From Kiloniellaceae bacterium (GTDB lineage Bacteria > Pseudomonadota > Alphaproteobacteria > Kiloniellales > J153), in the NCBI GenBank assembly GCA_021776115.1, contig JAJFGN010000041.1, positions 1-64,000 on the forward strand: DNA of 64,000 bases, read 5' to 3'. Below are positions 1 through 64,000 of this stretch, one piece after another. Numbering within the stretch: the stretch's first letter is position 1; the number at the start of each line of letters is the position of its first letter. A program made the translations under genes and the position numbers. A model generated the notes under the pieces. The model was given only the letters and a program-made list of their open reading frames with translations. It was not told the DNA's origin and did not search any database.

Positions 1-1063
<1,063 letters not shown>

Positions 1064-1077
1064 CTATCGAATCTGCG

Positions 1078-1392
1078 TTAGGCGGCTTTGCGAGCGGACT
1101 TCGCGCTCTTGAGCACACCCATGATGTCGGACTCTTTCATGATCAAGAGCTCGTCGCCGTCCAGCTTGACCTCGGTGCCGGACCATTTGCCGAACAGCAC
1201 CAAGTCACCGGCCTTGACGTCGAGTGGCACGATCTCGCCCTTTTCATTGCGCGCGCCCGGCCCAACCGCCAGGACTTCGCCCTGCATCGGCTTTTCCTTG
1301 GCCGAGTCGGGAATAATGATTCCGCCGGCCGTCTTGGTGTCCTCATCGACCCGGCGGACGACGACACGGTCATGCAATGGCCGAAAGCTCAT
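1078..1392 (-). CDS. groES: Co-chaperonin GroES
   Basis: Ten-kDa lid of the GroEL chamber. The 104 residues match the family's usual 95-105. It begins [17 protein letters not shown], has the mobile-loop region ([16 protein letters not shown], residues ~21-36) that docks on GroEL, and the roof motif [10 protein letters not shown] near 45-54. A strong Shine-Dalgarno (GGAGG in the transcribed strand) sits about 8 bases before the ATG. It is first in the groES-groEL operon; the only visible regulatory signal is the CIRCE inverted repeat about 43 bases upstream. Confidence 0.98.
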
Positions 1393-1434
1393 GGGGTACC
1401 TCCTTGTGTGAACAAAGTTAGAACGTTTGGGTTG

Positions 1435-1461
1435 TTAGCACTCCCGTACAGCGAGTGCCAA
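1435..1461. promoter_or_regulatory. CIRCE element (HrcA operator) of groESL
   Basis: TTAGCACTC, nine bases, GAGTGCCAA: the canonical CIRCE inverted repeat (TTAGCACTC-N9-GAGTGCTAA) with one mismatch in the right arm. It lies between the groES start and its upstream region, as expected for HrcA repression of groESL. HrcA itself is not in the window. Confidence 0.93.
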
Positions 1462-1663
1462 ACATCCGGCAGGAGATAAGCGTCTTTCCCTATGAGGTCA
1501 AGGGGGCGGCTGTGAAAACGGGCCGGAAATTCGGCCCGGAGGGCCAATTTCTTGTGCTGCCAGCCATTGTGGCCATTGCGGCGAAAAGTCGCCCATGCCA
1601 GGGTCTGACGGTAAGCTATGCCGCGCCCGACAGGCGCTTTTCCATCGTTGCGGGGGTGCTCCC

Positions 1664-2716
1664 ATGGGTCTTCTAACCACCACAATCGGCGCCTATCCGA
1701 AGCCCGATTTCGTCCCGATCCCCGATTGGTTCCGGGCCCCAGCCGGCCCCGATACGACGGATCCGACGCGCGGCTATCTGGAGGCGCTGGCCGCCATGGG
1801 CGACGAGGCCGAAGCGCTGTTCGAGCGCGGAGTCCGCCAGGTAGTGGAGGACCAGGTCGGCGCCGGTATCGACATCCCGACCGACGGCGAAGTACGGCGC
1901 GAGAACTATATCCACTATCACTGCCGCCACCTCGACGGCGTCGATTTCGATACCCTGACCCCGAAGGATGTGCGCGGCGGCACCTACCGGGCCGATCTGC
2001 CCTCGATTACCGGGCCGGTTAAGGCGCGCGACCGCTTCCTGGCGGCGGATTGGAAAACGGCTCAGGCGGTCACCGACCGGCCGGTCAAGATTACCTTGCC
2101 CGGCCCCATGACTATCGCCGATACGACGGTCGATTTGTTCTACGACGACCACGCGAAACTGTGCGCCGACTTGGCCGAGGCGCTGAATATAGAGGTGCGC
2201 TCCCTAGCGGAGGCCGGTTGTACCTGGATCCAGATCGACGAGCCGGTCTTTGCCCGCAAACCGGACATTGCCTTGCGCTATGGCATCGACAATCTAGAGC
2301 GCTGCTTTCACGGTGTGCCAAAGTATGTGGTCCGCACGATGCACATGTGTTGCGGCTACCCAGACCTGATCGACCGGGACGACTACCCCAAGGCCGACCC
2401 GGATGCCTACCTGCGCCTGGCCGAAGCGGTTGATCGTTCTTGTGTCGATGTGGTCTCGATCGAGGACGCGCATCGACACAACGATCTGTCGCTACTGGAT
2501 CTTTTCGCCAACACCAAGGTTATTCTCGGGGTCGTCGCGATTGCCAAAAGCCGTATCGAGCCGGTGGAAGAAATCGCGGCCCGGCTAAGAGCGGCGCTCG
2601 CGCATATCGAGCCCGAACGTCTGATCGCCGCCCCTGACTGCGGCCTGGGCATTTTGGGCCGCGATCTGGCGCTCGCGAAGCTGCGTAACCTTTGTATCGC
2701 GGCGCACGCCATATAG
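1664..2716 (+). CDS. MetE C-terminal-domain-like protein (cobalamin-independent methionine synthase family)
   Basis: A 350-residue stand-alone version of the catalytic UROD/MetE-like barrel. Full MetE is ~750 residues; here only the C-terminal-type half exists. The zinc-site residues of MetE are all recognisable: His and Cys in MHMCCG (~226 and 228), Glu in SIEDAH (~267) and Cys in PDCGLG (~325). It probably transfers a methyl or related group to a thiol, but the substrate cannot be read from sequence, and such short MetE-like proteins are often not true methionine synthases. The start is set at MGLLTTTIGAYP because the ~23 codons upstream do not look coding. It stands alone, divergent from groESL. 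Confidence 0.8.
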   Translation: MGLLTTTIGAYPKPDFVPIPDWFRAPAGPDTTDPTRGYLEALAAMGDEAEALFERGVRQVVEDQVGAGIDIPTDGEVRRENYIHYHCRHLDGVDFDTLTPKDVRGGTYRADLPSITGPVKARDRFLAADWKTAQAVTDRPVKITLPGPMTIADTTVDLFYDDHAKLCADLAEALNIEVRSLAEAGCTWIQIDEPVFARKPDIALRYGIDNLERCFHGVPKYVVRTMHMCCGYPDLIDRDDYPKADPDAYLRLAEAVDRSCVDVVSIEDAHRHNDLSLLDLFANTKVILGVVAIAKSRIEPVEEIAARLRAALAHIEPERLIAAPDCGLGILGRDLALAKLRNLCIAAHAI

Positions 2717-2732
2717 GGGATAGGGACCGACC

Positions 2733-3329
2733 CTAGCGCGAGGGGGGCAGGGCGGCGTGGGCTTCTGGGCGGCCCTCACCCGCGGAGCCACCGCGAGCGT
2801 CGCAGATGACGAGGTGAAAGCGCGCTTCGCGGCTGGCGTTGATCGCCGTGTGGGTTAGGCGCGCGTCCATTTCGTATAGATACCCGTCCGCGGGAACGTG
2901 CCGGAAATGCCCAGTATCGCCGTCCATGAATACCAGGTAGCAGGCCGGATTGGTGACCACCGCATAGTGGTATCGCAAAGAGGCATCCCAGTGGATCGAC
3001 AGGCTGCTCTTCTTGGGCATCCGCATCAGGCGCGTTCGGCCGAAATCGAACGGCAGCTTGCCGAGCAACTCTTCGATCGCGGTACCGCGAAACTCTGGAT
3101 TGATGTTTCGGAAGTCGCGCTCTCTCACCCCCTCCGGCAGCCAGCCGACACAATCCTTGAGCGGGTGTTCCGCGCCTGGGCGGGAGGTGACCGAGATGAC
3201 GTTGTCGTCGTCGAACAAGGGGGTGACGGCCTTCAGGACCTCACGCACCGGCTCCAGGTCCTGATAGACCTGGGTGCGCTGGAGCATGACCGCGCCACCC
3301 AAAGGCCGCGTCGTCGCTGCCGCCGTCAT
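2733..3329 (-). CDS. Aspartyl/asparaginyl beta-hydroxylase-like Fe(II)/2-oxoglutarate dioxygenase
   Basis: The 198-residue protein resembles the catalytic domain of the Asp/Asn beta-hydroxylase family. The iron facial triad is visible as HxD in SIHWD (His113, Asp115) and the distal His in LTHTAIN (His160), followed by an Arg near 170 suited to binding 2-oxoglutarate. It has no signal peptide or membrane segment and is likely cytosolic. Its ATG overlaps the stop of the upstream methyltransferase (ATGA), so the two are translationally coupled and may act on the same molecule. The substrate is unknown: a peptide, free amino acid or secondary metabolite are all possible. Confidence 0.8.
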   Translation of the reverse strand: MTAAATTRPLGGAVMLQRTQVYQDLEPVREVLKAVTPLFDDDNVISVTSRPGAEHPLKDCVGWLPEGVRERDFRNINPEFRGTAIEELLGKLPFDFGRTRLMRMPKKSSLSIHWDASLRYHYAVVTNPACYLVFMDGDTGHFRHVPADGYLYEMDARLTHTAINASREARFHLVICDARGGSAGEGRPEAHAALPPSR

Positions 3330-3952
3330 TTGGGGCGCCGGAAGACGCGCACCGAGCGTACCGCCCGGTGGTCGTCGACGCCGTAGTCGAGATCGCAGCT
3401 CGCGATTGCCGTATAGCGATCCTCGATCAAGGGCGCCATGTTAGCCCAATGCGGGGCAACCATTTCCAGGATTACTATGGCCTCGGGCACGAGCCAGGTC
3501 TCGGCGCGATCCAGGATATCGAGCCAATCTTCGAAGCGGCCCTTGCGGCCGTCGCGGGTCCAGGTCCGGCCGATTCCGGCCCAGACCAGGCAGTCGAGTC
3601 CGATCCGCGGCGGGCTCCATTCGCGGAAGCTGGCGGCGTGGAAGCTGGCGTTCGGCCAAGCGGCGTACCGGCGTTGGGCGGTGTCGATCGCGGTTGGCGA
3701 AATATCGATGCCGACATAAGTCACCTGCCGGTCAAGCTGGCCAAGCAACAGGCCTGTCCCACAACCCACATCCAGGATCCTGCTCAAGCCCAGATGGCGG
3801 ATATAACCCGCCAACACGCCCATGCGCGGGGCCATATCGAGACCCTCGACAAAGTCGTAAGCGCCTTCCCGATAAGCCTGATCTTGAGTTTGTGCGGAAT
3901 ATCGTAACGTCTGCTGGACGTCGATCGGGCGTTCGCTCTGGACTTGGGCCAT
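3326..3952 (-). CDS. Class I SAM-dependent methyltransferase
   Basis: About 208 residues. The Rossmann motif I (DVGCGTGLLLGQL) is at ~61-73 and an acidic residue ending strand 2 (YVGIDIS) follows. The start at ATG 3952 is preferred over the TTG four codons earlier because GGAA lies at the right spacing before it. It is coupled to the downstream hydroxylase by a 4-base overlap, forming a two-gene unit. The family includes small-molecule O-, N- and C-methyltransferases; the substrate is not predictable. Confidence 0.82.
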   Translation of the reverse strand: MAQVQSERPIDVQQTLRYSAQTQDQAYREGAYDFVEGLDMAPRMGVLAGYIRHLGLSRILDVGCGTGLLLGQLDRQVTYVGIDISPTAIDTAQRRYAAWPNASFHAASFREWSPPRIGLDCLVWAGIGRTWTRDGRKGRFEDWLDILDRAETWLVPEAIVILEMVAPHWANMAPLIEDRYTAIASCDLDYGVDDHRAVRSVRVFRRPK

Positions 3953-4058
3953 CTTGTTTTCCAACGGGGCTGTTTCTTGGCTGTGATTCTTGCCGAGGCC
4001 CTCACGTTACCCGAGCCGCGAGCCTTGGCAAGCCCTGCACAGGCGAATTGGAATGCTC

Positions 4059-4340
4059 TTAGCGCTTTGTGTTCAGGCTACGCAGGGCGGCGAAGACTTG
4101 CCCAAGCTGCTCCGCTTCAGGCGCGATTCGGCGCAAGGCCCAGCGGACCGCGAAGGCATCGTCGGCAAGGCGCCCAGCCTCGGCCTCGGCGTGCAGATTG
4201 AACCCCCCGTTTCGGATCAGGCTGGCCTGATGCTCGAGGCGGGCCGCCAACTCACGTAGACGGTTCAACGCCTGGCGGACCTCCCTTTTCGCGCCGGGTC
4301 CGGTCGTCCGGTCAGCTTCGTTGTCAGAGGATAGGCTCAT
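4059..4340 (-). CDS. Small protein of unknown function, probably controlled by the phage repressor
   Basis: A 93-residue charged, mostly alpha-helical protein with heptad-like leucines (residues ~21-45) and no membrane segment. I recognise no family. Upstream is an exact TTGACA -35 box (complement of 4390-4395), and over the likely -10 lies a palindrome ATGCG-N5-CGCAT (4361-4375) like those beside the adjacent XRE repressor. This suggests it belongs to the phage regulon, perhaps as an antirepressor or accessory regulator; that role is inference only. Confidence 0.6.
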   Translation of the reverse strand: MSLSSDNEADRTTGPGAKREVRQALNRLRELAARLEHQASLIRNGGFNLHAEAEAGRLADDAFAVRWALRRIAPEAEQLGQVFAALRSLNTKR

Positions 4341-4360
4341 CGGTTCGTCTCCCAGAATGC

Positions 4361-4375
4361 ATGCGTATCGCGCAT
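4361..4375. promoter_or_regulatory. Candidate repressor operator O3 (ATGCG-N5-CGCAT)
   Basis: Perfect 5+5 inverted repeat with a 5-base spacer (TATCG), 21 bases upstream of the small gene ending at 4059 and about where its -10 should be, given the TTGACA at 4395-4390. It is the same motif as the site at 5158-5172 next to the XRE-S24 repressor gene. Confidence 0.6.
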
Positions 4376-4455
4376 ATTTGGAAGACGGCTGTCAAGCCGA
4401 TCCCTGTGGGAATTCTAGGTCTGAGCCAAAGGCAGGCAATCCAGGCGTTTGGTGC

Positions 4456-5130
4456 CTAGCAGGGGCGGATCGACAATACAGGCGCGGCCCAGTCGAGCCG
4501 AACATCCTCAATCGGCGGTGCGTTCCAGCTCGACAGGACGAAATGATTGGCGCGGTAACCGCGGCGCAACTCCTTGACCAGTATGGGCCCCTCGTCCGCC
4601 ACCTTAACAATGCACAAGCGGTTCAGGCAGTCGTCCGACACGCCGTGGTCTTCGCGCCGGTAGAATAGCAGCCAGCCGTCGCGCATCGGGTGCATCGAAT
4701 CGCCGCGCACGCGCATCGCCACGATGGACGCCTCGCCGACGCCCTCGGGGGCGCTAACCTCTTCTAAACCGCCACCTAAGGCGTGGTCGTCGTAGGAAAA
4801 GACCTCTTGTCCGGCGCCGACATAGCCAACCACCGCGACCGTCTCGGCGGGCCGGGTCGAGCCGTGCTCGTCGGTTTCGACGGCGGCCTCGCCATAGCGG
4901 AATTGGGCCGGGTGAACTTCCGCCAGTTCGGCCATGCGGCGAATGTGAGGGTCGTCCGGAATCGCGCCGCTTTCCCAACGCGATACGTTCGATTGGTCGA
5001 CCCCCACCAGCTCGGCGAGCGCGGCCTGCGACAGCCCGAGCGCGCGGCGCAGCGCGCGAATTCGCGCGGCCAATTCCAGGTCTCTTCTCGCGGTTCTGGC
5101 CGCGCGTGAGTCGCTATGCATGGCCCGCAT
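4456..5130 (-). CDS. XRE-family repressor with S24 LexA-like autoprotease domain (phage CI type)
   Basis: The 224-residue repressor has an N-terminal HTH_3 domain (~31-55, GLSQAALAELVGVDQSNVSRW) and a C-terminal S24 peptidase domain. The catalytic Ser is in RGDSMHP (~145) and the Lys in VKELRRG (~186); an Ala-Gly in YVGAGQEVF (~106-107) fits a self-cleavage site. It probably holds the phage-like genes silent until RecA-stimulated cleavage after DNA damage. It is divergent from the DnaA-like gene with candidate operators between them. The start is uncertain: TTG 5151, ATG 5130 or ATG 5121. Confidence 0.9.
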   Translation of the reverse strand: MRAMHSDSRAARTARRDLELAARIRALRRALGLSQAALAELVGVDQSNVSRWESGAIPDDPHIRRMAELAEVHPAQFRYGEAAVETDEHGSTRPAETVAVVGYVGAGQEVFSYDDHALGGGLEEVSAPEGVGEASIVAMRVRGDSMHPMRDGWLLFYRREDHGVSDDCLNRLCIVKVADEGPILVKELRRGYRANHFVLSSWNAPPIEDVRLDWAAPVLSIRPC

Positions 5131-5157
5131 TGTCGTGACCGTTTTCCACAAAGTCCA

Positions 5158-5172
5158 ATGCGCTTAACGCAT
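5158..5172. promoter_or_regulatory. Candidate repressor operator O1
   Basis: Perfect inverted repeat ATGCG-CTTAA-CGCAT in the divergent intergenic region between the XRE-S24 repressor and the DnaA-like gene, on the repressor side. It overlaps a second palindrome GCATATTATGC (5169-5179). Confidence 0.62.
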
Positions 5173-5179
5173 ATTATGC

Positions 5180-5207
5180 TTGACCAAATATGTACAATGC
5201 GCATTAT
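5180..5207 (+). promoter_or_regulatory. Candidate promoter of the DnaA-like gene
   Basis: TTGACC (5180-5185), a 16-base spacer and CATTAT (5202-5207) give a plausible housekeeping promoter. The -10 box lies inside operator O2, so repressor binding would block polymerase. Transcription would begin close to ATG 5215, so the mRNA could be nearly leaderless. Confidence 0.45.
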
Positions 5208-5211
5208 GCAT
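5197..5211. promoter_or_regulatory. Candidate repressor operator O2
   Basis: ATGCG-CATTA-TGCAT, one mismatch from the O1/O3 inverted repeat. It contains the shorter perfect palindrome GCATTATGC (5201-5209) and overlaps the predicted -10 of the DnaA-like gene. Confidence 0.55.
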
Positions 5212-5214
5212 GAC

Positions 5215-5907
5215 ATGGCAAAAATCGCAAGTCAAACCGGATCGGGTGCGGGCAGGGAGCGGACCGAGGCTCCCGGCTCGCCGTCAGGCCCGCACCGCCG
5301 GACCCCGGTGCGCGGACAGATTGAGACCATGTGGCAAGGCGGCATGTCCACGACGGCGATCCGGCGCGCCCTGGGCCTGACCGCCGACGAGGCCCTTGCC
5401 GCCGGTATTTTCGCGCCTGCGGCGGTTGGCGGTCGGTGCGGCCCGGCGCGGCAGAGCAGGGGCGGCAGGGCAAGACCGCCCCGCGACCGGCGGCCGAAAG
5501 GGACGGGCGAAACCGATCCCGGCGGCGGCGCGGCGCGCGATACCGCGCAATCCTCGCAGGCGCAATCCTCGCAGGCGGGGCCGGCCATGATCGGTGTCTT
5601 GAACGCGGTGGCGCAGGTGTCCAAGGTCCCGGCGGCCCGCTTGCTTGGGTCCGGGCAAGAGCGCCGCCAGGTCCGGCCCCGGCACTTGGCGATGTACTTG
5701 CTGCGCGAGCTGTGCGCGGGCGCGTCCTTGCCCGCGATCGGCCATTTCCTGGGGCGCGACCATACGACGGTGCTTTACGGGTGCCGCCGGGCCGAGGACT
5801 TGCTCGCGCGCGACGCCGGCTTCCGCTCTTGGCGCGACGGCGCGCTTTATCTTCTTAAGAAAGACCCCGACGGCGGCTCGCCCGCGCAACGGCCGGTCCT
5901 GCAGTGA
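5215..5907 (+). CDS. DnaA domain IV-like DNA-binding protein, probable phage replication initiator
   Basis: About 230 residues. The first ~120 are low-complexity, Gly/Arg/Pro-rich and include a possible small HTH (TTAIRRALGLTADEALAAGIF). Residues ~134-195 resemble the DnaA origin-binding domain: VSKVPAARLLG, then RPRHLAMYLLREL, then SLPAIGHFLGRDHTTVLYG, the last matching the DnaA signature rDHTTVlhg. There is no AAA+ ATPase domain, so it may bind DnaA-box-like sites and recruit host factors. It is expressed away from the repressor under candidate operators. ATG 5197 and 5206 are alternative starts, but both lie inside operator O2. Confidence 0.72.
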   Translation: MAKIASQTGSGAGRERTEAPGSPSGPHRRTPVRGQIETMWQGGMSTTAIRRALGLTADEALAAGIFAPAAVGGRCGPARQSRGGRARPPRDRRPKGTGETDPGGGAARDTAQSSQAQSSQAGPAMIGVLNAVAQVSKVPAARLLGSGQERRQVRPRHLAMYLLRELCAGASLPAIGHFLGRDHTTVLYGCRRAEDLLARDAGFRSWRDGALYLLKKDPDGGSPAQRPVLQ

Positions 5908-6416
5908 CCAAGCGCCGGGACAGGCCCTCGCTCCCCCGGCGCCCCGCGCCGCGTGAGGGCAGCGGCGCCGACACCGGACCGCCCGAGCGCTACCGCCACG
6001 GCGACATCATCCAAAGCGAGCCGGGCGACGAGGCCGGGGTCCAGTTTCGCCGGGTCATGACCCAAAGCGTCTTGGACCGCCATCTGGCGCGGGACCAAAT
6101 CAGCCAGCGCGAGTTCGATGCCGGCCTGAAGCTGTACCGCCTGTGGCGCGCCTCGGGGGCAAGCCCGCGCGTGATCGCGAGTTATGCGCAACGGGTTCAA
6201 GGCGCGCGCGACATCACCGACCGTCAGGCGGTCCTGCGCAGCGGCGTCACCGCGGTGCTGCGCCGGATGGGGCCCTTGTCCGGCATCCTGGTTCATGTCT
6301 GCCTGTGCGACGAGGCCGCGCGCGATTGGGCCAAGGCGCGCGGCCACGCGCCGCAGAGCGGTGTCGTCGTGTTACGCCTGGCGCTCGACGCGCTGGCCGA
6401 TCATTGGCGGCTTTAG
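5904..6416 (+). CDS. Uncharacterised protein following the DnaA-like gene
   Basis: The 170-residue protein starts at a GTG overlapping the previous stop (GTGA), so the two are co-translated. The first ~30 residues are Arg/Pro-rich and disordered-looking; the rest is helical with a segment (FDAGLKLYRLWRASG) reminiscent of the DUF6456 region seen in alphaproteobacterial replication or regulatory proteins. I cannot assign it firmly. Its position suggests an accessory replication or early regulatory role. Confidence 0.55.
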   Translation: MTKRRDRPSLPRRPAPREGSGADTGPPERYRHGDIIQSEPGDEAGVQFRRVMTQSVLDRHLARDQISQREFDAGLKLYRLWRASGASPRVIASYAQRVQGARDITDRQAVLRSGVTAVLRRMGPLSGILVHVCLCDEAARDWAKARGHAPQSGVVVLRLALDALADHWRL

Positions 6417-6468
6417 GCGAGTGAGGTGGAATTGAGGTTCCCGGGCCTAAGGCCTCTCCGCCCTTCTG

Positions 6469-6627
6469 CCCTCTCCCGCCGGGAGAGGGAGGGCCCCGCG
6501 AAGCGGGAGGGTGAGGGGGCTTCGGTTCGTGTGGCATGGATCGCTGTGGGTTCAGCGAACGCGCCGCCATCGACGGCGTAAGAAAACACCTGCCCCTCAC
6601 CCTGACCCTCTCCCGCAGGGAGAGGGA
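6469..6627. repeat. REP-like inverted pair after the early phage genes
   Basis: Two short hairpins of the CCCTCTCCCG-c-GGGAGAGGG type lie at about 6469-6489 and 6606-6626 in opposite orientation, each next to GGGTGAGGGG/CCCCTCACCC flanks, with about 115 bases between. This is the arrangement of mobile REP/palindromic units common between alphaproteobacterial genes. It ends the early transcription unit and may also terminate the convergent transcripts. Confidence 0.6.
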
Positions 6628-6644
6628 AAAAAGAAGTGGCGGTT

Positions 6645-6989
6645 TTAGCCGCGTTTCGCGCCCGGCACGTTGCAGTCCCCGCGGGCGTAGGTTTCCTTGA
6701 CTCGGCACGAGGTGGTGAGCTTGGTCACCAAGCCGCCGGCGCAAGCCTTAAGCGGGGTCCAGGCCTGATATTCACGCACGTTACCGAATTCAAGGTTCGC
6801 GATGTCGGTGACGTACTTGGTTTGGGCAATGGCGCCGGCGTCCAGACCCAGGCTTTGCAGGTGTTGTTCGACGGCGGCGACGCATTGCCGGTTCGCGGCG
6901 GCGGCTTGGGTGGCCGCTGTCGATAGGGCGAGAAGAACGGCGGCGGTTAGGCCGGGTGCCTGTCGAATACGATTGCGTGGCGACGTCAT
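6645..6989 (-). CDS. Small secreted protein of unknown function
   Basis: The 114-residue precursor has an N-terminal signal peptide (basic n-region SPRNRIRQ, hydrophobic TAAVLLALS, cleavage near AAA-AN). The mature part has four Cys residues in positions that could form two disulfides. The start at 6989 is chosen for the signal peptide and the GAAAGGAAAA ribosome site just upstream, not the longer frame to 7064. No family recognised. It sits between two REP-like repeats and may be host cargo rather than phage. Confidence 0.62.
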   Translation of the reverse strand: MTSPRNRIRQAPGLTAAVLLALSTAATQAAAANRQCVAAVEQHLQSLGLDAGAIAQTKYVTDIANLEFGNVREYQAWTPLKACAGGLVTKLTTSCRVKETYARGDCNVPGAKRG

Positions 6990-7120
6990 CGGTTTTCCTT
7001 TCAGAATAGAGGTTGCGTCACTCTCCCTACGACCAAACTGGGCGCGATCCGCGGCGGACGGCAATCAAAGCCGATCACATGTTCGTGCAATACCAAAACA
7101 CGAAAGCCGAGACTCCTGGC

Positions 7121-7230
7121 CCATCCTTCGAGACGCGTTCTTCTACCGCTCCTCAGGATGAGGGTGGTGTTCCATATCGAGATATGACCTCATGCTGAGG
7201 CGGCCGCGAGAGCGGCCGTCTCGAAGCACG
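7121..7230. repeat. Palindromic intergenic repeat (REP-like)
   Basis: CCTTCGAGACGCG near 7124 is mirrored by CCGTCTCGAAGC near 7217, with CTCCTCAGGATGAGG in one arm and a GAGAT-rich centre. This matches the widespread alphaproteobacterial extragenic palindrome containing TCCTTCGAGACG and TCCTCAGGATGAGG. With the flanking sequence it makes up the 433-base gap 6990-7421; I see no gene in it. Confidence 0.55.
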
Positions 7231-7421
7231 GCGGCTGGATCGCAGATTCCGAGACTCGGTATAAGGCGCCAGTCAAAGAAGGGGCGCGGACCCGTGACAA
7301 CCCTGTTAAGCGGGCGTTAACCACGCTCTGCGCAGGTTATGCCCGTGGCGGTTCGCGGGGCCGGGATCGGTTAGGGCCGCCAGACCGTTTTCCGTGAGAT
7401 CAGAAGCAAGGTAGGGCGCTC

Positions 7422-7919
7422 ATGTTCGGTAAAGACAGCAAGACAACCACCACGACTCCCGCGCCGTCGGCCGCGCTATCGAGCGCGACGCCGGCCAAGG
7501 CCGGGAGCAATGTTCCCTCCATCATCTCCGCCGATCTGAAAATCGTCGGCAATCTGAAGAGCAGCGGGGACCTACAGATCGACGGCACGATCGAGGGCGA
7601 TATCGACAGCCGGCTTTTGATCGTCGGCCCTGGGGCCCGCATCGAAGGCTCGATCGTCGCCGAGACGGTCCGGGTTTCCGGCACCGTGCACGGGCAGATC
7701 AAGGCCAAGACGGTGGCGATGGACAAGACCGCCAAGGTGGTCGGCGACGTGGTGCACGAAAACCTGACCATGGAAGCGGGCGCGTTTCTGGAAGGCGGCG
7801 TGCGCCGGATCGAAAAGGCCGACCCCCGCGCCAGCATCTCGCCCCTGCACCCCACGGGCGTCAGCAACGGGCAGGCCGGCGCCAGCCAAAGCGACTCGCA
7901 ACGCTCCTCGGTACTCTAG
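7422..7919 (+). CDS. Bactofilin (polymer-forming cytoskeletal protein)
   Basis: The 165-residue protein has a disordered Thr/Ala-rich N-terminus (~1-25), then a bactofilin right-handed beta-helix core (~28-125) with the family's repeating pattern: GDLQIDGTIEGDI, LLIVGPGARIEGSI, VRVSGTVHGQIKAK, VAMDKTAKVVGDV, LTMEAGAFLEGGV. A disordered tail follows. Bactofilins form nucleotide-independent filaments at the membrane that guide cell shape or stalk growth, or recruit cell-wall enzymes. No peptidase partner is adjacent. It is followed by a strong terminator-like hairpin. Confidence 0.93.
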   Translation: MFGKDSKTTTTTPAPSAALSSATPAKAGSNVPSIISADLKIVGNLKSSGDLQIDGTIEGDIDSRLLIVGPGARIEGSIVAETVRVSGTVHGQIKAKTVAMDKTAKVVGDVVHENLTMEAGAFLEGGVRRIEKADPRASISPLHPTGVSNGQAGASQSDSQRSSVL

Positions 7920-7990
7920 ACGGCCCGCGCATCATCCACGCGGTTCACGACGGCTCAGGTTTCCTAACCCCAGGGTTTTTTAACAGGGCC

Positions 7991-8088
7991 TTGCTTCCCG
8001 GCATAACGCCGGGGTGCTAAACAAGACCAGGCTCGCTGAAAGCGTGAGCAGACGAAGCCCGCCCGGGGAAAACCGGGGCGGGTTTTTT
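7991..8088 (+). repeat. Intergenic repeat copy 1, ending in a terminator; candidate small RNA
   Basis: Downstream of the bactofilin gene. A TTGCTT near 7991 with GTGCTAAAC about 17-18 bases later could be a promoter; the conserved block GCTAAA-CAAGACCAGGCTCGCT (8016-8037) follows, then a small hairpin (GCTC/GAGC, ~8031-8049) and a strong terminator. The same block plus terminator recurs at 8770-8855 and more loosely at 10178-10287. It accounts for most of the 7920-8247 gap. Confidence 0.5.
8058..8088 (+). terminator. Rho-independent terminator (repeat copy 1)
   Basis: CCCGCCC/GGGCGGG stem closing over GGGGAAAACC, followed by six T (8083-8088). It ends the bactofilin transcript or a small RNA. 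Confidence 0.85.
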
Positions 8089-8247
8089 CGTTGGGGGGTG
8101 GGGGGCTATGGCCGAAACCGCTAAACAAGCCGGCTTTTTAGCCAAATGCGATGCGCGCGGCCGCCACGGTCTTAGCCGCGAGTAAACGATTTACGTCGAG
8201 AATCGCTAGGACTTCGCCGCCAACGTCCGGCGCGGAAAGGATCGGCT

Positions 8248-8763
8248 ATGGCGGAAATTTCTAAGTTTAGACACCGGCGGCGCGAAAACTCCAAAGTGCA
8301 TGGCGCGCAGCCGCAACTGCCCGTGCTGCCGTGGCTATCCACGGCGGTCCTGATCGGATTGGCGGCCGCCTGGTTCTTCCCGTACGGCCTGGGCCGGGAA
8401 GTCGTCGCCGGCTTCGGCGACTTCCAGTATTGCGCCAGCGCGCAACAGCAGAACTGCGTCATCGATGGCGACACCGTCCGTTACAATGGGCTGAGCATCC
8501 GGCTCGAAGACATCGACGCGCCCGAGACGCGCAAATACAAATGCGCGTCCGAGGCGGCCCTGGGACGGCGCGCGACACAACGGCTCCGGGAGTTGATGAA
8601 CGCGGGGCCTTTCCAGGTGGTTTATACCGGCGGCCGGGACGAGGACCGCTATGGGCGCAAGCTCCGGGTCATCGAACGCGACGGGCGCTCCTTCGGCGCC
8701 ACCCTGGTCGCCGAGGGCCTGGCCCGGCCCTGGGACGGCGCCCGGCGTAGCTGGTGCGGATGA
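8248..8763 (+). CDS. Membrane-anchored thermonuclease-family (SNase) nuclease
   Basis: The 171-residue protein has one transmembrane helix (~28-46, LSTAVLIGLAAAWFF) and then an SNase OB-fold: VIDGDTVRYNGLSIRLEDIDAPE (~71-95), EAALGRRATQRL, and EDRYGRKLRV (~131-140). DGDT, the DAPE Asp/Glu, and the Arg residues correspond to the calcium and phosphate-binding residues of staphylococcal nuclease. The domain probably faces the periplasm, so it may degrade incoming or extracellular DNA. It is flanked on both sides by copies of the same terminator-bearing repeat, hinting at a movable unit. Confidence 0.88.
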   Translation: MAEISKFRHRRRENSKVHGAQPQLPVLPWLSTAVLIGLAAAWFFPYGLGREVVAGFGDFQYCASAQQQNCVIDGDTVRYNGLSIRLEDIDAPETRKYKCASEAALGRRATQRLRELMNAGPFQVVYTGGRDEDRYGRKLRVIERDGRSFGATLVAEGLARPWDGARRSWCG

Positions 8764-8769
8764 GGTCGG

Positions 8770-8855
8770 GCTAAATCAAGACCAGGCTCGCTCGCTTTCG
8801 CCGGCCGCTAGCGCGAACAGAAAACCCGCCCGGGGAAAACCGGGGCGGGTTTTTT
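8770..8855 (+). repeat. Intergenic repeat copy 2 with terminator; candidate small RNA
   Basis: GCTAAAtCAAGACCAGGCTCGCT (8770-8792) repeats the block at 8016-8037 with one base inserted. Next come a different stem-loop (about 8789-8816) and a terminator hairpin identical to copy 1 (8825-8849) with its T-run (8850-8855). It starts just after the nuclease stop codon. Confidence 0.55.
8825..8855 (+). terminator. Rho-independent terminator (repeat copy 2)
   Basis: Same 25-base CCCGCCC...GGGCGGG hairpin as at 8058-8082, followed by six T. It ends the nuclease gene. Confidence 0.85.
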
Positions 8856-8964
8856 CTTTGGGGGGTTGTAGTTGTGATAGGCGATCCGGCTAACCCTCGC
8901 GAGGGTGCCGCCGTTCGCGCGCTAATGGGGTCCGCGAAAGGTCCGTTTGGCCGGCTAGGTTATG

Positions 8965-9186
8965 GGCTCATACACGGATGTTGTGAGCTACTCCCCGGAA
9001 ATCGGACAGTGACGTAAGCTAGGAATTCGGTGTCTGCTGGTCTTCGACGAGAGGAGATCAGCGATGACGAAACGCAAGCAGCACAAGCCCGAGTTCAAGG
9101 CGCGGGTTGCCCTGGAGGCCGAGCGCCGGGCGAAAGAAGAAAGGCCACGTCGGCGAAAAACGGCCGCGCGGCCGACACCCGGTTAG
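8965..9186 (+). pseudogene. IS3-family transposase orfA remnant with left-end sequence
   Basis: A frame beginning at ATG 9064 reads MTKRKQHKPEFKARVALEA, the standard N-terminus of IS3-family OrfA proteins, then turns into unrelated Arg-rich sequence and stops at 9186 after 40 codons. Upstream, GTGAGCTACTCCCCGGAAATCGG and GACAGTGACGTAAGCTAGGAATTC resemble the left end of this IS group. Everything past the first ~19 codons is lost, so the element cannot move itself. Confidence 0.75.
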
Positions 9187-9218
9187 CGCCTGCGCGTCGG
9201 GCAAAAAATTTCGGCATC

Positions 9219-9300
9219 TTCCACAGACCTCCCCCTTCCCGGCGGAACGCTGATGTCGTACCTCTAGGCAGGCTCGGAAATAGAGTCCGCGCTTCGGCCG
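9219..9300 (+). repeat. Partial intergenic repeat upstream of the ion-channel gene
   Basis: CTTCCACAG...TTCCCgGCGGAACGCT...GTACCTC...CAGGCTCGG parallels 10178-10235 downstream of the same gene (CTTCCACAG...TTCCCaGCGGAACGCT...GGCTACTC...CAAGCTCG). This copy lacks the terminator hairpin. The pair brackets the channel gene. Confidence 0.45.
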
Positions 9301-9389
9301 ACGGCGGCCCTCGGCGTCTCCCGTATTGCCAGGTGCGCCCGGCGCGGTCAGACTCGCGCTTCGCGATGCGGCGGGGGAGGGCCGGGTTT

Positions 9390-10163
9390 ATGGAGCATCT
9401 GAAGAAAACGATCGAGTTGCTCTATACCGGCGGCAGCCGCAAGGCGGCGTTCTTTCGCTATGCCTTGATCGGCTTCGATCTTTCCACCATCGTTTTCTTC
9501 GTCGTCACCACGCCCCTGGCGCCGACGGCGGGCATCTTGCTCGCCGATTTCGCGATCGGGACCGTGATACTGGCCGACTTTCTGGGCCGCCTTTGGATCG
9601 CGCCGAACAAGCTTCGCATGCTGAGGCAGATCTACACGATCACCGATATCCTGGTGATTCTCTCGCTTCTGCTGGCTCCTTTGATCAGTCAGAATTTCGC
9701 CTTCCTGCGCGTGCTTCGGGCGCTGCGCCTGCTGCACTCCTATCACGTGTTGCGCGACCTGCGGCGCGACACGCCGTTCTTTCGCCGCAACGAGGATGTG
9801 ATCGTCAGTTCGGTGAACCTGGGCGTGTTCATTTTTCTCATGACCGCGCTCGTCTTCGTGTTTCAGTTCGCCGACAACCCGGATATCGGCAGCTTTATCG
9901 ACGCGCTTTACTTCACCGTCTCGACCCTGACCACGACCGGCTTCGGCGATATCATCCTGACCGGCAATCTGGGGCGGCTGCTCGCGGTCTTCATCATGGT
10001 GGTCGGCGTGGCGTTGTTCCTGCGCCTGGCGCAAACCATCTTCCGGCCGCAGAAGCTGCGCCACACCTGCCCCGAATGCGGGCTGGAGCGCCACGAGCCC
10101 GACGCGATTCATTGCAAGCACTGCGGTCACGGCCTGAAAATTCAAACCGAAGGCGCCGGCTAA
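9390..10163 (+). CDS. Voltage-gated-type potassium (or related cation) channel with C-terminal zinc ribbon
   Basis: The 257-residue channel has S1-S6 topology: hydrophobic segments ~24-47, 49-70, 80-100, an Arg-rich S4-like helix (FLRVLRALRLLHSYHVLRDLRR, ~106-127), S5 ~140-160, pore loop and S6 ~190-212. The selectivity filter is TTTGFGD (~181-187) in place of the usual TVGYGD. The C-terminus carries a CPECG...CKHCG rubredoxin-like zinc ribbon (~227-247), which may act as a cytosolic sensor. ATG 9390 begins the first helix; upstream codons are not protein-like. The gene is bracketed by intergenic repeats. Confidence 0.85.
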   Translation: MEHLKKTIELLYTGGSRKAAFFRYALIGFDLSTIVFFVVTTPLAPTAGILLADFAIGTVILADFLGRLWIAPNKLRMLRQIYTITDILVILSLLLAPLISQNFAFLRVLRALRLLHSYHVLRDLRRDTPFFRRNEDVIVSSVNLGVFIFLMTALVFVFQFADNPDIGSFIDALYFTVSTLTTTGFGDIILTGNLGRLLAVFIMVVGVALFLRLAQTIFRPQKLRHTCPECGLERHEPDAIHCKHCGHGLKIQTEGAG

Positions 10164-10177
10164 AACAAAAAAGCCAT

Positions 10178-10287
10178 TCTTCCACAGCGGACCCTCTTCC
10201 CAGCGGAACGCTAAACGGCTACTCATAATCAAGCTCGAAAATTGAACGCGCGAACAAGCACCCGCCCGGACCGCCGTGGCGGGTTTT
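10178..10287 (+). repeat. Intergenic repeat copy 3 with terminator
   Basis: Downstream of the channel gene: CTTCCACAG...TTCCCAGCGGAACGCTAAA, then ATCAAGCTCG, GCGCGAACA and ACCCGCCCGG. The order of these short blocks is the same as in the copies at 7991-8088 and 8770-8855, though the sequence between has diverged. Confidence 0.45.
10261..10287 (+). terminator. Rho-independent terminator after the ion-channel gene
   Basis: CCCGCC (10261-10266) pairs with GGCGGG (10278-10283), followed by TTTT. It is weaker than the two related terminators upstream. Confidence 0.7.
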
Positions 10288-10340
10288 GAATTGCGCACGG
10301 CGCTGCGAGCCTTCTTGCCGCGCAGGCTTTGGTGAACCGG

Positions 10341-10425
10341 ATTTGTCCTCGCCCTTCGACAGGCTCAGGGTGAGGACAAATCTTCAAAGTCCCGCCCTCA
10401 TCCTGAGCTTGTCGAAGGACGAGGG
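10341..10425. repeat. REP-like palindrome pair before the terminase genes
   Basis: ATTTGTCCTC (10341-10350) and GAGGACAAAT (10372-10381) form perfect arms around CCTTCGACAGGCTCAGGG. A second unit in inverted orientation (CCCTCATCCTGAGCTTGTCGAAGG) follows at ~10395-10418. This is the common CCTTCGACAGGCTCAGG extragenic palindrome. It fills most of the gap before the terminase small subunit. Confidence 0.65.
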
Positions 10426-10467
10426 CGCAGGGTGCTGAAAATTCACGGCGGGGCGGGGGCTTGGCGC

Positions 10468-11067
10468 ATGACACCGAAGCAGCGGCGCTTCGCCGAGGAA
10501 TACATTGTCGATCTGAACGCCACGCGGGCCGCCTTGCGGGCCGGTTATAGTAAGGGCTGCGCCCATACCCACGGCTGGAAGATTTTGCGCCGCCCGGACG
10601 TGGCGGCCTTCGTCGCCGACGCGCAGGCGGCGCGCGCCGCGCGCGCCGGCTTGACCGCCGACCGGGTGGTGAACGAACTGACCAAGGTCGCCTTCGGCGA
10701 CCCGCGCCGGGTCTTCGCCTGGGGGCCGGATGGTTTGGCCTTGCGCGAGTCGGCCGGGTTGAGCGGCGCGGAAGCGGCGCAGGTTTCCGAGATTTCGCAA
10801 ACCCGCACCGCCGCCGGCGTCACCACGCAGCACATCAAACTGCACGGCAAGGTGCCGGCGTTGATGGCCCTGGCCAAGCACCTGGGCCTGCTCGCCGGCC
10901 CGCGCAAGCCGCCCGCCGGTCAAGAGGGCGCGAAGGGGGAGGACCACGACGACGATGACGACGACGACGGCGGAGAGGACCCTCGAGAGATCCTCGCTCG
11001 CCGAATTGCTGTCATCGCAGAGCGACTCCGCGCAAACCGCGATCCTGGCGGAGGTGAGCCAGGATAG
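10468..11067 (+). CDS. Phage/GTA terminase small subunit
   Basis: The 199-residue protein begins MTPKQRRFAEEYIVDLNATRAALRAGYS, the HTH start of the terminase_2 small-subunit family, which recognises packaging DNA and feeds it to the large subunit. A central beta/helix segment follows, then an acidic run (seven Asp at ~165-171) and an Arg-rich helix at the C-terminus. The start at 10468 is chosen because this HTH begins there; a frame from 10432 would add 12 doubtful residues. The 3' end overlaps the annotated large-subunit start by 113 bases. Confidence 0.9.
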   Translation: MTPKQRRFAEEYIVDLNATRAALRAGYSKGCAHTHGWKILRRPDVAAFVADAQAARAARAGLTADRVVNELTKVAFGDPRRVFAWGPDGLALRESAGLSGAEAAQVSEISQTRTAAGVTTQHIKLHGKVPALMALAKHLGLLAGPRKPPAGQEGAKGEDHDDDDDDDGGEDPREILARRIAVIAERLRANRDPGGGEPG

Positions 11068-12313
11068 GGCTCGCGAGCTGCTGTTCGACTGGCCGTTCTG
11101 GGCCCGGCCGCAACAACTGCCGCCGCCGGGCGATTGGACGACCTGGCTGGTGCTGGCCGGGCGCGGCTTCGGCAAGACCCGCTGCGGCGCCGAGTGGGTG
11201 CGCGCCAGCGTCTGCGGCGCGACTCCCTTGGGCGCCGGGGCGCACCGGCGGGTCGCCCTGGTCGCGGAAACGGCGGCCGACGCGCGCGATATTCTGGTCG
11301 AGGGCGAGAGCGGGCTGCTGGCGGTTCACCCGCCGGGGTTCCGGCCCAAGTACGAGCCCTCGAAGCGGCGCCTGACCTGGCCGAACGGCGCCCGCGCCTG
11401 GCTTTATAACGCGGTCGAGCCGGATCAGCTGCGCGGGCCGCAGCACGATCTGGCCTGGGCCGACGAACTGGCCAAGTGGCGTTATGCCGGGGCGACCTGG
11501 GATCAGCTTCAATTCGGGTTGCGCCTGGGCCCGCGCCCCCGGCAGTGCGTCACCACCACGCCCCGGCCGATCGCGATCCTGAAGACCTTGATCGAGGACC
11601 CGGACACGGCGGTCACGCGCGGATCGAGTTACGACAACAAGACCAACCTGGCGCCCGCCTTCATTCAGCGCATCGTGCGCCGTTACGAGGGCACGCGCCT
11701 GGGCCGCCAGGAACTGAACGGTGAGATCCTGGAGGACACGCCGGGCGCGCTGTGGAACCGCGCCGCGATCGATCGCCTGCGGCGGCGCGAGGCCGGGGCG
11801 CTGACGCGAATCGTGGTCGCGGTCGATCCGGCCGCCGGTTCGGGCGCGCGCAACGACGAGACCGGAATCATCGTCGCCGGGCTGGGCGCCGACGGCCACG
11901 GCTACGTGCTGGAGGATCTGTCCCTGCGCGCCAGCCCCTGCGCCTGGGGCCGCGCCGCGGTCAACGCCTATTGGCGCTGGGCCGCGGACCGCATTATCGG
12001 CGAGGTGAACAACGGCGGCGAGATGATCGAGCATGTCCTGCGCACCGTCGACCCGAGCGTCAGTTACAAGGCCGTGCGCGCCAGCCGGGGCAAGGCGCTG
12101 CGCGCCGAACCCGTGGCCGCGCTCGACGAGCAGGGCCGGGTGCATCACGTCGGCGCTTTCGCCGAGCTGGAGGATCAAATGTGCGCCATGACCGCCGACT
12201 TCGACCGCGCCACGGCGGGCTTCAGTCCCGACCGGGTCGACGCCCGGGTCTGGGCGCTGAGCGAACTCATGCTCGCGGCCCCGGCCGGCGAGCCGCGCAT
12301 CGAGGGGTTGTGA
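10955..12313 (+). CDS. Terminase large subunit (DNA-packaging ATPase/nuclease), RcGTA gp2 type
   Basis: Motor that pumps DNA into the prohead and cuts it. Walker A is AGRGFGKT (~68-75), Walker B HDLAWADE (~164-171), coupling motif TTTPRP (~200), and the RNase H-like nuclease domain starts at VAVDPAAG (~287-294). Length 452 is normal for this compact group. The family resembles the RcGTA packaging protein and headful phages, consistent with the following portal and protease. The start overlaps the acidic GAC-repeat stretch of the small-subunit gene, so the true start may lie further in, near ELLSSQSDS. Confidence 0.93.
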   Translation: MTTTTAERTLERSSLAELLSSQSDSAQTAILAEVSQDRARELLFDWPFWARPQQLPPPGDWTTWLVLAGRGFGKTRCGAEWVRASVCGATPLGAGAHRRVALVAETAADARDILVEGESGLLAVHPPGFRPKYEPSKRRLTWPNGARAWLYNAVEPDQLRGPQHDLAWADELAKWRYAGATWDQLQFGLRLGPRPRQCVTTTPRPIAILKTLIEDPDTAVTRGSSYDNKTNLAPAFIQRIVRRYEGTRLGRQELNGEILEDTPGALWNRAAIDRLRRREAGALTRIVVAVDPAAGSGARNDETGIIVAGLGADGHGYVLEDLSLRASPCAWGRAAVNAYWRWAADRIIGEVNNGGEMIEHVLRTVDPSVSYKAVRASRGKALRAEPVAALDEQGRVHHVGAFAELEDQMCAMTADFDRATAGFSPDRVDARVWALSELMLAAPAGEPRIEGL

Positions 12314-12328
12314 CATGGGGGCTGTGAC

Positions 12329-13570
12329 ATGGGATTGAGGCGCGCTTGGCAGGCGATCTGGGTCGAAGAAACCAAGGCCTCGGCCACCGGGCCCTTGATC
12401 GCGATGCAGAACCCGGGGCGCGCGGTCTGGTCGCCGCGCCGTTTCGACGCCTTCGCGGAGGAGGGCTATCGCCGCAACGTGATCGCCTACCGGGCGGTCA
12501 ATCAGATCGCGCGCGCCGTGGCTTCGGTCTCCTGGCGCGCCTTCCGGAACAGGGCCGATGGGCGGCGGGCGCTGGAGACCCACCCGATCCTGAGCCTGCT
12601 CGCGCGGCCCAATCCGGCGATGGCGCAGAGCGAGTTTATCGAGGCCGTCACCGGCTATCTCCTGATCGCGGGCAACAGCTTTGTCGAGGCGGTCGCGGCC
12701 GGCGGTGCTGTCGGCGCCGGGACCCCGCGTGAGCTTTGGCCGCTGAGGCCGGACCGGATGAAGGTGATCGCCGGTAAGACCGGCCTGGCCCAAGGCTACG
12801 TTTATAGCCTGGGCGGCGCCGAGCGGCGCTGGGCGGCGGACCCGGTTACCGGCCGTTCCGCGATCCTGCATCTCAAGACCTTTCATCCCTTGGACGATTG
12901 GTACGGCCTTAGCCCGATCGAGCCGGCGGCGGCGGCGATCGATCAACGCAACGAATCCGACAAGTGGAACATGGCGCTGCTGCAAAACGGCGCGCGGCCC
13001 TCGGGCGCCCTGGTCTATGAGCCCAAGGGCGCCGCCGGGGGCAATCTGAGCGACGAGCAGTTCGCGCGCTTGAAAGACGAAGTCGCGGCGCAATACAGCG
13101 GCGCGCGTAACGCCGGCCGGCCCTTGCTGCTGGACGGTGGATTGTCCTGGCAAGAGATGAGCCTCTCGCCCAAGGACATGGATTTTCTGGAATCGCGCCA
13201 TGCCGCCTCGCGCGATATCGCGCTGGCCTTCGGGGTGCCGCCGCAATTGCTCGGGATTCCGGGCGACAACACCTATTCGAATTACCGCGAGGCGCGCCTG
13301 GCCCTATGGGAGGAGACGGTGATCCCCTGGCTCCGCCACCTGCGCGACGAATTCAACGCCTGGCTGGCGCCGCAATTCGATGAGGAGGTGACGCTCGACT
13401 TCGATCTGGACGACGCCCCGGCCCTGGCGCCCCGGCGCGAGAAAGTCTGGGCGCGGCTTCAGGCGGCCGATTTCCTGACCCTCAACGAAAAGCGCCGGGC
13501 CGCCGGCCTGGGCTCGGTCGAGGGTGGGGACGTGATGGCGGCGCGGCCGCTCAGCGGTAATAGCCGATGA
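12329..13570 (+). CDS. Phage portal protein, HK97/RcGTA family
   Basis: Twelve-subunit ring at the head vertex through which DNA passes. The 413 residues are typical. Recognisable HK97-portal features: NVIAYRAVNQIARAVASVSW (~52-71), HPILSLLARPNP (~88-99), GLSPIEPAAAAIDQ (~194-207), and the C-terminal clip/crown region SRHAASRDIALAFGVPPQLLGIPGDNTYSNYREA (~290-322). It follows the terminase by 15 bases. Its last 20 bases overlap the 3' end of an antisense secreted-protein gene. Confidence 0.95.
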   Translation: MGLRRAWQAIWVEETKASATGPLIAMQNPGRAVWSPRRFDAFAEEGYRRNVIAYRAVNQIARAVASVSWRAFRNRADGRRALETHPILSLLARPNPAMAQSEFIEAVTGYLLIAGNSFVEAVAAGGAVGAGTPRELWPLRPDRMKVIAGKTGLAQGYVYSLGGAERRWAADPVTGRSAILHLKTFHPLDDWYGLSPIEPAAAAIDQRNESDKWNMALLQNGARPSGALVYEPKGAAGGNLSDEQFARLKDEVAAQYSGARNAGRPLLLDGGLSWQEMSLSPKDMDFLESRHAASRDIALAFGVPPQLLGIPGDNTYSNYREARLALWEETVIPWLRHLRDEFNAWLAPQFDEEVTLDFDLDDAPALAPRREKVWARLQAADFLTLNEKRRAAGLGSVEGGDVMAARPLSGNSR

Positions 13571-13982
13571 AGTACTCGCTGCCGGGCGTGACGTAACCGC
13601 GGCCGTACCCGTCGAAGCACATGGTGCCGCCGAACTGCGCCGGACGGCCGTTGTAATAGCCGGTGCCGGTGGTGGCGCGGCAGTTCCCCAAGACCGGCCG
13701 TGGCGGCGCATAATAGACCGGCGCGCGGTACGCCGGCGCGGCGTAGGCCGGCCGGGTCAAGAGATGGCCGAGGACCAGTCCGCCGACCAAGGCGCCGGCG
13801 ACGACGGCGCCATAGCCGTCGTGACGCCGGCCATAGCGCTTGTGCCCGCCGTATCCGTAGCCCTTGCTGTAGTGCCCGCCATAACCGTGGCCGCGGTGCC
13901 CGCGGCCATAGCCGTCGGCCCAGGCCGGGGCGCTGGCGAGCACCAGCACCGTGGCCGAAATCGCCGCGATCAGACGTTTCAT
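13551..13982 (-). CDS. Secreted Gly/Tyr/His-rich protein, antisense cargo gene in the head operon
   Basis: The 143-residue precursor has a clear signal peptide (MKRLIAAISATVLVLASAPAWA, cleavage after AWA), a Gly/Tyr/His/Arg-rich stretch (~23-58), a hydrophobic glycine-rich segment (VVAGALVGGLVLGHLL, ~60-75, like a glycine-zipper) and a C-terminal part with two Cys. It is a surface or periplasmic protein; similar proteins in alphaproteobacteria have no assigned role. It lies opposite to all structural genes between portal and protease, and overlaps the portal 3' end, which is typical of a phage moron. Confidence 0.72.
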   Translation of the reverse strand: MKRLIAAISATVLVLASAPAWADGYGRGHRGHGYGGHYSKGYGYGGHKRYGRRHDGYGAVVAGALVGGLVLGHLLTRPAYAAPAYRAPVYYAPPRPVLGNCRATTGTGYYNGRPAQFGGTMCFDGYGRGYVTPGSEYFIGYYR

Positions 13983-14078
13983 CTCGAGCGTCCTCCGTGC
14001 AGTTAACAAAAGTACTACGCGGCGGGCCTGCCGGCCATCCCCGCGCTGTTCCGCCGCCAAAAACTGGGAGTCAGGGCC

Positions 14079-14831
14079 ATGGCCGATCGTTCCGCCGCCG
14101 GAGCGCCTGAGCGCTTAGACGTGCCGTTCGAGCTGAAATCGCTCGCCACCCGGCGTATGGACGATGGGCTGGAGGTCGGTGTTTTTGAGGGGCTGGCCTC
14201 CACCTTCGGCACCCCTGACCGGACCGGGGACGTGATCGAGCCGGGCGCGTTTCGCGACAGCCTGACGCGCGCGCGTCGGGTCAAGATGTTGTGGCAGCAC
14301 GATCCGCGCGCGCCGATCGGCATTTGGGAGCAAATCGCCGAGACCCCGGCCGGACTGACGGTCAAGGGGCGCCTGGTCCTGGAGGTTCAGCAAGCGCGCG
14401 AGGCCCTGGCCCTGTTGCGCGCCGGTGCGGTCGACGCCCTGTCGATCGGGTTTTCGGTGCCTCGGGCGGGCGCCAGCTTCGATCGCGAAAAGTCGTTGCG
14501 GCGGCTGACCCAGATCGATCTTTGGGAGGTTTCCATCGTGACCTTCCCCGCCAACCCGGATGCCCGGGTGGCCCGAGTCAAAGCTTGGAATGGCGCCGGG
14601 ACCGGCCGCCGCTTACCAAGCGAACGGGAATTCGAGCGCTACCTGACGCGGGATGCCGGGTTCACGCGCTCGCAGGCCCGGACCATTGTCGGGTCCGGGT
14701 ACAAGGCCCTCATGCCTAGGCGGGATGCCGGGCGCGATTCGGCCAAGGACCTCGAGGATCTGGCGGCGCGCTTGCGGCGCGTCGCCGGCCTCGTGGCGGC
14801 CGGCTCGCCGGTCTTTCTAGATCGGGCTTAG
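14079..14831 (+). CDS. HK97-family prohead maturation protease
   Basis: Serine protease that trims the capsid protein before DNA packaging. GLASTFGTPDRTGDVIEPGAF (~38-58), the catalytic His in MLWQHDP (~74) and Ser in DALSIGFSV (~125) match the U35 family. Residues ~1-165 are the protease; the tail (~178-250) is an extra helical region with SEREFERYLTRDAGFTRSQARTIV, often seen in RcGTA-like proteases. It lies between the antisense cargo gene and the capsid gene and has a good ribosome site (GGGAGTCAGGGCC before ATG). Confidence 0.93.
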   Translation: MADRSAAGAPERLDVPFELKSLATRRMDDGLEVGVFEGLASTFGTPDRTGDVIEPGAFRDSLTRARRVKMLWQHDPRAPIGIWEQIAETPAGLTVKGRLVLEVQQAREALALLRAGAVDALSIGFSVPRAGASFDREKSLRRLTQIDLWEVSIVTFPANPDARVARVKAWNGAGTGRRLPSEREFERYLTRDAGFTRSQARTIVGSGYKALMPRRDAGRDSAKDLEDLAARLRRVAGLVAAGSPVFLDRA

Positions 14832-14895
14832 GTCCGGTTCAGCTTAGCTCAGGCCGGCAGGACGCCGGCCGAATTTTCCAGGCAGGAGGACCTTC

Positions 14896-16059
14896 ATGGA
14901 TATCGAACAGGTCAAGGATGCGGTCGACGAGTTGGGCCGAACTTGGATCGCCTTTCAAGATGAAAACAATCGCCGGACCGGCAGCGACCAGGCCGCCTTG
15001 GTGAAAATGAACGCCCGCATGGATCAGCTCGAGGGCGCCATACGCCGCGCGGAGCGCGGCGCGGTCGCGCCCGTCTCCGGCCCAGCTTACGGCGCCGAGG
15101 CAAAAGCCTATTTCGAGTATCTGCGCCACGGCACCCGCGACGAGCCGAATTCGAGCAGCGGATCTTTGACCCGCGAGGAGATGAAAGCCTTGAGTGTCGG
15201 CGCCGATCCGACGGCGGGTTACCTGGCGCCGGTCGAATTCGCTCGCGAGATCATTAAGTCCGAGATCGAATTCTCGCCGCTGCGCGCGGTGGCCCGGGTT
15301 CGGCAAACCTCCCGCCGGTCACTGCAGATGCCGAAGCGGCGCGGCACTTTCGGCGCGGTTTGGACCGCCGAATCGGCGGTACGTAGCGAAACCGAGGGCC
15401 TGACTTACGGGCTCGAGGAATTTCCAACCCACGAGATGTACGCCTTGCTCGACGTCTCCGAGCAGATGATGGAGGATTCGGAATTCAGTCTCGAAGACGA
15501 GCTGCAACAGGAATTCTCCGAACAATTCGCTGTCACCGAGGGCGCTGCCTTCGTGACCGGGAACGGTAGCGGCAAGCCCGAGGGCCTTCTTCAAAACACC
15601 GATGTCGGCGAGACCGTGAGTGGCAGCGCGGCCAGCATCGCCGATGCCACGGGCCAGGCAAACGGACTGGTCGACCTCTACCACGATCTGAAGACCGGAT
15701 ATGCCTTGCAGGGCTGGTGGTTGCTCAATCGGGCGACCCTGGGCGAAATCCGCAAGATGAAGGACAGCCAGAACAACTATATCTGGCAGCCTGGGCTGGC
15801 CAATGGCGTGCCGAACACCATTCTCGGCCAGCCTTATCTCGAGGTGCCCGACATGCCGGACGTGGCGGCCGGCGCCACGCCGATCGTCTTCGGCGACCTC
15901 CGCCGTGCCTACACGATCGTCGATCGAATCAGCTTGTCGATCCTGCGCGATCCTTTCACTCAGGCAACCAGCGGCAACGTCCGGTTCATCGCCCGGCGCC
16001 GCGTGGGCGGGCAGGTGGTTCTGGGCGAGGCCATTCGCAAGCTCAAAGTCAGCGCCTAA
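14896..16059 (+). CDS. Major capsid protein, HK97 fold
   Basis: The 387-residue shell protein. Residues ~1-95 form a coiled, charged scaffolding/delta domain that the upstream protease would remove; the mature part begins near KALSVGADPTAGYLAPVEF. Family landmarks follow: EIIKSEIEFSPLRAVARVRQTS, GAAFVTGNGSGKPEG (~215-229), GWWLLNRATLGEIRKMKD, GQPYLEVPDMPDV, and FGDLRRAYTIVDR. A strong Shine-Dalgarno (AGGAGGA) precedes ATG 14896. Homologous to RcGTA gp5. Confidence 0.96.
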   Translation: MDIEQVKDAVDELGRTWIAFQDENNRRTGSDQAALVKMNARMDQLEGAIRRAERGAVAPVSGPAYGAEAKAYFEYLRHGTRDEPNSSSGSLTREEMKALSVGADPTAGYLAPVEFAREIIKSEIEFSPLRAVARVRQTSRRSLQMPKRRGTFGAVWTAESAVRSETEGLTYGLEEFPTHEMYALLDVSEQMMEDSEFSLEDELQQEFSEQFAVTEGAAFVTGNGSGKPEGLLQNTDVGETVSGSAASIADATGQANGLVDLYHDLKTGYALQGWWLLNRATLGEIRKMKDSQNNYIWQPGLANGVPNTILGQPYLEVPDMPDVAAGATPIVFGDLRRAYTIVDRISLSILRDPFTQATSGNVRFIARRRVGGQVVLGEAIRKLKVSA

Positions 16060-16072
16060 GGAGGGATCGCAC

Positions 16073-16528
16073 ATGACCATGCATGACCTAAACAGCAACC
16101 TTGCTCCATTTCAGGCCCTTCCGGCGCAGACGATCAATCAGGGAACCGGTGCGCTGGTATCCGGAAATGTCGATCTGGCCGGCTTCAACGCGGCGCAGAT
16201 CGTCGTCCATTTCGGCACGATCGTCGAAATGGGTGCCTCGCCAACCGGTGCGGCGCAGATCGCCGTCAGACTCGAACACGCCGATGACAACGGCAGCGGC
16301 GCCCCAGGCGCCTACGCTAACGTGACCGACGCGGATGTAACCGGCGTAAGCGGCGTCGCCGCCGGCCTTGTCGCGAGCCCAAGCAGCGATCTTGTACCGG
16401 CCACCGTCGGTTACGTCGGAGACAAGCGATTCATTCGCGCAACCCTGACTCCGACGGGCCTGACAAGCGGCGGACCGGTGGGCGTAATCGTCAACCGGGG
16501 GCACCCTCGGCACGCCCCGGTGTCTTGA
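16073..16528 (+). CDS. Phage structural protein of unknown role (possible head decoration)
   Basis: The 151-residue, beta-rich, low-Cys protein starts 13 bases after the capsid stop behind GGAGGG. Its sequence (NQGTGALVSGNVDLAGFNAAQIVVHFG; DKRFIRATLTPTG) has the pattern of small phage capsid-associated beta-sandwich proteins. By position it could decorate or stabilise the shell, but I recognise no named family. The next gene has a similar composition and pattern (VDLGNPGPFALSLEAKLDG). Confidence 0.6.
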   Translation: MTMHDLNSNLAPFQALPAQTINQGTGALVSGNVDLAGFNAAQIVVHFGTIVEMGASPTGAAQIAVRLEHADDNGSGAPGAYANVTDADVTGVSGVAAGLVASPSSDLVPATVGYVGDKRFIRATLTPTGLTSGGPVGVIVNRGHPRHAPVS

Positions 16529-16633
16529 ACGTTGTCTATCCACTGACCTCCCTGTACCTGCGGCGGGGCTTGGTATTAGGCCCCGCCGACTCTTTCCGGC
16601 GCACAGGCATGAACAGAATCTTGGAGCCCGGCC

Positions 16634-17041
16634 ATGGCTGAGGATATCCGACAAAATTTCGGCATCGACACCGCTGTCACGATCACGCTCGACAACCTGG
16701 CCAACGGGTCTAGCGCAACGTCCAGCGCGGTGGACCTGGGCAACCCCGGGCCTTTTGCCTTGAGCCTGGAAGCGAAACTCGATGGCTCGGCGGCAGGCAA
16801 CACCGGCAATGTCGATATCTATGCGCAGTGGTCGAACGAAAACACCGATTTTTCCGATCCGCTTAACGATCTGCTGATTGGCACAGTGACCATGAATGGC
16901 ACTACCGCGGTCATCAAGGTTTTCGCCGCGCCGGTCCACGCCCGTTACGTGATCATTCGGGCCGAGAATAATTCGGGTGCGGCCCTGGCCGCGACGGGCA
17001 ACGCCCTGCGTTATGTGCCGGTGAGTGTGGATCAAGTCTAG
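16634..17041 (+). CDS. Small phage structural protein of unknown role
   Basis: The 135-residue protein of beta-strand pattern (TAVTITLDNLANGSSATSSAVDLG; GNVDIYAQWSNENTDF; VHARYVIIRAENNSG) looks like a jelly-roll or Ig-like virion accessory. Its stop codon shares the G of the GTG start of the LamG gene, so the two are co-translated. Function unknown; a decoration or fibre-attachment protein is likely from context. Confidence 0.58.
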   Translation: MAEDIRQNFGIDTAVTITLDNLANGSSATSSAVDLGNPGPFALSLEAKLDGSAAGNTGNVDIYAQWSNENTDFSDPLNDLLIGTVTMNGTTAVIKVFAAPVHARYVIIRAENNSGAALAATGNALRYVPVSVDQV

Positions 17042-18474
17042 TGCGCCTGGACCCTACGCACTTCCGCCAAGCGGTCGGTAACAAGGCGCCGCGCTGGCCC
17101 TTCGCGCTCGACCGCGCCAGTCCTCTGGCGCGCGAGTTGGCGGCCACCTGGCCTCTGTTCGCCGGTCCCGGCGTGGGCCTTAAAGATCATTCGGGAAATG
17201 GCGCGCATCTCGTGTTGGGTGCGGGAACTTTGGAACCCTCCTGGGCCACCCGGCCTGGACTAGATGCACGGGCGCTGGATTTCGACGGCGGTGACGAGGT
17301 GCACGTCGCAGCTGGTGACGTGGCGGCGCTCGACATTACGGGCGATAGGATCACTTTATCGGCGTGGATTCGGCCGGACGACACCGGCAACGCCAACGGG
17401 CGCCGTATTGTTTCGAAGCGGACCGACTCTGGCGGGTCCGATGTCTACGCGTTGTTCACGATTACCCCAAGCGGCGGTGAAATTTGGTTCCGACTGCGCA
17501 TCGGTGGGGCCGATCGTAATCTTGTGTTCGCAACGGCGGTCACAACCGGCATCTGGCAGCATTGGGCAGGGACCTACGACGGCACCACCATGCGCCTTTA
17601 CCGGAACGGCGTCGAAGTCGCGAGCCAGCCGCAAACAGGCAATATCGCCAATTCGGCGCGAGCGGTTCACCTTGGCCACCGTGAAGGCGAAGCCCGGCAC
17701 TTCGACGGGGCTATTGCGAATGCTGCGATCTGGTCGCGTTGTCTGAGTGCAGCCGAGATTCGCGCGCTATATAATCCGAGCACGCGCTGGGATTTGTGGC
17801 GTGAGCTGGCGGTGCCGCGGATCTTTCCAGAGATTGCCGGCGGGGTCACCGCGCGCACGCGCAGCGCCTCACTTGCGGCGGCCTTGCAACGCCAAGTGAG
17901 TCTATCGGCCGTGGCCGACGCCGCCTTGCGCGCCGAGGCCGTCTTGACGGCGTTGGCCGATGCGGCATTGCAGCGGGTCGTTCCAAGAAGTGCCGGCCTC
18001 GACGCCGCTGCGAAGGCTATCAAGTCGGCCCAAGTCGATCTCGGCGCGGCCTTGAAGCGGTCCCTGGAAGCGACCGCTGCGCTCGACGCGAATTTGACCA
18101 GCCAGGGTCTGTCCCAGCGTGTTGCGGGAATCGATGGCGCAATTCAACGGCTCAACGCGCTAAGTGGCGCGCTTGAGGCGGCGCTGCGCGCGTCGATACA
18201 AGGTGCGGCCGAGTTAGATGCTTGGCTTGCACTGAACCTCTCGAGAACCGCCGGCCTCAATGCTGTGGCACGGCGCGGTTATCAGCTTTCCGGCACCGCA
18301 TTGCAGGGCATATTGCGCGCGACACCCGATCGTGCCGCCGCGCTGGACGCGGTCATCGGTCTGGTGATCGCCGCGGCCGCAAGCCGGACGCATAAGGTCG
18401 GCGCGCGCGGCCGCAACAGGGTTGCGGGCGGGCAGCGGCGAAGCGTGATTCCATCCGGTAGCAGGAGACACTGA
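17041..18474 (+). CDS. LamG/concanavalin-like domain protein with alanine-rich repeats, virion-associated
   Basis: The 477-residue protein starts at GTG overlapping the previous stop. Residues ~1-60 hold a short N-terminal region ending in HSGNGAHL. Residues ~60-240 form a LamG-like jelly roll (ITLSAWIRPDDTGN, WQHWAGTYDGTTMRLYRNGVEV, IANAAIWSRCLSAAEIRALYNP), a fold that binds sugars or surface glycans. Residues ~275-455 are about twelve degenerate 13-17-residue repeats with core xAxLDAxL. It may be a head fibre or adhesion protein. It lies between capsid and connector genes, an uncommon place for a carbohydrate-binding protein. Confidence 0.72.
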   Translation: MRLDPTHFRQAVGNKAPRWPFALDRASPLARELAATWPLFAGPGVGLKDHSGNGAHLVLGAGTLEPSWATRPGLDARALDFDGGDEVHVAAGDVAALDITGDRITLSAWIRPDDTGNANGRRIVSKRTDSGGSDVYALFTITPSGGEIWFRLRIGGADRNLVFATAVTTGIWQHWAGTYDGTTMRLYRNGVEVASQPQTGNIANSARAVHLGHREGEARHFDGAIANAAIWSRCLSAAEIRALYNPSTRWDLWRELAVPRIFPEIAGGVTARTRSASLAAALQRQVSLSAVADAALRAEAVLTALADAALQRVVPRSAGLDAAAKAIKSAQVDLGAALKRSLEATAALDANLTSQGLSQRVAGIDGAIQRLNALSGALEAALRASIQGAAELDAWLALNLSRTAGLNAVARRGYQLSGTALQGILRATPDRAAALDAVIGLVIAAAASRTHKVGARGRNRVAGGQRRSVIPSGSRRH

Positions 18475-18475
18475 T

Positions 18476-19027
18476 ATGGTCGCGAATGTCGTCATCAACG
18501 AACACAATGGCGCGGCGCCCGGCGCGAAAAGCGATAAGACCTCTGGTACGATCCGCTTCAAGAACGCCGACGACGCCAGCGTCGATCTGAACAATCCGCT
18601 CGTCGTCCCGGGCACCGGGCAGGAATACTCCTTCGAGAAATGGCTACGCCTGGAAATAGCTGGCGGCACCTTCACGCAGATCACCAACTTGCGTGCGTAC
18701 TCGGATGGCGCCAACGGCTTCGGCGCCGGCGTCAAGCTCTGGTACGCTGTGACCGGCGCTTATGTGCAGCCTGTCGTGCCGAGCGAGGCCACGGACCCAC
18801 CGCAATCGGTCGCCGCCGGGTCGCCGGTCGAAAACATGCTGGATTTCTTCCTGGCCACGCAAGGCAGTCCCATCGATCTGGACGGGATCAATACGGGGCC
18901 ATTTGTCGATGGGTCCCCGACCGAAGCGATCGGCGATTTCCTGGTTCTGGTTATGGAGGTCGAGCCGACAGCTAGCAATGGCGTTCTTGCGACGGAAACG
19001 CTGACTTTCGCATACGACGAGATATGA
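18476..19027 (+). CDS. Phage protein of unknown function
   Basis: The 183-residue, soluble, mixed alpha/beta protein (VANVVINEHNGAAPGAKSDK; TIRFKNADDASVDLNNPLVV) has a beta-sandwich-like hydrophobic pattern and no signal or membrane segment. It starts right after the LamG gene and its stop overlaps the next start (ATGA), so it is part of the late operon. Similar proteins occur in tailed phages of alphaproteobacteria near the connector genes; a virion-surface role is possible. Confidence 0.55.
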   Translation: MVANVVINEHNGAAPGAKSDKTSGTIRFKNADDASVDLNNPLVVPGTGQEYSFEKWLRLEIAGGTFTQITNLRAYSDGANGFGAGVKLWYAVTGAYVQPVVPSEATDPPQSVAAGSPVENMLDFFLATQGSPIDLDGINTGPFVDGSPTEAIGDFLVLVMEVEPTASNGVLATETLTFAYDEI

Positions 19028-19305
19028 CGCCTGTGGCCGACGGCGCGCAGACCTTGCCCGAGTTCTCCATCGTCGGCACGGACGGCGAAGAACAACATGC
19101 GACCAATGGCCGGGTTACCTTGACGCTCTACCCGGACGGACCTGGTGCGAAGCTACGAAAGCGTAACGCCATCAAGCATGCCTGCACGCCCTGGGCGCGC
19201 CGCGAACAATGGCTATATGGCGAGCTCGATGGCGTGCGCTGTTACGTGAAGGACGAGGGCGCACAGATCCATATCGTTGTAACCAAACAGGATCTCTATC
19301 CCTGA
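19024..19305 (+). CDS. Small phage protein of unknown function
   Basis: The 93-residue protein is coupled to its neighbours by ATGA overlap at the start and by a one-base overlap with the next start. It is a small beta-rich domain (GRVTLTLYPDG; HIVVTKQDLYP) with two Cys. No family recognised. Confidence 0.5.
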   Translation: MTPVADGAQTLPEFSIVGTDGEEQHATNGRVTLTLYPDGPGAKLRKRNAIKHACTPWARREQWLYGELDGVRCYVKDEGAQIHIVVTKQDLYP

Positions 19306-19589
19306 TGCCTTATCGTCTGATAGATCCCGATGAGACGCTCGACTACGCCTGCGACTGGGCCGAATTCCTGGCCGACGGCGGCAGTCCGAGCGACACAATT
19401 CAAACCAGTCTCTGGTCGGTCGATCCCAGCGGACCAAGTTTGTCAGGCGCGTCTGTCGCGGGCGCGGTGACGCGTGTTTTCTTGTCTGGCGCGCAAGCCG
19501 GTCAAGTTTATCGGCTGACCAACACCGCGACGACCGCCTTGGGACGAACCGCCGAGCGAAGTTGGACCCTGCGATGCGAGAACCGCTGA
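19305..19589 (+). CDS. Phage fibre-tail adaptor-like protein
   Basis: The 94-residue protein starts at an ATG overlapping the previous stop. Its plan, PYRLIDPDETLDYACDWAEFL ... SLWSVDP-GPSLS ... YRLTNTATTALGRTAERSWTLRCEN, matches the short Ig-like proteins annotated as phage fibre-tail adaptors or connectors in alphaproteobacterial prophages. They are thought to attach accessory fibres. It overlaps the connector gene that follows. Confidence 0.62.
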   Translation: MPYRLIDPDETLDYACDWAEFLADGGSPSDTIQTSLWSVDPSGPSLSGASVAGAVTRVFLSGAQAGQVYRLTNTATTALGRTAERSWTLRCENR

Positions 19590-20224
19590 AACTCGAACTC
19601 ACGGCGCCGCCCGCGCGGTTGCCGGTCGACCTCAATGAGTTGAGGGCGCAACTGCGCCTGGACGACGATCAGACTGTCGAGGACGCGATCCTGCTTGCGG
19701 GTCTGCGCGCCGCGGCGGAGGCCTGCGAGAATTTCACCGGGCGCGCGTTGATCACCCAAACCTGGACATTGTTCCGAAATACCTGGCCGAGCGACGAAGC
19801 TAGCGCGCCCTTGCACGAGGGCTGGCGCGAGGGCGCTTTTGAGAGATCGGCCGCGCGCGCGCTGGCCCTGCCGCGGCCGCCCCTGCAATCGGTGGTGCAT
19901 GTCAAAACCTTCGCGGAAGACGATACGGAAGTTCTGTGGCCGGCGAGCGGGTATTTCGTCGATACAGCGGGGCTCCCTGGCCGCCTGATCGCGCGCACAG
20001 GGCAAGCCTTCCCGACGCCGGGACGCGCTGCCAACGGCATTGAGGTTCGCTTCATTGCAGGTCATGGCGACACGCCGGGTGACGTGCCCGTGCAGTTGCG
20101 CCAGGGGATCGTCCATCTGGCCGCCTACCTCTTCGAAAATCGTGGGGACACTGCGGCCGAGGCGGCGCTGAGCACATCCGGTGCCGCCGCGCTGTGGCGA
20201 CCCTTGGCCGTGGCGCGGCTCTAA
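19574..20224 (+). CDS. Head-tail connector (gp6/phiE125 gp8-like adaptor)
   Basis: The 216-residue ring protein is placed under the portal. The diagnostic N-terminal segment LPVDLNELRAQLRLDDDQTVEDAILLAGLRAAAEACENFTGRALITQTWTL is present, followed by beta-strands (SVVHVKTFAEDDTEVLW) and the C-terminal helix PVQLRQGIVHLAAYLFENRGD. ATG 19574 is chosen because the protein's conserved region begins shortly after it; an in-frame codon at 19562 adds four residues. Equivalent to RcGTA gp6. Confidence 0.88.
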   Translation: MREPLKLELTAPPARLPVDLNELRAQLRLDDDQTVEDAILLAGLRAAAEACENFTGRALITQTWTLFRNTWPSDEASAPLHEGWREGAFERSAARALALPRPPLQSVVHVKTFAEDDTEVLWPASGYFVDTAGLPGRLIARTGQAFPTPGRAANGIEVRFIAGHGDTPGDVPVQLRQGIVHLAAYLFENRGDTAAEAALSTSGAAALWRPLAVARL

Positions 20225-20225
20225 C

Positions 20226-20576
20226 ATGAGTGCAACGAAGATCGGGGCTGGACGGTTGCGCCACCGCTTGGACTTGCAGGCCCGGAGCCCGATAGGCGAC
20301 GGCGGCGGTGGGCAGATCGGCGACCCCTGGGCGGCCCCGGTTACGGTTGCGACCGTTTGGGGCAACATCACACCGCTTAGAGGCGATGAGCGACTGCGCG
20401 CCATGAAGCTGGAAAGCCGCGTCACGCATCGCATCGCGATTCGCTTCCGGCCGGGCGTCACCGCCGACATGCGATTAGCTTTCGGCGCGCGAGTTTTCAA
20501 TATCCGCACCGTGGTGGATGTCGAAGAGCGCCGCCAGATGCTCGAGCTATTGTGCGATGAAGGGGTGGCCACGTGA
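20226..20576 (+). CDS. Head closure / head-tail adaptor protein
   Basis: The 116-residue stopper, SPP1 gp16-like family, begins IGAGRLRHRLDLQARSPIGDGGGG, with the family signature VWGNITPLRGDERLRAMKLESRVTHRIAIRFRPGV. It closes the head after packaging. It follows the connector gene by one base and overlaps the next gene (GTGA). Confidence 0.86.
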   Translation: MSATKIGAGRLRHRLDLQARSPIGDGGGGQIGDPWAAPVTVATVWGNITPLRGDERLRAMKLESRVTHRIAIRFRPGVTADMRLAFGARVFNIRTVVDVEERRQMLELLCDEGVAT

Positions 20577-20980
20577 TACGCCTGCGTGTAACGGCCAAAC
20601 GTGGAACCCGGCACCGGCTGTCGGTTCGCCAAGAGATCTTGGCGCGGGCGGTTATCGAAAGCGCGGAAGACCTGCGTGACACCGCGCGGGAGTTGGTCGG
20701 CGAAACGGGTGGGGCTTCGCGGCCCGGTGAGCCGCCGCGTGTGGATACCGGGCGCCTGCGCGACAGTATTTTCGCCCGCGCGCGCGCCGGCGGTCTTTCG
20801 GCGGAAGTCGGGACGGACCTGGACTACGGGGCCCAGTTGGAATTCGGTACCCAGCGGATGGCGGCACGGCCCTGGCTGCATCCGGCCTTCGCGGCCAGCA
20901 AAGCCCGGATCAGGGCGCGATTGATGAAGGCGGCCCGCGCCGCCTTGCGTGGCGGCGGCTCGTCCAGGAGCCACTCATGA
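20573..20980 (+). CDS. HK97 gp10-family tail completion protein
   Basis: The 135-residue protein of the HK97 gp10 / RcGTA gp8-like family carries VDTGRLRDSIFARARAGGLSAEVGTDLDYGAQLEFGTQRMAARPWLHPAF (~58-107); the YGAQLEFGT...RPWLHPAF pattern is the family hallmark. It joins tail to head. It starts at GTG overlapping the previous stop and ends with ATGA coupling to the next gene. Confidence 0.88.
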   Translation: MIRLRVTAKRGTRHRLSVRQEILARAVIESAEDLRDTARELVGETGGASRPGEPPRVDTGRLRDSIFARARAGGLSAEVGTDLDYGAQLEFGTQRMAARPWLHPAFAASKARIRARLMKAARAALRGGGSSRSHS

Positions 20981-21390
20981 GCGCCGATTCGCAATGGGCC
21001 CTGCAAAGCGCGATCTTCGCCACCCTAAGCGCGGACGCCGGCGTTAAATCCCTGATCGGAGATCCGGCCCGCATCTTCGATCACGTTCCGCCCGAAAGCG
21101 TCTTTCCTTACGTGGTCATCGGTGAAGCAAGCTCGGGTCCCTTCGACGCGAAGACCCAAGACGGCATGGAGCAGACCCTGACGCTTCACGCCTGGTCTCG
21201 GTACCGGGGCTTGAAGGAAATAAAGGACATCATGGCCGCGGTCGCGAACGCCTTGGACCAACAAGCGCTGAACCTGGCCGGGCACACCCTCATACTTTTG
21301 CATTTTGAGTTCGGCACGACGTTTCTCGATAGCGACGGTCTGACCCGTCACGGCGTCCAGCGTTTCCGGGCCATCACCCAAGCTCCCTGA
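20977..21390 (+). CDS. DUF3168 tail terminator/completion protein
   Basis: The 137-residue protein (ALQSAIFATLSADAGVKSLIG, then RIFDHVPPESVFPYVVIGEASSGPFD, then TLTLHAWSRYRGLKEIKDIMAAVANAL) is the clear DUF3168 plan, which caps the tail tube. In RcGTA-type clusters the next gene should be the tail tube protein; here four sugar/methylation genes intervene. ATGA overlap with the preceding gene. Confidence 0.9.
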   Translation: MSADSQWALQSAIFATLSADAGVKSLIGDPARIFDHVPPESVFPYVVIGEASSGPFDAKTQDGMEQTLTLHAWSRYRGLKEIKDIMAAVANALDQQALNLAGHTLILLHFEFGTTFLDSDGLTRHGVQRFRAITQAP

Positions 21391-21394
21391 AGCA

Positions 21395-22021
21395 ATGGCC
21401 TGGTCCGTACCGCGCCTCTGGCCGGGGGAGACCTTCGCGTGCCTTGGCGGCGGGCCGAGCCTGACGGCAGCACAGGTTGCCGCGCTGCGCGGGAAGACGC
21501 GAGCCATCGCGGTCAACGATGCCTGGCGCTTGGCGCCCTGGGCCGATGTGCTCTACGCCTGCGACGGGCGGTGGTGGCGTAAGCACGGCGGCGTCCCCGT
21601 TTTCAAAAACCTGAAGGTCACCCTGTCCAACAGCGCCGATCAGGTTGGCGATTGGCCGGACATCGAGATTCTGGATAACACGGGGACCGAGGGTTTGGAG
21701 CGCGATCCGCGCGGTCTGCGCACCGGGCGCAACGGCGGCTATCAGGCGATCAACCTGGCGGTCCATCTGGGCGCCCGGCGCATTCTGCTGCTCGGCTACG
21801 ACATGAAACCGGCCGCCGATGGGCGCACGCACTGGTTCGGCGATCACGAGGATTGGCCGACCCGGCCCAACTTGTTTGGCGATGTCTTTTTGCCCCACTT
21901 CGAGGGTTTAGCTGATGCCTTGGATGAGATCGGCGTTGCCGTCGTCAACTGTACGCCCGGCAGCGCCCTGGAAGTCTTTCCAAAGGCGTCCCTCGAACAG
22001 GCGCTCGCCGACGGCCTATAG
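21395..22021 (+). CDS. Glycosyltransferase-like protein (DUF115/sialyltransferase-like), cassette gene 1
   Basis: The 208-residue protein has an N-terminal glycine loop (FACLGGGPSLTAAQVAALRGK) and a VNDAWRLAPWADVLYACD segment, as in phage-borne DUF115 and GT42-like proteins that handle CMP- or nucleotide-activated sugars. RTGRNGGYQAINLAVHLGARRILLLGYDM gives a second Rossmann unit. It likely adds or prepares a sugar for virion or surface decoration. It opens a four-gene cassette between tail-completion and tail-tube genes. Confidence 0.65.
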   Translation: MAWSVPRLWPGETFACLGGGPSLTAAQVAALRGKTRAIAVNDAWRLAPWADVLYACDGRWWRKHGGVPVFKNLKVTLSNSADQVGDWPDIEILDNTGTEGLERDPRGLRTGRNGGYQAINLAVHLGARRILLLGYDMKPAADGRTHWFGDHEDWPTRPNLFGDVFLPHFEGLADALDEIGVAVVNCTPGSALEVFPKASLEQALADGL

Positions 22022-22025
22022 CCTG

Positions 22026-22802
22026 TTGCCGACCCGCTTCGTGGACGGCCGCCACGAAACCATCCTGCGCGGCCTCCAACGGGCCGGGTGGCGTGTCGCC
22101 GAGGGGGCGGGTCCTCCACGCGACCGTCGTGATCTGCTGGTCACCTGGACCGTTCATCGCGGCGCGAAGGAAGACGCTGCGCGCGCCTTCGAGGCCGCCG
22201 GCGGTCAGGTCGTGGTGTGCGAGGAGGCCTATCTGCGCCGCATTAAGGGCGAGACCGCCTTCGCCATCGCGTTACACGATCACAACGGCGCGGGCCGTTG
22301 GCGCACCGGGGGTCCGGAGCGCTGGACCTCGTTCGGCATACCGCTGCAGCCGTGGCGCCGTGCTGGGTCGCATATTCTGGTCGCCGAACAACGCGGGATC
22401 GGCAGTCGCCGCATGGCCAGTCCGCCACTCTGGCACGACGATGTCGCGGCTAGGCTCAAGCGTGTGTCGAGGCGGCCCATCTTGTTCCGGGCACATCCTA
22501 AAAGCCGCCTCTATCCCAAACTGGCGCAGATCCAAGGATCGCTCGAGGGCGCCTTGGCCGGCGCGCACGCGCTTGTCACCTGGGCCGGCAGCGTCGCGGT
22601 ACGAGCCCTTATTCAGGGCGTGCCGGTCTATTTCGAAGCGCCCGAACTCATTTGCGGCGGCGCCTGCGCGCGCGGCGTCGAAGGTATCGAGACGCCGGCC
22701 TACCCGGACCGCCTGCCGGCCCTCGAGCGCCTGGCCTGGGCGCAATGGCGTGTCAGTGAGATCGAGGCCGGGGCGCCGTTCCGATGGCTGATGGCCGCAT
22801 GA
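22026..22802 (+). CDS. Capsular-polysaccharide-type glycosyltransferase-like protein, cassette gene 2
   Basis: About 258 residues with no good ATG: the frame opens upstream only in the shadow of the previous gene, and TTG 22026 is the most plausible start. The C-terminal half has FRAHPKSRLYPK and ALVTWAGSVAVRALIQGVPVYFEAPE, the pattern of KpsC/KpsS and related sugar-nucleotide transferases (a hydroxyl/Ser-Val followed by Gly-x-Pro-Val). The N-terminal half is a Rossmann-like unit. The donor and acceptor are unknown. It is coupled to the next gene by ATGA overlap at 22799-22802. Confidence 0.55.
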   Translation: MPTRFVDGRHETILRGLQRAGWRVAEGAGPPRDRRDLLVTWTVHRGAKEDAARAFEAAGGQVVVCEEAYLRRIKGETAFAIALHDHNGAGRWRTGGPERWTSFGIPLQPWRRAGSHILVAEQRGIGSRRMASPPLWHDDVAARLKRVSRRPILFRAHPKSRLYPKLAQIQGSLEGALAGAHALVTWAGSVAVRALIQGVPVYFEAPELICGGACARGVEGIETPAYPDRLPALERLAWAQWRVSEIEAGAPFRWLMAA

Positions 22803-23314
22803 GCGAAGGTTCCCTGATCGGGCAGTACCGGCTCATGCACGCGCGCGGTGCGGTCTTTCCGGGCCGGTCCCTACTGCGGGTCGCTTGGCACGTTTACGAT
22901 GCCGTGCAGCGTCACTCGGCGCTGACGCTGCTCGATTACGGCTGCGGCCAAGGCCAGCAATACGACCGCTACAAGGTTCATGAGTGGTGGGGGGTGCCGC
23001 GCCCGGCGCTCTACGATCCGGCGGTGCCGCGCTATGCCGCGCGCCCTCAGGGGTCCTTCGATGGCGTGATCTGTAGCGACGTTCTGGAACACGTGCCCCG
23101 CGACGAGTTGGACGGCGTGCTGACCGAGTGTTTCGGCTACGCCAAAAAATTCGTGTTTTTCTCGATTTGTTGCCGTCCTGCCCGCAAGTCGCTGCCAAAT
23201 GGCCTGAATTGTCACGTTACCCTTGAAAAGCCGGAGTGGTGGAACCGCCGTATTCAGGAATTCAAGGCGGCGCGGCGGCATGACGTGGCGCTCCACACGG
23301 TCTTCTCACCCTGA
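22799..23314 (+). CDS. Class I methyltransferase-like protein, cassette gene 3
   Basis: The 171-residue protein has motif I LLDYGCGQGQQYDRYKVH (~44-61) and the post-I region GVICSDVLEHVPRDEL (~88-103), as in SAM methyltransferases (DUF/type 11). It may methylate sugar or another cassette product. It is translationally coupled to the preceding gene. It is shorter than a usual methyltransferase at its C-terminus. Confidence 0.68.
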   Translation: MSEGSLIGQYRLMHARGAVFPGRSLLRVAWHVYDAVQRHSALTLLDYGCGQGQQYDRYKVHEWWGVPRPALYDPAVPRYAARPQGSFDGVICSDVLEHVPRDELDGVLTECFGYAKKFVFFSICCRPARKSLPNGLNCHVTLEKPEWWNRRIQEFKAARRHDVALHTVFSP

Positions 23315-23345
23315 AGTATCCGACTCAGCGGAGAACGGATGATCC

Positions 23346-24050
23346 ATGGCTCCTATCAGAATCTACATCGGTTGGGATCAACGCGACATCGCCGCGTTCG
23401 AGGTCTGCCGCCGCTCCCTGCTGCATCATGCCAGCGTGCCGGTCGAGATCGTGGCGCTCAAGGATTGGGAGCTGCGCGCCAAAGGCCTCTACTGGCGGCC
23501 CTATTCAGTCGACGAGCGCGGTCAGATGTGGGACGGGCGCGACGGGCGGCCCTTCTCGACCAATTTCAGCTACACGCGCTTCTGTATTCCGCTCCTAGAG
23601 GAATTCGGCAGTGAGTTGGTCGTTTTTTGCGACGCGGACATGCTGTGGCGCGCGGATGTCGCGGACCTGATCGAGGTGGCGGGGGAGGCCGCCGTTGCTT
23701 GTGTGAAACACGAGCATCGCCCGCATGAGCGCGACAAGATGGCCGGCCTGATCCAAACCGTTTATCCGCGCAAGAACTGGTCCAGCTTGATGGCTCTGCG
23801 TCCTGGGCGTTGCGCCGGTCTGACGCCCTATGCGGTCAACAACCGCACTGGCGCTTGGCTGCACGGCCTGCATTGGATCGACGACGCGTCGATCAAGGGC
23901 TTGCCGGAGTCCTGGAACTGGTTGGAGGGGTGGTCCGACCCGGCGATCGAGGCCAAGGTCGTCCACTTCACACGCGGCACACCGGATATGGCCGGATGCG
24001 AATCGGCGGCCTATGCCGCGGAGTGGCGGGCCGTCGCGGCGAGCGCATAA
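23346..24050 (+). CDS. Glycosyltransferase (GT-A, family 8-like), cassette gene 4
   Basis: The 234-residue protein begins PIRIYIGWDQRDIAAFEVCRRSLLHHA, then FSTNFSYTRFCIPLLEEF, then the metal-binding DxD in VVFCDADMLW (~96-98). This is the GT-A fold of glycogenin/LPS-type hexosyltransferases using a nucleotide sugar. The late motif VVHFTRGTPDM (~213-223) matches the family's C-terminal donor-site His. It closes the cassette before the tail-tube gene. Confidence 0.8.
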   Translation: MAPIRIYIGWDQRDIAAFEVCRRSLLHHASVPVEIVALKDWELRAKGLYWRPYSVDERGQMWDGRDGRPFSTNFSYTRFCIPLLEEFGSELVVFCDADMLWRADVADLIEVAGEAAVACVKHEHRPHERDKMAGLIQTVYPRKNWSSLMALRPGRCAGLTPYAVNNRTGAWLHGLHWIDDASIKGLPESWNWLEGWSDPAIEAKVVHFTRGTPDMAGCESAAYAAEWRAVAASA

Positions 24051-24132
24051 CCCGCGCAACCGCAACCGCCAGGCAGGCGGCAATTCCTGGGCCAGGTAGG
24101 CCCATCGTTTTATCATCGGGAGGAACCGAACA

Positions 24133-24549
24133 GTGGCGGCACAAAAAGGTAAACTCGTTCTCTTGAAGGCGGACCTGACGGGGGCCTCGCCCCAGGTCTT
24201 CACCACACTGGCGGGTCTTCGCACCACGACCTGGACTATCAACGGCGAAGACGTCGAGGTCACGACGAAGGACGACAACGGTTGGCAGCAGCGCTTGGCG
24301 GGCGCCGGGGTCCGCTCGCTCAGCGTGTCGGCGGGCGGCATCTTTCAAGACACCGCGGGCGAGGAGACCGTGCGCCAGTGGGCCTTCGATCAGAGCATCA
24401 ACTTGTTCGAGATCACCTTCGAGAACGGCGACCGCTTGGAATGCCGGTTCCAGATCTCGAACTACGAGCGCACCGGGGACCACGATGGGGCGGAGACCTA
24501 CTCGCTCAGCCTCAACTCCCACGGCACGCCGACTTACGTGGCGGTCTGA
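24133..24549 (+). CDS. Major tail (tube) protein
   Basis: The 138-residue tail-tube protein of the phi13/RcGTA gp9 family starts at GTG. MAAQKGKLVLLKADLTG, VEVTTKDDNGWQQRLAGAGVRSLSVSAGGIF (~47-77), FEITFENGDRLECRFQISNYERTGDHDGAETYSLSLNSHG (~96-135) fit well. It stacks in hexamers around the tape measure. It restarts the RcGTA order after the glycan cassette. Confidence 0.92.
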   Translation: MAAQKGKLVLLKADLTGASPQVFTTLAGLRTTTWTINGEDVEVTTKDDNGWQQRLAGAGVRSLSVSAGGIFQDTAGEETVRQWAFDQSINLFEITFENGDRLECRFQISNYERTGDHDGAETYSLSLNSHGTPTYVAV

Positions 24550-24551
24550 GC

Positions 24552-24932
24552 ATGGCGAACAAGGCGCGCGGCGAAGTCAAACTGGACCTGGGGGGCGAGA
24601 GTTACGTTCTTCGCCCCACATTCGGCGCGGTGTGCGAGATCGAAGACGCGATCGGCACCAACCTCTTCGATGCCGGCCGCAAGCTCGAGCGGGCGGAGAT
24701 CACGGCCAAGGAGATGGTCAAGCTCACGCATGCCTGTCTCACGCAGTCGGGTTACCCTGTGGAGGAGGATAAATTGGGGGAGCTGATCGTCGCGCACGGC
24801 TCGCTCGACACCATCGCGGCGCTGGTTAAGTTCTGCCAGAGTTACGCCTTCGGCGGACGTGAGGAAAAAAAAGCCGGCACGCCGCCCGGACAAGACCCGC
24901 CCGTGGCAGCGGCTACGTCCGGGAGTACATGA
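24552..24932 (+). CDS. RcGTA gp10-like tail protein
   Basis: The 126-residue protein, GTA gp10 family: KARGEVKLDLGGESYVLRPTFGAVCEIEDAIGTNLFDAGRKLE (~4-46), then the family's helical body and a disordered Lys/Pro-rich end. It likely acts as a tail-assembly partner of the chaperone encoded next. It overlaps that gene by 4 bases (ATGA-type). Confidence 0.88.
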   Translation: MANKARGEVKLDLGGESYVLRPTFGAVCEIEDAIGTNLFDAGRKLERAEITAKEMVKLTHACLTQSGYPVEEDKLGELIVAHGSLDTIAALVKFCQSYAFGGREEKKAGTPPGQDPPVAAATSGST

Positions 24933-25123
24933 AGGTCGCGCTCGGCCGCCTGGGCTGGGCGCCGCCGGTTTTCTGGGCCGCGACGCCGCAGGAATTCTGG
25001 GCCGCGTTCGAGGACTGGGCCGAGGTGAACTGCATCCAGAAAGACGACGGCGCCTTGAGCGAGGACGAGATCGAGCGGCTCGACGCCATGAAGCGGCGGT
25101 TCCCGGATCGGACTGGGGCATGA
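24929..25123 (+). CDS. Phage tail assembly chaperone (rcc01693/TIGR02216 family)
   Basis: The 64-residue protein (VALGRLGWAPPVFWAATPQEFWAAFEDWAE ... LSEDEIERLDAMKRRFPD) is diagnostic of this short chaperone family, which accompanies the tape measure in RcGTA-type clusters. Its stop (TGA 25121-25123) overlaps an ATG at 25120 that would have been the native tape-measure start. Confidence 0.9.
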   Translation: MKVALGRLGWAPPVFWAATPQEFWAAFEDWAEVNCIQKDDGALSEDEIERLDAMKRRFPDRTGA

Positions 25124-25756
25124 AGGCGCGACGGCGCCGCGCGGGATCTGGGGTTTACCTTCGCGTCTTCCTTCGAGGACGCGGTGGTCGAGGGGCGGCG
25201 CTTGTCCGATGTGTTGCAGGGTCTGGAGCAGGACATCCTGCGCATCCTAACCCGCAAGCTCGTGACCGAACCCTTGGCCGGTGCGGCCACGAGCCTGATC
25301 GGGACCGGTGTTGGCGCACTAGCGGGGCAGTTTCACGGCGGCGGCCGGGTTGGTTCGACGGCGGTTTCGGGCCGTGTGGTGCCGGCCTCGCTCTTCGACG
25401 GGGCGCCGCGTTTCGCCGGCGGCGGCATGATCGGGCGGGTGCCGAGTCTGGCGCCGGGCGAGGTGCCGGCGATTCTGCATCGCGGTGAGATCGTGCACAC
25501 CCCGGCCCAGGAAGCCGCGTTGCGGCGCAACGCCGGCGGCTCCGGCGATACGCGGATCGTGGTGAACATTCAGACGCCTGATCCGCAGCAGCCCAAGATC
25601 AAATTGACGCGCGCATTCTCCAACATACCATTTCCAAGTTACCAAGCCTTCGTAATGTTCATGAAATTCGTGTACAGGGTTGCCTTCCAACCGTCAGGAA
25701 ACGATACAGAAATCTGGCACACTGATTCGGGAAGCGTCGCGTCACGCTCGATAACG
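25120..25756 (+). pseudogene. Truncated tape-measure remnant (copy A of a duplicated C-terminal region)
   Basis: ATG 25120 overlaps the chaperone stop as expected for a tape-measure start, but its frame is lost within nine bases: the following tape-measure-like sequence (from 25129) is in another frame. From 25129 to 25586 the DNA matches 27068-27525 without indels at ~93% identity by eye; the encoded part includes EDAVVEGRRLSDVLQGLEQDILRILTRKLV and AGAATSLIGTGVGALAG. After 25586 it runs into unrelated sequence and stops at 25757. The N-terminal body of the original gene is missing, so this copy is probably non-functional, although GTG 25184 could start a 191-residue product. Confidence 0.75.
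25129..25586 (+). repeat. Direct repeat copy A (458 bp, tape-measure C-terminal region)
   Basis: Indel-free direct repeat of 27068-27525, offset 1939 bases, with about 33 differences in 458, mostly at third codon positions. Both ends are sharp: it begins at CGACGGCGCC and ends at GATCCGC. The divergence suggests recombination with a related element rather than a recent tandem copy. Confidence 0.85.
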
Positions 25757-26061
25757 TAGGAAAACAAACTCGGGTAGAGGTCCAGAACGGAGGCGTCACA
25801 GCGAACGGCGCGAACCCAAAGCGAGCTGGGCGCCCTTACAAGACAGCCAAGTCTTTCTATTTCACTCGAGTCAAAGCGTTTGTGAGCAGCCGTCGCCGGA
25901 TTGACCGCTGTTGGCGTGGTGCACGTTGGCCAAGCATTGAGGAGCTTTCCAGCCTCCGCATTACGGCCAAAAGCGATCGTCAACAGCAGAAATAACAATA
26001 AGCAACGTATCTCGCCATACACAGCATTTCCACCATAGAAAGCCGACAAGCTCTTCGGCAA
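25639..26061 (-). CDS. Hypothetical secreted protein within the tape-measure insertion
   Basis: The 140-residue frame on the opposite strand is in lower-GC DNA than its surroundings. Residues ~20-37 (CLLLFLLLTIAFGRNAEA) look like a signal peptide if translation starts a little downstream of the first codon. Three Cys occur in the mature part. No family recognised, and codon use is unlike the flanks, so it may be a moron carried in by the recombination that rearranged this locus, or not a gene at all. Confidence 0.38.
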   Translation of the reverse strand: MPKSLSAFYGGNAVYGEIRCLLLFLLLTIAFGRNAEAGKLLNAWPTCTTPTAVNPATAAHKRFDSSEIERLGCLVRAPSSLWVRAVRCDASVLDLYPSLFSYVIERDATLPESVCQISVSFPDGWKATLYTNFMNITKAW

Positions 26062-26216
26062 TGGATTGGCACCTGAGCTGCTAGACTACGCAATGTGAAT
26101 TTTAGCGGTCAATGTATTGGTTGTCACCCATGTAGCCGACACGACGGCATAGGGGCATTTCTGTCTGTTTGGCCATCGGCAGTATCGTTATCCCCTAACT
26201 TTGATCGGAATGAGAA

Positions 26217-27602
26217 ATGGCGAACGAAGGATTGAGTTTCGACATCACTGCTGATCTCAGACCTCTGGAGACCGCGCTTAAGAAAGCGGAGCAGTCAATC
26301 GGCGGTCTTACGAGTAAGCTGGAAAAGGGCTTCAGTTTGTTCGATGCGCGCATCGGAGTTCTGAAAAAAGGCTTGGTGGCATTGGACGCGCAAGCGCGAA
26401 AGTCAGGAGAACTTCTAAGCGCATCGTTTGAAGTCCTTGGCTCAATTTCAGGTATTCCTCTGCTTGGCAGGTTTGGCGAAGAGATCGAAAAGCTTTCCGG
26501 CGATACGAGGCAGCTCGAAGCAAACTTCAAAAGATTATTCGCGATGAAGCCCGGTGCCCTTCTGTCCGAGATTGGAGACTTGGAAACTCAAATCCAAATA
26601 ATCGGCGCGGCGGTGGAAGCCGGGATACCCGCCAGAGCGATTTCCGACGATGTGCGCTTGCTGAAAGAGGAGCGAAAGCAGGTTTTTGATGCGCTAGTTG
26701 AACAAGCCTCCGAACCGTTTAATAAGCTCGAGAACTTAGCCAGTTTTGACGGCGCGATACCGGACACGTTTCAGGCGCGGAAACTGGCAGAGCGCCTCGA
26801 AGAGTTCCGAGGTATTTTCCAGGAAATCAGATCGATAACCGATGATCCGGGCGTTAGAACGAGGATCGACATGCTGCCATTCTTTGAGGGACCCCGCCAA
26901 CGTGAACGGGGCGCATTGGAGCCGCGCTCGCCCAGGGACATTCAACTGGCCACGTTCGAAGCCACAGAAGGCGTGAACACCCTGGCGGCGGCCCAGAGCA
27001 TGTTGACAGATGCCGTCGAGCGGAGCGGCCGGTCGCTCGAAGAACAGACCGGCACTATCCGCAACCTCGACGGCGCCGCGCGGGATTTGGGTTTTACCTT
27101 TGCCTCTTCCTTCGAGGACGCGGTGGTGGAGGGGCGGCGTTTGTCCGACGTCTTGCAGGGTTTGGAGCAGGACATTCTGCGTATCCTGACCCGCAAGCTC
27201 GTGACCGAACCCTTGGCTGGCGCGGCCACGAGCCTGATCGGGACCGGTGTTGGCGCGCTGGCCGGGCGGTTTCACGGCGGCGGCCGGGTTGGATCGACGG
27301 CGGTTTCGAGCCGTGTGGTGCCGGCCTCGCTCTTCGCCGGGGCGCCGCGTTTCGCCGGTGGCGGCATGGTTGGGCGGGTGCCGAGTTTGGCGCCGGGCGA
27401 GGTGCCGGCGATTCTGCATCGCGGTGAGGTCGTGCGCACCCCCGCGCAAGAGGCCGCGCTGCGGCGCAACGCCGGCGGCTCCGGCGATACGCGGATCGTG
27501 GTGAACATTCAGACGCCCGATCCGCGCGCCTTCAATGAATCGCGCGGCCAGATTCAGGCCATGCTGGCCGACGCCGTGCGCGCCGGCCGCCGCAACCGTT
27601 AA
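26217..27602 (+). CDS. Tail tape-measure protein with an acquired N-terminal region
   Basis: The 461-residue protein has an N-terminal ~280 residues that are helical and of lower GC and different codon use (ITADLRPLETALKKAEQSIGGLTSKLEKGFSLFDARI; KKGLVALDAQARKSG) than the C-terminal ~180 residues (FASSFEDAVVEGRRLSDVLQGLEQDILRILTRK ... GGGRVGSTAVSSRVVP ... ILHRGEVVRTPAQEAALRRNAGGSG), which is the RcGTA-type tape-measure end. The C-terminal part is copy B of the 458-bp repeat. This sets tail length. It is probably the functional tape measure because it is followed in frame and order by the DUF2460 gene. Confidence 0.8.
   Translation: MANEGLSFDITADLRPLETALKKAEQSIGGLTSKLEKGFSLFDARIGVLKKGLVALDAQARKSGELLSASFEVLGSISGIPLLGRFGEEIEKLSGDTRQLEANFKRLFAMKPGALLSEIGDLETQIQIIGAAVEAGIPARAISDDVRLLKEERKQVFDALVEQASEPFNKLENLASFDGAIPDTFQARKLAERLEEFRGIFQEIRSITDDPGVRTRIDMLPFFEGPRQRERGALEPRSPRDIQLATFEATEGVNTLAAAQSMLTDAVERSGRSLEEQTGTIRNLDGAARDLGFTFASSFEDAVVEGRRLSDVLQGLEQDILRILTRKLVTEPLAGAATSLIGTGVGALAGRFHGGGRVGSTAVSSRVVPASLFAGAPRFAGGGMVGRVPSLAPGEVPAILHRGEVVRTPAQEAALRRNAGGSGDTRIVVNIQTPDPRAFNESRGQIQAMLADAVRAGRRNR
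27068..27525 (+). repeat. Direct repeat copy B (458 bp, functional tape-measure end)
   Basis: Partner of 25129-25586. It is in frame with the intact tape-measure gene and continues into its normal C-terminus (RAFNESRGQIQAMLADAV), whereas copy A continues into unrelated sequence. Confidence 0.85.
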
Positions 27603-27629
27603 TCTCAAAATTACAACGCGAGAATCCGC

Positions 27630-28238
27630 ATGAGCTTCGACGAAGTCCGCTTGCCGACCAAGATCGAGTTCGGGGCGCGCGGCGGTCCGCGATTCCGCAC
27701 TGAGGTTGTGGTGCTTGGCAGTGGCCATGAGCAGCGCAACGCGGAGTGGAGCGCGACCCGCGCCGCCTGGGATGTCGCGCCGGGTATCCAAAGCGCGGCC
27801 GACTTGGACGCCATCATAGCGTTCTGGTATGCGCGCCAAGGGCGTCTGCGCGGTTTCCGCTTCAAGGACCACACGGATTTTTCCGCCACCGGTCAGGTTC
27901 TGATCGCGGCGGTGGCGGGTGGCGAGACCAGCGCCCAACTCGTGCGCGGCTACACCAATGGCGGTCAGACCTTCAGCCGCACCGTCACCAAGCCGGTCGC
28001 GGGCAGCGTGCAGCTTTACCTGGACGGTACGCCGATGGCCTCCAGCGTCGATACCGCGACCGGGATCGTCAGCTTCACCGCCTTGCCAGGTGGATCGCCG
28101 CAGCCGGTCTTGAGCGCCGACTTCGCGTTCGATGTACCGGTGCGCTTCGATACCGACAACCTGGAGATACGCCAAGTCACCCACGCGCGCGACGCGGTGC
28201 AGTCCCTGCCCATTGTCGAAATTCGCGATATCGCATGA
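27630..28238 (+). CDS. DUF2460 distal tail protein (RcGTA gp12-like)
   Basis: The 202-residue protein of TIGR02217 type begins SFDEVRLPTKIEFGARGGPRFRTEVVVLGSGHEQRNAEWSATRAAWDVAPGIQSAADLDAIIAFWYARQGRLRGFRFKD, near-diagnostic of this family, which forms the distal tail ring above the hub. Its stop overlaps the next start (ATGA at 28235). Confidence 0.95.
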   Translation: MSFDEVRLPTKIEFGARGGPRFRTEVVVLGSGHEQRNAEWSATRAAWDVAPGIQSAADLDAIIAFWYARQGRLRGFRFKDHTDFSATGQVLIAAVAGGETSAQLVRGYTNGGQTFSRTVTKPVAGSVQLYLDGTPMASSVDTATGIVSFTALPGGSPQPVLSADFAFDVPVRFDTDNLEIRQVTHARDAVQSLPIVEIRDIA

Positions 28239-29323
28239 AGACGGTCACCCCGGAGTTGGCGGCGCACCTGACCGGCGCCGCGCTCACGCTCACCACCTGT
28301 TGGAAGATCGAGCGCCGCGACGGCGTCATCCTCGGCTTCACCTCTCACGATCGCGATCTTGTTTTCGATCTGGCGGACGGTGGTGGGCCGGTCGCCTACG
28401 TGGCGGCGAGCGGCTTCACCCGCAGTAACATCTCCGGCATCGCCGGTTTCGCGGCCGACAATCTGGACGTCGAGGGCGTGCTGGAGTCGGCCGCGATCAC
28501 CGTGGCCGACCTGCGCGCCGGGCGTTACGACTTTGCCGAGATCAAGGTCTTCGAGGTCAATTACCAGGCGCTTAGCCAGGACGCCTTGAAGTTGCGCCGG
28601 GGCCAAGTGGGCCAAGTGCGCGCCGAGGGACAAGTGTTCGTGGCCGAACTGCGCGGTCTGGCCGATCGCTACAGCCAAGAAATCGGCGAGCTTTACAGTC
28701 CCGGATGCCGGGCCGATCTGGGCGATGGCCGTTGCGGCGTCCGCCTCTTGCCGCCCGCCTGGCAGGCCAGCACCGCTTACACGTTACGCCAGCTTCGCGA
28801 TGCGGGCAGTGGATCGGTGGTGCGTCCTTCCGCTTTCAACGATCGGCACTTCCGCTGCGTGCAGGCCGGTACGAGCGGGCTCGGCGAGCCTGCCTGGAAC
28901 CCGACACTCGGCGGTCAAACGACGGACGGCGGCGCGATCTGGGAAACCGAGCGCGCGCTCACCATCGAGGCCACGGTCGTTACCGTCACCGACAACCGCA
29001 ACTTTACGCTGAGCTATACCGGCGACGCACCCGATGCGCTGCTGACCGGCGGTGTTCTGGCCTTCACCGGTGCGGGCAGCCCGCCGCCCGCGAACCTCGA
29101 TCTCAAGATGGAGGTGAAGTCGTGGGTCCTCTCGACCACGACCATCGCTTTGTTTCTGCCCATGCCCTTCAACGTCGCGCCGGGCGACTCGGTAAGTGTG
29201 TCGGCGGGTTGCGACAAGTCGCTCGCGGTTTGCCGCAACAGCTTCGACAATGTGCTCAACTTCCGGGGCGAGCCTTATGTGCCGGGCAACGACCTTCTGT
29301 TCCGTACGCCCGATGCCAGGTAG
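28235..29323 (+). CDS. DUF2163 baseplate hub protein (RcGTA gp13-like)
   Basis: The 362-residue protein of TIGR02218 type starts KTVTPELAAHLTGAALTLTTCWKIERRDGVILGFTSHDRDLVFD. Four conserved Cys, in SPGCRADLGDGRCG (~158 and 167) and AGCDKSLAVCRNSFDN (~326 and 333), match the positions where the phage lambda tail-tip protein gpL and its relatives bind an Fe-S cluster, so a cluster is likely here too (inference). Its end overlaps the NlpC/P60 gene by 11 bases. Confidence 0.93.
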   Translation: MKTVTPELAAHLTGAALTLTTCWKIERRDGVILGFTSHDRDLVFDLADGGGPVAYVAASGFTRSNISGIAGFAADNLDVEGVLESAAITVADLRAGRYDFAEIKVFEVNYQALSQDALKLRRGQVGQVRAEGQVFVAELRGLADRYSQEIGELYSPGCRADLGDGRCGVRLLPPAWQASTAYTLRQLRDAGSGSVVRPSAFNDRHFRCVQAGTSGLGEPAWNPTLGGQTTDGGAIWETERALTIEATVVTVTDNRNFTLSYTGDAPDALLTGGVLAFTGAGSPPPANLDLKMEVKSWVLSTTTIALFLPMPFNVAPGDSVSVSAGCDKSLAVCRNSFDNVLNFRGEPYVPGNDLLFRTPDAR

Positions 29324-29729
29324 GCGCGACATCGTGACCGAGGCCCGCCGCTGGATCGGCACGCCCTGGGTGCCCGCCGGGTCGGAGCGGGGTGTGGGCG
29401 CGAACTGTTTGGGATTCCTGGCCGGGGTCGCGCGCAATCTCGGTTTGAGCGATCTGGCCGAAGCTTTCATGCCGTACCGCGGGCACGCGGCACCGCCGGC
29501 GTCCAAGACCCTATTGCTCGGCCTGCGCCGGCACCTGCGGCGTCAAGCTCTGGCGGCGGTGTCGCCTGGCGACTTGATGCTATTCGATCTGGGCGCGGGG
29601 CTCCGCCACGTCGCCTTATTGAGCGCGCCGGGCACCATCCTCCATGCGCACCAGGTCCAAGGCAAAGTTGTCGAGCAGCGCCTCGTCTGGGCGCCGCACA
29701 GCGCTTATCGCATCCCCGGGTTAGACTGA
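29313..29729 (+). CDS. NlpC/P60 cell-wall peptidase of the tail tip (RcGTA gp14-like)
   Basis: The 138-residue papain-like peptidase helps the tail penetrate murein. Motif DIVTEARRWIGTPWVPAGSERGVGANCLGFLAGV has the catalytic Cys in GANCLGF (~31) and the His is in RHVALLS (~99). The usual GVDCSGL is altered to GANCLGF but the Cys is kept. ATG 29313 overlaps the hub gene end. Confidence 0.93.
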   Translation: MPGRRDIVTEARRWIGTPWVPAGSERGVGANCLGFLAGVARNLGLSDLAEAFMPYRGHAAPPASKTLLLGLRRHLRRQALAAVSPGDLMLFDLGAGLRHVALLSAPGTILHAHQVQGKVVEQRLVWAPHSAYRIPGLD

Positions 29730-29742
29730 TGGGATTACGTTA

Positions 29743-32700
29743 ATGGCGACTTTAGCTTTCAGCCTTGGTGGCGCCCTGGCGGGTGGTTTGGTCGGCGGTC
29801 CGGTTGGCGCTCAGGCCGGCTTCCTGGCGGGGCAGTTCGCCGGGAACGCCGTGTTCGGCAACGCCGATGACCGGGTCATCGAAGGGCCGCGCCTGACCGA
29901 CCTGGCGGTCACGTCTTCGACCTACGGCCGGCCGATTCCGATCGCCTATGGCCGCTTTCGCCTCGGCGGCAATGTTGTCTGGTCGCCGGGTATTAAGGAG
30001 ATTCGCCAGGAACAGACGCAAGGCGGCAAGGGCGGCGGCGCGACGCAAACGAGCCTAACTTGCCGCTACACCGCCGACTTTCGCGTTGCCCTGTGCGAGG
30101 GGCCGCTCGACGCGGTCTTACGTGTTTGGGCCGATGGCAAGCTTATTGCCGACTTCACGACTACGGCGCCTGTATTCGGCGGTAAGATCCGTCGGGCCAA
30201 CATGCGGGTTTACCTGGGCGGCGACGCGCAGCAACCGGACCCGGCAGAGCAAGCCGATCGGGGCATCGAGGACACCCCCGCCTACCGGGGACAGGCCGGA
30301 CTTGTGTTTGAATCCTTGCCGTTGGAAGACTTCGGCAACCGTATCCCGCAGATCACGGCCGAGGTCGCGACCTCGGCTAGCGAGACCTTCCCGTTAGCCA
30401 GCACGACAGCCTTCGCCTCCCCGGTGACGCAACTCGCCCGCTGGAGTCATGACCGCCGCTTTCTCTATACGCTGTCGACGAATGGAATCGCGACCAAGTG
30501 GGATGTGGCCGAGCGCCGGCAGCTGGTCGGCAAGGATATCGGTGTCGGCGAGGCCTTCTGTCCCGGACTCGACCGCGACGGGAACCTGTATTCCGGCGAC
30601 CGGAACGGCAAGGTTATCAAGTACGACGGCTCCTGGACCCAGCTTGGAATTTCGCCGACGGCGATGGCCCAGGACTTTGCCAATCTTATCGTCGCCGGCC
30701 AGCCCGGATTCGAGCGTGTCGTCGCTCAGGGCATCACCGGTAGTGTCGGCGTGTTTTCCGCCACTACTCTGGACTTGCTGAACGAGATTACGCTTTCGGA
30801 TTTTGCCGTACCTACCGCTGGAACCTACCGGGCGACGCTGAACCGCAACGGCATGGCGGTCGACGCGGAGGGATTTGTCTGGACTCTCGTGGTCGACGGT
30901 TCGGCCGACGGTTATCTCTTCAAGATCGACCCCGGCATTGGATCGATACGTGAGCGCCATGTCTTGGCGGGAAAGACGGGGGCTCGCTTCCTGTCCTATG
31001 ACGAACCGACCAATAGTTTGATCGTTGAGGAAGACGGTGCGATCGGCCTGTTTCGCTTTGACCTCGATACCTCAACCATCGACGCGGTCTTGGCGGTGGG
31101 CCTGAACGCGACGGTCGATAACCGGACGCAGTATTGTGCCGGTCCGGTAGGTGGGCGGATCTGGCTGCAAGCGTCGACAATCGCCTTCGAGATCGATACC
31201 GCGAGCTTCACCGTTCTGCGCACCGTATCGCTCGCCAGTTGGACCCCGATTCCGGCCGTCGAGCAGATGGTATACGACGTGCTGAACAACGCGCTGATCT
31301 GGGTCGATGTCTTCCCGGCCACGCTGTACTGGACCTTTCTCGATCGCAAGAACGGCCTGAACGTCGGCCTCGGCGATATCCTTGACGACGTCTCAAGCCG
31401 GGTCGGCCTCAACTCGTCCGGTGATCTCGACGCTTCGGCGCTCAACGATACCGTGATCGGCTTTGTGATATCCGATCGTATGAGCGCGCGCGCCGCACTG
31501 GAACCTCTTGCGACCGCCTATTTCTTCGATGCGCGGGAAGAGGATTTCAAGGTTGTTATGGTCGCGCGCGGCGGCGCGCCGTCGGTCACAATTCCCGAGT
31601 CGGATCTCGGCGCGCGGGCCTTCGAAGACGCCGATTTCGTGCCTTTGCTCAGCGAGGAACGTATACAGGAAATTGAACTGCCCCGGCGTATCGACATGAC
31701 CTACGCCGACCCAAACCTCGACTATCAAACCAACACCCAGGTTTTTCAGCGTGTACAGGAAGCGGTGGCAACGCGGGGCTTGAAGGTCGTTCGCCTGCCT
31801 CTCGCCATGAGCGAGAACGAGGCCGCACAGCGGGCCGAGAGACTCGGGTTCCAAACCTGGCAGGCGCGTACGCCCTACAACTTGCGTGTTTCCCGAAAGC
31901 ATGCGCGGATCAGTACTGGCGACGTGATCCGCGCGACGGCCGATGGCGCCACGGCCACTCTGCGGGTCGATTCGCTCGACTACGGGGCCGACGGTGTCAT
32001 CCGTCTGCGCGGTGTGGCGGAAGATCCTGTAGTGTACGAAAGCGCCGCGGCCGGCGTCTCGGGTTTGGGTGTGCCGGCGCAGTCAATAGCTCTGGCCGGG
32101 CCTTCGGCATTCTACCTCATGGACATTCCGTTGTTGCGCGACGCGGAAGAGGGTTTGGGAATTTATGTTGCCGCCGGTGCGTTGGGCGAGGAAGCTTGGC
32201 CCGGCGCCTCGATCTTGAAGTCGGCCGATGGCGAAACCTTCGACGCGCCCTTCCTCTTCGTACCGGGCACGCGCAACGCGACTCATGGCGCCAGCGAGTC
32301 TGTGCTGTCCGATCATGGCGCCCGCACCTGGGATCGCACCAACACTCTGACCGTGCGTTTGTCGCGCGGCGCCTTGGTTTCAGCCAGCGAGACGGCCGTG
32401 TTGAACGGTGCAAATGCTCTGCTGGTCGGCGACGAAGTTATTCAGTTCGCCAACGCCAATCTAAACGCCGACGGGACCTACACCCTCGACACGCTACTGC
32501 GCGGCCGGCGCGGTACCGAATGGGCGACCGTCGGGCATGCGTTGGGCGAGAGGATCGTCTTGCTCAGCGAGGCGGCCTTGGATCGCGCCAATCTACCCGA
32601 TGCCGACCTCGGGGTCGCACGATTCTACAAGGGTGTGACCTTGGGTGGACCGGTTAGCGAGGGTATGCAGAAGTCGCTCACCTTCATTGGACGCTCTCTC

Positions 32701-33066
32701 ATGCCGTACGCCCCGGTCGATATTCGCGGCGTGCGGACCGGCTCGCCCAGCGACTGGACCATCGCTTGGAAGCGGCGCACACGCTTGGGCGGGGCATGGA
32801 AGGACGCGGTCGATGTGCCCCTTGGCGAAGAGAGCGAAGCCTACGAAGTCGATATCCTTAATGGGCAGACAGTCGTGCGCACCATCACCGCGGTGGCCTC
32901 CAGCGGCGGCTCGGTCGTTACGCCCAGCTCCCGCCAAGCTTTGTACTCGGCCGCCGACCAGACCACCGACTTCGGCGCGGAACAAGGAACCCTCAGCCTT
33001 CGCACTTATCAATTGAGCGCCACGGTCGGGCGCGGTTTTCCCGGATCAGCCATCGTTTCCGGATAG
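29743..33066 (+). CDS. RcGTA gp15-like megatron / host-specificity protein with a beta-propeller insert
   Basis: The 1107-residue tail-tip protein. Residues ~1-205 form the N-terminal region with a glycine-rich hydrophobic segment (LAFSLGGALAGGLVGGPVGAQAG) and the Phage-tail-type module RPIPIAYGRFRLGGNVVWSPG. Residues ~206-530 are beta-propeller-like blades (HDRRFLYTLSTNGIATKWDVAERR; DRDGNLYSGDRNGKVIKYDGSW; DAEGFVWTLVVDGSADGYLFKIDP). Residues ~535-770 resemble the phage_tail_3 domain and ~860-1107 the RcGTA gp15 C-terminal region. RcGTA gp15 is ~1300 residues with a TIM-barrel domain; here a propeller appears in that position. It probably recognises and enters the host. Confidence 0.87.
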   Translation: MATLAFSLGGALAGGLVGGPVGAQAGFLAGQFAGNAVFGNADDRVIEGPRLTDLAVTSSTYGRPIPIAYGRFRLGGNVVWSPGIKEIRQEQTQGGKGGGATQTSLTCRYTADFRVALCEGPLDAVLRVWADGKLIADFTTTAPVFGGKIRRANMRVYLGGDAQQPDPAEQADRGIEDTPAYRGQAGLVFESLPLEDFGNRIPQITAEVATSASETFPLASTTAFASPVTQLARWSHDRRFLYTLSTNGIATKWDVAERRQLVGKDIGVGEAFCPGLDRDGNLYSGDRNGKVIKYDGSWTQLGISPTAMAQDFANLIVAGQPGFERVVAQGITGSVGVFSATTLDLLNEITLSDFAVPTAGTYRATLNRNGMAVDAEGFVWTLVVDGSADGYLFKIDPGIGSIRERHVLAGKTGARFLSYDEPTNSLIVEEDGAIGLFRFDLDTSTIDAVLAVGLNATVDNRTQYCAGPVGGRIWLQASTIAFEIDTASFTVLRTVSLASWTPIPAVEQMVYDVLNNALIWVDVFPATLYWTFLDRKNGLNVGLGDILDDVSSRVGLNSSGDLDASALNDTVIGFVISDRMSARAALEPLATAYFFDAREEDFKVVMVARGGAPSVTIPESDLGARAFEDADFVPLLSEERIQEIELPRRIDMTYADPNLDYQTNTQVFQRVQEAVATRGLKVVRLPLAMSENEAAQRAERLGFQTWQARTPYNLRVSRKHARISTGDVIRATADGATATLRVDSLDYGADGVIRLRGVAEDPVVYESAAAGVSGLGVPAQSIALAGPSAFYLMDIPLLRDAEEGLGIYVAAGALGEEAWPGASILKSADGETFDAPFLFVPGTRNATHGASESVLSDHGARTWDRTNTLTVRLSRGALVSASETAVLNGANALLVGDEVIQFANANLNADGTYTLDTLLRGRRGTEWATVGHALGERIVLLSEAALDRANLPDADLGVARFYKGVTLGGPVSEGMQKSLTFIGRSLMPYAPVDIRGVRTGSPSDWTIAWKRRTRLGGAWKDAVDVPLGEESEAYEVDILNGQTVVRTITAVASSGGSVVTPSSRQALYSAADQTTDFGAEQGTLSLRTYQLSATVGRGFPGSAIVSG

Positions 33067-33087
33067 GTCAGAAGGAGTATATCGGCA

Positions 33088-33501
33088 ATGGCAAACCTCG
33101 ATAACCTCGGCACCCATGTAGACGGCACGCTCATCGCACAATCGCAGTCGCAGAAGGAAGTGACCTCGAACGCACTCGACAATCTAATGTCCAACGCAAC
33201 CCAAGCGGTGTTGAACGTTGCGATCGCCGATTCCATCGGCTCGCCGACGGTCGCCGACCGCAGTCTTACCGATGACGAATTCTTCGGCCGTTTTCTTTTT
33301 TCCCTAACCGGCACGCCCAGTCTGGCCTTTGACGTCGTTCTCCCAGCACTCGGCAGCCACTGTTTCGCGGTACTCAACCAAACCGGGCAGACCGCGACGC
33401 TGCGGGTCGGAGCCGGCACTAGTGTGGCGGTCGCCACGGCCACCGCCCGGCTGTTGCACAGCGACGGGACCGACGTCCGCGCACTCGCCCCGGCAACTTA
33501 G
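33088..33501 (+). CDS. Small phage tail/fibre-like protein with DUF2793-type N-terminus
   Basis: The 137-residue protein begins MANLDNLGTHVDGTLIAQSQSQKEVTSNALDNLMSNATQ; the AQSQSQKEVTSNAL motif is the DUF2793 tail-fibre N-terminus. The rest is a short beta domain (HCFAVLNQTGQTATLRVGAGTSVAVATATARLL), as in small receptor-binding modules. It lies directly after the megatron gene, where RcGTA-like elements keep host-range proteins. Confidence 0.7.
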   Translation: MANLDNLGTHVDGTLIAQSQSQKEVTSNALDNLMSNATQAVLNVAIADSIGSPTVADRSLTDDEFFGRFLFSLTGTPSLAFDVVLPALGSHCFAVLNQTGQTATLRVGAGTSVAVATATARLLHSDGTDVRALAPAT

Positions 33502-33510
33502 GATCATCGT

Positions 33511-33750
33511 ATGGCGGAACCGACACACGGCGATCTCTACGCTGAGATCGCGGCCCTACGTGCCGTGACGGAGGCTGAGCTAAAGAACTTAAACATTCGC
33601 ATGTCGCAAGTCGAAGTGACACAACGCGAGCTTGTGAGCGTTGCCACACAGGGTAAGACCGGCCTGCGTGTCTTTCTGTGGCTGGGAGGTTTTCTAGCCG
33701 CTGGCGCCACGGCGCTCATCGCAGCCTGGCGAGATCTCTTTGGCCGCTAA
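33511..33750 (+). CDS. Holin-like small membrane protein (candidate)
   Basis: The 79-residue protein has an N-terminal coiled coil (EIAALRAVTEAELKNLNIRMSQVEVTQREL, ~12-40) and one C-terminal transmembrane helix (GLRVFLWLGGFLAAGATALIAAW, ~52-74). This is the plan of XhlA-type holin/haemolysin helpers. No endolysin other than the tail-tip NlpC/P60 protein is visible nearby, so lysis assignment is tentative. Confidence 0.55.
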   Translation: MAEPTHGDLYAEIAALRAVTEAELKNLNIRMSQVEVTQRELVSVATQGKTGLRVFLWLGGFLAAGATALIAAWRDLFGR

Positions 33751-33795
33751 GCTGGGACCCCAGCGTGACTCGGACAAATTTGGGAGTTAAGACCG

Positions 33796-34107
33796 ATGCG
33801 ACGCCTTACTTCAGCGCGACTTATCGCCATGGTGCTCGCCAGCGCCTTTATAGTCGGATGCGCGCCCGGCCAGCAACTCGCCGTAGTAGGCGGCATGCAG
33901 GCCGCCCAACGGGCAAAGGACGCCGAAGCGCAAGTCCTGAAAGCATCGGTCTGCGCGATGTCTATTGGCGCCTACTATCGCATCAACAGCGAACTAGAGC
34001 GCCGGGCGCTAGACGCTCTATGCGGTGGTTTGGATGGGGCTCTGGCCAGCGTTGACGATCTGACCACCGCACGGGAGCGGGAGGGCGCTCCGGCCGCCGG
34101 GAACTAA
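33796..34107 (+). CDS. Small lipoprotein at the end of the phage module
   Basis: The 103-residue precursor has a lipobox (ASAFIVGC, cleavage before Cys22). The mature part is short and helical with two Cys near residues 54 and 77. It may be an Rz1-type spanin or a lysogenic conversion lipoprotein. It lies just before the convergent polyprenyl synthase gene and is taken as the edge of the phage-like region. Confidence 0.62.
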   Translation: MRRLTSARLIAMVLASAFIVGCAPGQQLAVVGGMQAAQRAKDAEAQVLKASVCAMSIGAYYRINSELERRALDALCGGLDGALASVDDLTTAREREGAPAAGN

Positions 34108-34134
34108 TCCGGCGCCGGTAAGAGTTTAGTGCCC

Positions 34135-35157
34135 CTAGTACGCGCGCTCGACGCAAAAGTCGATTAGCTCGAGCATTTCCTGTTTCATCGGCGAAGCGGG
34201 AAAGATCGCCAAGGCGTCGCGCGCGTCGGATGCATAAGCCCGCGCATAAGCCGCCGTATCTTCCAAGACACCGTGCCGGTGCATGAGTTCGATCGCATGC
34301 GCCAAATCGGAATCCGTTTGTTCCATGTCTTCGAGACAGCGGCGCCAGAAGGTCTTCTCAGCTTCGTTCGCGCGCGCGAAAGCGAGGATCACCGGCAGCG
34401 TGATCTTGCCCTCCCTAAAGTCGTCCCCAATCGTTTTCCCGAGCTCTGCTTGACGAGCTGAAAAATCGAGCAGATCGTCGACAATCTGGAACGCGATGCC
34501 AAAGTTTCGCCCATAGCTTTCCAGCGCGATTTCCTCATCCTCCGGGCGCTCGCTCACCACCGCGCCAATTTGGCAAGCGGCGGAAAACAGGGCGGCGGTC
34601 TTCGCGCCGACGACAGCCAGGTAATCTTTCTCACTTGTCGCCGTGTCATTGGAAGTTATGAGTTGCTGGACCTCGCCCTCGGCAATCACCGCCGAGGCGT
34701 CCGACAGTATCTTGAGAACCTTCAGTGAGCCGTCGGCGACCATGAGCTGAAACGCGCGACTGAATAGGAAGTCACCGACCAGGACACTAGGTTGATTGCC
34801 CCAAAGGGCGTTGGCGGTCGAGAGTCCACGGCGCAAATTGCTTTGGTCCACGACGTCATCGTGCAGCAGGGTAGCTGTGTGGATAAATTCGACGCAGGCA
34901 GCCAGATGGATGTGCCGCCGTCCCTGATACCCGCATAGTCGCGACGACGCGAGCGTAAGAATAGGGCGCAGGCGCTTGCCGCCCGCGGCAACGATATGGC
35001 CGGCGAGCTGAGGTATCAGGCTAACCTGCGAGTTCATGTGCTCGAGGATTATGCGGTTGACCGCCTGAAGCTCGTCCGCCACTAAGGCAGTCAAGGGCTC
35101 CAGCCCTCCCTGCCGCGAGGATTCGTACGCGATATCTATGCCGGCAACCCCAGTCAA
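34135..35157 (-). CDS. ispB: Long-chain polyprenyl diphosphate synthase (octaprenyl/decaprenyl)
   Basis: The 340-residue trans-prenyltransferase has the first Asp-rich motif LLHDDVVD (~97-104) and the second QIVDDLLDF (~224-232), plus GGKRLRP (~59-65) and the FARM region EFIHTATLLHDD. It makes the isoprenoid side chain of ubiquinone. The symbol is a functional analogue; chain length (8, 9 or 10 units) cannot be read from sequence. Divergent from the DUF2007 gene. This gene order is common in alphaproteobacteria. Confidence 0.93.
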   Translation of the reverse strand: MTGVAGIDIAYESSRQGGLEPLTALVADELQAVNRIILEHMNSQVSLIPQLAGHIVAAGGKRLRPILTLASSRLCGYQGRRHIHLAACVEFIHTATLLHDDVVDQSNLRRGLSTANALWGNQPSVLVGDFLFSRAFQLMVADGSLKVLKILSDASAVIAEGEVQQLITSNDTATSEKDYLAVVGAKTAALFSAACQIGAVVSERPEDEEIALESYGRNFGIAFQIVDDLLDFSARQAELGKTIGDDFREGKITLPVILAFARANEAEKTFWRRCLEDMEQTDSDLAHAIELMHRHGVLEDTAAYARAYASDARDALAIFPASPMKQEMLELIDFCVERAY

Positions 35158-35300
35158 CGGCCTATTCCTTCAGTTCGCCGCGTTCGGCGTGAAAGTAATC
35201 TTACCCATTAGCGGCCACATCCGTGCCATAGTTCGCCGAGGATAGGTCGATCCGCCCGCCGGTCAAGTCAATCGCTAACGTCAGCCACGAGATCCTACTG

Positions 35301-35516
35301 GTGAAGAATATACTGCATACAAACGACCTAGTGAAGTTGTCCTGGATTCAGGCGCTCTTGGCGGATGCCGGGGTGGAAACTATCGTGCTGGACGTTCACA
35401 CCAGTGTGATCGAAGGGTCGATTGGGGCGATCCCACGCCGCTTAGCGGTTCTCGATGAAGATTACCAGCGTGCGCGCAGGGTGTTGGAGGACGCCGGGGA
35501 GGACATTCCCTCGTGA
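35301..35516 (+). CDS. DUF2007-domain protein
   Basis: The 71-residue protein (MKNILHTNDLVKLSWIQALLADAGVETIVLDVHTSVIEGSIGAIPRRLAVLDEDYQRARRVLEDAGE) is the complete DUF2007 fold, related to GlnB-like ligand-binding domains. It overlaps the next gene by 4 bases (GTGA), so it is co-expressed with the tRNA methyltransferase. Role unknown. Confidence 0.85.
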   Translation: MKNILHTNDLVKLSWIQALLADAGVETIVLDVHTSVIEGSIGAIPRRLAVLDEDYQRARRVLEDAGEDIPS

Positions 35517-36292
35517 GCCCGGACCTAGGCCCTGTCCATATGCCGGACCTGCGCGCCGGACGCGGGAGCGAGGATCTCCTTCTAGCCGGGCGCGTATCGC
35601 TGGCTCAACCCGCATCCGGGTATCGGGCGGCAATCGACCCGGTCATGCTGGCCGCGGCGGTCACGGCATCCGCCGGCGACAGCATTCTCGATCTTGGATG
35701 CGGCGCGGGAGCAGCCGCGCTGTGCCTGCTTGCGCGGGTGCCGGGTATTCGCGTGACCGGTTTGGACCTGCAGATCGACCTCGTGCGCTTGGCCGGCCAG
35801 AACGCCGCGCGCAATGGTGTCGCGAATCGCTTCATCCCCATAGCCGGGGATGTCGCCAAGCTGCCGCCGCGTCTTGCCCCGGCGAGTTTCGATCATGTCA
35901 TGTGCAATCCGCCCTACCTGAAGGCCGGGGCTGCCCGCCCAAGTGGAAACCTTGCCCGCGATACGGCCAATCGCGAGGGGGCGGCGGGACTTGCCGTTTG
36001 GATCGGCGCCGCTCTGACCATGGTACGGTCCAAGGGCAATATATCTGTTATTCACCGGGCCGATCGGCTTGACGATCTGCTCGCGGCGCTTCGTGGCCGG
36101 GCCGGCGATATCGCGGTTTTCCCCTTGTGGCCCGGGCAAGGCAAACCGGCGAAACGGGTCATTGTGCAGGCCCGTAAGGGCGTGGCGAGTCCATTGCGTC
36201 TTGCGCCAGGTTTGGTTCTGCACGAGCCCAGCGGCGCCTACACATCGGCGGCGGATGCGATTCTAAGGGACGCGGCACCGCTCTGCATCTGA
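35513..36292 (+). CDS. tRNA1(Val) adenine-N6 methyltransferase-like protein (TrmN6 type)
   Basis: The 259-residue protein is a SAM methyltransferase with motif I DLGCGAGAAALCLLAR (~60-75) and motif IV CNPPY (~130-134), the N6-adenine methyltransferase signature. The early segment LAQPASGYRAAIDPVMLAAAV is typical of the YfiC/TrmN6 family. It starts at GTG overlapping the DUF2007 stop. The exact target base is inferred from family only. Confidence 0.86.
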   Translation: MSPDLGPVHMPDLRAGRGSEDLLLAGRVSLAQPASGYRAAIDPVMLAAAVTASAGDSILDLGCGAGAAALCLLARVPGIRVTGLDLQIDLVRLAGQNAARNGVANRFIPIAGDVAKLPPRLAPASFDHVMCNPPYLKAGAARPSGNLARDTANREGAAGLAVWIGAALTMVRSKGNISVIHRADRLDDLLAALRGRAGDIAVFPLWPGQGKPAKRVIVQARKGVASPLRLAPGLVLHEPSGAYTSAADAILRDAAPLCI

Positions 36293-36339
36293 GCTTTGGC
36301 TGGTTGTTCCGTGCGCTCCGCGTCTCTATATCTCTGGCC

Positions 36340-37209
36340 ATGGATGCCCGAAGCCTTCTGGCGTACTTGCCGCTGCGCCGCTTTAAGGAACCGCCACCTG
36401 TGGTCGGTGTGCTCCGGCTCAGTGGGGTCATCGGCGGCGCGGGGCCCCTACGTCCCGGCATGTCGTTGGCGGCCATGGAAAGCTTGATCGAACGGGCCTT
36501 CAAGCTGCCGCGCCTCAAGGCCGTCGCCCTGGCCATCAACTCGCCCGGCGGGTCGCCCGCGCAATCGGACCTGATCGCGAAGCGCATTCGCGACCTCGCT
36601 CAAGAACATGATATCAAGGTCTTGGCCTTCTGCGAGGATGTCGCGGCGTCTGGGGGCTACTGGCTCGCCTGCGCGGCCGACGAGATTTTCGCGCGCGAGA
36701 CCTCGATCATCGGCTCCATCGGCGTGATCTCCGCCGGGTTTGGGTTTCCCGAGCTGCTGAAAAACTATGGGGTCGAGCGGCGGGTCCACACCTCCGGTGA
36801 CAAGAAAGCCATGCTCGATCCCTTCCGTGCGGAAAAGAAGGATGAGGTCGCCCGGCTCAAGGCCCTGCAGAAGGAAATCCATGACAGCTTCATCGCCACC
36901 GTGCGTGAACGCCGCGGCGATCGCCTCAAGGGCAGCGACGATATTCTGTTTAGCGGCGAGTTCTGGACCGGCAAGGCGGCTGTGGAATTGGGTTTGATCG
37001 ACGCGGTGGGCGAAATGCGTCAGGTCCTGCGCGATCGATTCGGCGAGAAGGTCGCGTTGAGAAAAATCGATGGCGCAAAGCCCTGGTGGCGCCGCCGCTT
37101 GGGCTTGGATGCCTGGCGGGCCGAAACAGGCTTCAACGCGCAGGGCGCCGTAAGCGGCCTTCTGGCGGCGGCGGAGGAACGCGCGCTCTGGGCCCGCTAC
37201 GGGCTTTAG
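36340..37209 (+). CDS. S49-family signal-peptide-peptidase-like serine protease (SohB/SppA-like)
   Basis: About 289 residues. The central region AINSPGGSPAQSDLIAKRI (~67-85) and ASGGYWLACAADEI (catalytic Ser ~104), followed by SIIGSIGVISAGFGFPELL (~121-139) and the Lys region, mark the S49 peptidase core. It lacks a long N-terminal membrane domain; the N-terminus is amphipathic (RSLLAYLPLRRFKEPPPVVGVLRLSG). TTG 36304 is an alternative start, but ATG 36340 is the first ATG. It sits between the tRNA methyltransferase and the glycyl-tRNA synthetase genes. Confidence 0.87.
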   Translation: MDARSLLAYLPLRRFKEPPPVVGVLRLSGVIGGAGPLRPGMSLAAMESLIERAFKLPRLKAVALAINSPGGSPAQSDLIAKRIRDLAQEHDIKVLAFCEDVAASGGYWLACAADEIFARETSIIGSIGVISAGFGFPELLKNYGVERRVHTSGDKKAMLDPFRAEKKDEVARLKALQKEIHDSFIATVRERRGDRLKGSDDILFSGEFWTGKAAVELGLIDAVGEMRQVLRDRFGEKVALRKIDGAKPWWRRRLGLDAWRAETGFNAQGAVSGLLAAAEERALWARYGL

Positions 37210-37280
37210 AGTTCACGTCGCTACCCCCTCCCACCCCATATCCTTGACCCCGCTGCGCGCGGACCTCTACAACCTCCTGC

Positions 37281-37556
37281 ATGTTCGGATTCCCGTCGCT
37301 GCAGAAGCTCTTGGTTCTGGCCGCCGTGGTTGCTGCGGTGTGGTACGGATTCAAGTGGCTCTCGCGCCTGAAAGAGGTGCGGGACGCGCAAGACGGCAGA
37401 CCGCCTAAGAAGCGCCGCTGGCCGGGGGCCGCTCGCCGCGCCGCCAAGGAGCCTCCGCAAAGCGAGGCCGAGGATATGACCGAGTGCCCTGTCTGCGGCA
37501 CCTATGTCTCGGCGCGCGGGGCCTCCAACTGCGGCCGCGCTGACTGTCCCTACTGA
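37281..37556 (+). CDS. Membrane-anchored zinc-ribbon protein of unknown function
   Basis: The 91-residue protein has an N-terminal transmembrane helix (KLLVLAAVVAAVWYGFKWL, ~8-26), a basic linker, and a C-terminal treble CPVCGTYVSARGASNCGRADCPY that resembles the short PP0621-type zinc ribbon. The C-x2-C...C-x3-C... Cys residues may bind zinc. Function unknown; it lies in the conserved glyQ-proximal block. Confidence 0.75.
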   Translation: MFGFPSLQKLLVLAAVVAAVWYGFKWLSRLKEVRDAQDGRPPKKRRWPGAARRAAKEPPQSEAEDMTECPVCGTYVSARGASNCGRADCPY

Positions 37557-37780
37557 TCCCTCCCCCCACCAATCCTCTCCCAACGACCCCTTCCCACTAA
37601 TCCCCTCCCTTCTTCTCCCGATTCGAGTCGGGCCGGCAGGCACAAGGTGTCGCCGGCCCGTGTCCGGATTCGAAATCCCTTCCCTGTATTCCCGGCACCT
37701 CTTGCCTTCGCTTGATCTGCCTTATCGGCACGGTTAATGTGCGCGCGCTTATCCCGCAGTGCACAAACTTTTGACGGCAG

Positions 37781-38698
37781 ATGACCAAGGCCGCATCCCG
37801 CCTAAAGCCCGATCCCGAGACTTGTTTCCAGCGTCTGATCCTGAATTTACAGGATTATTGGGCGGACCGAGGCTGTGTGATTCTGCAGCCTTATGATCTG
37901 GAGGTCGGCGCCGGGACCTTTCACCCCGCCACGACTTTGCGTGCGCTCGGACCCGGAAGTTGGAACGCGGCCTATGTGCAGCCCTCGCGCCGCCCAACGG
38001 ACGGCCGCTATGGCGAGAACCCGAACCGCCTGCAGCACTATTACCAGTTCCAGGTCATTATGAAGCCCTCGCCGCCTGATGCGCAGGCGCTTTATCTGGG
38101 CTCGTTGCGCGCAATCGGGCTCGACCCCACGGCGCACGATATCCGTTTTGTCGAGGACGATTGGGAAAGCCCGACCCTGGGCGCTTGGGGCCTGGGCTGG
38201 GAAGTCTGGTGCGACGGCATGGAGGTGACCCAGTTCACCTATTTCCAGCAGGTCGGGGGCATTGACTGCGATCCAGTATCGGTCGAGTTGACCTATGGCC
38301 TGGAGCGCTTGGCCATGTATGTGCAGGGCGTGGAGAACGTCTACGATTTGGATTGGGACGGTATGCCCAAGGATCGCGGCGGTAAGTCCTATGGCGATAT
38401 CTTCCTGCAGGCGGAGCGTGAATTTTCGGCCTACAACTTCGAGTTGGCGGGGATCGAGTCCTTAGTTCGGCACTTCCAGGACGCCGAGGTGGAGTGCGGA
38501 CGACTGCTGAACGACGATAGAAAGCTGGCCTTGCCGGCCTACGATCAGTGCATGAAGGCGAGCCACCTGTTCAACCTCCTGGATGCCCGGGGCGTCATCT
38601 CGGTCACGGAGCGCCAATCCTACATCGGCCGCGTGCGCGCACTGGCCAAGGGGTGCTGCGAGGCTTGGGTGTCCAGCCAGCAAGGCGCGGGCGACTAG
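37781..38698 (+). CDS. glyQ: Glycyl-tRNA synthetase alpha subunit
   Basis: The 305-residue class II synthetase alpha chain, one half of an alpha2beta2 enzyme. [42 protein letters not shown] (~17-58), [28 protein letters not shown] (~71-98) and [24 protein letters not shown] (~169-192) are signature stretches. The next gene, the beta subunit, starts 1 base after its stop. Confidence 0.98.
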
Positions 38699-38699
38699 C

Positions 38700-40787
38700 A
38701 TGCCTGAACTCCTGATCGAGCTGCTCTCGGAGGAGATACCGGCACGCATGCAGGCCCGCGCGGCGGCAGACTTCGCGCGGCTCTTGTCGGAGCGCCTCGC
38801 TGCGGACGGATTGGACCACGACGAACCCCGCGCCTTCGTGACCCCACGCCGGCTTGCGGTCGTGGTCCAGGGCTTGCCGAAGAAACAACCCGATGTCACC
38901 GAGGAGCGGCGCGGCCCCCGCATCGATGCGCCCGACAAGGCGGTCCAAGGCTTTCTCAAGGCCAATGGCTTGAAATCGATAAAGCAGGCCGAAGTACGAA
39001 GCCTCGATAAAGGTGAGTTCTATTTCGCGGTCAAAAAGATGAGAGGGCAAGCGACCTCCACCGTGCTGCCCGGCTCGCTACGCGACACGATACAGGCTCT
39101 CGGCTGGCCGAAGTCGATGCGCTGGGCCGATGGCCAGTTTCGCTGGGTCCGCCCCTTGCATTCGATCCTAGCGGTCTTCGGTGGGCAAACCTTGGCGGGT
39201 GCCTTGCCGCTCAGCGACGGGGCGGCGCTGTCCTTCGGCAACACGACCGCCGGCCATCGCTTCCTGGCGCCGAAGTCCTTCAAGGTGCGTAACTTCGCCG
39301 GCTACGAAGCCAAGCTCCGCAAATCTTATGTCATCCTCGGTCCCGACGACCGCAAAGCGGAAATTCTGAGGCAAGCAAAACGGCGCATTACCCGCGCCAA
39401 GCTCAAGCTCAAGGACGACCCCGCCCTGCTCGACGAGGTGACTGGCCTGATCGAATGGCCGGTCGTTCTGATGGGCCATATCGACGAGCAGTTCATGGAC
39501 CTGCCGGCCGAGGTGCTCACCACGACCATGCGTGCGCACCAAAAATACCTCTCTTTGCTCGATGCCAAGGGCCGCCTGTCCAACCGCTTTCTGCTAGTCG
39601 CCAATATGGAAACGGCGGACAAAGGCAAGACCATCGTCGCCGGGAACGAGCGCGTCCTGCGCGCGCGCTTGGCCGACGCACGCTTTTTCTGGGACCAGGA
39701 TCGCAAGCAGGCGCTCGCGAGCCGTACCACGCGCCTGGGTGAAATCGTGTTTCACGAGAAGCTCGGCACGCTGGATGAAAAGGTCGATCGTGTCCAAGCC
39801 TTGGCGACGGAGGTCGCGGGCTACGTCGCCGGTGCGGACAAGGACCGCGTGCGTTCGGCGGCGCGCCTGGCCAAGGCCGATCTGGTGACCGGCATGGTCG
39901 GTGAGTTCCCGGAACTGCAGGGTGTCATGGGCCGGTACTATGCCTTGCACGACGGCGAGCATGAAGACGTGGCGCGCGCCATCGCTGAGCACTATTCGCC
40001 GCTCGGACCCGGCGATACCTGCCCGTCGGCGCCGACCTCGGTTGCCGTCGCGCTAGCCGATAAGATCGACACTCTGGTCGGATTCTTCGCCATCGGTGAG
40101 AAGCCGACCGGTTCTAAGGACCCCTATGCTTTGCGCCGTACAGCGCTCGGGATCATTCGGTTGATCCTGGAAAATCGCTTGCGCTTGCCTTTGCTCAAGG
40201 CTTTCGATCTAGCGTCGCTCTCGGCCCCCGTCGCGCAGCGTGCCGACTGGCGCGGGGTCGCGGGCGAGTTACTCGATTTCTTCGCTGACCGGCTCAAGGT
40301 TGCTTTACGCGATAAGGGCGTGCGCCACGACCTCATCGCAGCGGTTTTTGCAGTGGGAGGAGAGGACGATCTGGTCCGCCTCCTGGCCCGGGTCGCGGCG
40401 CTGGAGGCTTTCTTGAAAACGCGCGATGGGGCCAACCTGCTGGTCGCCTATCGCCGGGCGGCAAACATCGTGCGGATCGAGGAAAAGCGCGATGCGCGCG
40501 CCCATGACGAGGAAGTCGACCCGGCCGCCTTGCGCCAAGAAGAAGAGCGCGACTTGTACCGCGCCTTGGGCGCCGCCTCGGCGACCTCGCGCGCGGCGAT
40601 TGGCGCAGAAGATTTCAAGGGCGCGATGACCGCCGTCGCTTCTTTACGCAAATCGGTCGATAGCTTTTTCGACAAAGTGACCGTCAATGCGGACGACCGC
40701 GAGTTGCGCGCGAACCGCTTGCGTTTACTGGCGCGCATACGTGTGACCCTCGACCGGGTTGCAGATTTCTCAAAAATCGAAGGATAG
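38700..40787 (+). CDS. glyS: Glycyl-tRNA synthetase beta subunit
   Basis: The 695-residue beta chain binds and helps recognise tRNA-Gly. It begins [69 protein letters not shown], and [27 protein letters not shown] are conserved landmarks; the C-terminal HD/anticodon-binding region ends near 690. ATG 38700 starts right after glyQ. It is followed by ppdK with 10 bases between. Confidence 0.98.
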
Positions 40788-40797
40788 GGAGAGACGG

Positions 40798-43700
40798 ATG
40801 GCCAAGTGGGTCTACTCCTTTGGAAACGGTAAGGCGGAAGGCCGGGCCGAGATGCGCAACCTCTTGGGCGGCAAGGGGGCCAACTTGGCCGAGATGTCCG
40901 CCATCGGCATGCCGGTGCCGCCCGGATTCACGATTACGACAGAGGTGTGCAACCACTACTACGCGAATGTTCAGTCCTATCCGAAGGGACTGAAAAACGA
41001 GGTTGAAACGGCGCTCAAGCGCACCGAAAAACTGGTTGGCGCCAAGTTCGGTGAAGCCAAGAACCCGCTTCTGGTTTCCGTGCGGTCGGGCGGGCGCGCG
41101 TCCATGCCCGGTATGATGGATACGGTTCTCAATCTTGGCCTCAACGACAAGACGGTGGTGGGTTTAGCGCGTCACTCGGGTGACGAGCGCTTTGCCTACG
41201 ACAGCTATCGCCGCTTCATTCAGATGTTCGGCAATGTCGTGCTCGATGTCGATCATCACCACTTCGAGGAAATTCTTGAGCTTCACAAGGAAGACAAGGC
41301 GATCACCCTCGACACAGATCTCGATGCCGATGATTGGCGTGCCGTTATTCGAGAATTTCACGCCAAGGTTCAAGAAATCACCGGGGCTCCCTTCCCGCAA
41401 GATCCGGCCGAACAACTCTGGGCGGCTATTGGCGCGGTGTTCGGGTCTTGGATGACCCCGCGCGCGGTGACATATCGGCGCTTGCACGATCTGCCGTCCA
41501 GTTGGGGCACGGCGGTCAACGTGCAGGCCATGGTTTTCGGCAACATGGGTGACGACTGCGCGACCGGCGTCGCCTTCACGCGCGATCCTGCGACCGGCGA
41601 GAACGTATTTTACGGCGAGTTCCTCATAAATGCGCAAGGCGAGGATGTTGTGGCCGGGATACGCACGCCGCAGCACCTGACGGTTAGGGGAAAAAAGGCG
41701 AACAAGTCTTCTCTACCGTCAATGGAAGAAGTGATGCCCAAGGTCTTTGGGCAACTTCTGGAGGTGCGCCAGGTCCTGGAACGCCATTACCGTGACATGC
41801 AGGACATCGAATTCACGGTCCAACGCGGCACCCTCTATATGCTGCAAACCCGCAACGGCAAGCGCACCGCCGGCGCCGCGATCCAAATCGCCGTTGAGAT
41901 GGTTGCGGAAGGACTAATTACGGAAGCTGAGGCCGTGGCCCGGATCGAGCCGAGCTCGCTCGACCAGTTGCTGCATCCGACCCTCGACCCCAAGGCCTCA
42001 CGCGAGGTGATCGCGCGCGGACTCCCGGCCTCGCCGGGGGCGGCCTCGGGGAAGATCGTATTTTCCGCCGACGCGGCCGAGTCCCAGGCGGCGGGTGGCG
42101 ATTCGATCATATTGTGCCGGATCGAGACCTCGCCCGAAGATATTCATGGCATGCATGCGGCACGCGGGATTCTGACCACGCGCGGCGGCATGACCAGCCA
42201 CGCCGCGGTCGTCGCGCGCGGCATGGGGCGCCCCTGCGTTTCGGGCGCGGGTGAGCTGCGTATCGACTATACTTCTGGGGTCATGCGGGTTGGGCAGCAT
42301 GAGCTCAAGGCTGGCGACGTCGTAACAATCGATGGCGCGACCGGCGAGGTCATGCTGGGACAAGTCCCAACGGTCCAGCCGGAGCTGTCTGGCGATTTCG
42401 GCGCCATCATGGAATGGGCCGACGAGATGCGGACCCTGGGCGTGCGGGCCAACGCGGATACGCCGCTCGACGCTGGAACCGCACGCGAGTTTGGGGCCGA
42501 GGGAATCGGGCTGTGCCGCACCGAGCACATGTTCTTCGATACCGGCCGCATCGTTGCCGTGCGAGAGATGATTCTGGCCGACAGCGTGGAGGAACGGCGC
42601 CGGGCGCTCGATAAGATCCTGCCTATGCAGCGCGACGATTTCGCCCAGATCTTTCAAATCATGCAGGGATTGCCGGTTACGATTCGCCTGCTCGACCCGC
42701 CGCTCAACGAATTCCTGCCGCACGGCGAGGCCGAAATGGCGGAGGTCGCTGCCGCGGCGGGCGTGTCGGTGGAGCATGTCCGGGCACGCAAGTTAAAACT
42801 CGACGAATGGAACCCGATGTTGGGCCATCGCGGTTGCCGCCTGGGTATTACCTATCCCGAGATATATGAGATGCAGGCGCGCGCCATTTTCGAAGCGGCG
42901 GCGCAGGTGTTCAAATCTCACGGCGAAACCGTCGAGCCCGAGATCATGATACCGCTGGTCGCTATTCCCAAGGAACTTGAGATTCTAAAGACCCTGGTCG
43001 ACGAGGTCGCGCGCGCCGTCACGGCTAGCGAAGGTGTTGAAATCAAGTATCTCGTTGGCACCATGATCGAGCTGCCCCGGGCTTGCCTGCGCGCCGAGGA
43101 AATCGCGAAAACGGCTGAGTTTTTCAGCTTCGGAACCAACGACCTGACCCAAACGACCTATGGATTGTCACGCGATGACGCGACCAGTTTTCTGGGCGCC
43201 TATGAACAGCGCGGCATCATCGACCGGGACCCCTTTATGACCATAGACACTTCGGGCGTGGGGGAGCTTGTCAGGATCGGCGTCGAACGCGGCCGCCGCG
43301 CGCGCCCGGATATCAAGCTGGGCATTTGCGGCGAGCATGGCGGCGATCCCGATTCGATCCAGTTTTGCCAAAGCGTGGGCCTCAGCTACATTTCGTGTTC
43401 GCCCTTCCGGGTCCCCATCGCCCGCCTAGCCGCCGCGCAGGCGGCGCTAGCAGGCATGAAAATACAACCTAAGAATGTTTCTACGAAGCGGAAGATGCCC
43501 GCCAAAAAGAAAGCCGCCAAAGCGAAATCAAAAACGTCGCTGAAGGCGGCGACGAAGAAGCGGGGCGCTAAGAAGGCATTGGCAAAAAGGAAAGCCGCTC
43601 CAAAGAAGAAGGCCACAGCTAAGAAGCGAGCCGCAGTCAAGAAAAAGCCCGCCGCTAGAAAGCGGTCTCCGGTTATGAAAAAGGTGCCGGGCAAGAAGAA

Positions 43701-43812
43701 AGCTGCCGCAAGGAAGAGACCGGTCACCGCGGCAAAGCGGGCCAAAAAATCGGCGGGGAGGGTCCGCCGGAGCGCGCCGCGCAAGTCGAAAAAACCGGTG
43801 CGGCGGCGCTAG
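40798..43812 (+). CDS. ppdK: Pyruvate, phosphate dikinase with a histone H1-like lysine-rich tail
   Basis: The 1004-residue protein. Residues ~1-885 are a full PPDK, which interconverts pyruvate, ATP and phosphate with PEP, AMP and pyrophosphate: the nucleotide-binding domain ([47 protein letters not shown]), swivelling phospho-His in [15 protein letters not shown] (~462-476, His ~467), and PEP domain with CGEHGGDP (Cys ~844). Normal PPDK ends near here. An extra ~118-residue tail (from 43456) is about half Lys/Arg with Ala and Pro, in KKAA/AKKK repeats resembling a histone H1 or HU-type tail. It shares the reading frame with no stop. Confidence 0.96.
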   Translation: [1004 protein letters not shown]

Positions 43813-43843
43813 TGTATTCTGCTCCAACAGGTTGCTGGCGGGG

Positions 43844-44620
43844 TTATTTTTTGACGGCACGCTCCACGACAACCTGAAACCGGTAGGGCGAATCCAGGCC
43901 GCCGGCCTGGATAGACGTGGAGCCATATCGCAGGTCGGCGACACTAAATTCTTCGAAATGCCCGATCCTCCGGTCCGCGACAAGCGTCCCTAGGTGGCTC
44001 GCCAAGTCTCGGATAATCAGACGGCCCTCGTGATTCTCGATCGCGAAATGCAGGGGCGAGATTTCGTCGCCGACCGAGGCTTGAAACATTAAGTCCGCCT
44101 TTCGCGCGGTCGTTTTTTCTCCCGGCCGCGAGTGCCGCCCGACGTGAAAAGGTAGGGTGTTTATAACCACGCCTTCGGACCCGATGTGCGCCAGCATCTC
44201 CGGCGACTCCGCTAACAGTCGGATCGAGCGAACCGCGCTGTAGGGCGCGCCTTCATTGTATAATTGGTGAGCCATGAGCTGGCTTTGCGCTGCCGCCAAA
44301 CGATCGCAGAGAGCGCGCAGCAGCGTGAGGCCCAGCGGGTTCTCCCGGCTGAAGACCGATAGAAACGCCTCTTTTGGAATGACCATCAGCGTGACAGGCG
44401 TGACCGCGCGAACAGTGGTCGAGCGCGCTTGGTTCCGTAAGACTCCAGACTCCCCAAAAATCGCGCCCTTGCCCAGAACCGCCAAGCGAACCTGTCCGTC
44501 GCCGATCTGACGCGACACCTCCACCTTGCCGTCGGTTATGATAAAGACGGCGTCGCCTGGGCCGCCTTCCTCATAGATTACCCGGCCTGCGGGAGTGGTT
44601 TTTTCTTCAAGCTTGCTCAT
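43844..44620 (-). CDS. Cyclic-nucleotide-binding plus FHA domain signalling protein
   Basis: The 258-residue protein: residues ~4-120 form a cNMP-binding domain (GRVIYEEGGPGDAVFIITDGKVEVSR; LAVLGKGAIFGESGVL; RSTTVRAVTPVTLMVIPKEAF). A linker follows, then an FHA-like domain (~160-255) with GRHSRPGEK, SPLHFAIENHEGRLIIRDLASHLGTLV containing the expected Gly-Arg, Ser/His and Asn/Asp positions. It would bind cAMP or another ligand and a phosphothreonine partner; the Gly-Glu-Ser phosphate cassette (IFGESG) is kept. It is convergent with ppdK and divergent from the MeaB gene. Confidence 0.82.
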   Translation of the reverse strand: MSKLEEKTTPAGRVIYEEGGPGDAVFIITDGKVEVSRQIGDGQVRLAVLGKGAIFGESGVLRNQARSTTVRAVTPVTLMVIPKEAFLSVFSRENPLGLTLLRALCDRLAAAQSQLMAHQLYNEGAPYSAVRSIRLLAESPEMLAHIGSEGVVINTLPFHVGRHSRPGEKTTARKADLMFQASVGDEISPLHFAIENHEGRLIIRDLASHLGTLVADRRIGHFEEFSVADLRYGSTSIQAGGLDSPYRFQVVVERAVKK

Positions 44621-44729
44621 GGTTGCAAGTTTGCGCCGGCAGGCCTTACGAAGTGTTAACGATGTACGCGAGCCGTAGCCGCCCGAAAGGCCCTTGACCG
44701 CGGGAGGCGCGCGGGGCACGTCAAACCCC

Positions 44730-45680
44730 ATGACCGGAAAAGACCGAGCGCCAAGCCTGGGAGCTCTCACGCGCGGCGGTAAGCCCGCAATGGCGAGCGC
44801 TTTGGCCGCCCTGGAGCGTGCCGCGAATGAGACCGCGACGCTGGCGCTTCTGGACGACTCCTACGGCGCGCCGCGGGCTCAGGTAATCGGGGTAACCGGG
44901 CCGCCTGGCGTCGGCAAGTCGACCCTGCTGGGACGTTTGGTCGCGCGTTTCCGGGCCGCCGGTCAAAGCGTCGGCGTGATCGCGGTTGATCCCTCCTCGC
45001 GCCGCTCCGGCGGGGCTTTGCTCGGCGACCGGGTCCGTCTGGTCACCGACCCCGATGACGAGGGTGTCTTCGTCCGCTCCATGGCGGCGCGCGATCGCTT
45101 GGGCGGGCTAGCCGAGACCACCGTGGCCGCCATGGTGGTCATGCGGGCCACCTACGATGTTGTGCTGATCGAAACCGTTGGGGTCGGTCAGTCGGAAACC
45201 GACGTTGCCGGTGTGGCCGACACGGTGGTGTTTTGCGTTCAGCCCGCCTCGGGCGATTCGCTGCAATTCATGAAGGCCGGGATCATCGAGATCCCCCACA
45301 TTGCCGTGGTGACCAAGGCCGATGTTGGGCCGGCGGCCAGACGTGCGCTGGCCGATCTCAAGGGCGCTTTGTCGCTAGCGGCCCATACCGCCGCGGAGGC
45401 TTGGCCGATTGAGGTCCTATCCGTTTCGGCGACGGGCGGGCAGGGGCTCGACGATTTGCAGGCGGCCCTGGCGCGCCGTGCCGCTTGGCTCGGAGAGGGC
45501 AACCGGCTGATGGAGCAACGCCAGGCGCAAGCGAAACTTTGGTTGCGCGATGCGTTACGCGACCGCTTTGGCTCGCAAGGCCTGCACCGCGCGCAAACCT
45601 TGGGTCTCGATCTAAACGTGACCGGCGGAACATCGCCTTTTGCCCGTCTGGCCGAGGTGTCGGGGAAGATTATGCTCTAA
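44730..45680 (+). CDS. meaB: MeaB/ArgK-type GTPase (methylmalonyl-CoA mutase chaperone)
   Basis: The 316-residue G3E GTPase has P-loop GPPGVGKST (~57-65), switch VDPSSRRSGGALLGDRVRL (~85-103), and ETVGVGQSE (~150-158). It loads or repairs adenosylcobalamin-dependent mutases such as methylmalonyl-CoA mutase. No mutase is adjacent in this window. The start is MTGKDRAPSLG; residues upstream of it in the frame are not needed. Confidence 0.93.
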   Translation: MTGKDRAPSLGALTRGGKPAMASALAALERAANETATLALLDDSYGAPRAQVIGVTGPPGVGKSTLLGRLVARFRAAGQSVGVIAVDPSSRRSGGALLGDRVRLVTDPDDEGVFVRSMAARDRLGGLAETTVAAMVVMRATYDVVLIETVGVGQSETDVAGVADTVVFCVQPASGDSLQFMKAGIIEIPHIAVVTKADVGPAARRALADLKGALSLAAHTAAEAWPIEVLSVSATGGQGLDDLQAALARRAAWLGEGNRLMEQRQAQAKLWLRDALRDRFGSQGLHRAQTLGLDLNVTGGTSPFARLAEVSGKIML

Positions 45681-46576
45681 AAGTTCGCCCAATCCGGCCT
45701 TTTGGGGACCAACTTGGCCTTGCCAGCAACTAGCGGCTCGGCCGCATCTTCCACGGCATCGAGCCGCAGGAGCGCGAGTCCAATGGTTTCGGCGCTGGAT
45801 CGCATGATGCCGACCTCCTTATCGTCGCGTGTGACGGGTGTGCCAGGAGCAGGGGCAGGCCCGTCTATCTCGACCGGCATCAAGCGCTTCTTGATTAGCG
45901 CGCGGTATTTCGTGCGCGCGGTCAGTTCCTGACCCATGAAGCACCCCTTGTCCCAATCCACGCCGTTGAGCTCGTCGAATCCGTTCTCGAGCAGCGGCGA
46001 GCGCTCGATCTCAAGGTCGCGGCTGCCGTCGGGGACACCGCACGAGATGCGCAGGCGGTCGTAGTCGGCGGCGGTGGCGGGCTCGAAACCAGCCTGCTGC
46101 AAAGCTGTGTCCGCTCCGTCGCGGGGCAGCACGGCGCGCGCGCCCAGGCCCGGAAGGCGGGGATCCATATAGGCCAGCCCGCTCCCAAAGGAGGTCGCCG
46201 CACCAGGGCTTTCCGGTAAGGCAAGCGCCGCAGCCGTGCCGGCACCGAACAGGGCCGCGACTGCATAGCGCTCGCCCGCATCCTCTATCGCTACCTTGGA
46301 GCGTAATTTGTAAACCGAAAGCCGCCGCTTCAGGTCGCCGCGCCGGGCCGCTTCGCAATCGATCAGGATCGCTTCCGCGTCTTGCGGGTCCTGGGTCAGG
46401 AAGAATTCGTGCAGGAACTTGCCCTGGGGGGTCAGGAAGGCCGACCAAATCGCGCGATCGGCACTTAGCTTTGCGATATCGTTGGAGATCATACCCTGGA
46501 GAAATGACCGCGTGTCCGCGCCGCCGACGCGCAGAACCGCGCGCGAGTCCAGAATCAGGGCCACAGGCTCGGCCAT
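45677..46576 (-). CDS. ygfZ: YgfZ/GcvT-like folate-binding protein
   Basis: The 299-residue protein aids assembly or repair of Fe-S clusters through tetrahydrofolate. The signature KGCFMGQE (Cys ~213-215) is present, with the early segment SRAVLRVGGADTRSFLQGMISNDI and the C-terminal beta barrel. It converges on meaB with a 4-base overlap. It is the alphaproteobacterial CAF17-like version. Confidence 0.92.
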   Translation of the reverse strand: MAEPVALILDSRAVLRVGGADTRSFLQGMISNDIAKLSADRAIWSAFLTPQGKFLHEFFLTQDPQDAEAILIDCEAARRGDLKRRLSVYKLRSKVAIEDAGERYAVAALFGAGTAAALALPESPGAATSFGSGLAYMDPRLPGLGARAVLPRDGADTALQQAGFEPATAADYDRLRISCGVPDGSRDLEIERSPLLENGFDELNGVDWDKGCFMGQELTARTKYRALIKKRLMPVEIDGPAPAPGTPVTRDDKEVGIMRSSAETIGLALLRLDAVEDAAEPLVAGKAKLVPKRPDWANF

Positions 46577-46851
46577 GGGGCATGGTCTCCACTTTAATCA
46601 GGTCGAGGCCTAGAAGGTGGCGATACCTCGGGCGCTTGGCAAGGGCGGGACTCGTGGGCGAAGAGCACGATCATGGGGCAGCCCGCGGCGGCTGGAGATC
46701 TGCTCTGGCGTATTCCGCCGAGCGGGCCAAACTCGTTACATGCTCAGGACTTATCGTCGAATCCGCCCTTGCGAAACGCACGCTGAAGCAACAATCTGGC
46801 GGCGCGAACCGGCCCGGCTGTTTCGCGTCCGAATCAACACGAAAAGCGGCC

Positions 46852-47256
46852 ATGGAACCGATGCTCACCATCCACGCCCAGATTTCACCCGGCGAACTTA
46901 TCGACAAGATCACGATCCTTGAGATCAAGGAAGCACGCATCGGCGATACGCGGAAGCGGGCGAACGTGCGCTATGCCCTGAAGTCGTTGTCGGAAACCCG
47001 GGAGCAGACGCTGGCCATGAGCGCGCCCCTGGAAGGCCTGTGGTCTGACCTGAGAAGTGTCAACGAGGCCCTGTGGGAGATCGAGGACGAGATTCGCCTC
47101 TGTGAGGCAAAGATGGAATTCGGACCTCGGTTCATCGAGCTGGCGCGCTCGGTCTATAAGACCAATGATCGCCGTGCCGCCATCAAGAAGGACATCGATC
47201 TGCTCTTCAGCTCCGCCATGACCGACGAGAAATCCTATGAACACCCGGGCGGCTGA
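46852..47256 (+). CDS. DUF6165 family protein
   Basis: The 134-residue helical protein begins MEPMLTIHAQISPGELIDKITILEIKEARIGDTRKRANVRYALKSLSETREQT, the pattern of the DUF6165 family found beside glycosyltransferases in alphaproteobacteria. A coiled region extends over ~55-125. ATG 46852 is chosen over a long upstream extension that lacks conserved character. The next gene on the other strand is a GT9 glycosyltransferase, which overlaps its end by 22 bases. Confidence 0.78.
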   Translation: MEPMLTIHAQISPGELIDKITILEIKEARIGDTRKRANVRYALKSLSETREQTLAMSAPLEGLWSDLRSVNEALWEIEDEIRLCEAKMEFGPRFIELARSVYKTNDRRAAIKKDIDLLFSSAMTDEKSYEHPGG

Positions 47257-48170
47257 TGTGCGAGCAGGCGGGCGACCGCCGCCTCCACCTCCTCAACCCT
47301 CAGCTGCGCCAGATTAGCGGTTACGATCATTTCGACCCGGTTCCCGAGAGGCCGTGACTTGACCGGGTTCGAAAGCGTTCCAAAGATCGCAACCAGCGGA
47401 CAATCGGCCAACGCGATCAAATGTGTGGGCCCGGTATCGTTGCCGACGGCCAAGCGGGCTCTGCGGGCCAACTCCACGATCTGTTCCAGATTGGAATCGA
47501 TATCGTACGTGGATGGACAAAGACGCGTAATGACGCGCGCTTCCTCAGTCTCCGCCGGCCCGCGGATGAGGACCGGCGTCAAACCCCTGGCCGCCAGCTG
47601 GCAGGCCAACTCGCCATAGCGCTCGGCCGGCCAGCGTTTCTCGCGCCGTGTGGGTGACGAGCCGGGAACCAGCAGGGCGTAAGAGGGAGGCAATCCGTAG
47701 TGCGAGATGTCCGCCTTGAGGAAGCCAAGATCGGGTGCTGGCACCGCGTCGATGCCCGCGAGTGCAAGCATTTCGGCCTGGCGCTGGTAAATCGGCAAGG
47801 GCTTCCGGCGGCCGGAATAGTACACGCCACGGCCGCGCACGACGCCGACCCATTGGGTCGCGCGTGGGTTAACAAACCTCGCGTAGGCGTTGGTGCGCGT
47901 GGACCACTGAAGGTCGTAAATCCGGTCGAAACGTGCCGCGCGCAGCTTACGCGCCAAGGCGAGCCAATCCTGGACCCGCTGCAGCGACGGCCGCCGGTCG
48001 GTCCAGACCTCGTCGAAACAGCCCGACGCCTGACCCAGATTCACAAAGGGCGCGGTGGTGAGCAGGGTGACGCGGTCGTTCTTGTGGCGCGCCCGGATCG
48101 CCTGCATGGCGCCGATCGAAAGCACGAAATCGCCGAGCGCCGAGAGCTTGATGACCAGGATGTTTCGCAC
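47235..48170 (-). CDS. Glycosyltransferase family 9 (heptosyltransferase-like)
   Basis: The 311-residue GT-B enzyme starts at GTG (MRNILVIKLSALGDFVLSIGAMQAIRARHKND), the ADP-heptose:LPS heptosyltransferase type. LVPGSSPTRREKRWPAERYGEL (~178-199) and the late motif AVGNDTGPTHLIALADCP (~237-254) are the nucleotide-sugar binding segments. It probably adds a heptose-like sugar to the lipopolysaccharide core. It is antiparallel to the DUF6165 and GT4 genes. Confidence 0.88.
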   Translation of the reverse strand: MRNILVIKLSALGDFVLSIGAMQAIRARHKNDRVTLLTTAPFVNLGQASGCFDEVWTDRRPSLQRVQDWLALARKLRAARFDRIYDLQWSTRTNAYARFVNPRATQWVGVVRGRGVYYSGRRKPLPIYQRQAEMLALAGIDAVPAPDLGFLKADISHYGLPPSYALLVPGSSPTRREKRWPAERYGELACQLAARGLTPVLIRGPAETEEARVITRLCPSTYDIDSNLEQIVELARRARLAVGNDTGPTHLIALADCPLVAIFGTLSNPVKSRPLGNRVEMIVTANLAQLRVEEVEAAVARLLAHQPPGCS

Positions 48171-48297
48171 GTGGGGGGATCTCAGCGCAGGACCGGAACC
48201 ATGTCGGCTTCTTACCGTGTGTACCTTGGCCTTACAAGGCGCGGAGGCTATAAAGCATCTCGAATGGGTGCAACGAATACGGCGAGGCGAAACCGGC

Positions 48298-49359
48298 ATG
48301 CGGGTCATGCAGGTCATGGCGGGCGGGGAACACGGCGGCGCCGAGACCTTCTTTGTCGATCTCGTAACGGCTCTGCAAAAAAGAGGTTTGGACCAGCGCG
48401 CGGTCATTCGCCGTAATCCGGAACGCTCCAAGATTTTGCGCGATGCCAAGGTCCCACTGGCGGAGCTACGCTTCGGTGGACCGCTCGATATCCTGTCCAA
48501 GCCGGCCTTGCGCCGGGAAATCGCGCGCTTTCAACCCGATATCGTGCAAACCTGGATGGTGCGTGCGACTAAGGCGTGCCCAAGCGGCCAATTCGTTCAC
48601 GTCGGTTGGCTGGGCGGCTACTACAAACCGCCACATTTTCAGGCCTGCGACCATGTCGTCGGCGTGACCCAGGACATTGCCAATCACATGCGCGCCGCCG
48701 GCTGGGCGGAGTCGCGGTCCCACTATTTGCCGACCTTCGCGGTACGCCAGCCGGCCGGGCCCTTGAACCGCGCCGACTACGACACGCCGGAGGACGCGCC
48801 GCTGCTGCTGGCGCTGGGCCGGCTTCACGTCAAGAAAGCCTTCGATATTCTCCTGAAAGCGCTGGTTTCCACACCCAAGGCCTGGTTATGGATTGCCGGG
48901 GAGGGGGAGCTACGCGCCGAACTTGAGAAATTGGCGGCAGACTTGGGTGTTGCCGGGCGGGTCCGCTTTCTTGGGTGGCGCTATGACCGGGAAGCCTTGC
49001 TGGCGACCGCGGACCTTTGTGTCTTTCCGTCGCGCTACGAGCCCTTTGGCACCGTGACAATCGAGGCCTGGGCCTGCGATACACCGCTGGTTGCGGCGGC
49101 CAGCGCTGGGCCGGCGGCCGTGATCCGTGACGGTGAGGATGCTCTTTTGGTATCGGTCGACGATGTCGAGGCTCTGGCGGCCGCCATTAACCGCGTACTG
49201 GACGAACCTGCCTTGGCGGAAAACTTGGTGGCAGCGGGGCGCCGGCGCTTCGAGGCGGAGTTCACGGAGGAGGCCTGCGCCAAACGTTATCTCGCTTTTT
49301 ACGAGAACCTCCTGGACAGCCCAAGTGCGGTGGCCCCTGTGCATGGCGCCGCCCAATGA
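48298..49359 (+). CDS. Glycosyltransferase family 4
   Basis: The 353-residue GT-B enzyme: RVMQVMAGGEHGGAETFFVDLVTALQKRG at the start, acceptor half to ~170, then the donor half with LLALGRLHVKKAFDILLKAL (~169-188) and FPSRYEPFGTVTIEAWACDTPLVAAASAGPAAVIRDGEDALLVSVDD (~242-289), the E-x7-E motif. Likely surface polysaccharide assembly with the divergent GT9 enzyme. Its stop overlaps the dihydroorotase start by 4 bases (ATGA). Confidence 0.9.
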   Translation: MRVMQVMAGGEHGGAETFFVDLVTALQKRGLDQRAVIRRNPERSKILRDAKVPLAELRFGGPLDILSKPALRREIARFQPDIVQTWMVRATKACPSGQFVHVGWLGGYYKPPHFQACDHVVGVTQDIANHMRAAGWAESRSHYLPTFAVRQPAGPLNRADYDTPEDAPLLLALGRLHVKKAFDILLKALVSTPKAWLWIAGEGELRAELEKLAADLGVAGRVRFLGWRYDREALLATADLCVFPSRYEPFGTVTIEAWACDTPLVAAASAGPAAVIRDGEDALLVSVDDVEALAAAINRVLDEPALAENLVAAGRRRFEAEFTEEACAKRYLAFYENLLDSPSAVAPVHGAAQ

Positions 49360-50708
49360 AGGCGGAGCGCTTCGATCTGATCCTCAAGGGCGGTACCCTG
49401 GTCACCCCGGCGGGGCCGCGTGCCGCCGATGTCGGGGTGCGCGACGGCCGCATCGCCGCCTTGGGCACGCTTGACCCCGATGCGGGAGAACAAGTGATCG
49501 ACGTGCGCGGCCTGCACGTTCTGCCGGGTGTGATCGACACGCAGGTTCACTTTCGTGAACCTGGCCTGGAGCATAAGGAAGATCTAGCCAGCGGCACGGC
49601 GGCGGCGGCCCTGGGTGGCGTGACGACTGTTTTCGAGATGCCGAATACCACGCCCTCAACCCTGACAGCCTTGGATCTGCAAGACAAACTGAGCCGCGCC
49701 AAGGGCCGGGCCTGGACCGACCACGCCTTCTTCATGGGCGCGGCCGCGGAAAATGTCGAGCATTTGGCGGCCTTGGAGCAGCAACCGGGATGCTGCGGCG
49801 TCAAGATTTTCATGGGGTCTTCGACGGGAAGCCTGCTCGTCGATGACGACGAAACCTTGCTCCAAGCCTTGCGGAACGGCCGCCGGCGGGTGGCGGTGCA
49901 TGCCGAGGACGAAGCCCGCCTGCGCGAGCGCCTGGCGCTGGTGCGCGGTGGGGCCGATGTCGCGCAACATCCCGAATGGCGCGACGTGGAAACGGCGCGC
50001 TTGGCGACCCAACGGGTGCTGAATCTGGCGCGGCGCGCGGGGCGCCGGATCCACGTGCTGCACGTCACGACGGCCGAGGAAATCCCGCTCCTAGCCGCCA
50101 ACAAAGACGTGGCGACAATGGAGGTCACGCCTCAACATCTGACTCTGACGGCGCCCGAGTGCTACCAACGCTTGGGCACCTTCGCGCAGATGAACCCGCC
50201 GATTCGCGAGGCGCGCCATCGCGACGCGCTCTGGCACGCGATCGACCAGGGAATCGTCGATGTCGTCGGCTCCGACCACGCGCCGCACACACGCGAAGAG
50301 AAAGCGCGGTCCTATCCGACCTCCCCCTCGGGCATGCCGGGGGTTCAGACCTTGTTGCCGCTGATGCTCGACCACGTCAACGCCGGCCGCCTCACCCTGG
50401 AGCGCCTGGTCGATCTGGTGTGCGCGGGGCCCCAAAGGATCTACGGGATCGCCGGTAAGGGCCGGGTCGCAGTTGGTTACGATGCCGACTTTACCGTCGT
50501 CGATTTGAAAGCGCGGCGTGAGATTACGGCCAAGTGGTTGGCCGCCAAATGCGGCTGGTCACCCTTCGAGGGCATAACCGTCACCGGGTGGCCGAAAGCG
50601 ACCATCGTCCGTGGCAATATCGTGATGCGCGAGGACGAGTTGCAAGGCGACCCCACCGGACAGCCCGCGCGCTTCGTGGAAACCCTATCGGGTGACGCCG
50701 GAGATTAA
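49356..50708 (+). CDS. Dihydroorotase-like amidohydrolase
   Basis: The 450-residue amidohydrolase fits class I dihydroorotases, which close carbamoyl-aspartate to dihydroorotate in pyrimidine synthesis: the first motif GVIDTQVHFREPGLEHKEDLASG (~55-77), carboxylated Lys in GVKIFMGSSTG (~150), metal His residues in HVLHVTTAEE and SDHAPHT (~308-314). The first zinc His (usual HVH) is Gln in DTQVHF. Versions with QVHF occur in many alphaproteobacteria. It lies with glycosyltransferases rather than pyrB, so its use in pyrimidine synthesis is an assumption. ATGA overlap with the GT4 gene. Confidence 0.85.
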   Translation: MKAERFDLILKGGTLVTPAGPRAADVGVRDGRIAALGTLDPDAGEQVIDVRGLHVLPGVIDTQVHFREPGLEHKEDLASGTAAAALGGVTTVFEMPNTTPSTLTALDLQDKLSRAKGRAWTDHAFFMGAAAENVEHLAALEQQPGCCGVKIFMGSSTGSLLVDDDETLLQALRNGRRRVAVHAEDEARLRERLALVRGGADVAQHPEWRDVETARLATQRVLNLARRAGRRIHVLHVTTAEEIPLLAANKDVATMEVTPQHLTLTAPECYQRLGTFAQMNPPIREARHRDALWHAIDQGIVDVVGSDHAPHTREEKARSYPTSPSGMPGVQTLLPLMLDHVNAGRLTLERLVDLVCAGPQRIYGIAGKGRVAVGYDADFTVVDLKARREITAKWLAAKCGWSPFEGITVTGWPKATIVRGNIVMREDELQGDPTGQPARFVETLSGDAGD

Positions 50709-51046
50709 TGCTCGGTCGAGGGGCCTTCGGTCAGCTGCCACTCGGTCGGCTGCATGATGCCGACGTAGCCGATGCGCACCGAATGCAGGGTGCCGTCCAG
50801 CTTGGTTTCCCAATAACCCAGGAATTCGTTAAGCTTGGGGAAATCGGGAACCCGGTCGAGAGATTGCCACAGGTAGCTTTGCAGCAAGTCCGGATAATCC
50901 GGCATCTTATAAAGGATCTCCGCCGTGGTCAGACGGAAGTCCTGCATCAGGCCTTCCGGTTCTTCCATGGGGCCCTCCTGGCTCTCCTGGACACGGCCGC
51001 CCGGCTCTTGCGCGAGGCGCCCCTTCAATCGCTCGGCATTGCTCAT
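50705..51046 (-). CDS. Usg-family protein
   Basis: The 113-residue protein has FRLTTAEILYKMPDYPDLLQSYLWQSLDRVPDFPKLNEFLGYWETKLDGTLHSVRIGYVG (~37-97), the signature of alphaproteobacterial Usg proteins. An ~35-residue Gln/Glu-rich disordered extension precedes it. Function unknown; it converges on the dihydroorotase gene by 4 bases. Confidence 0.88.
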   Translation of the reverse strand: MSNAERLKGRLAQEPGGRVQESQEGPMEEPEGLMQDFRLTTAEILYKMPDYPDLLQSYLWQSLDRVPDFPKLNEFLGYWETKLDGTLHSVRIGYVGIMQPTEWQLTEGPSTEH

Positions 51047-51129
51047 ATCCCATGATTGCCGGAAATGTCTGAAATTCCGTTAAACCTATAAGACTTTGAA
51101 ATAAAGAAAGAATCATAGGGGATGAAGGC

Positions 51130-51360
51130 ATGAAAGACCTATGTGCGGCGACCGCGGCCCCGGTCACGGTCTTGCTGGCCGGCCTGGCGCTGGCCGCCTG
51201 TGCCGCGCCGCCCACCGGCATGGCCGGGCTGGCGGACGGGCGGGCCTGTTATCGCACCCTGGCTCGGGTCGACTGCCACTCGGCGCCGCTGCCCGGCGAG
51301 GCCGCACGCCGGGTCGGCTTCTTCGACTGGGCTGCCCTCATGACGCCGGCGGGGGGGTAA
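51130..51360 (+). CDS. Small putative lipoprotein
   Basis: The 76-residue precursor has a signal peptide with a lipobox (LALAACA, Cys after AA, ~23) and a short mature part with two Cys (CYRTLARVDC). No family recognised. It lies at the border of the region followed by low-GC mobile-element-like DNA. Confidence 0.6.
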   Translation: MKDLCAATAAPVTVLLAGLALAACAAPPTGMAGLADGRACYRTLARVDCHSAPLPGEAARRVGFFDWAALMTPAGG

Positions 51361-51609
51361 CCATAGGTCCAGGAACGGCCACCCCGGTGATCGCACCGTG
51401 TTTAAGGCCGAACGCGCGGCTTCTTGCCGAGGGACCGCGGAAGAGGCCATCATGTGGCGCAAGACGACCCGTGTTTCGGAGCGCGCGGGGCTTTACGGAA
51501 AAGATTTTGGGTCCTTTATGTATGGGTATAACTAGTTGATATAAAAAGGTATTTTTTCCATTTTCTGCGTATGTGTAATTAATTGTGTAAGCTTTGAGCC
51601 TTTTTTCGC

Positions 51610-51685
51610 AAAACCTTGAATACGCTATCTCATATTCAAGTTTCTTATGTTATCCTTGAATATGAGATAGCGTATTCAAGGTTTT
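51610..51685. promoter_or_regulatory. Large palindrome (31-bp perfect arms) upstream of the fic gene; probable operator
   Basis: The arm at 51610-51640 is the exact reverse complement of 51655-51685, separated by 14 bases. Each arm itself holds CTTGAATA and TATTCAAG halves, giving four half-sites in a row. It covers the likely ribosome site (AAGG at 51678-51681) of the Fic gene and sits in AT-rich DNA (51530-51690) unlike the surrounding GC-rich chromosome. It may be the binding site of the Fic protein's own wHTH or of another regulator, and as RNA would form a strong hairpin hiding the start. Confidence 0.7.
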
Positions 51686-51688
51686 CAC

Positions 51689-52960
51689 ATGCGAAAAGAC
51701 GAGCTAGCTGGGCCATTAAGGCAACCTTATACCCCGGAACGCGGCTTTGGGACAGCGCACGCGGCCAGGGAAGGATACGAGCACATCTGGTTTGTGGTGC
51801 CGCCTGCGCCGCCTGAAGAATTCCCGGCAGGCATTCCGGCGGGAACGATCAGCCGGGCAAACACGATTCTGCAAAGCCGCCCGGACCCTGCGGACGCTTC
51901 CGAGCTGGACCTGCTGGCAGCATATCTTTTTGCCGGGCGCGAGGCGGTGTCGTCTTCGCGCATGGAAGGCACATGGTCCACCATCGATAACGTGCTGACT
52001 CCCGGTGAGGTTTACGATCAGGACGAAGGCAAGTCTGAGCATCTTTCTGTCCGGGGCTACGCCACCGCCCTTGAATACGGCTTTGGGCAAATCCAGCAGC
52101 ACGGCATGGACGCCCTTACCACAGAACTTGTGTGCCATCTGCACGATCTGGTGATGCGCAAAGACCCCGATTTTCACGGGATTGCCGGACGGGTGCGCAC
52201 GCCGGGTCTGCCAGGCGACGTTGTGCAAATCGGCGGCGGCGGCAGGAAAGAGGATGCGGTCTATAATCCCGCGCCGCCCGAACATGCCGCGCGCTGTCTG
52301 GAAGATGTTATGGGCTGGATGCGGAACAAAACGCTCATTGAGCTAGGCGATGCCGGAATGGGGATGAGCCTGCCCGTCCGCATGGCCATCGGCCACGCCC
52401 ATTTCGAGGCGGTGCACCCTTTCAGCAACGGCAACGGACGTGTCGGGCGTATTTTATGGCCTCTGCAAATGGCAGCGGCAGGCCATCTGCCACTTTATCT
52501 CTCCGGCTATGTCGAACAAAACAGGCATGAATATGGGCAGGCTTTACAGGAGGCGCAAAAGCAACTCTCCTATGGCCGCATCGCCCAATTCGTGGCAAAT
52601 GCCATTATCGGCTCTCACGAAGAAGAAAAGATGAGCAAAGCCGTGATCGGCAGCCTTCCCGGCCTGTGGCAACAACGGGGCCGGTTCCGAAAGGATTCAT
52701 CGGCGGCGCGGGCGCTGGCGGTCATTATCAGGATGCCCATTGTCACCGCCAGGATTTTGTCCAAAGAACTGGAAGTATCCTTTCAAGCGGCCTCGAACGC
52801 CTTGAACGCACTTGAAAGCAAGCATGTCATCCGCGAGCGGACCGGCCATGGCCGTAACCGGGTCTTTGCCGCTGAAGAAGTCATTGCGGCACTAGCACGG
52901 CCCTTCGGTGAAGAGCCGGATATCGCTCTGGAAGGCGCACGCCGTACGCTTGGTATATAA
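51689..52960 (+). CDS. Fic family AMPylase-type protein with C-terminal winged helix
   Basis: The 423-residue protein has a Fic_N-like region (EGTWSTIDNVLTPGEV, ~92-107), a Fic domain with the active-site loop HPFSNGNGRVGR (~244-255) and a C-terminal winged helix (~350-400, TARILSKELEVSFQAASNALNALESKHVIRERTGHGRNRVFAAEEV). Fic proteins transfer AMP or another nucleotide to Tyr/Thr of target proteins. An inhibitory (S/T)xxxE(G/N) helix may be the Ser-Ser-x-Met-Glu-Gly near 87-92. The palindrome upstream fits autoregulation by the winged helix. It arrived with a VirD4 fragment, indicating a conjugative element origin. Confidence 0.92.
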   Translation: MRKDELAGPLRQPYTPERGFGTAHAAREGYEHIWFVVPPAPPEEFPAGIPAGTISRANTILQSRPDPADASELDLLAAYLFAGREAVSSSRMEGTWSTIDNVLTPGEVYDQDEGKSEHLSVRGYATALEYGFGQIQQHGMDALTTELVCHLHDLVMRKDPDFHGIAGRVRTPGLPGDVVQIGGGGRKEDAVYNPAPPEHAARCLEDVMGWMRNKTLIELGDAGMGMSLPVRMAIGHAHFEAVHPFSNGNGRVGRILWPLQMAAAGHLPLYLSGYVEQNRHEYGQALQEAQKQLSYGRIAQFVANAIIGSHEEEKMSKAVIGSLPGLWQQRGRFRKDSSAARALAVIIRMPIVTARILSKELEVSFQAASNALNALESKHVIRERTGHGRNRVFAAEEVIAALARPFGEEPDIALEGARRTLGI

Positions 52961-53033
52961 GTCTGCTTCCGTGTCGAAGCTGCCTTATCCGCCTCACTTC
53001 TTTGAAGTTACGGCGTGACAGCCTTCTCGTAGC

Positions 53034-53265
53034 CCTCACTTCGGCGAAGGCAGCTTGCGCTTTGTTCTGCGGCGTCTGTCGGGCATGATGGACCCGCGCG
53101 GGCTCTATCTCGGGCTGCTTGACGGACAGCCGCTGTTTTATTCCGGCAAGGCGCATCTTGTGACCGTCGCGCCTGCGCGCACCGGTAAGGGGGTAGGCGC
53201 CGTCATCCCGAACCTGCTGCATTTCCAGGGCTCGGTTGTCGTCACCGACCCCAAGGCGAGAGACC
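53034..53265 (+). pseudogene. VirD4/TraG coupling-protein fragment
   Basis: A ~75-residue piece containing HFGEGSLRFVLRR and then GLYLGLLDGQPLFYSGKAHLVTVAPARTGKGVGAVIPNLLHFQGSVVVTDPKA, the Walker A region (APARTGKGVG) of conjugation coupling ATPases. Both ends are cut: no start upstream and the frame leaves the family at about 53262, where the next gene begins. It is a scar of an integrative conjugative element or plasmid. Confidence 0.85.
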
Positions 53266-53271
53266 ATAACG

Positions 53272-53970
53272 ATGAAACCTTACCGGACCTTCTTGGCACT
53301 TGCGTGCCTTTCGCTTCTGCTTATCGCGCTTGGGCCAGCGCCGGCCTTGGCGGGCTGCGGCAGCCGCCCGCGGCCAGAAGTCGATTGGTCCAGATGTCAA
53401 AAGATGCACCTGATCTTGCGCAAGGCAGACCTTCGCGGCGCCAATATGGAACGCACTGACCTGACCGCCACGGACCTGATGGGCGCCAATCTCGAGGGTG
53501 CCAATCTCGGCAACGCAAACGTCACGCAGACCAGGTTCCGCCAAGCTAATCTGAAGGGCGCTGATCTGGAGAAGGTCTTCGGCAACCGTGCCGATTTCGA
53601 GGCCGCCGATCTGACCGGCGTCAGCCTCACAAAGGCGGAACTGCCGCGCGCGAACTTTGCCGGCGCGGTTTTCACGCAGGCCGATCTGTCCAAGGCCGAT
53701 CTGGGCCGAGGTAACCTGCGCGGGGCGCGGCTGCAGGACGCAAACCTGAGCAAGGCCATCCTTGCGAGGGCCGACTTCACATCCGCGAACCTGGACGGTG
53801 CGGACTTGACGGCTGCCTACACTCTGCGTACTCAGTTTGCGGGGGCCGATCTGTCCGGGGCGCTCGGCCTCTCCCAGGATCAACTCGACGATGCCTGCGG
53901 CGACGACGGCACCCGGCTTCCGCCTGGGCTTCAGAAACCTGCCTCCTGGCCGTGCCAGGACGATCAATAG
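53272..53970 (+). CDS. Secreted pentapeptide-repeat protein
   Basis: The 232-residue precursor has a signal peptide (MKPYRTFLALACLSLLLIALGPAPALA). The mature part (~49-215) is a chain of A(D/N)LxG-type pentapeptide repeats (ADLRGANMERTDLTATDLMGANLEGANL), which form a right-handed quadrilateral beta-helix. It ends with SQDQLDDACGDDGTRLPPGL. Such proteins have varied roles; a periplasmic one is likely here. ATG 53272 is chosen for the signal peptide; the frame joins the VirD4 fragment upstream. Confidence 0.85.
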   Translation: MKPYRTFLALACLSLLLIALGPAPALAGCGSRPRPEVDWSRCQKMHLILRKADLRGANMERTDLTATDLMGANLEGANLGNANVTQTRFRQANLKGADLEKVFGNRADFEAADLTGVSLTKAELPRANFAGAVFTQADLSKADLGRGNLRGARLQDANLSKAILARADFTSANLDGADLTAAYTLRTQFAGADLSGALGLSQDQLDDACGDDGTRLPPGLQKPASWPCQDDQ

Positions 53971-54101
53971 CACGCCACCGACGTGTCGCTCTCCGGGGCT
54001 ACGGCTACTGACACAGGGCTGTCAGGAGTACTCCGATATAACTTTAAACGTCTCCGTGCATCGCGGAGAGGCAAATCGAAAAGAGGCAGGGGAAGAACTA
54101 A

Positions 54102-54938
54102 ATGACGCGAAAACAGGATCGGAAGCGCGACTCCTTCCGCGCTCTTCACGAAAGGGACGGCGCCTTTATCATTCCCAATCCCTGGGACACCGGAACCGCA
54201 CGCATCCTTGCCTCGGCGGGCTTTGAAGCCCTGGCCACGACCAGTGCGGGCCTGGCGTTCTCGCTCGGCGTGCCAGAGGGCCGCGTGTCCAGGGAGCAGG
54301 CGCTGGCGCACTGCCGCGATATCGTGGCGGCGACCGATTTACCGGTTTCCGCCGATTTGGAGAAGGGCTTCGGCGATACGCCGGAAGACGTGGCGGAGAC
54401 GATCCGCGCGGCAGCGGAAACCGGCCTGGCCGGTTGCTCGATCGAGGACTACACGGGCCGCCACAGCGATCCGATCTTCGAGTTCGATTTGGCGGTGGAG
54501 CGGATCACGGCGGCCGTCGAGGCCTGCCGCAAGTTGCCGCATGATTTCGTGCTGACCGCGCGCGCGGAAAACTTCTTGCACGGCCGCCAGGACCTGGACG
54601 ACACGATCAAGCGCCTGCAGGCCTTCGAGGCGGCGGGCGCCGACGTGCTCTACGCCCCCGGCTTGCGCGATCTCGAGTCGATCCGCACGGTGTGCGCGGC
54701 GGTCGGGAAGCCGGTCAATGTGGTCATGGGCCTGCCCGGCGCGACCTTCGGGGTGCCGGACCTGGTCGAGGCCGGCGTGAAGCGCATCAGCGTCGGCTCG
54801 GCGCTTGCCCGCCTCGCCTATGGCGCGGTGGTCGAGGCGGCGAAGGAGATGGCCGCTCAAGGCACCTTCCGTTTCGCTGACGGCGCCATCGGTTTCAAGG
54901 CGCTGGAAGATATCTTCGCGGCGTATGAGGATACGTGA
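54102..54938 (+). CDS. Isocitrate lyase/PEP mutase family protein
   Basis: The 278-residue TIM barrel of the ICL/PEPM superfamily (2-methylisocitrate lyase-like). GAFIIPNPWDTGTARILASAGFEALATTSAG (~18-48), VSADLEKGFGDTPEDVAETIRAA (~81-103), GCSIEDYTG (~109-117) and FVLTARAENFLHG (~149-161) match. The catalytic Cys loop of true lyases (KKCGH) is not visible, so it may be a different C-C or P-C bond-cleaving member. Substrate unknown. It stands alone. Confidence 0.83.
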   Translation: MTRKQDRKRDSFRALHERDGAFIIPNPWDTGTARILASAGFEALATTSAGLAFSLGVPEGRVSREQALAHCRDIVAATDLPVSADLEKGFGDTPEDVAETIRAAAETGLAGCSIEDYTGRHSDPIFEFDLAVERITAAVEACRKLPHDFVLTARAENFLHGRQDLDDTIKRLQAFEAAGADVLYAPGLRDLESIRTVCAAVGKPVNVVMGLPGATFGVPDLVEAGVKRISVGSALARLAYGAVVEAAKEMAAQGTFRFADGAIGFKALEDIFAAYEDT

Positions 54939-54995
54939 AATAGCCCCTTGCGGCCGGGCGGATCCGCTGCAGGCATTTGAAGCATCAGAGGTAGT

Positions 54996-55892
54996 TTGTC
55001 GGAATTTGACCCCGTGCGGCTCCAGATTGAAGACCTGCCTGTGTTGGGGGTTGGCGTATGGGGTGTAGTTTACGATTTGGACGATGGAACCGTTCTGAAG
55101 TTGGCGAGGCGGGAAGGGGGATTTGGCGACGGGCACAAGAAGGTTAGCCATGAAATCGATGTCATGAAGAGCATCGCCTTTGCCCGATCCAACGTTTCTT
55201 TCAAGGTCCCGCAGTTCGTCGAGTCTGGTTTCATCCCTGAACATTCGAAGCTTTATGGCCGAGGATTCTCGATATGGCTGCGCTCAACCAAGATTGTTGG
55301 GCGCTCCCTTGAAGACAGTGAAGTCGCGCGCCTTGGCGAGAGTGAAAGGAGCGCAATAGCCGCTTCTTTGGCGCGTGCACTGAACGAGTTCCACCGCCTT
55401 CTAGACGGATCTGACATTCACAAGAAGCTGAAGCCGGACGACGTTTTCGAGCTGATGAATCTGGAAGACCTAGCTTTGCGAGAACGGGACCGAGGGCGCA
55501 TCCACAGCGTGGTTCCGTTGTTCGATGCGCACTCCGACCGTCAACTGCGACCAATCCACGGCGACTTCAATATATCGAACGTGCTTGTCGATGAGCGTTT
55601 CGACGTCACCGGCGTCTTGGACTTTGCCGAAGTTTGTTTGGGGACTCTGGAAGATGAGCTTAGCTCTCTCACGACAGAGTTGCCTATTCTCGCGGAAGCC
55701 ATTGTCAACCAGTTTGAGGCCACATCAGGCCACGACATCGATCCCGCACGTCTGCATTTGGCGGAACTCAAACACGATCTGATTAGTCTGATGATTTCCC
55801 GTTACCGTCTCAATCGGCCCAAGGAGGCGCTTGAATGCGAAGAGCGATTCGATCGCAGATTAGCCGAGTCTCCCCGGAGTTTTCCACTGTAA
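54996..55892 (+). CDS. Aminoglycoside phosphotransferase-family kinase-like protein
   Basis: The 298-residue protein with a kinase-like fold: GVWGVVYDLDDGTVLKLAR (~18-36), catalytic loop RPIHGDFNISNVLVDE (~185-200) and metal loop TGVLDFAEVCLG (~204-215). It starts at TTG with GAGG correctly placed upstream. Base composition is lower in GC than the neighbours, which suggests acquisition. The substrate may be an antibiotic, choline, homoserine or another small alcohol; resistance cannot be claimed from sequence. Confidence 0.8.
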   Translation: MSEFDPVRLQIEDLPVLGVGVWGVVYDLDDGTVLKLARREGGFGDGHKKVSHEIDVMKSIAFARSNVSFKVPQFVESGFIPEHSKLYGRGFSIWLRSTKIVGRSLEDSEVARLGESERSAIAASLARALNEFHRLLDGSDIHKKLKPDDVFELMNLEDLALRERDRGRIHSVVPLFDAHSDRQLRPIHGDFNISNVLVDERFDVTGVLDFAEVCLGTLEDELSSLTTELPILAEAIVNQFEATSGHDIDPARLHLAELKHDLISLMISRYRLNRPKEALECEERFDRRLAESPRSFPL

Positions 55893-55969
55893 GGCTGGGC
55901 AGTTGTATGAGAGGCGCTGGGAACTACACCGAAGTCAGCTCGGTTTCCTGCTCATGATCGAGCACGCAC

Positions 55970-56977
55970 CTAAATCACCTGGAACCCGTGGGCATAGGGA
56001 TCGCGCTCGTCGATGAAGATGGTGTTGTAGCCGGTCATGCGCGCCCAACCCTGGATCGACGGCACGATACCTTCGCGGTCGCCAACCTTAGTGGCGGCTT
56101 CGACCTTGCCGTGGAACAGCGAGCCGATGATGCTTTCGTGTACGAAGTCGTCGCCGGGCTTTAGCTTACCGCGCGCGGCCAGTTGCGCCATGCGCGCCGA
56201 AGTGCCGGTGCCGCAGGGGCTGCGGTCTATGGCCTTGCTGCCGTAGAAGACCGCGTTACGGGCATGCGCCTCGGCATGTTGGGGCGCGCCGGTCCAAAGG
56301 ATGTGGGTGACGCCCCGGATGGTCGGATCTTCCGGATGCGCGACCGTGACCGCCTTGTTCAGATTCTCCCGCAGTCCCGGCGACATGCGCACCAAATCTC
56401 CCGCCGTGTAGTCGGCCATATCGCGGTAATTCTTTTGCGGGTCGATGATCGCGTAGAAATTTCCGCCATAAGCGATATCGACGGTAAGGTCGCCCAGGTC
56501 CGGGCATTCGACGCGCAGATTCTCGAGCGCGAGGTAGGCGCCGACATTGTGGAGGCGCACAGACTCCACGTGGCCATCTTGCATTGCGTAATGCGCCTCG
56601 ACCAAGCCAGCGGGCGTATCCAGGCGCAGGACTCCGTCTTCGCGGGGCTGGACCAGGCCGCGTTCCAACGCGAAGGTGACGGTGCCGATCGTGCCGTGTC
56701 CGCACATGGGCAGGCAGCCCGTGGTCTCGATATAGATCACCCCGACATCGCAGTCGGCTCGCAGGGGCGGGTAGAGGATCGCGCCGGACATCATGTCGTG
56801 GCCGCGCGGCTCGAACATCAGACCGGTGCGGATCCAATCGTAGCGCTTCATGAAATCCTGGCGCCGCGCGCTCATGGTGTCGCCCGACAAGGCCGGTCCG
56901 CCGCCCACGACCAGACGCACCGGGTTGCCGCTGGTGTGGCCGTCGATGCAAAAGAAGGTGTTGGGTTTCTGAGCCAT
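55970..56977 (-). CDS. Proline racemase-family enzyme, probably hydroxyproline 2-epimerase
   Basis: The 335-residue enzyme has both acid-base Cys: LPMCGHGTIG (~90) and DRSPCGTGTSAR (~252). Two Cys indicate an epimerase or racemase (4-hydroxyproline 2-epimerase, or proline racemase) rather than the dehydratase with Thr/Ser. FCIDGHTSGNPVRLVVGG marks the N-terminus. It interconverts trans-4-hydroxy-L-proline and cis-4-hydroxy-D-proline, in the hydroxyproline catabolic route. It is divergent from the SDR/FAH/hydrolase operon; function is a family-based inference. Confidence 0.87.
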   Translation of the reverse strand: MAQKPNTFFCIDGHTSGNPVRLVVGGGPALSGDTMSARRQDFMKRYDWIRTGLMFEPRGHDMMSGAILYPPLRADCDVGVIYIETTGCLPMCGHGTIGTVTFALERGLVQPREDGVLRLDTPAGLVEAHYAMQDGHVESVRLHNVGAYLALENLRVECPDLGDLTVDIAYGGNFYAIIDPQKNYRDMADYTAGDLVRMSPGLRENLNKAVTVAHPEDPTIRGVTHILWTGAPQHAEAHARNAVFYGSKAIDRSPCGTGTSARMAQLAARGKLKPGDDFVHESIIGSLFHGKVEAATKVGDREGIVPSIQGWARMTGYNTIFIDERDPYAHGFQVI

Positions 56978-57099
56978 GAACCGCATCCTGGAGACAACCG
57001 GGAGCATAACCGCCCGGCCGGGTAATCGCTAGGCCGTGACAGGGCCGGTACCTATAGGGCAGGCTATGGATTCTATCCACTAGGATATGGGGAGCAGCC

Positions 57100-57846
57100 A
57101 TGAGTGAAGCGGGTATCTTGCGGCCCGGCGCGGTCGCCCTGGTGACGGGCGCCAGCGCCGGGATCGGCCTCGCGACGGCGGAAGCGCTGGCCGCCAAGGG
57201 GCTTCGCGTGATCTGCGCGGCGCGCGACAAGACCCGCCTGGACGGCTTGGCCGCGCGGTTGGAGGGCGCGCACGCCCTGGCGCTGGACGTCGCCGACGCC
57301 GAATCATGTGGCGGGTTATTGCGGCGCCTGCCCAAGGACTTGCGCGAGATCGATATCCTGGTCGCCAATGCCGGGCACGATGTCGGTGGCCGCAAGCGCT
57401 TCGACGAGGGCGATGTCGAGGACTGGGCGCGCACCGTGGAGACCAATGTGACCGGAATGATCCGGACCTGCCATGCCGTACTTCCCGGCATGTTGGCGCG
57501 CAATCGGGGTCACGTGGTGACCTTGGGCTCGATCGCGGGCTTACGGACTTACACCCACGGGTCGATTTACAGCGCGACAAAATACGCAGTGCGCGCCTTC
57601 ACGGAAGGGTTGCGGGCCGATTATGCCGGGACAGATCTGCGCATCACCGAAATCCTGCCGGGCATGACCCGCACCGAGTTCGCCGCGCGCCGCTTTCAAG
57701 ATCGAGCGCGCGGCGAGGAATTTTACGATACCTTCGCCGCGACCCTGGACCCTGCGGATATCGCCAACGCCATTCTTTATGCCTTGGACCAGCCGCCGAA
57801 CGTCACCGTGGCGCAGATGGTGGTGGTCCCAACGCGCGAAGCCTAG
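57100..57846 (+). CDS. Short-chain dehydrogenase/reductase (YdfG-like)
   Basis: The 248-residue SDR has the cofactor motif TGASAGIGLA (~15-24), NAG (~90-92), Ser in LGSIAG (~142) and YSATK (~156-160). The RDK pattern after strand 2 (AARDKTRLDGLA) favours NADP. YdfG-type enzymes oxidise 3-hydroxy acids such as L-allo-threonine and serine or reduce malonic semialdehyde. It starts the operon with the FAH-family and alpha/beta hydrolase genes. Confidence 0.9.
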   Translation: MSEAGILRPGAVALVTGASAGIGLATAEALAAKGLRVICAARDKTRLDGLAARLEGAHALALDVADAESCGGLLRRLPKDLREIDILVANAGHDVGGRKRFDEGDVEDWARTVETNVTGMIRTCHAVLPGMLARNRGHVVTLGSIAGLRTYTHGSIYSATKYAVRAFTEGLRADYAGTDLRITEILPGMTRTEFAARRFQDRARGEEFYDTFAATLDPADIANAILYALDQPPNVTVAQMVVVPTREA

Positions 57847-57858
57847 GAGCGTCGGACA

Positions 57859-59040
57859 GTGGGTTTTACCTTAGAGTCTCACTCGACTTTGCCGGAGGAC
57901 GGTGAGGCCGGCACTTTGATTGGGCGTGCTTGGGTACCAGGACGCCCCGGGGGGCCGGCCGTGGTGGTCGTCGAAGACGGTCAGGTGGTCGATATCACGC
58001 TTGCCGCGCCGACCATCGCGCATGTTCTGGAGGCGGACTCGCCGATCGGCTTTATCCGCGCCGCACGCCGGGGCGAGACATTGGGATCGCTTGCGGAGGT
58101 TCTGGCGAATACGCCGCCCGACGGCCGTGACGAAATTCGGCCGCGCTTGCTGGCGCCGTGCGATTTGCAGGCGATCAAGGCGGCCGGCGTCACCTTCGTC
58201 GACAGTCTCTTAGAGCGCGTGATCGAGGAACGCGCCAAGGGTGATCCCACGCAAACGGCGGCCATCCGGCGCGATCTGGCGCGGACGGCGGGCGCTGAGC
58301 TGAGCTCGGTCAAGCCGGGCTCGGCCGCGGCCGAGCGATTGAAGGACGCACTCATTGAACGGGGCCTGTGGTCGCAGTATCTGGAGGTCGGCATCGGTCC
58401 TTACGCCGAGATTTTCACCAAGGCGCAACCGATGTCGGCGGTCGGCACCGGGGTGGATATCGGCTTGCATCCCGATTCGACCTGGAACAACCCGGAGCCG
58501 GAAGTCGTGCTGGTCATTGACCCGCGCGGGCGCATCGTCGGCGCGACCCTGGGTAACGACGTCAACTTGCGCGACTTCGAAGGCCGCAGCGCTCTTTTGC
58601 TAGGCCGGTCGAAGGACAACAATGCGTCCTGTGCGCTCGGGCCTTTCATCCGGCTGCTCGATGACAGCTTCCATTTGGACGATCTGCGCCAGGCCGAAGT
58701 CAAGCTGGTCATCGAGGGCGAGGATGGCTACCGGCTGGAAGCGGCAAGTTCCATGAGCGCCATCAGCCGCGACGTGACCGAACTTGCCGCCCACACGATC
58801 AACCGGACACACCAGTATCCCGACGGGGTGCTGCTTTTTACTGGAACCATGTTCGTGCCGGTGCAGGACCGTGATAAAACGGGCGAGGGCTTCACCCACA
58901 AGGCCGGCGATATCGTGCGAATCTCGGCAGGCAAGCTCGGCGGCCTGGCGAACCGTGTCGATCGGTCGGATCGCCTGCCGCCCTGGGATTTCGGCGTGCT
59001 GGAATTGATGCGTAATCTGGCCGCGCGCGGATTGCTGTGA
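57859..59040 (+). CDS. Fumarylacetoacetate hydrolase-family protein
   Basis: The 393-residue protein starts at GTG. The C-terminal FAH barrel has IGPYAEIFTKAQPMSAVGTGVDIGLHPDSTWNNPEPEVVLVIDPRGRIVGATLGNDVNLRDFEGRSALLLGRSKDNNASCALGPFI (~173-259), the long-form FAH group that acts on 2-keto acids (for example 3-deoxy-2-keto sugar acid dehydratases). The metal-binding Glu in EPEVVLVID and Asp in NDVNLRD are present. Likely final steps in degradation of a sugar acid or of hydroxyproline products. Confidence 0.85.
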   Translation: MGFTLESHSTLPEDGEAGTLIGRAWVPGRPGGPAVVVVEDGQVVDITLAAPTIAHVLEADSPIGFIRAARRGETLGSLAEVLANTPPDGRDEIRPRLLAPCDLQAIKAAGVTFVDSLLERVIEERAKGDPTQTAAIRRDLARTAGAELSSVKPGSAAAERLKDALIERGLWSQYLEVGIGPYAEIFTKAQPMSAVGTGVDIGLHPDSTWNNPEPEVVLVIDPRGRIVGATLGNDVNLRDFEGRSALLLGRSKDNNASCALGPFIRLLDDSFHLDDLRQAEVKLVIEGEDGYRLEAASSMSAISRDVTELAAHTINRTHQYPDGVLLFTGTMFVPVQDRDKTGEGFTHKAGDIVRISAGKLGGLANRVDRSDRLPPWDFGVLELMRNLAARGLL

Positions 59041-59849
59041 AGCGGCTCAAAGCAGCCACGGCGGTGGAGCAGGGCCGTTCCTTTTTTGTCGAAGCGGCGG
59101 GCCACCGCCTGCACGCGCAAAAAATAGACGCGGCGGCGCGCGAGGGCGCGCCCAGTCTGGTCTTCCTGCACGAGGGCCTCGGCAGCATCGGCCAATGGCG
59201 CGGCGTGCCTGAGGACCTGTGCCGCCTGACCGGTCTGCCCGGTCTGGTTTACGAACGCTGGGGCTTCGGCCGCTCGGCGCCCTTGGTTCTGCCCCGGTCC
59301 AAGGACTACATGCATATCGAGGCGACGAAGGCTCTACCCGATGTCCTAGCAGCCTGTGGGATCGAGCGGCCAATCTTGGTTGGGCATAGCGACGGCGGCT
59401 CCATCGCGCTGCTTTATGTGGCGGCCGGCCTCGAAAGCGTGACGGCGTGTATCAGTATCGCGGCTCACGTCTTCGTCGAAGACATCACGATCGAAGGCAT
59501 AGGGGAGGTTATGACCCGTTGGGACAGCGGCGAGCTAAAGCCGCGCCTGGCGCGCTATCACGGCGACAACACCGAGCCCATGTTCCGGGGTTGGGCCGAG
59601 ACCTGGATGCGCGAGGATTTCCGCGACTGGAACATCGAAGCCTGCCTGCCGGGTATCGTGTGTCCGACTCTTGTCATCCAGGGCGAGCGCGACGAGCACG
59701 CCACCTTGGCCCAGGTCGAGGCCATTGCACGCGGCGTGTCCGGCCCGGTGGAGACCTACGTCGTGCCCGAATGTGCCCACTCTCCGCACCTCGAGGCGCG
59801 GGCCGAGGTTCTGGCGCGCATAACGGCGTTTATAGAGACGCTCGCGTAA
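59037..59849 (+). CDS. Alpha/beta hydrolase
   Basis: The 270-residue hydrolase has nucleophile Ser in VGHSDGGS (~118), Asp/Glu in QGERDEHA, and His in CAHSPHLEA (~250). Oxyanion motif LVFLHEGLGS (~39-48). It starts at GTG overlapping the FAH stop (GTGA), so it shares the operon. The substrate is unknown; an ester, thioester or lactone in the same pathway is likely. Confidence 0.88.
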   Translation: MKRLKAATAVEQGRSFFVEAAGHRLHAQKIDAAAREGAPSLVFLHEGLGSIGQWRGVPEDLCRLTGLPGLVYERWGFGRSAPLVLPRSKDYMHIEATKALPDVLAACGIERPILVGHSDGGSIALLYVAAGLESVTACISIAAHVFVEDITIEGIGEVMTRWDSGELKPRLARYHGDNTEPMFRGWAETWMREDFRDWNIEACLPGIVCPTLVIQGERDEHATLAQVEAIARGVSGPVETYVVPECAHSPHLEARAEVLARITAFIETLA

Positions 59850-59861
59850 GCCGGGACAGTC

Positions 59862-60668
59862 TTACTCGGGCACGGTGCCGCGCACGGCCCAGGCGCGGGC
59901 AATCAAGTGGATACGTCCGTCGGGCTCCGCCGGCAGGGTCTGTTCCAGCCGATCCCGCAGGGCGGCGCGCGCGCCATCGTCTAGGGACATACAATAGGCG
60001 GGCGCCGGGCCGACCCCGGCCAGGAACGGCGTCCAATAGTCCTCGAAATCCTCGAAGATGGTGGGAACCTCGATGGTGTGGTCCTCGACCTCCTCAAGCC
60101 CGGACGACTGAAACAACTGCGTCAGAGGGCCAGGGGCGGCCAGTGGAAAGCGTGCCCCCTCGTCGAGGTCTTTGGCCGCCGGATCCAAGGCGACAGCCGC
60201 ATCCCAGAAGCGCCGTATCAGCTGCATCTCTCCCGTGTAATCCCAAACAAAGGCGGCCACCGTGCCGCCCGGACAAACCGCGCGGCGCATCTCCGCGACC
60301 CCGCTCGCTGGGTCGGGCAGAAAATTCAAAACCAAGCCACTGACCGCGACATCGAAGGAATTGTCGCCGACCGGTAGGGCTTCGGCCGAGCCGATTCGAA
60401 AGGTGACCGCCGGATGTTGTTCCTTGCTGCGGGCATAAGCCAGAAATCCGTCGGATGGATCGATCCCGACAACCCGGCTGGCCAGGCCGTGTTCCAGCGC
60501 GACCTGAGTTAGAACGCCGGTGCCGCAGCCGACATCCAGCCATCGCCGGTCTGGCGGTTCGGCCAGCCAATCGACAAAGGCATTTCCCGCGAAATAGCTC
60601 CAGCGCCCGATGTAAGGATCGTATGCCTCGCCCGCCGCCCAGTTATCGTCAACGCCATGACGTACCAT
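59862..60668 (-). CDS. Class I SAM-dependent methyltransferase
   Basis: The 268-residue protein: RWLDVGCGTGVLTQVALEHG (~42-61), VVGIDPSDGFLAYAR (~67-81), FRIGSAEALPVGDNSFDVAVSGLVLNFLPDP (~91-121), as in UbiE/Coq5-like or small-molecule methyltransferases. The region after ~190 (EVEDHTIEVPTIFEDFEDYWTPFLAG) resembles a lid of type 11 methyltransferases. Convergent with the alpha/beta hydrolase gene, 12 bases apart. Confidence 0.85.
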   Translation of the reverse strand: MVRHGVDDNWAAGEAYDPYIGRWSYFAGNAFVDWLAEPPDRRWLDVGCGTGVLTQVALEHGLASRVVGIDPSDGFLAYARSKEQHPAVTFRIGSAEALPVGDNSFDVAVSGLVLNFLPDPASGVAEMRRAVCPGGTVAAFVWDYTGEMQLIRRFWDAAVALDPAAKDLDEGARFPLAAPGPLTQLFQSSGLEEVEDHTIEVPTIFEDFEDYWTPFLAGVGPAPAYCMSLDDGARAALRDRLEQTLPAEPDGRIHLIARAWAVRGTVPE

Positions 60669-60774
60669 TATCCAGCTTCCCCCCTGGACTATTTTTCCCG
60701 AATCGATCCCTTTAACGGATTCGACATAGATATCTTAAGGTTGTGCGGCCGCATCGGTCTAGATCGCATTGCGG

Positions 60775-63459
60775 TTATCGCGCCGATCTGCGTGTTATCC
60801 ATTTTTCCAACTCAACCAGGAGATAGACCGACGAGGCGACGACCACCAATCGCACCCAGGCCTCAGCCGGAAGCGGCCGTGTGTCGAACAGGACCTGCAT
60901 GAAACCCGCATAGGTGAAGACGATCTGCAGGGCGATGACGAGACCAATGGCCATGAGCAATTGAGGATTCCCGAAGATGCCATGCCAGGTGAAAGTGCTG
61001 GCGCGGAGGTAACGGGTGTTTACGACGTAAAACACCTCGAACATGACTAAGGTGTTGACCGCCACGGTGCGGGCGGTCGCGACTTCGGCACCCTGGCTTC
61101 TCTCCCATAGGAAAAGTCCGAAGGTGCCGGCCAGCAGGATTGCGGATACGAACGCGACCCGCCATATCAGGAAATGCGAAAGAATAGGTTCCGCGGCCAC
61201 GCGTGGCGGCCGCCGCATGACGTCGTCCTCCGCCGGTTCTAATGAGAGCACCAGTCCCAGGGTCACCGCCGTGATCATGTTGATCCAAAGTATCTGTACC
61301 GGCGTGACCGGCAGGACTTGGCCGAACAGAATTGCAGCGACGATGATCAGGGCTTCGCCGCCGCTGGTCGGCAGGATGAAGGCGATGGCCTTTTTCAGGT
61401 TGTCGTAGACCGTGCGCCCTTCCTCGACCGCGTGCGCGATTGAGGCGAAATTGTCGTCCGCGAGGACCATTTCGGCGGCCTCCTTGGCCGCCTCGGTACC
61501 CTTGAGACCCATGGCCACGCCGACATTGGCACGCTTAAGCGCGGGCGCGTCGTTCACCCCGTCGCCGGTCATGGCCACGATCAGCCCGCTCGCCTGCAGG
61601 GCCTGCACCAGGCGCAACTTGTGTTCCGGGTTGGCGCGGGCGAAGACATCGACATCGAAGACACGCGCGCGCAGGTCTATGTCGCTCATGGCGTCGATCT
61701 GCGGGCCTGTCAGCACGGCGTCCGGCAGCGCCAGGCCCAATTCACGCGCGATGGCGGCGGCGGTGCCGGCGTGATCGCCGGTGATCATCTTGACCCGGAT
61801 GCCCGCGCTCTGGCAGCGTGCGACGGCTTCGATGGACTCCTCGCGCGGCGGGTCGGCCAGGCCGAAGAGGCCTAAAAGCGTGAGCCCTGATGCGACATCG
61901 GCGAATTGCAGTTCCGTATGGTCGGGCCGCGTGGCCAGAACGGCCAACGCCAGCACGCGTTGCCCCCGCCGTGTGATATTGGTGATTTGCTCGTGCCAGT
62001 AAGCGTGGTTCAAGGGTGCATCGCCGGTCTCGGTACACTGACGGTCGCACATCTCCAAAACCCGCTCCGGCGCTCCTTTCACATGGATCAGCATTGTCCC
62101 TTCAATGTCGCGATGCAGGGTCGCCATGAAGCGGTGTTCCGCCTCGAAAGGGATGACATCGATGCGATGCCAGGCCGCGCCTTCGGCGTCCGGATCGAAC
62201 CCTGCTTTGCGCGCGAATGCGATCAAGGCGCCCTCCATCGGGTCGCCGTCGGTGGTCCATTCGCCCCCGGCGTGGCGCAGGCTCGCGTCACCGCACAGGA
62301 AACCGCCTCTTGCCAAGGCACGCAGCAGGGGATCGCGACCCGCGTTAACCGCTGATCCCGCAAGCCGGATTTCTCCCTCCGGCGAATAACCCGATCCCGT
62401 CACCTCGAACACGCTAGGCCCGGCGGCCACACTCATCACCGCCATCTCGTTGCGGGTGAGGGTCCCCGTTTTGTCGGAGCATATAATGGATACAGCCCCC
62501 AAGGTCTCGACCGCGGGAAGCCGCCGGATAATGGCGTTGCGCCGGGCCATGCGTTCCACGCCGACCGCCAGCGTGATGGTCATGACCGCCGGTAGACCCT
62601 CGGGAATCGCGGCCACGGCGAGCCCGACGGCGGCCAAAAACATCTCGTCGGCAGCGTAGCCCCGTAGCGCAATACCGAAGGCAAAGGTTCCGGCGGCGAG
62701 CGCCAGGATCGCAGCGGTCAGCCAGCGCCCAAAAACCGTCATCTGCCGCAGCAACGGCGTGGTCAGGGGCTCGACCCGGTTCAGCATGATGCTGATTCGG
62801 CCGATTTCCGTCGCCGTGGCGGTCGCGACGACCACACCCGCGCCGACTCCCGCCCCAACCAGGGTTCCGGCGTAAGCCATGCAACTCCGCTCGGCGAGCG
62901 GCGTTTCAGCGGCGACCGGTGCGGTTCCCTTGTCGACGGGCAGAGATTCCCCGGTCAAGACAGCTTCCTGTAGGCGCAGGCCCTTGGTTTGAACCAGACG
63001 CAGATCGGCCGGCACCTTATCGCCCGAGGTCAGGAAAACGATATCGCCTGGGACCAGATCGCGCGCGTCTATGGGGATGCGGCGGCTGTCGCGCAATGTC
63101 AGGGCTTGTGGAGAAAGCATGCGCCGAATCGAATCCAACGCCGATTCAGCCTTGCCCTCTTGCACGAACCCGATCGCCGCATTGATCAGGACGACACCGA
63201 ATATGACGGCCGAATCGGTCAGATGGCCCAGGCCGGCGGTGACCGCACCGGCCGCGATCAAGACGTAAATCAGTACGTTGTGGAATTGCGATAGAAAACG
63301 CAGGAAGGGTGAGCGCACGCGCGGCGGCGGCAACGCATTGGGGCCATGGCGCGCGAGCCGCAATTCGGCCTCGCTCGCGGACAAGCCGTGCAGCTTGGTG
63401 CCTAACCGCTGAAGCACTAGGTCGTGGTGGGCCGCATGCCAAGGCGATGGCATGGTCAT
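60775..63459 (-). CDS. P2-type cation-transporting ATPase
   Basis: The 894-residue P-type ATPase. Cation_ATPase_N domain (WHAAHHDLVLQRLGTKLHGLSASEAELRLARHGPNALP), actuator TGES (~166), phosphorylation DKTGTLTRNE (~327), N-domain, and hinge MTGDGVNDAPALKRANVGVAMG. About ten membrane helices. M4 has AAIPEGLPAV as in Ca2+ pumps; M6 reads LWINMITAVTLGLVLSLEP, in which the usual Asp of Ca2+ pumps (VTD) is Ala. The ion is therefore uncertain (Ca2+, Na+, Mn2+ or other). ATG 63459 is chosen; ATG 63495 is an in-frame alternative. Confidence 0.9.
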   Translation of the reverse strand: MTMPSPWHAAHHDLVLQRLGTKLHGLSASEAELRLARHGPNALPPPRVRSPFLRFLSQFHNVLIYVLIAAGAVTAGLGHLTDSAVIFGVVLINAAIGFVQEGKAESALDSIRRMLSPQALTLRDSRRIPIDARDLVPGDIVFLTSGDKVPADLRLVQTKGLRLQEAVLTGESLPVDKGTAPVAAETPLAERSCMAYAGTLVGAGVGAGVVVATATATEIGRISIMLNRVEPLTTPLLRQMTVFGRWLTAAILALAAGTFAFGIALRGYAADEMFLAAVGLAVAAIPEGLPAVMTITLAVGVERMARRNAIIRRLPAVETLGAVSIICSDKTGTLTRNEMAVMSVAAGPSVFEVTGSGYSPEGEIRLAGSAVNAGRDPLLRALARGGFLCGDASLRHAGGEWTTDGDPMEGALIAFARKAGFDPDAEGAAWHRIDVIPFEAEHRFMATLHRDIEGTMLIHVKGAPERVLEMCDRQCTETGDAPLNHAYWHEQITNITRRGQRVLALAVLATRPDHTELQFADVASGLTLLGLFGLADPPREESIEAVARCQSAGIRVKMITGDHAGTAAAIARELGLALPDAVLTGPQIDAMSDIDLRARVFDVDVFARANPEHKLRLVQALQASGLIVAMTGDGVNDAPALKRANVGVAMGLKGTEAAKEAAEMVLADDNFASIAHAVEEGRTVYDNLKKAIAFILPTSGGEALIIVAAILFGQVLPVTPVQILWINMITAVTLGLVLSLEPAEDDVMRRPPRVAAEPILSHFLIWRVAFVSAILLAGTFGLFLWERSQGAEVATARTVAVNTLVMFEVFYVVNTRYLRASTFTWHGIFGNPQLLMAIGLVIALQIVFTYAGFMQVLFDTRPLPAEAWVRLVVVASSVYLLVELEKWITRRSAR

Positions 63460-63557
63460 TTCTTCGATCGTGGAACGAGGGGACGGAATTTTCATTCTGT
63501 TATAGAGGTATCCGGCGAAGCGGTCAGGCTTTCGCGGTTCGCCGGTCTCGCGGTCCT

Positions 63558-64000
63558 CTATCGCTGCAGGACGTAGATGCCAGGCGCATCTGCGATGGCA
63601 AAGTAACCTTGAGCCGGGGCACCCATTGGCGGTGTGGCCGTGGTGCCTTGGGAGCGCGCGCGCAGCCATTCGTGCCAGATCGGCCACCATGAGCCGTCGC
63701 GCATCGGCATGCGCTGTAGCCAGGTATCCGGGTCGATATAGGTTTCCTCGTCATGGCGATGGGAAACGCGAAAACGGCGGCCGGGATGACCCGGTTCGCT
63801 GACAATGCCAGCGTTATGGCCGCCGCTGGTCAAAACAAAATCGATGTCGGTGTCGGTCGACAGGTGAATCTTGTAGACCGAGCGCCATGGCGCGACGTGA
63901 TCGGTCTCCGTTCCGACCGCAAATATCGGCACTCGGATATCTGACAATACAACCGGCCGTCCCTCTATGCTCAGGCGCCCGTCGGCCAGATCGTTGCGCA
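63558..64000 (-). CDS. Poly(3-hydroxyalkanoate) synthase-like protein, 3' part (runs off the window edge)
   Basis: The C-terminal ~147 residues: NDLADGRLSIEGRPVVLSDIRVPIFAVGTETDHVAPWRSVYKIHL, then DIDFVLTSGGHNAGIVSEPGHPGRRFRVS and RDGSWWPIWHEWL, the conserved end of class I PHA synthases (PhaC). The Asp in GTETDHVAPW and His in TSGGHNAG complete the Cys-Asp-His triad; the nucleophile lies beyond the window. These enzymes polymerise hydroxyacyl-CoAs into storage granules. The frame is open to base 64000. Confidence 0.9.
   Translation of the reverse strand, partial: RNDLADGRLSIEGRPVVLSDIRVPIFAVGTETDHVAPWRSVYKIHLSTDTDIDFVLTSGGHNAGIVSEPGHPGRRFRVSHRHDEETYIDPDTWLQRMPMRDGSWWPIWHEWLRARSQGTTATPPMGAPAQGYFAIADAPGIYVLQR

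Follow-up and report, generated by a model that had tools for sequence, protein, structure and literature searches.

How gene-transfer particles select their recipients has been worked out closely in a single model system, and the locus described here bears on that question through a block of genes lying in the structural cluster of a GTA-like particle. The window (the whole 64,000-nucleotide stretch of Kiloniellaceae DNA that was analysed) contains six open reading frames, named A to F, which fill positions 16073-19589 and are flanked by genes for the capsid and the head-tail connector.

Gene content of the slot between capsid and connector

14896..16059, + strand: HK97-type major capsid protein, bounding the slot on the left (PF05065, 2.5e-74; best PDB match, RcGTA capsid Rcc01687, 1.6e-45)
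16073..16528, + strand: A, 151-aa protein probably decorating the capsid (phrog_5707, 1.1e-18)
16634..17041, + strand: B, small genus protein, 135 aa (F5/8 type C, E 0.0092, below cut-off)
17041..18474, + strand: C, putative fibre protein, 477 aa (PF13385, 1.2e-29; repeat period 14)
18476..19027, + strand: D, 183-aa fibre-module protein, predicted Ig-like beta sandwich (44 viral loci; model)
19024..19305, + strand: E, short conserved partner protein, 93 aa (found after D in 38 of the 43 loci with D)
19305..19589, + strand: F, fibre-adaptor family protein, 94 aa (PF23148 Gp77, 2e-21; PDB 8jou_D, 7.3e-6)
19574..20224, + strand: head-tail connector, right border of the slot (TIGR02215, 3e-32)

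The conserved ATG at 19574 was taken as the start of the connector, for which the list of open reading frames had given a TTG at 19562. B and C overlap by 1 base, C and D are separated by 1 base, and overlaps of 4, 1 and 16 bases join D to E, E to F and F to the connector, respectively; B-F is one tightly packed cassette, from which A stands apart. The earlier note on this DNA had left A and the cassette undivided. All six are real genes, as they are collinear in all three other genomes of the genus and have dN/dS values well under 1; protein identities to those genomes are 79-82% for A, 75-87% for B, 60-62% for C, 84-86% for D, 78-82% for E, and 82-89% for F. The content of the slot varies among relatives, being empty in locus L059, holding other small open reading frames in L017 and tail genes in L018, and the slot genes of L061-L065 matched no named head-fibre family in Pfam or PHROGs. 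Positions 2933-3735 of L016 (the G004 slot) were considered as a concanavalin-type protein but are not claimed as one, there being no such match in Pfam or PHROGs.

A is located directly downstream of the capsid gene also in relatives without B-F (L017, L018, and L059), and in L059 the connector begins about 80 bp past it. The better of two PDB matches of the A profile, a weak one, is 8cjz_B, a "Capsid Decoration Protein" (E 0.015, 18.5 bits). From its sequence and position, the likeliest role for A is capsid decoration. Two candidate sources of 8cjz were considered, JBD30 and a Cobetia phage, and neither was confirmed in the literature. The earlier note had counted five to six extra proteins; six open reading frames do occupy the slot, but A is not extra, because it follows the capsid in relatives lacking the cassette.

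A GTA-like carrier cluster in Kiloniellales

Host genes flanking the cluster are collinear in genomes G000, G001, and G002, namely at the same chromosomal site in three species, while the G003 contig comprises cluster genes only. The window's contig (C36) has no match to Phage_integrase (PF00589); matches elsewhere in the genome are on contigs C12, C40, C42, and C44. Domestication is suggested by the collinear flanks and the integrase-free contig, and these features, together with purifying selection at a site shared by three species, indicate that the carrier appears to be a vertically inherited, domesticated GTA-like prophage cluster of this Kiloniellales genus, for which particle production is predicted. 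It resembles the RcGTA-type gene transfer agents of Alphaproteobacteria in its shared site and purifying selection, in an HK97 capsid nearest to that of RcGTA among solved chains, and in its matches to the RcGTA-type tape measure and megatron proteins. In contrast to those agents, its megatron and tape measure scores are below the NCBIfam curated cut-offs (515 bits vs 800, and 48.8 bits vs 220), and it has the extra cassette as well as glycosyltransferase-like genes. A published survey reported 0 RcGTA-like clusters in 5 Kiloniellales genomes (Kogay et al. 2019, PMC6821227).

Architecture and divergence of protein C

C is composed of a LamG domain (residues about 1-262), a shaft of 14-residue repeats (about 265-449), and a basic C-terminal tail, the last 35 residues having a net charge of +9. 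The LamG protein announced by the earlier note is thus confirmed: residues 88-240 match the Laminin_G_3 (concanavalin A-like lectin) family PF13385 with 103.8 bits, well above the curated cut-off of 27.6. A GH16-type E-x-D-x-E motif was looked for and not found in this domain, for which glycan binding is plausible. An AlphaFold model of C, built from a mixed alignment of 31 rows, had a pLDDT of 44, and its helical shaft was discounted as evidence.

C evolves fastest in the cluster, in the manner of a receptor-binding protein. Three of four pairs among G000-G003 give C a higher dN than every other gene of the cluster, and dS in its LamG part is 1.6-1.9, as compared with 0.3-0.9 in the terminase, portal, protease, and capsid genes. 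On a viral contig (L058/L067) with a 92% identical capsid (over the part present on that contig), identity is 60% in the shaft and 35% in the LamG part. The LamG domain of C is closer to those of large proteins from the same host than to any other LamG found. The deep branches in a tree of 54 LamG rows are weak, and constraining the cluster LamGs to group with the LamG of that viral contig, with those of the host, or with those of phages was rejected in no case (p-AU 0.33, 0.40, and 0.32), so that phylogeny established neither a LamG swap nor a host origin.

Partner proteins of the cassette

F is a member, by sequence, of the family of the fiber-tail adaptor gp77 from Ralstonia phage GP4 (PF23148, 76.7 bits vs a curated cut-off of 27; PDB 8jou), in agreement with the adaptor-like gene proposed earlier. 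GP4 is a podophage, whereas F comes from a cluster of siphovirus/GTA type that encodes a LamG-shaft protein close by. Further relatives of F are located among the minor tail genes of Mycobacterium phage Archie and directly downstream of the connector in Bradyrhizobium phage ppBdUSDA122-1.

The structure model of D (pLDDT 82.6, pTM 0.83) indicates an Ig-like beta sandwich. Among solved folds it comes closest to Ig-like chains, pilin-like ones included, with a best Z of 6.3 and no hit reaching 8, and no closer assignment was taken; a search of BFVD gave no match at E 0.001. The RcGTA spike chains are not among these fold-search results, which excludes nothing. No convincing relative of E was found in Pfam or the PDB. 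B, with its weak F5/8 type C match, occurs only in the genus and on one viral contig, and is possibly a base or partner of C. The earlier description of the slot proteins as beta-rich therefore holds for C and F (by family) and D (by model), and weakly for A and B.

A recurrent module in uncultured viruses

Matches to D were found in 44 viral loci. Gene content was counted for 43 metagenomic viral loci with D: 38 have E after it, 30 have a C-type shaft close by, 5 have F, and 11 have a capsid homologue upstream of D; B is not part of this recurrent module. As controls, none of 3174 open reading frames from 468 kb of other DNA matched the profiles of B, C, D, E, or F, and one of 5515 reversed frames matched the shaft. 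Among 50,697 records of named phages, D and the shaft hardly occur. No paper linking LamG with a bacteriophage capsid head fiber was found, and nothing like the cassette was seen, judged by title, in a search of the literature on phage head fibers, necks, connectors, and lectins. The N-terminal domains of the shaft proteins differ between viral loci, and none of ten scanned contains LamG, suggesting that exchangeable heads may be borne on a common shaft. The earlier note had proposed head decorations or fibres, and both terms now find a counterpart: A is decoration-like, and C-D-E-F recur as a module with a shaft and a relative of fibre adaptors.

Proposed role and position of the fibre

In six of the eight loci with both a shaft and a connector, 60-164 bp separate the end of the shaft match from the connector match downstream of it, and one shaft protein (L117) ends in a head-tail attachment domain (PF05354 Phage_attach, 1.4e-11; phrog_82 head closure, 5.7e-8). 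With most shafts located immediately ahead of the connector where both occur, and one joined to such a domain, the neck is the probable site of attachment. This fusion was seen once only, in a phage that also has an unfused Phage_attach copy, and may be a duplication particular to it. The window is unlike the six loci in that D, E, and F lie between its shaft gene and connector. Other observations that run counter to a neck fibre built by the whole cassette are the order in L106, where the connector precedes D, the scarcity of F and the lack of B in the recurrent module, and the loci L087 and L094, in which a shaft-D-E-F block follows a megatron-like tail-hub gene and, in L087, a DUF2793 gene too. 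The "head" of the earlier note is accordingly less certain than "particle", as the shaft positions and the L117 fusion point to the neck and two loci to the tail hub.

The reading to which we give roughly even chances is that A decorates the capsid, while B-F form one cassette building a receptor-binding fibre, probably neck-anchored, in a vertically inherited GTA-like cluster. C would be the fibre itself, with the LamG domain as its outer, ligand-binding head, the repeats as its shaft, and the basic tail as its anchored end. F would be the adaptor joining fibre to particle, and D and E would be constant partners acting in assembly or as a cap or bridge. Seated probably at the portal vertex or neck, the fibre would let the particle take an initial, reversible hold of glycans on the surface of the recipient cell, a job likened to that of the separately encoded head spikes of RcGTA.

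These spikes also offer the first alternative, which we regard as unlikely: namely, that B and C form RcGTA-like spikes at head vertices, with B as the base on capsid pentamers and C as a flexible fibre, D-F serving another purpose. RcGTA has eleven head spikes, each a jellyroll base pentamer with one capsule-binding fibre (PMC7296036, PMC10218006), and this precedent is joined by the 1-base overlap of B and C and the weak jellyroll-type match of B. However, when the B profile was run against the sequences of solved chains, nothing scored E 10 or better; the recurrent module combines shafts with D and E but does not include B; and the RcGTA fibre is anchored by its N-terminus, which in C is the LamG end (PMC7296036). 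By sequence, profiles built from A, B, and D detected no relation to a solved RcGTA chain, spike chains included, in a set that may or may not contain the Rcc01079 base. RcGTA has, and the cluster here is predicted to have, a beta-rich accessory fibre on the particle that is proposed to make first contact with cell-surface polysaccharide. The spike genes (Rcc01079 base, Rcc01080 fibre; rcc01079-01080) are, in contrast, numbered apart from the capsid gene rcc01687 rather than lying inside the cluster, and the domains here are LamG, a 14-residue shaft, and a Gp77 adaptor.

A slightly smaller probability still is given to C-F being tail fibres mounted on or close to the tail tip, in which case a place between capsid and connector would reflect no more than gene order. 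The tail-hub loci, the name of the GP4 adaptor, and the minor-tail setting of the Archie relative favour this alternative, but capsid homologues lie upstream of D in 11 of the 43 loci, shafts abut the connector in six, and the sole fusion joins a shaft to a neck protein. That the slot genes are passengers (morons), with products outside the particle or serving only as chaperones, is very improbable despite the variable slot content, given gene packing without gaps, the overlap with the connector, purifying selection, the repeated finding of D, E, and shafts next to genes for virion proteins, and the relative of F in a solved virion part.

Implications

A bolder extension of the neck-fibre reading, itself quite improbable, is that a domesticated phage particle of Kiloniellales acquired a phage fibre module and equipped it with a lectin head of the type secreted by its own host, so as to grip glycans or matrix belonging to its kin. 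The shaft with exchangeable heads would then represent a neck-fibre class that is new, and widespread among uncultured viruses. If true, recipients would be chosen by a host-derived lectin.

For families present in dozens of uncultured viral contigs and nearly absent from named phages, the module provides a first functional guess. A fibre set encoded in the structural cluster, with the fastest-evolving gene at the binding end, would give a direct handle on recipient choice, and in an order for which the published survey lists no RcGTA-like cluster (PMC6821227).

Genomic setting of the cluster

The cluster lies on contig C36, one of 85 contigs that make up a genome of 4.3 Mb, and from the small terminase onward its order is terminase, portal, protease, capsid, connector, tail genes, tape measure, and megatron-type protein.

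Features of the cluster
10432: small terminase, cluster start
16073-16528, + strand: A, probable capsid decoration protein
16634-17041, + strand: B
17041-18474, + strand: C, LamG plus a shaft of 14-residue repeats
18476-19027, + strand: D, Ig-like (model)
19024-19305, + strand: E, small partner
19305-19589, + strand: F, fibre-adaptor family
29743-33066: megatron-type protein, cluster end

The tape measure matches the RcGTA type weakly, the cluster proteins do not reach curated GTA cut-offs, and the capsid's nearest named relatives come from four MAGs, two labelled Kiloniellaceae, one Kiloniellales, and one Proteobacteria. The same host genes flank the cluster in this genome and in two others of the genus (G001 and G002), with collinear ORFs upstream (30-7919, except the first ORF in G002) and downstream (34135-36292). 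Over the 84 kb compared, G001 remains largely collinear throughout; in G002, collinear matches stop at 36292. Flanking ORFs are mostly 80-94% identical, close to the values of the cluster core genes, and dN/dS is about 0.05-0.32 in the cluster genes tested. Phage_integrase is absent from the contig, and Pfam identifies those adjoining ORFs that it can name as ordinary host genes, leaving three small ones beside the cluster (33088-34107) without a name. Together, the collinear flanks, low dN/dS, lack of an integrase, and host-gene neighbours fit a domesticated, GTA-like element. Its GTA nature is likely but unproven, and these genomic points do not prove particle production. The Kogay et al. 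2019 survey (PMC6821227) places an RcGTA-like cluster in none of 5 Kiloniellales genomes, and a literature search joining "gene transfer agent" and "Kiloniell" found nothing beyond that survey.

Several other genes of the cluster were also noted. Between the tail completion and tail tube genes, 21395-24050 holds a methyltransferase, a gene resembling sialyltransferases (phrog_4603, 5.7e-45), a phrog_28018 protein, and an ORF without a name. The genus conserves all of these and G005 most of them; they are possible glycosylation genes within a GTA-like cluster. The C-terminal part of the tape measure is partially duplicated upstream of the full gene (25184-25759 and 26217-27602), and the first half of the megatron-type protein has, by eye, a beta-propeller-like stretch. 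A Gly/Tyr-rich ORF with a signal-like stretch (13551-14060, minus strand, between portal and protease) is partly conserved in three relatives.

Genes between capsid and connector

Six ORFs occupy the slot at 16073-19589, and the genus's other three genomes keep all of them in the same order; the ORFs are real, conserved, and under purifying selection. B-F have no spare bases between them and the block overlaps the connector, which suggests co-expression with the virion genes. GC content is 59-61% in B and D-F, 65% in C, and 68% from terminase to capsid. Elsewhere in the family or order, the slot holds other small ORFs (locus L017) or tail tube and tape genes (L018), and in viral contig L059 it is empty. 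The L018 genes (8313-10257 of a related cluster in G033) are tail tube, chaperone-like, and tape-like. Of nine family genomes, five gave a match to D (in G006 a 44-residue fragment) and four, those of the genus, a match to C-type LamG; among 385 drawn Alphaproteobacteria genomes, including the window's own, that genome was the sole carrier of D. This distribution suggests that B-F were acquired locally, or else lost in other lineages, a pattern that A does not show. Relatives of A lie directly downstream of the capsid in most loci showing both, and an A-like domain is inserted near the N-terminus of a head-tail connector protein in three loci (L061:5852-7018, L062:8112-9050, and L064:2772-3710), which fits an outer-surface beta domain serving head and neck.

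A recurring, probable fibre module

Viral-contig scans located D at 44 loci, A at 9, C at 7, and B at 1; with profiles built from these loci, which gave 43 for D, E follows D in 38 of 43 and a C-type shaft lies nearby in 30, many contigs being short. Upstream of D there is a capsid homologue in 11 of the 43 loci and a hub homologue in two. The shaft ends just upstream of the connector in six of the eight loci with both, the exceptions being L106 and L074, whose genes are ordered as in the window in the case of L074. A period of 14, or its double, was present in all seven shaft proteins tested; the N-terminal sequence preceding the shaft varies from phage to phage, and among shaft proteins LamG was detected in those of this genus and of its close viral contig but in no others. 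In L117, two libraries place a head-tail attachment or head closure domain at the C-terminus of the shaft protein; this fusion and the variable N-termini suggest which end of C is anchored. The module hardly occurs in named phages: among 50,697 records, D matched one (a Methanosarcinales virus), F matched 68, and shaft queries none, although low-complexity filtering may hide repeats.

C has the lowest identity of the slot proteins (60-62%), and its dN is the cluster maximum in three of four genome pairs; in the fourth, shaft dN is highest and the LamG part falls below the head-completion protein. Between the viral contig of L058/L067 and the window, identity is 35% in the LamG part, 60% in the shaft, and 87% in D. 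Raised dS at B and C, less so in D and the connector-to-tail-completion genes (values >1 being near saturation and rough), suggests that old alleles have been exchanged around the fibre.

The fibre LamG is 44% identical (135 bits) to a LamG domain that the same genome encodes in an ORF of 1101 residues, truncated by a contig end. Similar domains occur in G001-G003; of 289 genomes of the class, eight including its own had a match, the best outside it scoring 58 bits. Most host proteins of this kind combine PKD-type and LamG domains; large examples are L125 and L126 (contigs C29 and C60 of the window's genome) and L127-L131. The more complete ones start, by eye, with signal-peptide-like sequence and are thus probably secreted. 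Origin of the fibre LamG from such proteins is a speculative reading rather than a result, which the LamG trees do not decide.

Proposed role of the fibre

C and its partners likely form a fibre, with the chances of a neck position about even and glycan binding by its LamG plausible. In RcGTA, the capsule is bound first by head spikes and the particle then oriented by tail fibres (PMC7296036, PMC10218006). By analogy with those spikes as the first capsule contact, the LamG fibre would hold the particle at the recipient's glycan layer before baseplate engagement, and the pairing of a fast-evolving head with a conserved anchor is what would be expected of such a first-contact part.

Follow-up and report, generated by a model that had tools for sequence, protein, structure and literature searches.

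A stretch of 64,000 nucleotides from a Kiloniellaceae bacterium (GCA_021776115.1), referred to here as the window, contains four genes, A through D, that lie together on the + strand at 21395-24050 and fill the space between the tail terminator and tail tube genes of an RcGTA-like particle cluster. It is proposed, with a probability of roughly 0.6, that this cassette is resident in a gene transfer agent (GTA) and glycosylates a particle protein stepwise in the cytosol, with CMP-ulosonates as donors and a methyl group as cap. Glycosylated virions and RcGTA-like GTAs have each been described before; a literature search found no paper on this module, on a glycosylated GTA, or on the combination of the two.

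The genes are closely packed. The tail terminator (20977-21390, +; PF11367 E 6e-33, phrog_176) is followed after 4 bp by A (21395-22021, 208 aa), a GT42/DUF115-like glycosyltransferase predicted to be a CMP-ulosonate (sialyltransferase-like) user, and after another 4 bp by B (22026-22802, 258 aa), a beta-Kdo-transferase-like GT-B protein with a TTG start, whose homologs align from residue 1. C (22784-23314, 176 aa), a class I SAM methyltransferase, overlaps B by 19 bp; D (23346-24050, 234 aa), a GT-A glycosyltransferase, begins 31 bp after C and ends 82 bp before the tail tube gene (24133-24549, +; PF06199 E 2.4e-37). The terminator-to-tube distance is 2.7 kb. The ORF calls and the flanking profile matches thus agree with a sequence-only reading that had described four co-oriented genes between a tail-completion and a tail-tube gene, as do the gaps of 4-31 bp and the single overlap with its account of tight, partly overlapping spacing. 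The GC3 of the cassette (0.75-0.80) is the same as that of the neighboring genes, and its composition gives no sign of a foreign origin. A recent horizontal gain was considered and rejected, as GC3 matches the cluster and dS matches the host genes. In the gap between D and the tube gene, a pattern scan identified a terminator- or attenuator-like hairpin (24088-24104, +) that could split transcription. Similar GGCCAGGYAGGCC hairpins are present in L198, G003, and G005 and absent in G001. However, as a class such pattern matches are not above the shuffled expectation, and a terminator at this position was therefore not accepted. The same gap (24051-24132) contains hairpins of the types CCGCCAGGCAGGCGG and GGGCCAGGTAGGCCC, and G004 and G007 carry other short repeats there.

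The predicted products are consistent with glycan synthesis. A matches the PHROG profile phrog_4603 ('alpha-2,3-sialyltransferase') with an E of 5.7e-45. Its AlphaFold model, made with 67 homologs (pLDDT 96.5), has a sole PDB match with E<0.001, the GT42 sialyltransferase CstII (1ro8; E 1.7e-4, probability 1.00, TMq 0.54); various Rossmann-type enzymes and human sialyltransferases follow with weaker E-values. By this model, A has a CstII-type GT42 fold, although its sequence identity to CstII is 12%. The residues GPSL, N41, D136, and H146 are conserved. Thus, of the original label 'DUF115/sialyltransferase-like', the second part is borne out, whereas the match to PF01973 (DUF115/MptE-like), which is what A shares with Maf/DUF115 proteins, is weak: 17 bits, below the cut-off of 34.6, with a similarly weak match in 63 of the 67 homologs. 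Given this score and the CstII fold, assignment of A as an MptE pterin enzyme or a true Maf protein is not supported. B, which is 33% identical to Caulobacter phage proteins, has no match in the family profiles searched, but its model (pLDDT 95.1) matches the beta-Kdo transferases WbbB/KpsC/KrkA in all 28 of the PDB hits with E<=0.001. It appears to share its fold with the retaining beta-Kdo transferases WbbB (GT99) and KpsC (GT107) (E 2e-6 to 7e-4), while being shorter and only 10-14% identical to them; the modeled fold is that of a beta-Kdo transferase (GT99/GT107), and a catalytic role is predicted. The earlier description of B as KpsS-like was therefore near the mark in fold, that of the KpsC/WbbB class, but not in family: Capsule_synth (PF05159, KpsC/KpsS) does not match the window protein and gives weak matches for 2 of 36 homologs (best E 0.002). 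Searching the PDB by sequence with A and B was unproductive; the matches came from comparing folds. C and D hold the identities first given to them. C matches Methyltransf_23/11 and phrog_24759 (E 4.5e-20) and has the conserved motifs LDYGCGQG and DVLEH, and D matches phrog_28018 (E 8.1e-60), has an invariant DxD (D96 and D98), and in the PDB resembles WbbM (E 0.0017) and, weakly, glycogenin. A and B are thus two transferases whose folds are those of CMP-ulosonate-using enzymes. Four NeuB-family proteins and one true PF01973 protein are encoded in the host genome, and the NeuB-family genes make CMP-sialic acid or another CMP-ulosonate plausible as the predicted donor. Furthermore, no strongly hydrophobic, membrane-like segment was seen in A-D, which fits a cytosolic acceptor.

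The surrounding cluster (10955-34107, +) consists of particle genes only, in RcGTA order, in line with the RcGTA-like character that the sequence-only reading had given it. This order, which is kept in relatives, is based on matches to TIGR02217, TIGR02218, PF11836, PF23666, TIGR02215, and other families, in order; the matches to TIGR02216 and TIGR02219 fall under the curated cut-offs. TerL (10955), portal (12329), protease (14079), and MCP (14896) are followed by decoration genes (16079-19305), among them the LamG/ConA-like lectin particle protein that had been noted earlier (17041-18474, PF13385 E 1.2e-29), and then by connector (19574), adaptor (20226), gp10 (20573), and terminator (20977). 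Beyond the cassette lie tube (24133), GTA-gp10 (24552), TAC (24929), tape measure (25184 and 26217), g12 (27630), g13 (28235), g14 (29313), and g15 (29743), all on the + strand. Housekeeping genes flank the cluster. A - strand ORF at 16088-16504 is an artifact (pN/pS >1); the real gene lies at ~16079-16528 on the + strand. Several features of the cluster may be recorded. Between MCP and connector, the decoration genes include a match to Pfam Gp77 (a podophage fiber-tail adaptor; E 2e-21) at 19305-19589. The tape measure gene is apparently duplicated, in the window (25184-25759 and 26217-27602) and in L088 (13253-14542 and 15022-16422), the longer copy being preceded by a C-terminal fragment whose tail is unrelated, with a stretch of 53% GC between the two; G002 has a similar two-copy layout. 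The g15-like hub protein (29743-33066) contains Phage-tail_3 and Rcc01698_C domains, and its residues ~220-520 look propeller-like by eye.

RcGTA and CcGTA, the GTAs of Rhodobacter capsulatus and Caulobacter crescentus, share with the window the order TerL-portal-protease-MCP-connector-adaptor-terminator-tube-gp10-TAC-TMP-g12-g13-g14-g15, vertical inheritance, and an activator pair, one protein DnaA-like and the other with DUF6456, that has a regulator next to it (PMC9638019, PMC11150451). In the window, this pair consists of a DnaA-C-domain protein (5308-5907, +; PF08299 E 3.7e-18), which is GafY-like and corresponds to the N-terminal half of GafA, and a DUF6456 protein (5904-6416, +; PF20057 E 5.4e-11), which is GafZ-like and corresponds to the C-terminal half, these assignments being by domain rather than by alignment to GafA. 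A divergent XRE-S24-type regulator (4456-5130, -; HTH_31 E 1.5e-13, Peptidase_S24 1.9e-4) is in a RogA-like position. The overlapping pair has the arrangement of split gafA genes (PMC9638019), and together with the regulator it resembles the Caulobacter gafYZ operon and its repressor RogA (PMC11150451). The DUF6456 gene is the sole copy in the genome, and among 14 control genomes only that of Caulobacter vibrioides has one; within the family it is present in G001-G003, G005, and G007 and tracks the cluster in most members. Elsewhere in the order, another family has a DUF6456 gene and a tail tube homolog ~9 kb apart (G011:C26:41781 and 50519), which hints at a further GTA-like cluster. The window differs from RcGTA and CcGTA in having A-D between terminator and tube, LamG and decoration genes between MCP and connector, a g15 without a Pfam GTA TIM-barrel match, and a GafYZ-like pair ~4.5 kb upstream of TerL.

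The cluster has been retained across the family. In three congeners (G001-G003), it occupies the same chromosomal site, with bactofilin upstream or polyprenyl synthase and glyQS downstream as common host flanks, the comparison covering some of these flanks in each genome. It is found across four genera, and tail tube and D are present in seven of eight other family genomes, the exception being 59% complete; the relatives are those that carry the depositors' label Kiloniellaceae. Among the three congeners, the cassette genes are 78-89% identical (A being measured in two of the three), identities and dS agree among cassette, particle, and flanking host genes, and in a tree of A all family copies form one clade with 100/100 support. 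The cassette genes are under purifying selection, with a pN/pS of 0.13-0.27 that is similar to that of particle and housekeeping genes. In comparison, the LamG protein evolves fast (60-62% identity, pN/pS 0.40). It had been suggested that the homologs might prove to be unconnected host genes, or that the cassette might be absent from all relatives. Instead, the copies in the particle cluster are kept at one locus in the three congeners, and the position is occupied in every adequately sequenced family member, and the first explanation is rejected for the family copies, although D homologs elsewhere are often apart from the module. These selection values, the fixed site, and the family-wide presence indicate that the element is most likely a domesticated GTA passed on by vertical descent, which would be predicted to package host DNA. 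Four IMG/VR entries (L198, L199, L200, and L201) appear to be copies of this family's particle cluster filed as viral contigs, with 63-92% identity in most genes.

Comparison with other clusters shows that the position of the cassette is fixed and its content is variable. In L380, L381, and L382, three canonical RcGTA-like clusters of the same class that otherwise have the gene order of the window, terminator and tube are separated by 22, 109, and 45 bp with nothing between; the cassette that one might have looked for in other RcGTA-like clusters is thus missing from these, at gaps of 22-109 bp. A Desulfofustis phage whose TerL is related likewise has terminator and tube side by side. In contrast to the 2.7 kb of the window, sister genera have a larger gap, which contains A-B-B2-GT9-FkbM-D. 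The same series is found in another family of the order (L388, G021:C204), on a 9.7-kb contig with a D that is 56% identical. In L194 (G004:C204, 3250-4267), A and B are downstream of the tail tube and GT9-FkbM-D upstream, reflecting a rearrangement, a second copy, or a misassembly. On contigs L064, L214, and L292, the module immediately precedes the tail tube gene, and its placement in the window was therefore most likely already that of the phage ancestor. 'Inserted', the word first used for the cassette, is then less apt: phage contigs with related particle genes hold the module at the same spot, and neither a recent nor a unique insertion fits.

Nor is the set unique, as had been supposed: close counterparts occur in jumbo phages of Caulobacter, in Tetraselmis virus S20, and on dozens of phage contigs from the environment. 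The larger module, composed of A, B, B2, C, GT9, FkbM, and D, usually lies between capsid and tail genes. Many IMG/VR contigs carry it; 53 non-redundant contigs have at least three module types, and the neighbors of the 30 with at least four were scanned, two close relatives of the window element being left out. Upstream ORFs in these 30 belong to portal, major head, and head protease families and downstream ORFs to Neck1, Hc1, head-tail adaptor, major tail, and terminator families, counted per ORF rather than per contig. In Tetraselmis virus S20, the module is between capsid and connectors, and podovirus ctDrO704 has part of it. Among the Dolichocephalovirinae, CcrColossus (gp126-131) and CcrSC (gp516-512) have A, B, a B paralog, D, and C together at ~31-40% identity, directly after tail genes, and CcrColossus also has GT9. 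These differ from the window in being jumbo phages and in having two B copies, another order, and a position before the endolysin; the literature found does not describe a function for their module. In DLP_6 and Mosig, parts of the module are away from particle genes, and most D homologs in other alphaproteobacterial chromosomes have no other module or particle gene detected nearby. Single D homologs of this kind, ~39-45% identical, occur in Mesorhizobium, Phyllobacterium, Rhizobium, and others (L105-L115, L145-L167).

Taken together, these results have led to the following model. The cassette would reside in a domesticated RcGTA-like GTA, having come down from a phage ancestor. Activation of the particle operon, probably through the neighboring GafY/GafZ-like pair, would lead to the synthesis of A-D in the cytosol alongside the tail parts. 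A, B, and D would then assemble a short glycan on one of the particle proteins, drawing on sugar nucleotides made by the host, and C would methylate a sugar of that glycan, all of this before assembly and lysis. The released particle would bear a methyl-capped glycan that may affect its stability or its binding to recipient cells. Co-transcription, the donors, the order of the steps, the particle-protein acceptor, and the benefit are what we infer. A particle acceptor is favored over the envelope by the sizes of the gaps, by the recurrent capsid-tail location, and by a cassette that has neither membrane-like segments nor flippase or carrier genes, and the fact that many phages have related sugar-gene sets among their particle genes suggests that such particles, and those of the window element by extension, are coated with a built-to-order glycan. 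The LamG protein is a possible acceptor or ligand partner. A precedent exists in the mycobacteriophages, in which phage-encoded glycosyltransferases reportedly modify proteins of the capsid and the tail tube (Freeman 2023, cited in PMC10877033, PMC12619734). The window differs in its predicted CMP-ulosonate enzymes, its proteobacterial host, and its GTA.

Kdo- and sialyltransferase-like enzymes usually have envelope glycans as their targets, and an envelope acceptor for A and B is therefore possible. The cassette could in that case change the capsule or LPS of the producer late, either keeping particles from sticking to producers and debris or excluding other phages. The folds of A and B are those of envelope-glycan enzymes, peripheral Kdo transferases need no transmembrane segment to act at the inner membrane, and the RcGTA receptor is reported to be an extracellular polysaccharide (PMC10218006). 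However, the cassette lacks the flippase, polymerase, and lipid-carrier transferase of serotype-conversion operons, jumbo phages too carry the module beside tail genes, and exclusion would bring no gain to an element in which no propagation genes were recognized; a change in the producer envelope is accordingly judged unlikely. Of the two targets first entertained for the sugars, the particle thus remains the simplest reading of a glycan and methylation set packed with tail genes, and the host surface becomes the less likely one. A further idea, that the enzymes modify DNA or another target outside virion and envelope (hypermodified bases or small molecules), draws on the ability of phage glycosyltransferases to hypermodify DNA (Pyle 2024, cited in PMC12619734). 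It is very improbable, given that A and B have the folds of CMP-sialic acid and CMP-Kdo transferases rather than of DNA glycosyltransferases, that the module is located among capsid and tail genes, and that a GTA packaging host DNA would gain little.

It might also be argued that the cassette belongs to an ordinary prophage, recently acquired and common to the family. TerL is 54-55% identical to some phages and 46-54% to RcGTA-like clusters, a TerL tree of 14 rows does not separate placement in the RcGTA clade from placement with phages, and close relatives (L198-L200) are filed as viral contigs in IMG/VR. Yet three congeners have the element at the same site, its identity and dS equal those of the host genes around it, a GafYZ-like operon lies upstream, and the cluster spans four genera. 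In addition, no integrase, replication, or lysis cassette was recognized in the gene calls of the window or the family scans of the cluster. A prophage origin of this kind is consequently quite doubtful, and glycosylation of a particle protein by a resident GTA cassette is preferred. A broader version of that proposal can be offered more tentatively: an undescribed, widespread phage module may build methyl-capped glycans of the sialic/Kdo type on virion proteins in the cytosol, and its reduced copy in the GTA of one family would make this the first glycosylated GTA, with the glycan tuning delivery to kin.

A 2019 survey listed no RcGTA-like cluster in the five Kiloniellales genomes included (Kogay et al. 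2019, PMC6821227), and the window thus extends RcGTA-like elements to this lineage. The module could also yield new CMP-ulosonate protein glycosyltransferases, and since the same enzyme set is present in capsid-tail operons that include those of Caulobacter crescentus phages, virion glycosylation in Proteobacteria becomes directly testable. GTAs have been studied mostly as minimal head-tail particles. A GTA that keeps a glycan cassette under purifying selection would indicate that the chemistry of the particle matters for gene delivery.
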